Shown piece by piece: positions 1 to 27,293 of a DNA stretch of 27,293 bases. A program made the position numbers and the translations under genes. Source of the DNA: a virus; IMG/VR virus record IMGVR_UViG_3300017788_000139, positions 1 to 27,293 of that record. One strand, 5' to 3'. The notes beneath the pieces are model-generated. The model ran no database searches and had not been told where the DNA came from. It was given only the letters and a program-made list of their open reading frames with translations. Each line of letters starts with the position of its first letter. Position 1 is the first letter of the stretch.

Positions 1-312
1 AACGCCAGCGATGTCATAAGCGACAAGGTTAGGCATTGAACGGCGGATTAGGCTGATTAGGATAGGATCGAAACCAGCAAGACCAGCAGTGTTGCTGCTA
101 CTTAGAGCAGAACCAGCAGGTGAGATGGTTCCAGCGCCTAGTGAGTTAACTGAAACTTCGTTGAGCATTCCGTATTCTTCACGGACTGCACGCTCTTGGT
201 TTTCTAGCAGGGTAGCAACTACTTGCTTACGGTAAGCATCCTTAATTTCGGGAAGATCTTTATGACCTAGAACAGGTGCCCACTTTTCCTGCAATTGTCT
301 TGTACTTGACAT
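1..312 (-). CDS. gp23: Major capsid protein gp23, N-terminal 104 residues (cut by window edge)
   Basis: The first 104 codons of the gene are present and the rest lies beyond base 1. The start codon at 310-312 is preceded by a strong Shine-Dalgarno (AAGGAGT, about 321-327). The protein begins MSSTRQLQEKWAPVLGH and continues with ENQERAVREEYGM and, near the cut end, a segment ending MPNLVAYDIAGV. This matches the N-terminus of T4-type gp23, which forms the hexamers of the capsid and is trimmed by the gp21 protease during maturation. It is the last gene visible in the 20-67-21-22-23 head block and follows the scaffold gene by 47 bp. An AATAAATA late-promoter motif lies in that gap, so gp23 probably has its own late transcript, as expected for the most abundant virion protein. 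No feature is abnormal; the truncation is only the window boundary. Confidence 0.93.
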   Translation of the reverse strand, partial: MSSTRQLQEKWAPVLGHKDLPEIKDAYRKQVVATLLENQERAVREEYGMLNEVSVNSLGAGTISPAGSALSSSNTAGLAGFDPILISLIRRSMPNLVAYDIAGV

Positions 313-347
313 TTGCTTTTACTCCTTTGAGTTTTTGTGGTTTTAAT

Positions 348-355
348 TATTTATT
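348..355 (-). promoter_or_regulatory. Late-promoter motif AATAAATA upstream of gp23
   Basis: On the minus strand AATAAATA lies 35 nt upstream of the gp23 start codon, just after the gp22 stop. T4-type late promoters are a single -10-like element, TATAAATA, read by the gp55 late sigma factor, and cyanophage variants change the first base. The position suits a late promoter, but the region is AT-rich, so chance matches are possible. Confidence 0.5.
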
Positions 356-359
356 ATTA

Positions 360-1490
360 TCAGTTGCTCCAGCGTGAAATCGCCTGAAGGTATGCTGCCA
401 TTACTGGAGATACTTCTTCGGATGATTGTTCGCCAGAAACTTCAGGGGTTACTTGCTCATTTACTACATGCTTAGGGAAGTAGCTGCTAATGAGTGTAGA
501 AACTTTATTGCGGAAATCTTCTTCCGAAACAAACTCTACGCTTTCTGCGAGAGAAGCAAGTTTTTCTCTATGGGTATCTACAAGACCTTCGCTCATTTGA
601 TTGAGGATGACTTGCTTGTGATAACCAGAGAGTTTATTATTAAGATCAATGTTACGCTCAATCTGTTCGTTTAAGCGACCTTCCATTTCACAAAGCTCCT
701 CAGTCATTGTCTCAACAACATTGACTTTCTCCGCAGGGAGATCGAGGTAGTTTTCTTCAAAAACTTTTTTGAGTCCACCCATGAACTCTTCTGCAATCTC
801 AAGTTTGAGACCTGCATCGAGTGCAACTTGGTTTTCTTCTACCCAAGCGGTAATTGCATAGTTGAGTGTTTCGTCAACTTTCTCTGCAAGAGTTGCAATT
901 TCCTCTTGTAGTTTTGCAGAGAATTGCTCTGCCAATTTCTCAGCAATAACATTTACTTGCTCTTCGATGCGTGTCTTTACAGCAGCTTCGAAAATTGTAG
1001 TTGCTTTTGCTTTGAAATCTTCGGAGAATTCTCCACCTTCGGTAAGGGCAGCAACATCTTCCGCAGCGGAATAGTCGATTGCTTCCATACCAAAAACTTT
1101 TACGTTGTTTGGACCGTTCTCTACGCCATAACCAGATGACTTGACCGAGAAACCTGAATCTTGGTGCTTGCCACGAGTTTGATCATCCGAAACTCTTTTG
1201 TTATGCTTGGCAGCTTTTGCACCAGGATTGCTTTCACCTTCAGGTGATTCAAAATCTGACCCACCATTATCTTCTTCTGATTGACCAGGAGCAAGTGAAG
1301 TTGGTAGTTCAAAACCTGAATCCTTGTGACCGCCACGAGTTTGTGCGTCACTGACTTGTCCAGTGACAGGATGCATGTATTGACCGATACCAGATGATTG
1401 GCCAGGAACGATTGCGGGAGAGAGCGCACTTGTGCCAACTTCTGACTCAGTTACAAGCTCCTCAAACTTTTCGTTTAAGTTATCTGACAT
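360..1490 (-). CDS. gp22: Prohead core scaffold protein gp22, with repeat-bearing N-terminal extension
   Basis: This 376-aa protein occupies the gp22 position between protease gp21 and capsid gp23. Residues about 140-310 are highly charged and predicted alpha-helical/coiled-coil (runs such as EEQVNVIAEKLAEQ and LAEKVDETLN), as expected of the internal scaffold that assembles with gp67 and is degraded by gp21. T4 gp22 is about 270 aa, so this one is longer, mainly because of a low-complexity N-terminal region (residues 1-130). That region holds two copies of a 15-residue motif, VSDAQTRGGHKDSGF at 46-60 and VSDDQTRGKHQDSGF at 100-114, and two PGQS segments. The start at 1490 is preceded by CGAGGAATCTCAA, a usable ribosome site. 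A GATAAATA motif lies upstream. Assignment rests on synteny and composition, because gp22 diverges fast. Confidence 0.85.
   Translation of the reverse strand: MSDNLNEKFEELVTESEVGTSALSPAIVPGQSSGIGQYMHPVTGQVSDAQTRGGHKDSGFELPTSLAPGQSEEDNGGSDFESPEGESNPGAKAAKHNKRVSDDQTRGKHQDSGFSVKSSGYGVENGPNNVKVFGMEAIDYSAAEDVAALTEGGEFSEDFKAKATTIFEAAVKTRIEEQVNVIAEKLAEQFSAKLQEEIATLAEKVDETLNYAITAWVEENQVALDAGLKLEIAEEFMGGLKKVFEENYLDLPAEKVNVVETMTEELCEMEGRLNEQIERNIDLNNKLSGYHKQVILNQMSEGLVDTHREKLASLAESVEFVSEEDFRNKVSTLISSYFPKHVVNEQVTPEVSGEQSSEEVSPVMAAYLQAISRWSN
1149..1355 (-). repeat. Two copies of a 15-residue motif in the gp22 N-terminus
   Basis: Codons 46-60 (1311-1355) and 100-114 (1149-1193) encode VSDAQTRGGHKDSGF and VSDDQTRGKHQDSGF, 12 of 15 residues identical and 54 residues apart. 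The intervening sequence is acidic and Ser/Gly/Pro-rich. The repeat lies in the part of gp22 that exceeds the T4 length. Its role is unknown; it may be a docking motif for core or capsid. Confidence 0.85.
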
Positions 1491-1532
1491 TTGAGATTCC
1501 TCGTAATACTTACTATATGTTTATTCTATGAT

Positions 1533-1540
1533 TATTTATC
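1533..1540 (-). promoter_or_regulatory. Late-promoter motif GATAAATA upstream of gp22
   Basis: Minus-strand GATAAATA lies 42 nt upstream of the gp22 start codon, in the 52-bp gap after gp21. A second near match, TTATAAATG, overlaps the gp21 stop. It fits the single-element late promoter pattern, but no -35 is expected, so the evidence is motif plus position only. Confidence 0.45.
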
Positions 1541-1542
1541 AT

Positions 1543-2187
1543 TTATAAATTTTGTAAGAAGTGGTTAAAAGCTTTTAACGACCTCTCTTCAATATTTTTT
1601 CTGGTTGATTCAGAAATATATCTGTGATATTTAGCAATATTAACCTCTTTAATAATGCCATTTTCCCAAACCCACTCTTTTCCTTCCATAATTCCATTCA
1701 CAAATGCGTCAGGTGCGGAGGGATCTGCTACAATATCAGCAGCAGTTGCGAGCATAAAATCATCACGAACATAATTGGCACCGTTCTTTTCTTCAATAGA
1801 ACCCATGCCTCTTGAAGAAACACCAAGTTTTACTCCTGATTCCAGAAGTGACTTAGCAATGCCTCCCATTGGTGTATTTAGAATCTGTGCCTTACCAATA
1901 AAATTGCTACCCTCTGCTTTAAGTGAAACAATTTTATGAGATACACGATCTAAGTTTACGGTAGTACCATCAGGATGTCCCAACCCACCGAGAGCACGAC
2001 CAGCAGAAACATACTGTTCATTGTATCTGCCAACTTCTCTTTCGAGAACGCTGTAAGGATATACTCTACCATTGCGATTTTTTAAATCAGCTTGAAGGAA
2101 TACACCTTCGATGTAGAGTAATTTTTTTCCGTTTGCTTCTTCTTCGAGGATTTGAATATCCTCAATACTCTCGGTAATTAGTTTCAT
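1543..2187 (-). CDS. gp21: Prohead core protein protease gp21
   Basis: This 214-aa protein is nearly the same length as T4 gp21 (212 aa). gp21 is the serine-type maturation protease that sits in the prohead core, cleaves gp22, gp67, gp23 and itself, and so makes room for DNA. Candidate catalytic residues are visible: His71 in GGLGHPDG, Ser124 or Ser125 in KLGVSSRGMG, and Asp152 or Asp156 in DIVADPSAPD. This pattern is typical of the herpesvirus-assemblin-like phage prohead proteases. The N-terminal NRNGRVYP segment (residues 37-44) is also a family hallmark. The start codon overlaps the gp67 stop as ATGA, so translation is probably coupled. The downstream gap to gp22 is about 52 bp. Confidence 0.92.
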   Translation of the reverse strand: MKLITESIEDIQILEEEANGKKLLYIEGVFLQADLKNRNGRVYPYSVLEREVGRYNEQYVSAGRALGGLGHPDGTTVNLDRVSHKIVSLKAEGSNFIGKAQILNTPMGGIAKSLLESGVKLGVSSRGMGSIEEKNGANYVRDDFMLATAADIVADPSAPDAFVNGIMEGKEWVWENGIIKEVNIAKYHRYISESTRKNIEERSLKAFNHFLQNL

Positions 2188-2384
2188 TGTTCTGATTCCT
2201 CTTCTGGTGTTTCTTCTACCTCCTCTTCGGGAGATTCTGGTTGATCAAAAAAAGTTTGAGCAACAACTTGCTTGTAATCTTTCATTGCTTCCGCTGCTTT
2301 TCCATAAAGGAGATCAGCGATTTTATCAAGTGCTTGAACTCGATTACCGTCACGGACGGCGTTAACTACTTCAAAAGTGTCCAT
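2184..2384 (-). CDS. gp67: Small acidic prohead core protein, gp67-like
   Basis: This 66-aa protein has a helical N-terminal half (VVNAVRDGNRVQALDKIADLL, continuing into KDYKQVVAQTFFDQ) and a strongly acidic tail (PEEEVEETPEEESEQ). T4 gp67 is 80 aa with the same layout: a short helical head followed by a Glu/Asp-rich tail. It also has the same position between portal gp20 and protease gp21. Such proteins fill the prohead core and are processed to internal peptides. T4 has a second small core gene, 68, here; none is visible in this phage. The gene ends in an ATGA overlap with gp21. The AATAAATA motif upstream overlaps the gp20 stop codon. The call rests on composition and synteny. Confidence 0.78.
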   Translation of the reverse strand: MDTFEVVNAVRDGNRVQALDKIADLLYGKAAEAMKDYKQVVAQTFFDQPESPEEEVEETPEEESEQ

Positions 2385-2404
2385 GTAATTTACCTATAAT
2401 AAAT

Positions 2405-2412
2405 TATTTATT
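2405..2412 (-). promoter_or_regulatory. Late-promoter motif AATAAATA overlapping the gp20 stop
   Basis: Minus-strand AATAAATA lies 20 nt upstream of the gp67 start and overlaps the TAA of gp20. It could start a gp67-gp21 transcript. The short distance and AT-rich context make it a weaker case than the intergenic examples. Confidence 0.4.
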
Positions 2413-4036
2413 TTTCTGATGTTTTAGGTTTAGGTGGTGCAGCAGGAGCTGGAGGTGGTGGAGGTAATGCTCCAACTTCCAAAGTTGCTGCATTCATTAG
2501 ATTTGTGTGGATAGGATCAGGAATTTTGCCTTCCGCAATTTCTGCTTCCATTTGCTTCGTAATTTCATCGTACTCGGCATCTGTTTGCATAAGAACTTGC
2601 TTTCTTACATACTCAATTGAGTAATACTTTCCGAGGAAAGGATCGAGAGCAGTAGCAACTTGTAAGCGGTTGCCCATAAGTTCTGCTTGCTTGAGTTCTT
2701 CGAAATGATTATCGAATTGATAGTCATATTGAATATGCTCTTGCATCTCTTCCCAATCTTCTGGCGCAATAACACCTTTTAGAATGAGTTGAGTTTTCAG
2801 AATGTCGTGGAATAATGCGCTGAATTTTTTACGAATCCTTGCAATAAATTTCGCAAACTTAAGTTCATCACGAAGAATCTCGGATGAACGACCAAGCGAA
2901 AATCCTTGGTTTGCATCATCTAAACGTGATGGTGGGAGATTAAGTGAGTTGTAAAGTTTCTTTTTAAAATACTCAACGTCTTTGAGTTCGCCTAAGTTTT
3001 GACCGCCAGGTAGAGTTGTGATTTCTGTTCCTCTGCCACCTTCACGTCTTGGGAGCCAGAAATCCTCAAGCATACTCATATGTTTTTTATCATCACGAAT
3101 CTCACCTGTCTGTGCGTCGTAAACAAGCTTGTTTCTATAACGTGCCATTACCTCTCTGAGGTATTGCTCTGCCTTTACCTTAGGAAGATTACCTACATCG
3201 ATGTAGAAGATTCTTCTTTCTGGAGCACGAGACAAACGATAGATAACCAGCGCATCTTCAATCATGCGAAGCTGGTTAAGTGATTTGATTGCCTTGTGTA
3301 GGAAACTCAAGACCATTTTTTTGTTGAGGTCTTGAATACTTGAAGTTACATAAGTGATTGCGTCGTTTGCAATCTTGACGCCGCTGGTTGCATTGTTAAC
3401 GTCAAAGGTTGAACTGATGAATCCCTTAGGATTGTACATGTAATATTCAACAAAATTTCCAAAATCATATGCAAGTGCATTTGAAGGGTCTGCAGTATTA
3501 GCAGATAACACTTGCGCTAATTTTGGATCTTTGTTTTGAATTCTAACTTTTTTAATTTTAAGCGGATCTACATATCTGAGCTCTGTGATTCCTGCTCTTG
3601 GATTTGCGAGATCTACAACTTTGTGGTAGTATATACGACCATCGATATACCACGTTCTAAAAATTTCGTGCGCCCTTGTATCAAACTTTAACAAACGAAG
3701 AATGTATTGAAACTCTTCACGAATTTTTTTCTTAATTGATTCACTTACTTCCAGATTTGATAATTCAATCTGAACAGGTGTATCATCTAAACTTGCGTTG
3801 ATTGCCTCATTTACAATCTCGTCAATAGCAGAGTCAACTTCTGGATGCATTGACATATCACGATAGCGTTTGATGAGATCAAACTCGTTTCTTGCTACAC
3901 CATCGATATCTACATACGAACCAAAATAACCACCAGCTACGGTGGTTACTGCGTCATCCGCTGAAGGAGGAATTGGGGATTGCCCCTTCAATTCCTCCTG
4001 TTTGCTCTTAATTGAAAATCCAAAAAGTTGACTCAT
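2408..4036 (-). CDS. gp20: Portal vertex protein gp20
   Basis: At 542 aa it is close to T4 gp20 (524 aa). gp20 forms the dodecameric portal at one capsid vertex, nucleates prohead assembly, passes DNA during packaging by gp17 and joins the neck (gp13/gp14). Recognisable segments include FDLIKRYRDMSMHPEVDSAI near the N-terminus, RAPERRIFYIDVGNLPK, MARYRNKLVYDAQTGEI and MLEDFWLPRREGGRGTEI. The last three are diagnostic of T4-like portals and lie in the region widely used as the g20 diversity marker of cyanophages. The C-terminus ends in a Pro/Ala-rich tail (PPPPPAPAAPPKPKT), common in this lineage. The gene sits between tube gp19 and core gp67, as in T4. An ACTAAATA motif lies upstream of its start. 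Confidence 0.97.
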   Translation of the reverse strand: MSQLFGFSIKSKQEELKGQSPIPPSADDAVTTVAGGYFGSYVDIDGVARNEFDLIKRYRDMSMHPEVDSAIDEIVNEAINASLDDTPVQIELSNLEVSESIKKKIREEFQYILRLLKFDTRAHEIFRTWYIDGRIYYHKVVDLANPRAGITELRYVDPLKIKKVRIQNKDPKLAQVLSANTADPSNALAYDFGNFVEYYMYNPKGFISSTFDVNNATSGVKIANDAITYVTSSIQDLNKKMVLSFLHKAIKSLNQLRMIEDALVIYRLSRAPERRIFYIDVGNLPKVKAEQYLREVMARYRNKLVYDAQTGEIRDDKKHMSMLEDFWLPRREGGRGTEITTLPGGQNLGELKDVEYFKKKLYNSLNLPPSRLDDANQGFSLGRSSEILRDELKFAKFIARIRKKFSALFHDILKTQLILKGVIAPEDWEEMQEHIQYDYQFDNHFEELKQAELMGNRLQVATALDPFLGKYYSIEYVRKQVLMQTDAEYDEITKQMEAEIAEGKIPDPIHTNLMNAATLEVGALPPPPPAPAAPPKPKTSEK

Positions 4037-4062
4037 GTTTTAATTGTTTCACTTACTTTAAT

Positions 4063-4070
4063 TATTTAGT
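4063..4070 (-). promoter_or_regulatory. Late-promoter-like motif ACTAAATA upstream of gp20
   Basis: Minus-strand ACTAAATA lies 26 nt upstream of the gp20 start in the 39-bp gp19-gp20 gap. CTAAATA is, from memory, a variant late-promoter core reported in marine T4-like phages. Evidence is motif and position only. Confidence 0.4.
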
Positions 4071-4075
4071 AAAGA

Positions 4076-4681
4076 TCATTTAATGACGCCTGGTGATCTA
4101 CCTGTGCCATCTGGATCAACGGACCAATACTGGAGTTGGAATTCTACAGTGAAATCTTCAATTTGATCATTGCTATCATAAGCAAGATCAATTTGAGAAA
4201 TATTAGTAGGGAAGCAACCCCATAGTTTATATGCTCTGATGAAAGTAGAATCGGCAGTTTCGTTAGCTCTTTCAAGTTGCTTGACTGTGAGATCAGCAGT
4301 ATAACCAGCGGAATTGTTTGGAACAATTACGTCTGCAGTGTTTGCTTCGTGAGCATTGATTGCTTGCATCCAACGCTCCATGAAATGACGGATTTTGAAA
4401 TCTTTGTCATTAATGAAAGTTGCTGTCCAAGTATCGAATGTTCTATCTCCAGCAATTTTTACGGTTCTTCCTCTGAAGGGAACTTCAATAACACCTAAGT
4501 TAGATGCTGGAAGAGCAGCTGATTTGCATAGAATATTTACCAACTCTGCATTTGTGTCTGAAGAACTTGGTAAACCTAATCCTGATGTAGCAGGAAATTT
4601 GATATCAACAACGAATAGGTTAGGTCTTACACCTTGTTGAATAACTTGTAAAAAGTCCTTTACATTACTTTTGATTGCCAT
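4076..4681 (-). CDS. gp19: Tail tube protein gp19
   Basis: The 201-aa protein is the tail tube subunit, whose stacked hexamers form the channel inside the contractile sheath through which DNA is ejected. Family signatures include FRGRTVKIAGDRTFDTWTAT and the following DFKIRHFMERWMQAIN, then LWGCFPTNISQIDLAYDSND and the C-terminal TVEFQLQYWSVD. T4 gp19 is 163 aa; cyanophage versions are somewhat longer. It follows sheath gene 18 by 35 bp with a GAGG ribosome site and no late-promoter motif between them, so it is probably translated from the gp18 transcript. No anomalies were seen. Confidence 0.95.
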   Translation of the reverse strand: MAIKSNVKDFLQVIQQGVRPNLFVVDIKFPATSGLGLPSSSDTNAELVNILCKSAALPASNLGVIEVPFRGRTVKIAGDRTFDTWTATFINDKDFKIRHFMERWMQAINAHEANTADVIVPNNSAGYTADLTVKQLERANETADSTFIRAYKLWGCFPTNISQIDLAYDSNDQIEDFTVEFQLQYWSVDPDGTGRSPGVIK

Positions 4682-4716
4682 CTGTTTTTACCTCGTGAAT
4701 AGTTTTTGAAATAATA

Positions 4717-6336
4717 TCAACCGTTGCCTCTAATTACTTCTGCAAACTCTACTCCAGAACGTGTAGCGATAAAAGTAACTGTGATGTAGTTAATTGAACG
4801 TGTTGGTTTGATGTAAATTTCAGCAACAAATTCATTTCTATCAATAACATCTGGTGTATTATTTGAAGTATCGCAAACTACGAGATAATCAACAAGTCCT
4901 CTCTTTGCTTGCACTTCGGAGAGATAAGAAACTGCTGACGAGTAAAAAGCGGTTCTTGTAGTTTCATCATTCAACTCAAACATAACAGTTTTAGCGAGTT
5001 GACCAATTCTCTTTTCAACCGCAAGAAATAAACGACGAACGTTGATGCGATCAAATGCACTTGGAGTTGCAAGAGCTGTCTTGTCTCCAAAAAGAACTGT
5101 TCCCTGACCAGGGAATGTAGCGATTGGATTTACTCTCTTTAGATAGAGTTTGTCTCTATCTGTTTGTGAAGGAGAATAAGAGAGTTTTACAACATTCTTA
5201 AGGTTACCTCTATTAAGACCAGCAGGTGAGAACCAATCTTCTTGAGTAGCAGATACCTGTACACAGAGACCAGCAACATCACCGCAGCAAGGAATGTAAC
5301 GATAAGTGTCGTTATACTTATCGTAAATATACTTATATCCACTATCAAAAACTGAATATGAATTACTGGTTCCTACAGCATCAAAGAAAGTGATGATATC
5401 ATCTCTCTTTGCTGAAGAACTTGAGAGAGCTAACATTCCAGAATGAGGAGAAACGAAAGCAATACAATCTTTTCTTGAAGTTGCAATAGCAATTGCTTTT
5501 TGTGCTTTGGTTACTTGATCTGCTTCGGTAGCTAAGCTACCACCCGCAAGAACAAAGCTAATTTCAATTTCGTCCACATTATCGAAAAGATCAAAAGCAG
5601 CAGTAATAGTTGATACAGTGGTTGAATATGCATCAACACCAAGAGCAAGAGTTACATCTGATTCTCCAGCTGCAGGATTTTCTGGACCAGCGTAGATATA
5701 TTTTGATGTATTATTAATAACAGTTTTAAAATAAGTTGACGCACCTTGAGCATCTTTAGCAGTAGATACTCTTGAAACATATAGGAATGTTTCTAAAATA
5801 TTATTGTTTGCATCTAAAACAGCGATATGGAGATCGTCTGCTCCACCTGGATCATTTGCAATTGTGCTCCAAAGAACTGAACCGTAGATTGTGGCAGTTG
5901 CGTATGTCGTGACGCCGCCATCTACAATTGCAATTTTTAATCCGTTTGCCCATGTACCTGCAGTTCTTGCTGCAAACTTCCAATCATATGTGCTAAAGTT
6001 AGCATTAAAATCATCTAATGATTTAATTGCTACTGCTGTTGCTGATGCATCATCAACAGCATTCTTGAGTGCTGCGTCTGCTACACGAACAACTTTTAAT
6101 CTTCCGCCATATGAAAGAAAAGTTTGAGCTACAAACCAATCTTCGTAATTACTATTATTTGGTGCGCCGAAAGTTTCTAAGAGTTCTCTCTCAGTGGAAA
6201 TATCTACAATAGTTCCAATTGGACCTTTTGCAAAACTGCCAACTAATGCGGCGGAATTTGCTTGAGCAGTAACAATGGTTTGTGTAGTTAAATCACTTTC
6301 TCTTAGAACAATTCCAGGTGATACTTGACCTGCCAT
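4717..6336 (-). CDS. gp18: Contractile tail sheath protein gp18
   Basis: The 539-aa sheath subunit polymerises around the gp19 tube and contracts to drive it through the host envelope. The N-terminus (SPGIVLRESDLTTQTIV) and C-terminus (AEIYIKPTRSINYITVTFIA, followed by TRSGVEFAEVI) are characteristic of T4-like sheath proteins. Those ends carry the beta-strands that mesh neighbouring subunits. It is shorter than T4 gp18 (659 aa). The variable, surface-exposed middle (about residues 90-270) is probably where the length difference lies. A strong ribosome site, GAGGAG, precedes the start, and AATAAATA lies 39 nt upstream. It is co-directional with gp19. Confidence 0.95.
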   Translation of the reverse strand: MAGQVSPGIVLRESDLTTQTIVTAQANSAALVGSFAKGPIGTIVDISTERELLETFGAPNNSNYEDWFVAQTFLSYGGRLKVVRVADAALKNAVDDASATAVAIKSLDDFNANFSTYDWKFAARTAGTWANGLKIAIVDGGVTTYATATIYGSVLWSTIANDPGGADDLHIAVLDANNNILETFLYVSRVSTAKDAQGASTYFKTVINNTSKYIYAGPENPAAGESDVTLALGVDAYSTTVSTITAAFDLFDNVDEIEISFVLAGGSLATEADQVTKAQKAIAIATSRKDCIAFVSPHSGMLALSSSSAKRDDIITFFDAVGTSNSYSVFDSGYKYIYDKYNDTYRYIPCCGDVAGLCVQVSATQEDWFSPAGLNRGNLKNVVKLSYSPSQTDRDKLYLKRVNPIATFPGQGTVLFGDKTALATPSAFDRINVRRLFLAVEKRIGQLAKTVMFELNDETTRTAFYSSAVSYLSEVQAKRGLVDYLVVCDTSNNTPDVIDRNEFVAEIYIKPTRSINYITVTFIATRSGVEFAEVIRGNG

Positions 6337-6375
6337 GTTTTTCTCCTCGTGAAGTAGTTCATTTTAATCTAAAAG

Positions 6376-6383
6376 TATTTATT
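6376..6383 (-). promoter_or_regulatory. Late-promoter motif AATAAATA upstream of gp18
   Basis: Minus-strand AATAAATA sits 39 nt upstream of the gp18 start in an 85-bp gap after the small zinc-finger gene. This is one of the better cases because the gap is otherwise non-coding and the downstream product is needed in large amounts. Confidence 0.5.
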
Positions 6384-6421
6384 ATTTTGAGTATTTCAAA
6401 TGGGGAAACCGTGCATGAACA

Positions 6422-6655
6422 TTACCAATCTGGATATTCCCATGAAGACGTAGATACTTTTTTCTGTTTACGTTTATTTTTAATTCTTTTAATAGTGCAA
6501 TCCTTGCATTCATAAGAATATGCTGAGGGGAGATATTTCTTTGTTCTACGAATGGCATAAAAATCCGTCATCAAATCTTTAGTTTCGCCACACACCCTAC
6601 ATTGTCTGTCACGAAATAATAAATGTTCTAAAGAAATCTGATCTTCTAAATCCAT
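6422..6655 (-). CDS. Small basic protein with two CxxC zinc-finger pairs, downstream of gp17
   Basis: The 77-aa product starts MDLEDQISLEHLLFRDRQC. I chose the ATG at 6653-6655, whose A is shared with the gp17 TAA (TAATG). The frame is open a further 60 bases upstream, but that part lies wholly inside gp17 and has no separate support. Cys19-x2-Cys22 and Cys50-x2-Cys53 frame a segment TDFYAIRRTKKYLPSAYSYE, followed by a very basic helix (IKRIKNKRKQKK) and the tail SSWEYPDW. The layout resembles the N-terminal zinc region of phage endonuclease VII-like and HNH-type proteins, but no His-Asn-His catalytic region is present. It is probably a small DNA- or RNA-binding protein. In T4, genes 17 and 18 are adjacent, so this is extra. 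Function is unknown. Confidence 0.72.
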   Translation of the reverse strand: MDLEDQISLEHLLFRDRQCRVCGETKDLMTDFYAIRRTKKYLPSAYSYECKDCTIKRIKNKRKQKKVSTSSWEYPDW

Positions 6656-8316
6656 TATCTTCCCAACATATATTCTACATCTGCATAAGGATTTCCGTAT
6701 CCATCGGTGTACCAAATATTCCCATCTTCGTCTACAAATTTTTCTTCTATATCACTGATTCCATCAGATAAAAATCCAAAGGGAGCCATGTCTTGCTCAA
6801 TTTGATTTTTCTGTTCTTCGTAGATTCTCTTACGAACATCATTGTCTGTCATTTCCCTGAAATAGGGTTGAACTGCCAGCCATGCAAATAACACCAGACA
6901 CATTACAAGGTCATCATTATATCCATCGTCTGCTTCAAATGATTGATTCTTTTGAATAAACGTTGTCAACTCACTGATAATTTCATAATCAGATACTAAC
7001 AACTTATCATCCTCAATCAATGTCTTGAGGTTTGAGCATCCAACTTTCTTAGTCACCTTAGACATCTTCAGACCAAGTTGAGATTTAGTTCCAGAGAATC
7101 CCTGTCCTACAATCTGACCTGCTCTACCTCTCATTGCACACATTAGAATATTTGGATACTCTAAGTCGTAGTGTAGAATGTTTGTTACTTGCTCGCCAAT
7201 ATCATTCACTTCTGCAAGTATATAGCATTTATTATAATTTTTCGCAACTTGCTCAATAATGTTAGGGAACAAAATTGGTTTGATTTCATTGTTTCGATAC
7301 TTAGCAACTACCTTCCAAGGTAGAGTGGTAATATCAAATACAACAAAAGCAGAGTAATCATTATTAGTTCCACGGGATACGTCAACTGTCATGATGTAAT
7401 CATGGTCTTTTATTACTTCTTCGTAAACAGACAATCCTTTGTTAGTATGCAATGGGTCATCATAAACCATGGAGCGCAGCTTAGACGCCGTGATAAGAGT
7501 ATCAACCGAACCTAAGAACTCGCATTCGAACTCCTGCGTGAACTGCCTCTCCGAGGTGTTTCTAATGGTCTCTTCCTTCCATTTAGCATCTCTGCCAGGA
7601 ACTTGACTCCAATGCACTTCCAAGGGCACGTAGCCGTTCTTCCCACGCTCTGCGTCATGCCATAGCTTATAGAACATATTCATACCCTGTGGGGTAGAAA
7701 TAATAATCACCTTTGTTTTCTTACCAGACGAGATGGTAGGATATACAGAGGAGAAGAACTGCTCTGCAATATGGTTTGGAACGAACGCAAACTCGTCAAG
7801 GAAGATGATGTTGAAAGAGTTACCTCGAACAGCGGATGATGAAGTAGATGCTGCTATAATCTTAGAACCATTATCCAGTTCCATCGAACCTTTGTTCCAT
7901 GCTATAATACCTTGCTGCATCCACTTCGGTAGATTCTCATATGCCAACTGCAAACGTGATAGAAGTTCTCTTGATGTTTCTGCTTTGTTTGCAAGAATAG
8001 CAATCTTGGTGTTGTCGTTGAAGACAGCATAATGCAACAGATAGGAAATAACCGTTGTCGATTTTCCTGTCTGTCTTGGAAGTTTGGCGATATTGAATCT
8101 GTGATTATGAAAATTTTCAATAAGTTTCTCTTGGAAATCATACATTTCAAAAGGAATAAGACCTTCATCCAGTGAGATAATCTTTACATAGTTTCTTGCA
8201 AAGTAAACTGGGTCATCTTTGCATCTAATAAACTCTTCAACTTGTTTCTTCGTAAAGTTAATAGCGGTGTTCGCTTTCTTTAGATTAGGATTACCAAGAT
8301 ATACTGCGTCACTCAT
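6655..8316 (-). CDS. gp17: Terminase large subunit gp17 (packaging ATPase-nuclease)
   Basis: The 553-aa motor protein cuts concatemeric DNA and pumps it into the prohead through gp20. The N-terminal ATPase has Walker A RQTGKST (residues 81-87), Walker B IIFLDEFAF (170-178) and the coupling motif STPQG (207-211). The C-terminal RNase H-like nuclease carries Asp312 in MTVDVSRG, Glu369 in ILAEVND and Asp468/Asp469 in GYNDDL, matching the acidic triad of T4 gp17 (D401, E458, D542). T4 gp17 is 610 aa. The start overlaps the end of the 77-aa zinc-ribbon gene by 8 bases, so both are probably translated together. The nearest recognisable promoter is the sigma70-like element at 8568-8596, not a late motif. 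All key residues are present. Confidence 0.97.
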   Translation of the reverse strand: MSDAVYLGNPNLKKANTAINFTKKQVEEFIRCKDDPVYFARNYVKIISLDEGLIPFEMYDFQEKLIENFHNHRFNIAKLPRQTGKSTTVISYLLHYAVFNDNTKIAILANKAETSRELLSRLQLAYENLPKWMQQGIIAWNKGSMELDNGSKIIAASTSSSAVRGNSFNIIFLDEFAFVPNHIAEQFFSSVYPTISSGKKTKVIIISTPQGMNMFYKLWHDAERGKNGYVPLEVHWSQVPGRDAKWKEETIRNTSERQFTQEFECEFLGSVDTLITASKLRSMVYDDPLHTNKGLSVYEEVIKDHDYIMTVDVSRGTNNDYSAFVVFDITTLPWKVVAKYRNNEIKPILFPNIIEQVAKNYNKCYILAEVNDIGEQVTNILHYDLEYPNILMCAMRGRAGQIVGQGFSGTKSQLGLKMSKVTKKVGCSNLKTLIEDDKLLVSDYEIISELTTFIQKNQSFEADDGYNDDLVMCLVLFAWLAVQPYFREMTDNDVRKRIYEEQKNQIEQDMAPFGFLSDGISDIEEKFVDEDGNIWYTDGYGNPYADVEYMLGR

Positions 8317-8542
8317 TTAATTTTCTCAAATCTCTTTCTATATTTTCCATACTATTTAACCTTCTTTCCCAACCATCGCCTTTGGTTGTTCCTTTCGCTG
8401 GATTGATGCAAGTGTCGTCACTTATTCTGTCACACACCAAGCTAGCGAGTTGAGTTTCATCACCTTTTTTATTTGTGCCAGACCAGAAATGCTGCCCACC
8501 AATCCAGCACGCCCCGCATTTGGGGCAGGTTTTTGTTTGCAT
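8309..8542 (-). CDS. Small zinc-ribbon protein upstream of gp17
   Basis: The 77-aa product begins MQTKTCPKCGACWIGGQHFW. Cys6, Cys9 and Cys12 plus His18, Cys37 and Cys45 could form one or two zinc sites. The C-terminal third is a charged helix (WERRLNSMENIERDLRKL). I recall similar short CPKC...WIGGQH proteins in marine T4-like phages, but no function is known. Its last 8 bases overlap gp17, which suggests co-translation with the terminase and perhaps a role in packaging or its control. It lies directly behind a strong sigma70-type promoter. No convincing Shine-Dalgarno is seen in the about 20-nt leader (TAGTTTAATCCT before ATG), which is unusual here. Confidence 0.75.
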   Translation of the reverse strand: MQTKTCPKCGACWIGGQHFWSGTNKKGDETQLASLVCDRISDDTCINPAKGTTKGDGWERRLNSMENIERDLRKLNE

Positions 8543-8567
8543 AGGATTAAACTAAGATAGCAGTATT

Positions 8568-8596
8568 ACTATATATTACAAAAAAATGTTTGTCAA
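8568..8596 (-). promoter_or_regulatory. Sigma70-type promoter upstream of zinc-ribbon gene and gp17
   Basis: On the minus strand TTGACA (8591-8596) is followed by exactly 17 nt and TATAGT (8568-8573). The -35 is a perfect consensus and the -10 matches TATAAT at five of six positions. Expected transcription start is near 8561, leaving a leader of about 20 nt before the ATG at 8542. The element lies in the short gap between the 173-aa gene and the 77-aa gene. It would be read by the primary host sigma factor, unlike the late motifs around it. Confidence 0.72.
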
Positions 8597-8606
8597 GTAA
8601 CAAATG

Positions 8607-9128
8607 TCAGCAATTCCAAGCTCTTAATGATTTAGATAGACGGTCTTCGCCAGTGTTATTGCTATCTTTTTGTCTCTTACGCATACCTTTCATTCTGGCG
8701 CAGAAGCTCTTCCTGCGGGGATTTCCAACCTTTTTTGAAGGTGCCTTAAGGTCGCTTCCAGGATTCTCACGTTCGTAGGATTTGCGTCCTTTTTCGTTGA
8801 GTCCTCCATTAGAATTCTTACCCGATTTTTTTGTCCAGGCAGCTCCTTCTTGCATTTCAAACTCTTCATTGGTGCTTGACATATAATCAGCAGCAGTATC
8901 AATGTAATCGCAAGCAAGAGTGACTTTAGATTGCACCCAACCAGGGAGTTGCGTCTTAGGGTCTCTTACTACCAAACGAAGACGATTAACTGCATCTTCG
9001 ATAGTATCAAGTTGACTCATCACCATGCCACCTTCATCATCAATCTCTTTACCCATGGCAACTGCGATATGATTTTCTGCTTGCTGCGTTGCGTTTGCTG
9101 CTTCTCTGATTTCTTTAAAAGTTTTCAT
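8607..9128 (-). CDS. Two-domain protein of unknown function between gp16 and gp17
   Basis: The 173-aa protein appears to have two parts. Residues 1-88 are helical and include DDEGGMVMSQLDTIEDAVNR and a segment TQLPGWVQSKVT followed by DYIDTAADYM. I recall this pattern recurring in many small proteins of marine T4-like phages. Residues 97-173 are basic and include GGLNEKGRKSYERENPGSDL, NPRRKSFCARMKGM and the end LSKSLRAWNC. This resembles the widespread DUF6321-type phage and bacterial domain (identification from memory). The start overlaps the preceding stop as ATGA, without a clear Shine-Dalgarno, so translation is probably coupled. The position inside the terminase operon hints at a packaging or DNA-binding role, which is inference. 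No catalytic motif was identified. Confidence 0.75.
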   Translation of the reverse strand: MKTFKEIREAANATQQAENHIAVAMGKEIDDEGGMVMSQLDTIEDAVNRLRLVVRDPKTQLPGWVQSKVTLACDYIDTAADYMSSTNEEFEMQEGAAWTKKSGKNSNGGLNEKGRKSYERENPGSDLKAPSKKVGNPRRKSFCARMKGMRKRQKDSNNTGEDRLSKSLRAWNC

Positions 9129-9400
9129 GATTGATATGAAACTGCCACTGCTCTTATGTCATTGTTTGCAGCATAGATTTTTTGAGTGGGTAGTTTTCTG
9201 ATTACTAAAGATTCACTTGGAGTCATACTAAAAGTTGCTACCGTTGTTGGTGATGCTGCTCCATCAGTGATTGATACGAGGTGTGTTGTATTTCCTCCAG
9301 CATCGTGAACTAAACGAACTTCTACTGCTTCACCAACAGTAGTTGCTCCATTTGCTGTAGTTGGAAGTGCTACTTCCTGTCCTAAAATTTTTAATCTCAT
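9125..9400 (-). CDS. Small beta-rich protein, possible virion component
   Basis: The 91-aa protein begins MRLKILGQEVALPTTANGAT and is composed mainly of predicted beta-strands with Thr/Ala/Val-rich turns. It contains the segments VRLVHDAGGNTTHLV and SESLVIRKLPTQKIYAANND. Similar small beta-sandwich-like proteins occur next to terminase genes in marine T4-like phages and are usually labelled hypothetical or structural; that is recollection rather than a search. The gene begins 20 bp after gp16, has a GATAAATA motif overlapping the gp16 stop, and ends in an ATGA overlap with the 173-aa gene. Function is unknown; a decoration or neck protein is plausible. Confidence 0.7.
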   Translation of the reverse strand: MRLKILGQEVALPTTANGATTVGEAVEVRLVHDAGGNTTHLVSITDGAASPTTVATFSMTPSESLVIRKLPTQKIYAANNDIRAVAVSYQS

Positions 9401-9420
9401 AATTACTTACCGTTTATTTT

Positions 9421-9834
9421 CTATTTATCCTTTGCTGCATCTTTAATCATCTTTTGAAGGTCTGCCGTTGTGCCAATAAACATTGTATTATTGACTGTAG
9501 TTGGAGATGATTTTTTATTTTCTTTGCCAAGATCCTTCATCTTATGCTGAAGGTCTATAAGCTTGTCAGTCATGTCTGAGACCTGCTTCATAGCGTTCAC
9601 AGCGACCTCATACGCTCTGGGGTGTCCAGATTCTTGTGCCACCTCTAACGCTCCCTGAACCGCTTCCTGACCCTGTGAGATGAGCCTGTATAACTCTCCT
9701 CTGGTATATTCGTAATCTTTAGTGGCATCAACAGATACTTCACTATTTGCTTGTGTAATCATTTCAGTAGTTTTTTCTATAGGTGCAATATCAATATCAA
9801 AGATTTCTTCCATGTTCTTTTCAAACTCGTTCAT
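9421..9834 (-). CDS. gp16: Terminase small subunit gp16
   Basis: The 137-aa protein recognises viral DNA and stimulates the ATPase and nuclease of gp17 as a ring. The core YTRGELYRLISQGQEAVQGA continues into an antiparallel helical pair (HPRAYEVAVNAMKQVSDMTD, then KLIDLQHKMKDLG), typical of T4-like small terminases. The acidic N-terminus (EKNMEEIFDIDIAP) and the C-terminal NNTMFIGTTADLQKMIKDA are also conserved in the group. T4 gp16 is 164 aa. It overlaps the gp15 stop as ATGA. In T4 it adjoins gp17; here three small genes (91, 173 and 77 aa) separate them. Confidence 0.92.
   Translation of the reverse strand: MNEFEKNMEEIFDIDIAPIEKTTEMITQANSEVSVDATKDYEYTRGELYRLISQGQEAVQGALEVAQESGHPRAYEVAVNAMKQVSDMTDKLIDLQHKMKDLGKENKKSSPTTVNNTMFIGTTADLQKMIKDAAKDK
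9422..9429 (-). promoter_or_regulatory. Late-promoter motif GATAAATA at the gp16 stop
   Basis: Minus-strand GATAAATA overlaps the gp16 TAG and lies 21 nt upstream of the 91-aa start. It could start a separate late transcript for the small genes between gp16 and gp17. Confidence is limited because part of the motif is coding sequence. Confidence 0.35.
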
Positions 9835-10631
9835 AGTAGTGTAATACCTTCATTAAATCCAAAGTCATCATCTGGCATGAGTAGAGCATCATCGTTTGCA
9901 TCAACATCATTATCTGCATCTTGATCAGTAAGTGCTCTTGGAGTGACATCAATTTTAAGATTTCTGCGATGCTGGTTATAATCACCAAGAGTTTCATATA
10001 CTGTAGCTTTGCGAATAATTGCTGCATCACTGACAGGTCCATAAAGATATGTTTTTAAAATAAAATCTAAAGTATATGTAATACTTCTCCTTCTCAACAT
10101 ATCATCTTCATAATCATCTTCATAAGAAATACCATTTAAAATAATTGGCAAATCTTTTTTCTCATCCATCTCTGGAATGAGATTAATTGTGACGTTGAAA
10201 GATGGTTGGAAGTATGGTAAAATCTGTTCAAGAATCTGTAGAGCATCATCTTGATTTCTGGAAAGAATACCTAATTCAAAACGAAGATTATAAGGCACAG
10301 GCATGTACTGAACCTTGACACTATTATTATCGTCTTTCTTTAAATACTTTTGAATTGGTGATGTCTTTCTGGCAGCATCATATGTAATGTCAGTCATCTC
10401 AAATGAGATACGTGGCATCGTAATATTAACTTTGCGTTCTGTGCTTGGGTCTTGATCGAGGCGAGCAAGAAACTTACTCTTAGGTCCATAAGCAAGAGCT
10501 ACTTTCTCTTGACGAATTACAGCACCTGTTTCTGGATCTTTCTTTTCAATTTGAATGTTGTTGAAAAGAGTGCCAAATGCCTTTACATTTTTTTTAATTA
10601 TCTCGTGATAATAATGACGATTGCCTAACAT
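9831..10631 (-). CDS. gp15: Tail sheath stabiliser / completion protein gp15
   Basis: The 266-aa protein is close in length to T4 gp15 (272 aa), the hexameric ring that caps the sheath and tube and joins tail to head. Typical segments are LGNRHYYHEIIKKNVKAFGT near the N-terminus, RISFEMTDITYDAARK, PYNLRFELGILSRNQDDALQ, and RRSITYTLDFILKTYLYGPV. It starts in a TAATG overlap with gp14 and ends in an ATGA overlap with gp16, so the gp13-gp16 block is probably translated in a coupled way. The C-terminus is acidic (DQDADNDVDANDD). No anomaly is seen. Confidence 0.94.
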   Translation of the reverse strand: MLGNRHYYHEIIKKNVKAFGTLFNNIQIEKKDPETGAVIRQEKVALAYGPKSKFLARLDQDPSTERKVNITMPRISFEMTDITYDAARKTSPIQKYLKKDDNNSVKVQYMPVPYNLRFELGILSRNQDDALQILEQILPYFQPSFNVTINLIPEMDEKKDLPIILNGISYEDDYEDDMLRRRSITYTLDFILKTYLYGPVSDAAIIRKATVYETLGDYNQHRRNLKIDVTPRALTDQDADNDVDANDDALLMPDDDFGFNEGITLL

Positions 10632-11536
10632 TAGAATGAACCTCCCATATTTCCATATTCACCAAATGGATTCTTTTCTGTAAAATCAAGAATAGGATCA
10701 GCAGATGTTTCATAGTATTTGTTGCTGTCGTTATCGTAATTATCGATATCGAAGTCAATTGTAGAGAAATTATCTACTACCCACGAAGCACCACCATCTT
10801 GACCCACCAAAGGTAAATTGGGTTGTAATACACCATTTATATATGTCAACCTCAACTTGCGTGTCGATGGACTCCAATCAGCAACTGTTGCTTTTGTAAT
10901 TACGGGAGTACCTCCAACAGGTGTATAGGTTTGTCTTACTTCTTCGCCAATAATATAAGCACCAGTTCCCCCAGTTTTCATATACACTGGGAATACATGT
11001 GCGTCCTGAGTAAGAGTGTCAATTTCTGTATTGCCAGTGTCAAAATAATTATTTGCATTTTGAATAAGTTCACATGTCATGGAAAAAATATAATTTTTTC
11101 CTAACTGATAGAAAGGAACTTCTCTTTCTACATATTTAATTTCATATAAATTTTTAGTCATTGGAACATAAATTAGATCACCTTCGTTTGGTACATTAGG
11201 AATTCTCGTATCAATTTGAGTTTCTACATAGTCAATCCAACGTCTTTTAGACACCGCATAAGTAATTTCATCACTTAAAGTGAGACCAAATTTAGACATT
11301 GCGACAGAACTTGATCCGCCAAATCCTTCAACATTAATCAGCATCATTTCTATAAGAACACTATCTTCATATTTTTGAAGAATCACATCATTTATAGTTG
11401 AATCAATTAACATTGTTTTTGGCACATAATAAACATCCTGACCAAACAGCTTAATCTGTTCGTCTATAAGATTTTGAACTAAAGTTTGTTCCGAAGTTCT
11501 TCCACCATACTGGGGAAAGTATTGACTCTTTGCCAT
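10631..11536 (-). CDS. gp14: Neck protein gp14
   Basis: The 301-aa protein (T4 gp14 is 256 aa) forms part of the neck complex with gp13 that seals the packaged head and provides the tail docking site. Conserved stretches include QTLVQNLIDEQIKLFGQDVY, YVPKTMLIDSTINDVI, RRWIDYVETQIDTRIPN and the segment KYVEREVPFYQLGKNYIFSM. A central insert (about residues 170-250, including YTPVGGTPVITKATVADWSP) probably explains the extra length. The C-terminus NPFGEYGNMGGSF is typical. The gene shares single-base TAATG junctions with gp13 upstream and gp15 downstream. Confidence 0.94.
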   Translation of the reverse strand: MAKSQYFPQYGGRTSEQTLVQNLIDEQIKLFGQDVYYVPKTMLIDSTINDVILQKYEDSVLIEMMLINVEGFGGSSSVAMSKFGLTLSDEITYAVSKRRWIDYVETQIDTRIPNVPNEGDLIYVPMTKNLYEIKYVEREVPFYQLGKNYIFSMTCELIQNANNYFDTGNTEIDTLTQDAHVFPVYMKTGGTGAYIIGEEVRQTYTPVGGTPVITKATVADWSPSTRKLRLTYINGVLQPNLPLVGQDGGASWVVDNFSTIDFDIDNYDNDSNKYYETSADPILDFTEKNPFGEYGNMGGSF

Positions 11537-12348
11537 TATCCGATCATATCTAAAGGTGGTAGTTCATAATCAGTTAACATCTTAGATTCAATATCTTCCA
11601 GTTCTCTAAGAGCATCTTCATAAATCTGACGCCCGTTTAATTGAACGCCACCAGGCAATTGAACGTTATTGAATTTGATGAGGTTCTGACCCCATTGACG
11701 CTTGAATAGAGCAGTGGTGTATCTCTTTAACCAGAAGTCATTCCAGATTTTTGTGAGGTTTGTTGGATCAAGTGCTCGATAACATTCTATAATTAAAATC
11801 TTATCCTTTGTCAACATCTGGGGATCATAGTCGATGTAGAGACGACCATCTCTTTTTGTGAATCTGAAACGAATCAAAGCACCAGTATTCAAAACCATAT
11901 CAAGAGTTTCGATGTAGCTCTTGACCATGTAGTAGTTTAGAATATCAATCGAACCAAAAGCATACAAGTCATTTAAGAAGATTTGATATTCAATACCAAA
12001 CAGATCACCACGAATGCTACTCGAAGTTACACCGAATACTTTTTCCACGCCAATAATATGATCAGGCAAATCCAGATAGTTGCCACGTTCAGTCCATACA
12101 TCACCTTCTGAAGATGGATGTGTAATATTGTTACTCTTAAATCTATCTACTTCTGTTTGAGTTAATGTATGTTTAAGATACATTTTATCCATTCCGTCAA
12201 AATGACGTTCTTGGAAAAATTGTAATGCTTCATCTATTCTATCTTCCAGTTGTTGATTATCAACGTTGATTTCAAGAACAGGTGAACCAAGTTGACGCAA
12301 ACAGTAATCTTTTAATTCTGTTCGTGTTGCTGGTTTTGACGCCGACAT
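11536..12348 (-). CDS. gp13: Neck protein gp13
   Basis: The 270-aa protein is the other neck (head completion) protein and works with gp14. Recognisable segments include TRTELKDYCLRQLGSPVLEI at the N-terminus, QLEDRIDEALQFFQERHFDG, GIEYQIFLNDLYAFGSIDIL, FTKRDGRLYIDYD and the segment WNDFWLKRYTTALFKRQWGQ. T4 gp13 is 309 aa. It is the first gene after the terminator at 12385-12409, has TATAAATA 29 nt upstream of the start and an AGGA ribosome site, and begins the 13-14-15-16 run of overlapping genes. This is the cleanest promoter-gene pair in the window. Confidence 0.95.
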   Translation of the reverse strand: MSASKPATRTELKDYCLRQLGSPVLEINVDNQQLEDRIDEALQFFQERHFDGMDKMYLKHTLTQTEVDRFKSNNITHPSSEGDVWTERGNYLDLPDHIIGVEKVFGVTSSSIRGDLFGIEYQIFLNDLYAFGSIDILNYYMVKSYIETLDMVLNTGALIRFRFTKRDGRLYIDYDPQMLTKDKILIIECYRALDPTNLTKIWNDFWLKRYTTALFKRQWGQNLIKFNNVQLPGGVQLNGRQIYEDALRELEDIESKMLTDYELPPLDMIG

Positions 12349-12360
12349 TTACCAGTCCTA

Positions 12361-12368
12361 TATTTATT
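12361..12368 (-). promoter_or_regulatory. Second AATAAATA motif close to gp13
   Basis: Minus-strand AATAAATA lies only 12 nt from the gp13 start. If used, it would leave almost no leader and no room for the AGGA ribosome site, so it is probably either inactive or a chance AT-rich match beside the better-placed TATAAATA. Confidence 0.2.
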
Positions 12369-12377
12369 TCCTAAAGA

Positions 12378-12385
12378 TATTTATA
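12378..12385 (-). promoter_or_regulatory. Consensus late promoter TATAAATA upstream of gp13
   Basis: Exact T4 late-promoter consensus on the minus strand, 29 nt upstream of the gp13 start and directly abutting the T-run of the preceding terminator. It would restart transcription for the neck, terminase and tail genes. Confidence 0.65.
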
Positions 12386-12409
12386 AAAAAAGAGGGGGTT
12401 GCCCCCCTC
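12385..12409 (-). terminator. Rho-independent terminator after the giant structural gene
   Basis: On the minus strand GAGGGGG - GCAA - CCCCCTC (12392-12409) forms a perfect 7-bp GC-rich stem with a GNRA tetraloop, followed by seven T (12385-12391). It begins 21 nt after the stop of the 2614-aa gene. The opposite strand has no T-run after the stem, so it works only for leftward transcription. Confidence 0.92.
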
Positions 12410-12430
12410 CAAAAATATGTAGGAAATGAA

Positions 12431-15400
12431 TCAGGCTTGTGATTCAGTCCAAGTGAGTCGTGCAGTAACTTGGGTTTGACCGAAGTTAGAAGAAATTGTG
12501 GCAGGTACTGTTGTTGCAACTGCAAGAGTTAGAACATCAGGACCATTTGGATATACATAGTCACCACCAAGGATGCTATTACCCATTTCAACAAGGTCTT
12601 CTAGCTGTTGAGCAATAGAAGCGCCAGCAGCAGCACGGAATTCAAAGATGGATATACCACCAGTGATTGTATCCGTTGCTTGACCCGTGTGCTTGATGAT
12701 TTGACATAGTGAAGGAGCACCGTAGTTAGTGAAGTATGCTGACTGGGATAGGTTGCCATTGAGAATTAGACGAATTGAAGTAGCGTCATTTCTTAGGGCA
12801 ACTTGTACTCCAGATGAGTTAACTTCTCTTGGTTGGCAAACAAGACCACAAGAATTCATCTTAAGAATCATTCTATTGATAAGATCTCTTTCGCCAAGAG
12901 GTCCAACAAGAGAACTAGCAACTGATGGTGCTAGGCGAATTGATAGAATTGGAACTGCAGTACCAGAAAGTATTCCAGGAACATTAACTGTATCAGAACC
13001 AACCGAACCAGAAGCAACCGTAAAGAGGTATGCCTTGTCATCCTCAAACTTACCATCCATGATTACCGAAGCACCCCAGTGATAAAGTGATGGAGCATAG
13101 GTTGGGGTGTCGCCATTTATAATTTCGTAACGAGCAGGTAGGTTACCTGAGCGGAGATACGCTTCATTTTCGTGGTTGTTGTGGACAAACTCGTGAACAT
13201 AAGTCACGATACCGTCTTGATCTTTGAATCCAAAACGAACCTTACCAGCACCATACCAGGAGTAATCCATGTATGCCATTTGCTGACGGTGAATGTCGAG
13301 CTTGAATCCAGTTACGCCATTTCCATCACACTTGTCGATATTCCACTGAGATTGTGGAACTTTGAGATCTCTAACTTTTGACATAATAATTTTTGATCTT
13401 GTCGTTCCTCTATATGATGGTGAAATATGAATAGAAGTGTCCGAATCAACTGCAGTGACTTTATAAGTCATACCACGAATCGCAATATGATCACCAATTA
13501 CTAATTGCTTAGTAAATTTAGTGCCAGTTCCTACGATAGCATTACTCTTAAATGCACAAGTTACTGTTCCTGCCATTTGAGCAGTAGCGTTTCTTCTTAC
13601 ACAATAGAGATTTTGTCCATCATACTCGAAGAACATACCATTTTGATCATCATACATACCTGCACGAACTGCAGCATCTTGCCATTCATAAACAAATAGT
13701 GCGGGGAATCCAGCTGGGGATATATCAGAAGGAATGCCGTTAGTTGCGTAACGGAATGTGAATTCATCAATAACATTATTTACAGTGAAGAACTGTCCGT
13801 TAGATGGTGTGGTGTATGGTGAAGCAACACCAGATGTTACTTCTACATCCTCGATGATGATTTTATTACCAGCAACAAGTTTGTGTGGTTTTCTAGTTAC
13901 TACTGTAGCAAACTGAGTTCCATCGTGGCTGATGCTAGAAACATCAATTGAAGGACTGAAGTTAATACCAGTCGAATACTGAAGACCCTTACCTGACTGA
14001 TAACGGAAGTATCTTCTAGTTTGTCTTACAATATTAACACCAGGAGCTTGAGCAGCAGAAATTTCAACACCACCATCAAATGATCTATGTAGGTTCAAGC
14101 AATCGGGTCTTACGAACATTTGTGTTTCATAGATGAATGGAATTGCTTGAAGAATACCATCACGGATATTTGATGCGTTTTGGTTTAGATAATAGTTTGC
14201 GCTTCCGAGCACACCATCTGTAACGAGTGCTCCACCTGATTGATAACGAATGTATGAGCTTGAGCAATATGTAGCAGCAACTAGATAATGGTTAAACCCA
14301 GCACCAGTTGATGTAATGTCAATAAACTGGAATGTAAGAGCATTACTTAGTGAGTTAGCAAGACGAATTACATCATCATTAATCTTAATTACAAAGAATG
14401 TGCCACCTTCAGATAGACCACCGATAATATTACCAATACCAAAACCAGCAGAATAGTAAACCTTGACACCAGTGTTTAAACCATGGTTAGGAATATAAAA
14501 TTGGTCTCTTTCAACGGAAACAACTGGAGTTGCTAGGTTTGAAACAGTATTGAGAGTTGTTTGAGGATTGAAAATAATTTGACGAGATGGATATGGATCG
14601 GTAACGATCATATCTGATTCATTATTAATAGCAACTACTCCCATTTCAAACACAAAACCTTCTAATTTTTCAAATCTGTGTCTATCACCAGTTCCAGCAG
14701 CACCAGGAATCACTTGATCTACACCTGTGCCACTAGAACCACCGATAAATGCACCCGATGGGGAAGTATGAAGGGTAAATGTACTTGGTTCAATAACATT
14801 TACATAATATATGGTATTATGTGTCATATTCGAATATGGTTGCTGCACTCTGTTAGCATCATTTACATATTGTGACCAACCACCATTTGTTCCTTGGTGC
14901 GCTCCACCTGCAGCATCTAATTTATAAATCAATGCATCGCCAGTCGATAAACCATGATTACTAATTGTAAAGATACCAGTAACTGTATTAGCTGCGGTTG
15001 TTCCAGAGAAAATTAAAGTTTTAACTGGCATTTGACCAGATAATTTAACCGTATCTCCTCCTCTATATTGAGATAAGAATTTAGTTGCATACGATGGCAA
15101 TGGTGGAAGAAGCATCCAGTTAAGGTTTGCAAATCCATCACTATCTCTTACTGGTTGTTGGTTAGTATTTGCAACAAATGTAGTTGATCCAGGAGGAGTA
15201 GCACCAGCAACCGACATATAGTAACTATTTCTGAATAGTACTACATCTCCATACACATAACTATCGGATGAGTTCCAATCACCTTTGAATGTTGTTCCCC
15301 TGAGTGATGGGTTAGTAACTTTAAATTGGTGAAGTGTACTAGTACCAACTCCAAGAATGTCAACAATATCAGTGTTTGTGTAAGCACCAACCCAAGTATT

Positions 15401-18400
15401 ATGTAGTGAGAATTGGTTAGCGGATTGACCAGATTGAGCACCACCACGAGTAGTGACTGTGTTTATTGAGTTATTGACAAAATATTGTCTCCCAGAAACT
15501 AGACCATTGATTTGTCTGCCATTACCCCATACCTGATAGATTACTCTATCACCAGTAGTAAAACCATGACCATTCGATACAAATCTATCAGAAGCAGCCA
15601 GCACAGCAGCAGCAGAAGATCCATTTATAATAATATCTCTAGCAACAATTGTTGCAAGACCATTACCCAAAGATTCTCCAGTTACTTGTGAAGTAGTTAA
15701 ACTGTGTCCTGAGTTAGTAGTTCCAGTTGTCGAATAATTTTGAATTGCTCTGCCAGCAAGAGCATCTTCTTTAGTGTATGCAAGTTGATACATATCGAGA
15801 TTTCTTCTAATCGCATAATATGTTCCAGCAACAAATGCAGTTCCAGCGGGAGACCCACCAGTAGTTGTATTATTTACCGTAACTGAAGAAACTGTAGAAG
15901 AAACAACTTTAAATGTTCCATTATAACCATTATCGGTGGAACCACCAACGGTTACTCCAGAAACTGTAATAGTTTGATTTGGAACGATATCAAATGGAGA
16001 AGCAGGTAAAGTTGCAAAACTGTAAGTTACTTGAGCACCTGTTGAGGTAATATTTGTAATTTGTAAATCATATAATGCATTATATCCTTGGCGTGGATGA
16101 GTAGTTCCAGATGATCTTCCAATCGAAAAACTATTGCCATTTCTAGAATAAACAACTCTAGTTCCAGTAGTTAATCCATGATTTTGGTAGTAGAATGATC
16201 CTGTTTGCAAATCTACATTCTTTGCTGGATCAAAAAGGATGGATCTTACAGGAATATTTGTTCCTGGATCAAATGTAACTTTGTAATCAGATACAGAAGA
16301 AGCATCATACCCACCATCAATTGTTCCTGTTGATGAAACATTAATTAGATTATGAACTCCAGTTGCAGCAGAAGCAAGAGGAACAGAATCGTAATATTGC
16401 ACAAACGTCCAAGTACCACCAGAACCAGCAGTAGTGATATCAATTGGGAATCCAGCAAAAGCAGCAGCTCTTGAATGTGCTAGTTGGAAGTTATTTGCAT
16501 CAACTGGAATTGCATAGTAAATTTGAGCATTAGGTGGTTGAGAAGCACCACCAGTGGGCCAGCTAGCGGGGCCAAGAATAGTGTTGTTAATTACACCACC
16601 AGTTGCATAACCAGAAATAGCAACAGATTCACCAATTCTTAAACCATGATTAGCTATATTCCATTGATCAGTAGTTGTGTTTGCACCTGTGTTAGCAACG
16701 GAAATAGATCTAGGGATTGCACTATCTCTAACCTGTAATTGGAAACTTCCATTTACTCTATAAAGTGTAACTTCTGCAGGAATTGGTTGAGCAGTTGTTC
16801 CACCGTATCCTCTAATTACAGTAATTTTATTATTAGATACTGCAGTGACAAGCATTCTTTCATTTAAATATGTGCCAGTCCATAGAGTATTTCCTGGGAC
16901 AATAGCTCCTGTAATAGTAGTGTTTAAAGTTAAAACAGTAGCATCAGAATCATGAACGATTGTAGTGAAAAATCCAGTAGATAGAGGAGAAAAATCACTT
17001 ACATTTCTTACATTATATAAATTACCATTTACTAATCCAGGAGCGTTTGGATAAGCACTACCTACTTCGGAACTACCTGTTGATTCGTAACGAACAACAT
17101 CTGCTTCTACTAATTTTTGATTTTCGATAGGGAGGAAAATTCTATTTCCATTAGCATTAGCAACAGTTGAATTCGCAAACTTCATACGAGTTGTTCCAAG
17201 TGGACCAGCCGTACCATCAGTTGCTTGAGCAGCAAAGGTTTGTGGGAATATTTGTTGTGTTGGTTGACCAGTTGGCAATACAGCAGTATTATAAAATTGA
17301 ACTTTAAATATATCATCAGTGATTGGCACCATGTAATAACGAGCTGAATTGGTTAAACCATTGAGTGTACCTGTAGGATGAGTCAAAATCATGTTGACTC
17401 TAGGCCAGTTAACGCCAGTAATGTCAGTTACATAATCAAATAAAGGTCCAGGGAATCCTGCAGTTGATGGGAAAACAGCTTGTTCATCACGAGTGCCATT
17501 AGTAAAGGAACCAGAAATACTATAAGTGGTTCTTTGACCAGTAATACCACCATGATTTGGCAAGAAGAAACTATTCGAGAATCTATTTTCGAAAATACGG
17601 CAACAGATAAAACGACCCGCACCGTTGGTTGAGTTACCAGTAAAGTGAACTGGTGAACCAGCTTCGGAAAGAGTGAGTGAAAATTCACAAGCAGATGAAA
17701 TTGGACCACTATTTACAAGAGTTCTTGCATAATATTTTTGATATTCTGTATATGTATTTGGAGTTTGTGTGACACCGCCTGGAAGAGCAGATCCAGTTCC
17801 ATTTTTTATAATAATTTCAGCATCTTCTGTCATATACGCAGGTAAGTTTGCGTATGAACCAATGACACGATCTCGACCGCCACCAGCACCTCCAGCAGCT
17901 GGTGAGAAACTACTAATAGCAAATCCTGGGTGCAGTTGATAAATTCCCCCAGCCCAAGTGTTAGCAGTAGAAAAATTGATAGTTGCTCCAGTCGCTGATC
18001 CAGAATAAGGACCAACTCCAGATATACTCTCTGCGTTCTTTAAAGAAATTTCGTCTTTGTTGATTACATCAGCATAATAAATTATCGATTGGTTGGCAGA
18101 TTCCACTGGTGCTGTAGCTCCTCCAGTCCAAGTATTACCACCGCCAACAAATATAATTGGAGTACCTAACGACAAACCGTGGTTTTTGATGAAAATTCTA
18201 TCGGAAGAAACACACTCACGGGTAAACATTTTACCTGTAATTGAACACCAATCGTGAACAGATATACGAGCATGATTCATCCAAGATGAAGCTCCATCAT
18301 GAACCTGAGCACGGACACCAGAACGGAATACTTTAATGGTAGCCGCACCAACTGTTCCGCCAAATACAACAGGAGTTACTGAAAGAACTGGGTTGGTTGA

Positions 18401-20275
18401 CGATAGTGTGATAGTAGTAGATGTTACTGCAGAAACAAAATAATTTGTATTTGCTGTTACGCCAGTAAGAGAACCTACATTTGTAAATCTAACTACAGAT
18501 CCCACACGAGTTGGAAGGTCTCCATCACCAAGATTTGATAGGGCACTTACAGTTAGAGTAGCGCCAGATGCTCCAGAAATTGTAGGACTAAAAGTATATT
18601 CGTAATTTTTAGTTCTTAAAGGAGCATTAATTGCTGCAGCATTGCCATTCAATGTATATGTTGCTGAAATAGTTTGATTAGTAAACGCCGCTCCATTGCT
18701 GCTTGATGGTCCTTCCATAATAAAGAAGGTATCAGTTTCTCTCCAATTCTGACTTGCAAAAGTTGCTGCAACAGGAGATGATTTAACTACATAAACACCA
18801 TTCAAACCAGGAATATTAGTATCACTCAAAGTAATTTGACGCTCAGGATATACATGCATCTGTTTGTTGGTTCTTCCATTAAAGGTAACTTTAATTTCAG
18901 ATTGACCATTTACGGTTTGAATTGTGCTAATACTTTGCTGAATCTCATAACCTCTGGAATTAAATAACGAGAAAGTTAAATTGCCACTACCAGCATTGTT
19001 GAAATCAACTAGTACATCACCATTATATGCATTTTGTGGGTTGGTAGCTAATTTAATAGTATCGGCGTCAATAACAACGGCATAAAAATATGAAGCTGCT
19101 GCACTACCAGTACCAATATTGTAAATTGGTAGTTGGCCAGCGGCAACATTAAATCTTCCTGTTGTTACTGCGTTGATTGTAGGATGAGCGCCAGTTGATC
19201 CGAGATATGCAATAGGGTCTCCAGTTACCAATTGGTGATCAGGAATGGTAATAGTATCATTTGCTACTGAAATAGCATCCAGTGCATTGATTAATACACG
19301 AAGTTTTGTACCATCGTGGAATGGTTCATATGGGTTAAAGTTTCCAGTATCCAAAGAATACGAGATTCTATCCTCTACGCTGCCACCATTAGTAATTGAA
19401 CCAGCAGAAAATGGTACTTTAGAATTTGATAAAGTATTTGTTAAATAGAAAGGAGAATTGATTTTGAAACCATGCTTATATGGAGTAGTTACTGTTAAAG
19501 TACTAATGTTTGCGCCATTAGTTACAACTGGACCTTCATCTACAGATGTGCTGTTATCAAAAGGAATTTGGGATTGTACATAAAAGCGCCCCGTTGTAAC
19601 AGTCACATATGCTGTGCTAATACTTACTGGAACTGCTGGTGATCCAGGTTGTACCGTTCTGGTTTCGTAAGTGAAAGAAAGATCTGTTGTCTTGCGAACA
19701 AGGAATGTTCCCTCAGCAGTAATACTGTCAAGACCACGAACATCAATAGGAATACCAGTTGTTAGACCATGGGGTGATGTACAACTTACCGTTACAATTT
19801 TAGTACCGTTAGTGGTAACATCTGCAATATTAGAAAGTGGTGTATCTCCTGCAATTGAATAATATCCTGGAATATTATTAACTCTTTCTAGAGTTTCCCA
19901 TTTTGTTGCTTGTAGACCATACTCAAAATCGGTATCGATCAGAGTGTTTGGTTCCGATACACGGAATTTAGATACAGGATCTAGTAGAGTATCTACTGGT
20001 TTGATTTCAACACCATCTTCCTCAGTGAAAATCTGAAGAACATCGGAATTTGACATTCCAGTGGTGTCATAATTTAGAGTAACAGTTGTTTGGTCTGTTG
20101 ATGGATTGTAATTAACAGATGTAGCTTTTAGTGCTGGATCGCCAATATTGTAAATAACGGTGTTGGCGGTTGCGTTATTGATTAAGAGTAATCTCTTAAA
20201 ATTGACATTACCATTTAATACAATCTGACGGGCAGCTTTGTTAAATGTGTAGTCAAATGCTAATTTTCTTGCCAT
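12431..20275 (-). CDS. Giant repeat-containing virion structural protein (adhesin-like)
   Basis: This single 2614-aa frame is the largest gene here. No signal peptide or membrane segment is seen. From about residue 160 to 2180 it repeats a module headed by NHGLxTG: about 169, 268 (degenerate), 346, 698, 908 (degenerate), 1209, 1365, 1570, 1773, 1930 and 2130. Each is followed by hydrophobic strands and often a YF/YYV..D..LA segment. Similar HGL-TG repeats are known in large bacterial surface proteins. Residues 1663-1722 hold one carbohydrate-binding-module-like unit (GDWNSSDSYVYGDVVLF) like those in the neighbouring 299-aa gene. Residues about 2200-2614 form a distinct end domain with SWYGAGKVRFGFKDQDG and VHEFVHNNHENEAYLRSGN. 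It is probably a tail-associated or capsid-surface fibre that contacts the host. GGAG precedes the start, and a terminator follows. Confidence 0.85.
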   Translation of the reverse strand: MARKLAFDYTFNKAARQIVLNGNVNFKRLLLINNATANTVIYNIGDPALKATSVNYNPSTDQTTVTLNYDTTGMSNSDVLQIFTEEDGVEIKPVDTLLDPVSKFRVSEPNTLIDTDFEYGLQATKWETLERVNNIPGYYSIAGDTPLSNIADVTTNGTKIVTVSCTSPHGLTTGIPIDVRGLDSITAEGTFLVRKTTDLSFTYETRTVQPGSPAVPVSISTAYVTVTTGRFYVQSQIPFDNSTSVDEGPVVTNGANISTLTVTTPYKHGFKINSPFYLTNTLSNSKVPFSAGSITNGGSVEDRISYSLDTGNFNPYEPFHDGTKLRVLINALDAISVANDTITIPDHQLVTGDPIAYLGSTGAHPTINAVTTGRFNVAAGQLPIYNIGTGSAAASYFYAVVIDADTIKLATNPQNAYNGDVLVDFNNAGSGNLTFSLFNSRGYEIQQSISTIQTVNGQSEIKVTFNGRTNKQMHVYPERQITLSDTNIPGLNGVYVVKSSPVAATFASQNWRETDTFFIMEGPSSSNGAAFTNQTISATYTLNGNAAAINAPLRTKNYEYTFSPTISGASGATLTVSALSNLGDGDLPTRVGSVVRFTNVGSLTGVTANTNYFVSAVTSTTITLSSTNPVLSVTPVVFGGTVGAATIKVFRSGVRAQVHDGASSWMNHARISVHDWCSITGKMFTRECVSSDRIFIKNHGLSLGTPIIFVGGGNTWTGGATAPVESANQSIIYYADVINKDEISLKNAESISGVGPYSGSATGATINFSTANTWAGGIYQLHPGFAISSFSPAAGGAGGGRDRVIGSYANLPAYMTEDAEIIIKNGTGSALPGGVTQTPNTYTEYQKYYARTLVNSGPISSACEFSLTLSEAGSPVHFTGNSTNGAGRFICCRIFENRFSNSFFLPNHGGITGQRTTYSISGSFTNGTRDEQAVFPSTAGFPGPLFDYVTDITGVNWPRVNMILTHPTGTLNGLTNSARYYMVPITDDIFKVQFYNTAVLPTGQPTQQIFPQTFAAQATDGTAGPLGTTRMKFANSTVANANGNRIFLPIENQKLVEADVVRYESTGSSEVGSAYPNAPGLVNGNLYNVRNVSDFSPLSTGFFTTIVHDSDATVLTLNTTITGAIVPGNTLWTGTYLNERMLVTAVSNNKITVIRGYGGTTAQPIPAEVTLYRVNGSFQLQVRDSAIPRSISVANTGANTTTDQWNIANHGLRIGESVAISGYATGGVINNTILGPASWPTGGASQPPNAQIYYAIPVDANNFQLAHSRAAAFAGFPIDITTAGSGGTWTFVQYYDSVPLASAATGVHNLINVSSTGTIDGGYDASSVSDYKVTFDPGTNIPVRSILFDPAKNVDLQTGSFYYQNHGLTTGTRVVYSRNGNSFSIGRSSGTTHPRQGYNALYDLQITNITSTGAQVTYSFATLPASPFDIVPNQTITVSGVTVGGSTDNGYNGTFKVVSSTVSSVTVNNTTTGGSPAGTAFVAGTYYAIRRNLDMYQLAYTKEDALAGRAIQNYSTTGTTNSGHSLTTSQVTGESLGNGLATIVARDIIINGSSAAAVLAASDRFVSNGHGFTTGDRVIYQVWGNGRQINGLVSGRQYFVNNSINTVTTRGGAQSGQSANQFSLHNTWVGAYTNTDIVDILGVGTSTLHQFKVTNPSLRGTTFKGDWNSSDSYVYGDVVLFRNSYYMSVAGATPPGSTTFVANTNQQPVRDSDGFANLNWMLLPPLPSYATKFLSQYRGGDTVKLSGQMPVKTLIFSGTTAANTVTGIFTISNHGLSTGDALIYKLDAAGGAHQGTNGGWSQYVNDANRVQQPYSNMTHNTIYYVNVIEPSTFTLHTSPSGAFIGGSSGTGVDQVIPGAAGTGDRHRFEKLEGFVFEMGVVAINNESDMIVTDPYPSRQIIFNPQTTLNTVSNLATPVVSVERDQFYIPNHGLNTGVKVYYSAGFGIGNIIGGLSEGGTFFVIKINDDVIRLANSLSNALTFQFIDITSTGAGFNHYLVAATYCSSSYIRYQSGGALVTDGVLGSANYYLNQNASNIRDGILQAIPFIYETQMFVRPDCLNLHRSFDGGVEISAAQAPGVNIVRQTRRYFRYQSGKGLQYSTGINFSPSIDVSSISHDGTQFATVVTRKPHKLVAGNKIIIEDVEVTSGVASPYTTPSNGQFFTVNNVIDEFTFRYATNGIPSDISPAGFPALFVYEWQDAAVRAGMYDDQNGMFFEYDGQNLYCVRRNATAQMAGTVTCAFKSNAIVGTGTKFTKQLVIGDHIAIRGMTYKVTAVDSDTSIHISPSYRGTTRSKIIMSKVRDLKVPQSQWNIDKCDGNGVTGFKLDIHRQQMAYMDYSWYGAGKVRFGFKDQDGIVTYVHEFVHNNHENEAYLRSGNLPARYEIINGDTPTYAPSLYHWGASVIMDGKFEDDKAYLFTVASGSVGSDTVNVPGILSGTAVPILSIRLAPSVASSLVGPLGERDLINRMILKMNSCGLVCQPREVNSSGVQVALRNDATSIRLILNGNLSQSAYFTNYGAPSLCQIIKHTGQATDTITGGISIFEFRAAAGASIAQQLEDLVEMGNSILGGDYVYPNGPDVLTLAVATTVPATISSNFGQTQVTARLTWTESQA
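13736..19798 (-). repeat. Tandem NHGLxTG protein modules in the giant gene
   Basis: About nine clear and two degenerate copies of a module beginning [NPKDG]HGLxTG are encoded in residues 160-2180. Examples are NHGLSTGDALIYK (1773), NHGLNTGVKVYYS (1930), NHGLTTGTRVVYS (1365) and GHGFTTGDRVIYQ (1569). Spacing is irregular (about 80-350 residues), so unrelated beta domains are interspersed. The copies are divergent at DNA level, indicating old duplications rather than a recent expansion. Confidence 0.8.
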
Positions 20276-20298
20276 TTTAGTTTACTTCTCCTTTTAAA

Positions 20299-21198
20299 TT
20301 AGAAACCGAAGGTTAGCGAATAAGTTAGAGCTGCCGCCTTAACCGCAGCAATTTGTGCTGAAACATTAGTGGTATTATCACCTTGAGCAAAGAGTTCCCA
20401 GAAAGCAGGAGCTGCCTCTGGATCTCTTGCACCACCACTAGCAATGGTGTATTCTTGGATATTTATCCAAGCACTTGCACCCTTAAATACGATTTCACCG
20501 ATCTGATAATCGGTAACCGCACTCCAAGTGCCCATCCACTTAAGACCAGTTTGGAAAAATGCCCATTTAGTTACATCTGACGAAGGTTTTACGTTTGTAT
20601 TCGCAACAATAGCGACGTAAAGATATCCACCATATTGGGCAACATCACCTGGCTTATATGCAGTTGCTCCACTCCATGCTCCCGCTGGGGATAGTCCAGT
20701 GACTAGGAGACCCCAATCAGCAGAACTTGAAGAAGGAACTACATTAGTATTGATTGTTTTAGCGGTATAAGTATATCCGCCGTAAGCAACAATATCTCCT
20801 GGTTGATATTCTGTTGAACTACTCCAGTTATTTTCAAATTTCAGTCCATCGAGATAAACTGAAAATTTAGTAGCATCAAATGTGCTTGCTGAAGTGTGTT
20901 GTGTCGTACAAACATAAATGGTGTTACCATAAGTAACGAGGTCATTTAGTTTGTAAAATGTGGTTGCTGCCCATGTTCCCTTTACTTCGTAACCTGGAAC
21001 ATGAACATTCCATCTTGTTGGAGATGCCGCAAGATCATTAGTATAAAATGCCGCTTCAGATGCGGCAGATGTGTGGTTGACAACACAAACATATGTGTTA
21101 CCACCAAACTTCACAATATCATCAATTTCGTAGGCTGTTGTAGCAGTCCAATTGCCTCTCCAATTAAATTTTAATCTACCTAATCTGAAATCTGCCAT
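20299..21198 (-). CDS. Structural protein with five carbohydrate-binding-module-like repeats
   Basis: The 299-aa protein is built from five tandem units of about 50 residues starting near residues 11, 71, 120, 170 and 220. Each has the pattern W-x6-7-Y-x3-D/E-[IL]-V-x-[FY]-G or K-x3-Y/W (for example GTWAATTFYKLNDLVTYG, GAWSGATAYKPGDVAQYG), followed by a Trp or Phe-rich strand end. This is the layout of the small CBM5/12-type chitin- and cellulose-binding fold common on phage fibres and chitinases. The last 25 residues (VSAQIAAVKAAALTYSLTFGF end) are different. It probably binds host surface glycan or decorates the virion. It lies in the adhesin operon, 23 bp before the giant gene, which carries one more copy of the same unit. 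The fold is inferred from the pattern alone. Confidence 0.82.
   Translation of the reverse strand: MADFRLGRLKFNWRGNWTATTAYEIDDIVKFGGNTYVCVVNHTSAASEAAFYTNDLAASPTRWNVHVPGYEVKGTWAATTFYKLNDLVTYGNTIYVCTTQHTSASTFDATKFSVYLDGLKFENNWSSSTEYQPGDIVAYGGYTYTAKTINTNVVPSSSSADWGLLVTGLSPAGAWSGATAYKPGDVAQYGGYLYVAIVANTNVKPSSDVTKWAFFQTGLKWMGTWSAVTDYQIGEIVFKGASAWINIQEYTIASGGARDPEAAPAFWELFAQGDNTTNVSAQIAAVKAAALTYSLTFGF
20389..21168 (-). repeat. Five tandem 50-residue CBM-like units
   Basis: Unit starts are at residues about 11, 71, 120, 170 and 220 of the 299-aa protein, with periods of 60, 49, 50 and 50. Conserved positions are the first Trp, the Tyr seven to eight residues later, a [GNIE]-[DE]-[ILV] turn, Val/Ala, aromatic-Gly and a second aromatic. 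Units 3 and 4 also share TNVVPSS / TNVKPSS. Confidence 0.85.
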
Positions 21199-21210
21199 TT
21201 TAGTTTCCTA

Positions 21211-21585
21211 TTATTTTGGACCTGTGTAAGAATAGTTCGCATTTAATCTTGCGACCATATAACCTGAATCATCAATAAAATACCTCACTTTTTTATCTTC
21301 AAATCTATACTGTTGATATTTATCATTAGCATTATTTAAATCTCCCATGCCGTTAATATTATTTCTATCACGACCAGTAGGTAATGCAACAGTATAATCT
21401 TCGTTGAGAGATGCAAATACACCATTTGTGGGTTGATTGAATACGTCAATGACGGTATTCGAAAGAGTATCTTCTAAGGTATAGATCAACATACCATCTG
21501 AAGTTCTCCTCAATCCATGAAAATCATATACTTCGGTTCCTGATCCAGAACCTGTTGTTATTAAATTGCTTAAGTTAATTGCCAT
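21211..21585 (-). CDS. Hypothetical structural protein, 124 aa
   Basis: The protein begins MAINLSNLITTGSGSGTEVY and contains RRTSDGMLIYTLEDTLSN, a Gly/Asn-rich middle (RDRNNINGMGDLNNANDKYQ) and a Tyr-rich end (DSGYMVARLNANYSYTGPK). I do not recognise a characterised family, although proteins like this occur among the virion genes of marine T4-like phages (recollection). It is preceded by GGAGGG inside the end of the 746-aa gene, whose TAA is separated from this ATG by one base, and is followed by the 299-aa gene after a 12-bp gap. Co-expression within the adhesin operon suggests a virion or fibre-accessory role. Confidence 0.75.
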   Translation of the reverse strand: MAINLSNLITTGSGSGTEVYDFHGLRRTSDGMLIYTLEDTLSNTVIDVFNQPTNGVFASLNEDYTVALPTGRDRNNINGMGDLNNANDKYQQYRFEDKKVRYFIDDSGYMVARLNANYSYTGPK

Positions 21586-21586
21586 T

Positions 21587-23827
21587 TTAGTAAACCCTCC
21601 AATATGAACCTGTCCATATTAAATCAATACTCACTCCAGAATAATCAAGAATTAATGCATTATCTATTACACCTGTGCTAACCAAGAATGATTTGTTGTT
21701 TGCATTAATCACAGCATTTGCTGTGCCCCAAGTATTTGATCCATCAGCTAATCTAACAATATCTCCTATATTTGGATTTGAAGGTAAATTAGCGGTAACT
21801 AAACCATATGATGTATCAACAATATAATTTTTATTCGATTCGAGTTGATTATTTGTTGTATTAAAAACTGATGTAACAAAATATGGCGAAAGAGTTCCGT
21901 TTACATTTTTCGTTCCCATCATCAAAAAGTACTGAACTCCATTCTGTTCAACATAATTAAAATCGTTAATAGAAATACTTGTTCCAAATTCAAACACTGG
22001 TTGGTTGAAAAATGCCCAATCTTTTCCATTTGTTGATCTAAAAGTATTTCCATTTTGATCAACAATCAAATATGCTTGAGTTGCAGGAAAATATTTAAAA
22101 GATTTTACTGTTTGAATATTTGCTGGATTAATAACAAAATCTGTCCAAGTTGTTCCATTATTTGTCGATGTCTTAATTGTGACATCATTATTTGTTTGAT
22201 TATCAATAACTGCTATAAATCCAGTTCCAAATGGTTGTAAGTATACTTTGTTTAATCCTCCAGTATTCAATCTTTGTGTCCACGCAGTAGCATCAGTAGA
22301 TGAAGATATATCTCCAGAAGATCCTCCTGCAACAAATACATTGTTATTGTAAGCAAATGATGTTATTGGAGAAAATAAATTGCTAGTTCTTAAAGTAAAT
22401 GCAGTAGAACCTGTAGAAGAACCAATCTCACCAAAAGAACTTCCAATTAATAAAACTCCATTAGTATAAAATGTCGAAGTAATTGCCCCACCATTTGTGC
22501 CGAAAGGACCAAGTGCAGCAGTCCATGTTTCTCCATTAGATGAAGTGCATAAAGTATTTGTATCTCCTCCAGCAAAAAAGAATGATCCTCCCCATGAAAC
22601 AGAATTTAAATTATTTGGAGTTCCTGATGTTCTTGCCGACCAAGAAGTTAAATTAGAAGATGATGAAATTTTACCCCCATTAGTCACAATTACATGTCTT
22701 GGAACAAATGGATTTTCATTAAATGCATAATTCTTTACTACAGTTTCTGGTGCAACTTGTGTGTTTCTTTCAGTAAATGCTGAAATTGAAGTTGGAATTG
22801 CAGCAAGAAATGTCCAACCAACAAGTGTTCCAGCTGTGGATTGAGTTAAAATTTCTTCCCATCTTGTGAGAGATTGGTTGTAAATTTTTGGAGAGTTTGT
22901 AAATGTATTGAAAATTAATTGACCATCAGTTGGAGTTAATGGATCTGTTAAAACAGTAATATTTAATTTTTCTGGTGTAATAGAACCATTTGAAATTTTT
23001 GCATTACTGATAGCACCAGTTGCAATTTTATCTGCGGTTACAGAATCGGATGCAAGTTTATCACTAGTAACATTTAAATCACGAATATGATTTGTAGTTA
23101 CTGCTCTATCTAAATCTACAAAAGAACTACTTTTTAATTTAGAAGAATCTACAGCACCACCTGCTAATTTAGCAGTTGTGATATTCAAATCACGAATATG
23201 ATTAGTTGTTACAGCTCTATCTGCATCTATAGTAGAACTTGATTTTAATTTTAAGTTATCAACTGCAGCATCTGCGAGCTTAATAGTTGTTACTGCCGAA
23301 TCGGCAAGTTTAGCAGTTGTAACATTAAGATCTCTAATTTTAGCAGTTGTTACTGCTTCCGCTCCAACAGTCCCATCAAGTTTAATCGTAGTGATTGCTC
23401 CATCAGCGACATCAGATGCAATTACTGTGCCTGGAGCAATCTTTTCACTTGTGATGGCATTATCTGCAATCTTTGCTGTAGTTACTGCACTATCTTTAAT
23501 AGTAACGGTAGTAACAGTATCTGCTCCTGGTTTATTGAGAGAAATTCTATCTCCAAGAATACCGAAGAAAATAGCACCTTGCGAAGGAGCAATAGCAAAA
23601 GTAATTACATTACTTTCAATAGTGAAATCAACTTTTGGATTTAGTTGACCGCCATTCAACACTGCTTGCAAGAGAAGTTCTGTATCGGGATAAACTGGTT
23701 CTTGCTCAATTGTGAGGTAAAACTGAGTTGCTACTCCATTAAATCCAACACCACCACCAACTCTTTGAAGTGGAGTGTCAATTTTTCTGTTATCTGTCCT
23801 TGTAGGACTTATACCTAAGTATGGCAT
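21587..23827 (-). CDS. Tail-fibre-like protein with decapeptide shaft and beta-propeller-like domain
   Basis: The 746-aa protein has four parts. Residues 28-95 (FNGVATQFYLTIEQEP ... LNGGQLNPKVDFTI ... APSQGAIFFGI) match the N-terminal module often found at the virion end of marine myovirus fibres. Residues 106-290 form a shaft of ten-residue-like repeats (AVTTAKIADN, AITSEKIAPG, AVTTIKLADA). Residues about 375-660 carry six Asp-box-like motifs of the S-S/T-N-G-x-x-W type: SSNLTSW 390, SSNGETW 429, SSTGSTAF 470, SSTDATAW 509, TSTNNGTTW 553, RSTNGKDW 597. These suggest a BNR-type beta-propeller. The C-terminal part (NKNYIVDTSYGLVTANLP to IWTGSYWRVY) is a terminal module seen on other cyanophage fibres. 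A receptor-binding role is likely but not proven. CGGAGT precedes the start. Confidence 0.85.
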   Translation of the reverse strand: MPYLGISPTRTDNRKIDTPLQRVGGGVGFNGVATQFYLTIEQEPVYPDTELLLQAVLNGGQLNPKVDFTIESNVITFAIAPSQGAIFFGILGDRISLNKPGADTVTTVTIKDSAVTTAKIADNAITSEKIAPGTVIASDVADGAITTIKLDGTVGAEAVTTAKIRDLNVTTAKLADSAVTTIKLADAAVDNLKLKSSSTIDADRAVTTNHIRDLNITTAKLAGGAVDSSKLKSSSFVDLDRAVTTNHIRDLNVTSDKLASDSVTADKIATGAISNAKISNGSITPEKLNITVLTDPLTPTDGQLIFNTFTNSPKIYNQSLTRWEEILTQSTAGTLVGWTFLAAIPTSISAFTERNTQVAPETVVKNYAFNENPFVPRHVIVTNGGKISSSSNLTSWSARTSGTPNNLNSVSWGGSFFFAGGDTNTLCTSSNGETWTAALGPFGTNGGAITSTFYTNGVLLIGSSFGEIGSSTGSTAFTLRTSNLFSPITSFAYNNNVFVAGGSSGDISSSTDATAWTQRLNTGGLNKVYLQPFGTGFIAVIDNQTNNDVTIKTSTNNGTTWTDFVINPANIQTVKSFKYFPATQAYLIVDQNGNTFRSTNGKDWAFFNQPVFEFGTSISINDFNYVEQNGVQYFLMMGTKNVNGTLSPYFVTSVFNTTNNQLESNKNYIVDTSYGLVTANLPSNPNIGDIVRLADGSNTWGTANAVINANNKSFLVSTGVIDNALILDYSGVSIDLIWTGSYWRVY
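22958..23512 (-). repeat. Decapeptide-like shaft repeats and a 37-residue duplication
   Basis: Residues 106-290 of the 746-aa protein are a run of short [AV]-[VI]-[TS]-[TS]-x-K-[IL]-x-[DS] units. Within this a longer unit, starting LKSSS at residues 194 and 231, is duplicated with a period of 37 residues (111 bases). The two copies share RAVTTNHIRDLN exactly. The corresponding DNA is still similar, so this duplication is more recent than the basic repeat. Confidence 0.8.
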
Positions 23828-23838
23828 GTTACTCCGTA

Positions 23839-24171
23839 TTAATTAGTGATTTCTAGAAAGCTTAATAATACATCCATGCCACCAGCAGTATCACATCTCA
23901 CTTTAACTTGATCTCCAACTTCCAATACAATTTTTTGACCAGACAATACTTCAAAAGAAGATCCTGTTGGAATAGGAATATTTTTAATCAGGTTGGCATC
24001 TGCACCAACTGCTTTATCAATAACAACATCGGCAACAACAGATGAAGTTGCTACACAAGCAAGGTTGAGACCAATAATAATTGATGATGTGCTTGCAGGA
24101 ACTGTATAAACAGAAGTAAAACTTGTTCCTACAGCTGCACTTACTTTCGATTTAAAACTATTAGTTGCCAT
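23839..24171 (-). CDS. Small beta-rich virion protein, 110 aa
   Basis: The protein begins MATNSFKSKVSAAVGTSFTS and continues with VYTVPASTSSIIIGLNLACV, then PTGSSFEVLSGQKIVLEVGD. The alternating pattern of hydrophobic strands suggests one beta-sandwich domain. I recall similar small proteins among the virion genes of marine T4-like phages, without known function. It begins one base after the 89-aa gene (TAA G ATG) and ends 11 bp before the 746-aa fibre gene, so it is part of the same operon. It may be a collar, decoration or fibre-attachment protein. No catalytic motif is seen. Confidence 0.75.
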   Translation of the reverse strand: MATNSFKSKVSAAVGTSFTSVYTVPASTSSIIIGLNLACVATSSVVADVVIDKAVGADANLIKNIPIPTGSSFEVLSGQKIVLEVGDQVKVRCDTAGGMDVLLSFLEITN

Positions 24172-24172
24172 C

Positions 24173-24442
24173 TTATCCTAATGCAATTGTTAATGCCAAA
24201 ACATCTTCAACGAAAACAGGTGTTACCCACGACAGATCTCCTGATCCATTCGTTTGTAACACCTGTCTATCTACTCCATCATCTGATGGTAGTGTCAATG
24301 TATAACTAGCGGAAAGGTTCGCTGGCGCTCTTAGTGCTACTGAATTGTCGCCATTAGCAGATAATTCTTGTAACTCTAATTTATTCTGATTTTGTACGAC
24401 GACGCCGTTTTTAACGACGAACGCCTTAGCATTCGTTGCCAT
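24173..24442 (-). CDS. Small fibre-module protein, first gene of the leftward operon
   Basis: The 89-aa protein begins MATNAKAFVVKNGVVVQNQN. Residues about 45-73 (SYTLTLPSDDGVDRQVLQTN, GSGDLSWVTP) are the motif that usually ends a phage fibre shaft repeat, with the G-x2-x-QxLxTxGxGxxxW pattern. Here it forms a free-standing small protein. A related motif is found in the plus-strand 897-aa gene (GTAGQYLTSTGNGVTW, residues 143-158). It is the first gene behind the TATAAATA at 24481-24488 and has a GGGGAGAG ribosome site upstream. It may be a trimerising or capping piece of a fibre, or a decoration protein. Function is unknown. Confidence 0.75.
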   Translation of the reverse strand: MATNAKAFVVKNGVVVQNQNKLELQELSANGDNSVALRAPANLSASYTLTLPSDDGVDRQVLQTNGSGDLSWVTPVFVEDVLALTIALG

Positions 24443-24480
24443 GAAGGTTCACTCTCCCCTTCCACTAGGTTTTCTATGTT

Positions 24481-24488
24481 TATTTATA
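24481..24488 (-). promoter_or_regulatory. Consensus late promoter TATAAATA, leftward, of the adhesin operon
   Basis: Exact T4 late consensus on the minus strand, 38 nt upstream of the 89-aa start, in a 100-bp divergent intergenic region. It faces away from the rightward CATAAATA and would drive the six-gene unit that ends at the terminator at 12385-12409. Confidence 0.62.
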
Positions 24489-24506
24489 AGAAAAAAAATC
24501 CGAAAA

Positions 24507-24514
24507 CATAAATA
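24507..24514 (+). promoter_or_regulatory. Late-promoter motif CATAAATA, rightward
   Basis: Plus-strand CATAAATA lies 28 nt upstream of the 897-aa start at 24543. Together with the leftward TATAAATA 19 bp away it makes a divergent pair. A weak AGGGA ribosome site follows. This is the only regulatory element for plus-strand genes seen in the window. Confidence 0.5.
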
Positions 24515-24542
24515 TCTATTAGGAAAAATATAGGGAAATATA

Positions 24543-27236
24543 ATGCCATCACCAAACCAATTTCCTTGGTCAACAGTTGAAAAAATCGCTGCAAATCTTT
24601 TAGTAAATGGATTTCATAGTGGCATTAGTTTTGCATATGATTCTGTAAATGGAAGAGTTAATGCAACCGCAACAGGAGGAGGTGGCGGAGGATCAACACC
24701 ACCAAGTTTAAGTATTACTACTCAGGGTGCATCTGGATCAGGAGCACTAGAGTATAATAGTACTTCTGGTGTCCTTACTTATACTCCACCTTTACTCAGT
24801 GGATATGCTGCAAAAAATTCAGCTGAAGCATTTTCATCCTTGGTTGTAAACACCAGTATTTCTTCTTCCACTACTCAAACAAATTCTATTACTAATCTTG
24901 CTGGAACAGGTTCTCCATCATTTCCTAATGGATTGAATATAAGTTCTTTGTCTGTAAATGGAAGTAATGGAACTGCTGGGCAATACTTAACGAGCACTGG
25001 AAATGGAGTTACATGGTCAACAATCAGTTTTGTATCTGAAAATAGTTCACCTACTTTTAGTAATGCAACAATTACTGGAAATTTAAATGTATCTGGAACT
25101 ATCACTACCAATAATCTAACTACTTTAAATATTCAAAATAGTCAAATTGTTTTGAATGACAATGTTGTTGGTCAACCAACATCTAATGCTAATGTAATAG
25201 TTAATAGAGGATCAGCACTCGATACAGAACTACGCTGGAATGAATCTAGCGATAGATGGGAATTTACAAATGATGGTAATACTTATTTTAATATCCCTGT
25301 TCCTACTGACTACAATAATTACAACAATCTTTTAAATCGTCCTACTATTCCCGCAGCACAAGTTCAATCTGATTGGACAGCTACAACTGGAGTTTCTGCT
25401 ATTTTAAATAAACCTACTTTGTTTAGTGGCGCATACGAAGATCTCACGGGAAAACCAACAATTCCCACTTTACTACAAAATCTTAGTAATGTTTCTACTG
25501 CAACTCCAGTAACAGGAAATGTTCTTCGTTGGGATGGAACACAATGGTCTCCAGCATCAGCTGGTGGCACTGGTGGAGGTGGTGGAAGTGGGACGATGAT
25601 TGGTCCAGTTACTTCTACTGATAAAGCACTTGCAAGATTCAATGGAACTAATGGTCTTGAAGTTCAAAACTCATTGGTAATTATTGGTGATGATGGATCT
25701 ATTACTACACCGAAAGTAAGTAATCTAATTCCATTTTATTATCCTACGTTGGCGGAACTTCCCTCTGCTTCTGCTAATGCAGGAGCAGTAGCTTATACGG
25801 AATCTGGGGGTGCTTTATATTATGCACATAACAGTAATTGGACCAATCAAAGAATTGTTACTACATCAAGTTCGACATCATCCGATCTTCAAACATTAAT
25901 TGGTAATTTCCAGCAAACATATTCAACCTCTGTACAAGATTTTACCACTGGTACGACTCAACAAAATGCAGAAAGAAAAATTCTGAGATTGTCTGCATCT
26001 GGTGGTGCTACAAGTGATATTACAATTAGAGCAACATCAGGTATTATTATATCAAGAGTAAGTAATGAATTAACATTAACAGGTAAAGTTTATAATTTTA
26101 GTACAGAAACTGCAACTGGAAATCAAGTAAGATTAAGATTGCAGGAAATTGGAGTTGCTACTACTAACACTGATATTACTTTTGCTGGTGCTGATGGGTT
26201 GCAAGTTGAGAGAACTAATCCCACAACAATTACATTTAGAGCGCCAGCAAATACAGTAACTCAATACACAGATGGCATGGCAAAAGATGCCGCTGCTTTG
26301 ATGCTAATCAATGGTAGTAAAGTGGGTGTTACCTATACTTATGATAGTGTGAATAAAGTAATCAACACTATTGTGAGTGGCGGCGGTAGCGGTGGAACAG
26401 TTATCACATATGATTTCCAAGGAAGAAACACCACAAGTAACAATGCCTTCCTTGATTTAGTTCCAAGTTCAGGATTAACTGATAGTATTGAAATTACAGG
26501 CAGTGCAGGAACAACAGTTAACTGGGATTCTGGAAACAAGAGAATTACAATTGGTAGTGTTGCTCCTGTTCAAGCAGATTGGAATCAAACCAATAGCGCA
26601 TCACTTGATTTTATTTTAAATAAACCAACAATTCCTGCAGCATACACATTACCAACAGCTTCTGCTTCTGTTCTTGGTGGTATTAAAGTTGGTGCTAATT
26701 TAACAATCAATCCAGTAACAGGCGTTCTTGACGCAAATCCTGGATCATATACTTTACCAACAGCAACTGCAAGTGTTCTTGGTGGTATCAAAATTGGATC
26801 TGGATTGACGATAGATGGCAATGGAGTTGTCAGTGCTTCGGTAGCATCAAGTGTTCCTTCAATTCAAGATTTGTCAGGAACTACTGCTTCTCTTGCTCCT
26901 GACGCAACTGCAGAACTAAATATTACAGGATACAAAGCCTATTCGTTATTTAAAATTACCACCACAGCAGAAGCATGGGTTCGTGTTTATACAGACGATG
27001 CATCAAGAGATGCTGATGCTACAAGAAGTGAAGGTCAAGACCCTCTTGCTGGTACTGGTGTAATTAGCGAAATCAGAACTGATGGCGTTACAAATACAGT
27101 ATTAATCAGTCCTGGAATCTTAGGTTTTAATAATGACAACCCAAGAACAACTACAATTTATCTTTCTGTTACAAACAGAAGTACTTCTTCCACACCAATT
27201 ACAGTTACTCTAACAGCATTAAAGATCGGAGAATAA
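24543..27236 (+). CDS. Tail-fibre-like modular protein on the plus strand
   Basis: The 897-aa protein is built of phage fibre modules. Residues 16-50 (NLLVNGFHSGISFAYDSVNG, then a Gly-rich linker) are repeated at 584-618 (LMLINGSKVGVTYTYDSVNK, Gly-rich linker). LN[KR]PTIP-type elements occur near 265, 289, 303 and 692. Two copies of TA/SxASVLGGIK[VI]G lie at 701-735 and 736-768, period 35. Glycine-rich linkers are at 45-51, 341-350 and 613-618. The C-terminal domain (about 790-897) includes AWVRVYTDDASRDADATRSE and SPGILGFNNDN, a module I recall at the end of several marine cyanophage structural proteins. It lies opposite in strand to the rest of the structural genes. A receptor-binding or baseplate-associated fibre is likely. 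The weak AGGGA site and CATAAATA precede the start. Confidence 0.85.
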   Translation: MPSPNQFPWSTVEKIAANLLVNGFHSGISFAYDSVNGRVNATATGGGGGGSTPPSLSITTQGASGSGALEYNSTSGVLTYTPPLLSGYAAKNSAEAFSSLVVNTSISSSTTQTNSITNLAGTGSPSFPNGLNISSLSVNGSNGTAGQYLTSTGNGVTWSTISFVSENSSPTFSNATITGNLNVSGTITTNNLTTLNIQNSQIVLNDNVVGQPTSNANVIVNRGSALDTELRWNESSDRWEFTNDGNTYFNIPVPTDYNNYNNLLNRPTIPAAQVQSDWTATTGVSAILNKPTLFSGAYEDLTGKPTIPTLLQNLSNVSTATPVTGNVLRWDGTQWSPASAGGTGGGGGSGTMIGPVTSTDKALARFNGTNGLEVQNSLVIIGDDGSITTPKVSNLIPFYYPTLAELPSASANAGAVAYTESGGALYYAHNSNWTNQRIVTTSSSTSSDLQTLIGNFQQTYSTSVQDFTTGTTQQNAERKILRLSASGGATSDITIRATSGIIISRVSNELTLTGKVYNFSTETATGNQVRLRLQEIGVATTNTDITFAGADGLQVERTNPTTITFRAPANTVTQYTDGMAKDAAALMLINGSKVGVTYTYDSVNKVINTIVSGGGSGGTVITYDFQGRNTTSNNAFLDLVPSSGLTDSIEITGSAGTTVNWDSGNKRITIGSVAPVQADWNQTNSASLDFILNKPTIPAAYTLPTASASVLGGIKVGANLTINPVTGVLDANPGSYTLPTATASVLGGIKIGSGLTIDGNGVVSASVASSVPSIQDLSGTTASLAPDATAELNITGYKAYSLFKITTTAEAWVRVYTDDASRDADATRSEGQDPLAGTGVISEIRTDGVTNTVLISPGILGFNNDNPRTTTIYLSVTNRSTSSTPITVTLTALKIGE
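26643..26848 (+). repeat. Tandem VLGGIK fibre repeats
   Basis: Residues 701-735 and 736-768 of the 897-aa protein both start YTLPTAxASVLGGIK, followed by a glycine-rich strand and a TGV/NGV turn (35-residue period). ASVLGGIKVG is a common fibre motif of T4-type and other phages. Confidence 0.85.
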
Positions 27237-27239
27237 AAA

Positions 27240-27293
27240 ATGGCAATTTTTAAATCAGTTATTAATGTTAATAACGGAAACACTGGATGGACA
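27240..27293 (+). CDS. Start of a further plus-strand structural gene (cut by window edge)
   Basis: Eighteen codons are visible: MAIFKSVINVNNGNTGWT. The ATG lies three bases after the stop of the 897-aa gene. A GGAG ribosome site overlaps the end of that gene, so the two are probably translated from one message. I recall MAIFKS-N-terminal proteins among cyanophage virion genes, but nothing here decides the function. Confidence 0.7.
   Translation, partial: MAIFKSVINVNNGNTGWT

Follow-up and report, generated by a model that had tools for sequence, protein, structure and literature searches.

A predicted sigma70-type promoter that accompanies a small four-cysteine gene at the gp16-gp17 hot spot

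Genes and promoter element between gp16 and gp17

The window analyzed here, DNA from a virus of cyanobacteria, is the whole stretch of 27,293 nucleotides (nt) that makes up positions 1 to 27,293 of the IMG/VR record IMGVR_UViG_3300017788_000139. On its minus strand, gp16 is followed by a 91-amino-acid (aa) gene, a 173-aa gene, a 64-nt gap, a gene for a small protein with four cysteines (here called the four-Cys gene), and gp17, downstream of which lie an endonuclease VII-like gene and then a 539-aa gene (Table 1). The four-Cys gene overlaps gp17 by 8 nt, and Cys 6, 9, 37, and 45 of its product are invariant in 27 aligned sequences. At an E value of 1e-5, the protein matched 439 annotated phage records, named Synechococcus phage, cyanophage, or Prochlorococcus phage. 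A Pfam search with it returned only DUF5701 (E value of 0.034, below its cut-off), the best hit of a PDB sequence search with the protein profile had an E value of 0.22, and the AlphaFold model was too poor for a fold search (mean pLDDT of 50.8). Rfam at gathering thresholds gave no matches in the window, and a tRNA search of the window found none. At 8511 to 8526, shortly past the start codon, the codons of a CPKCG motif make GCCCC-N6-GGGGC, and these codons recur in part of 21 relatives. Upstream of a gp13-like region, 12431 to 20275 on the minus strand is a single open frame of 2,614 aa.

Table 1. Features at and around the gap ahead of the four-Cys gene
Feature	Position	Strand	Remark
gp16, terminase small subunit	9421..9834	minus	phrog_445
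ATAAATA, nearest late-type element upstream	9422..9428	minus	predicted function; could feed gp17 late
173-aa gene, C-terminal DUF6321, upstream of gap	8607..9128	minus	
64-nt gap: putative promoter and short leader without Shine-Dalgarno	8543..8606	minus	
GTTAC block adjoining -35	8597..8601	minus	GTnAC in relatives
-35 hexamer TTGACA	8591..8596	minus	window sequence; kept among relatives
-10 hexamer TATAGT	8568..8573	minus	window sequence; TATAAT in most relatives
77-aa four-Cys (zinc-ribbon-like) gene	8309..8542	minus	phrog_484; T4-GC392 of marine phages
gp17, terminase large subunit	6655..8316	minus	Terminase_6N, Terminase_6C
77-aa endonuclease VII-like gene after gp17	6422..6655	minus	phrog_4723
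ATAAATA, late-type, before 539-aa gene	6376..6382	minus	predicted function
539-aa gene in gp18 place	6336-4717	minus	gp18 by position only, as in S-PM2

A preliminary description of this DNA had reported a TTGACA-17 nt-TATAGT element in the gap, just upstream of a zinc-ribbon gene overlapping gp17. Read directly from the minus strand (8596 to 8568), both hexamers and the spacer are exactly as described, scoring 11 of 12 consensus positions, and the neighboring gene is the four-Cys gene, whose ATG lies 25 nt from the end of the -10 hexamer. The site has TTGACA and a TATAAT-like hexamer at a spacing within 16 to 18 nt, upstream of a gene; going by spacing, transcription would start near 8561. 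It is the only site of at least 11/12 with spacers of 16 to 18 nt in the whole 27,293-base window, and TTGACA-N16-18-TATAGT occurs exactly once in the whole virus record; widening the spacers to 15 to 19 nt adds two 11/12 sites, at 11814 (minus strand, spacer of 19) and 26070 (plus strand, spacer of 15).

The hexamer match alone is ordinary, because 60 dinucleotide shuffles of the window contained on average 1.7 sites of at least 11/12 (spacers of 16 to 18 nt), against 1 in the real sequence, and 46 of the 60 contained one or more. Nor were sites of at least 9/12 enriched (53 versus 61.6 expected, positions 1 to 20000, both strands). For the 64-nt gap alone, 74 of 20,000 shuffles yielded a site of at least 11/12. 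Mere coincidence in this AT-rich gap (23% G+C) would fit the number of strong sites in the window, but it is highly improbable in view of the conservation and the linkage to the four-Cys gene described below, which show how the status of a single consensus match can be decided even when such matches are no more numerous than expected by chance.

The heptamer ATAAATA was found 11 times in the window, 10 times on the minus strand, where 7 of the 10 copies lie at most 45 nt upstream of a listed open reading frame (ORF) start and 2 lie well inside ORFs; CTAAATA was found 4 times, 3 of them on the minus strand. These numbers are not above chance expectation (11 versus 9.7 and 4 versus 5.9, respectively). 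The earlier statement that every other promoter-like site in the leftward genes is late-type is thus broadly right as to strand but too sweeping, since weaker sigma70-like sites (9 to 10 of 12) also occur on the minus strand. A scan from 8300 to 9400 found neither heptamer, and no T4-like late promoter (NATAAATA or a close variant as its -10 element) was recognized at this place.

Upstream of the four-Cys start codon, the window has no Shine-Dalgarno match of at least 3 bases. Among 21 relatives, 12 have a 4-base match 6 to 9 nt before the ATG, 7 have only AAG, 1 has AAGGA very close to the ATG, and 1 (L063) has none. The lack of a Shine-Dalgarno sequence that had been noted earlier thus applies to the window and to L063 and is no family trait; weak translation of the four-Cys gene is plausible for the window, because its leader lacks such a sequence. 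The window leader does not fold. In the freshwater relatives, a leader hairpin TTACC-N7-GGTAA was rejected as a conserved RNA, since the sequence is kept without covariation: in 25 freshwater leaders (23 distinct), a compensatory test gave 1 compensatory cell, with 110 of 500 shuffles as high, and the covariation score was reached by 487 of 500 shuffles. A short perfect hairpin, GTATC-N5-GATAC, lies at a like place in syn9, S-RIM8, S-RIM2, S-BM1, and ACG-2014d (L135, L137, L139, L142, and L148), where it ends a few bases upstream of the start codon of the gene that precedes the four-Cys gene.

Conservation and linkage to the four-Cys gene

For the comparison with relatives, we took the best 80 of 86 IMG/VR loci encoding relatives of the four-Cys protein; L007, L050, and L053 were left out since they had too little upstream sequence. 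Together with the window, this gave 78 sequences with at least 60 nt upstream, 53 of them distinct, and conservation was measured by the highest-scoring site within the final 67 nt upstream. The best score was 12 in 19 distinct sequences, 11 in 19, 10 in 3, and 9 or lower in 12, such that 41 of 53 reached at least 10/12, and 38 of 53 at least 11/12. Control rates were 5.0% (Markov sequences) and 1.5% (stretches drawn at random from the same loci) at the threshold of 10/12, and 0.5% and 0.07%, respectively, at 11/12. The spacer was 16 nt in 33 of the 41 good sites and 17 nt in 8. An alignment of representatives was anchored on TATA[AG]T, without L043 and without the 4 of 35 representatives that lack TATA[AG]T there (L062, L067, L075, and L077); its TATA[AG]T core is conserved by construction because of that anchoring. 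In the remaining 31 representatives, a GTnAC block abutting the -35 hexamer and T/A flanks of the -10 hexamer are conserved, the -35 hexamer is less so, and the middle of the spacer is near random.

The expectation in the preliminary description that relatives would keep the hexamers around a variable spacer was thus borne out, and on that basis we regard the prediction of a real sigma70-type promoter as well supported. The element is also present where the upstream gene differs (L010, L012, L023, and L024). Loss of hexamers with the flanking genes kept, which the same description had set down as counterevidence, was seen for the -35 hexamer of L044 to L046, L049, L068 to L072, L074, and L075; L062, L067, and L077 have no clear site. 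In L069 to L072, L074, and L075, CTAAATA extends into the -10 region, which gives the impression of a takeover by a late-type element.

The window copy might be a relic, descended from a working island promoter and idle in this lineage. Its TATAGT in place of TATAAT, its spacer of 17 rather than 16 nt, and the loss of the Shine-Dalgarno sequence in the window and L063 would fit such decay. We consider this very unlikely, however, as TTGACA is exact, 17 nt is the commonest spacer among the strong sites of DSL-LC02, and the window's form (17 nt and TATAGT) is shared by L040, L041, L056, L058, L059, and L064.

To separate the four-Cys gene from gp17 as the partner of the promoter, 119 nonredundant gp17 loci were compared, from up to 176 candidates; loci were dropped if they had less than 450 nt upstream, no gp17 start, or more than half of their 15-mers in common with an earlier row. 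Loci "without" the four-Cys gene are those with no tblastn match at an E value of 1e-3 within 320 nt, a definition that could overlook a highly divergent copy. Sites scoring at least 11/12 were present at most 450 nt upstream of gp17 in 35 of the 56 loci that have the four-Cys gene (and absent in 21), compared with 0 of the 63 that lack it (Fisher's P = 8e-16, which overstates independence because the contigs are related). For sites of at least 10/12, a few of which lie outside the expected place, the counts were 39 of 56 and 5 of 63. Within 110 nt upstream of gp17, no site of at least 10/12 was found in 72 loci without the four-Cys gene. The promoter hence follows the four-Cys gene and not gp17. 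Of the preliminary proposal that unmodified host polymerase reads the terminase from this site, the predicted sigma70-type promoter stands and host use is plausible, but its conserved client is not the terminase but the four-Cys gene; early transcription of gp17 would come about by cotranscription.

These counts also bear on the possibility that the promoter is kept chiefly for early gp17, early terminase being useful in itself and the four-Cys protein being a partner of gp17. The two genes overlap or nearly touch, with at most 60 nt between them in 69 of 77 loci; 5 are farther apart, 4 of which rest on a misplaced start (L057, L060, L061, and L065), and 3 have no assigned distance. The four-Cys gene also directly precedes gp17 in the marine phages S-PM2, S-RSM4, S-WAM2, and Syn1. 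Against this stand the absence of the promoter from all 63 gp17 loci lacking the four-Cys gene and the position of the latter far from gp17 in S-N03, S-CAM7, P-SSM3, and S-SCSM1, and we judge this explanation unlikely.

DSL-LC02 is an isolate with a Synechococcus host that has the same gene pair and a promoter with a 16-nt spacer. With its late block delimited by hand from the annotation, 16 of 174 non-late genes, including gp32, mazG, gp55, thyX, and a high-light-inducible (hli) gene, have a site scoring at least 11/12 within 130 nt, compared with 1 of 52 late-block genes, and that one is the four-Cys gene. The window site is of the same class as those before gp32, mazG, and gp55. Its distribution in DSL-LC02 and the linkage at the gp17 loci together suggest that the promoter resembles the phage's own early/middle class and is linked with the four-Cys gene. 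Unlike early cyanophage promoters, and unlike 16 of the 17 DSL-LC02 sites, it sits inside the late block of head and tail genes, beside the terminase, and it has the GTnAC block, which was found at no other promoter-like place in the sequences G001 to G003.

The four-Cys gene in marine phages

The hot spot that separates gp16 from gp17 has been described before, as the hyperplastic region of Millard et al. 2009 (cited in PMC3037559). Of 442 records with the four-Cys gene (T4-GC392), we inspected the region upstream of it in 16 marine phages. A small gene lies ahead of T4-GC392, namely GC836 in S-PM2, Syn1, and S-WAM2 and GC918 in S-BM1, and T4-GC392 itself precedes host-like metabolic genes in syn9, S-RIM8, S-RIM2, S-BM1, ACG-2014d, and S-8S55, in sets of petE, PTOX, gnd, and zwf that vary by phage. 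Upstream of it, 5 of the 16 phages (syn9, S-RIM2, S-RIM8, S-BM1, and ACG-2014d) have GTA[AG]CT-21 nt-TATAAT/TATACT with a mostly degraded -35 hexamer, 4 (S-RSM4, S-WAM2, Syn1, and S-PM2) have TATAAT without a good -35 hexamer, and nothing comparable was found in the other 7, so the link between the freshwater and the marine promoters is only partial.

Since TAAATA lies within the marine versions and those of L069 to L075, late or mixed control is possible there. Extended to the window, this would mean a mixed or constitutive promoter, used by the host polymerase throughout infection or by the late polymerase as well, with early timing not set. Such mixed use has a counterpart in the psbA promoter of S-PM2 (described in part of PMC5931967), in which published sigma70 hexamers of a cyanophage gene, like those of the window, are accompanied by a Gp55 late site overlapping the -10 hexamer, and would accord with the CTAAATA in the -10 region of L069 to L072, L074, and L075 and with TAAATAGT in the spacer of five marine phages. 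The window gap, in contrast, contains neither ATAAATA nor CTAAATA and has no such overlapping site, and mixed use of its promoter appears quite unlikely.

The window shares the genome place and the head gene with the island-bearing phages but differs from them in having no host-like metabolic gene between the four-Cys gene and gp17. It looks like a reduced form, consisting of the putative promoter and the head gene without cargo, and we infer that the cargo was lost here rather than gained in the marine phages.

A proposed early or middle promoter at the island entry

We propose, with a probability of about 65%, that the element is an early/middle promoter of the host sigma70 type that belongs to the four-Cys gene (phrog_484, T4-GC392) at the gp16-gp17 insertion hot spot of T4-like cyanophages, with gp17 cotranscribed. 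Host RNA polymerase with the principal sigma factor would start near the predicted position and produce a single message with a short leader, the four-Cys gene, and gp17, the last being read as well because it overlaps the four-Cys gene. Late gp17 mRNA would be supplied by the late-type element at 9422 to 9428, and the gene in the gp18 place would have its own (6376 to 6382). The four-Cys gene would be all that is left of the island, which places the promoter directly ahead of the terminase. According to the parts of PMC2984593 consulted, cyanomyoviruses are without homologues of alt, modA, modB, motA, and asi and lack the T4 proteins that act on the host polymerase or its sigma factor, and transcription of their early genes is attributed to host polymerase in its unmodified form; the early sigma70-like promoters of S-PM2 and Syn9 described there likewise have host-type hexamers in phages without T4-style polymerase modification genes. 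The lack of such polymerase-modifying proteins makes use of the window promoter by the host polymerase plausible. Middle expression is as likely as early expression, because the auxiliary metabolic genes of P-HM2 belong to the middle class (PMC5082946, in part).

A further-reaching version, which we hold to be doubtful, is that a conserved and possibly regulated entry promoter, with sigma70 hexamers fused to the operator-like GTnAC block, stays with the four-Cys gene while the cargo turns over, and that gp17 became early where the cargo is missing. The promoter class and the hot spot are already known. The promoter itself, the GTnAC block, and the linkage with the four-Cys gene instead of the terminase were absent from the portions of the open papers searched, and the main texts of PMC10976474, PMC5082946, PMC7238727, PMC6414667, and PMC5931967, as far as covered, held nothing on the timing of the four-Cys gene or gp17. 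The proposal thus supplies a concrete candidate promoter for the entry of a known cyanophage gene island and predicts that terminase mRNA could appear before other assembly transcripts where one small gene alone separates the promoter from gp17.

Two known arrangements were considered and rejected. PeSL cassettes of T4-like phages, as outlined in part of PMC4503421, combine an early promoter with an adjoining terminator-like stem-loop and, like the window site, have the promoter where a variable module borders on other genes; there is no terminator-like stem-loop on the minus strand at 8543 to 8606. NtcA-activated promoters carry GTA-N8-TAC upstream of the -10 hexamer (PMC3037559, in part), and the window has GTTAC with no matching TAC half. 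GTA-N9-TAC, which exceeds the NtcA box by one base, occurs in several relatives. Upstream of the four-Cys gene in L032, L076, L051, L014, and L068, and also in L146 (Syn1) and L140 (S-RIM14), this inverted repeat resembles an operator and overlaps the -35 hexamer or stands in its place, and in L076 it takes the form of a perfect GTAAC-N5-GTTAC, of which the window has the GTTAC half only.
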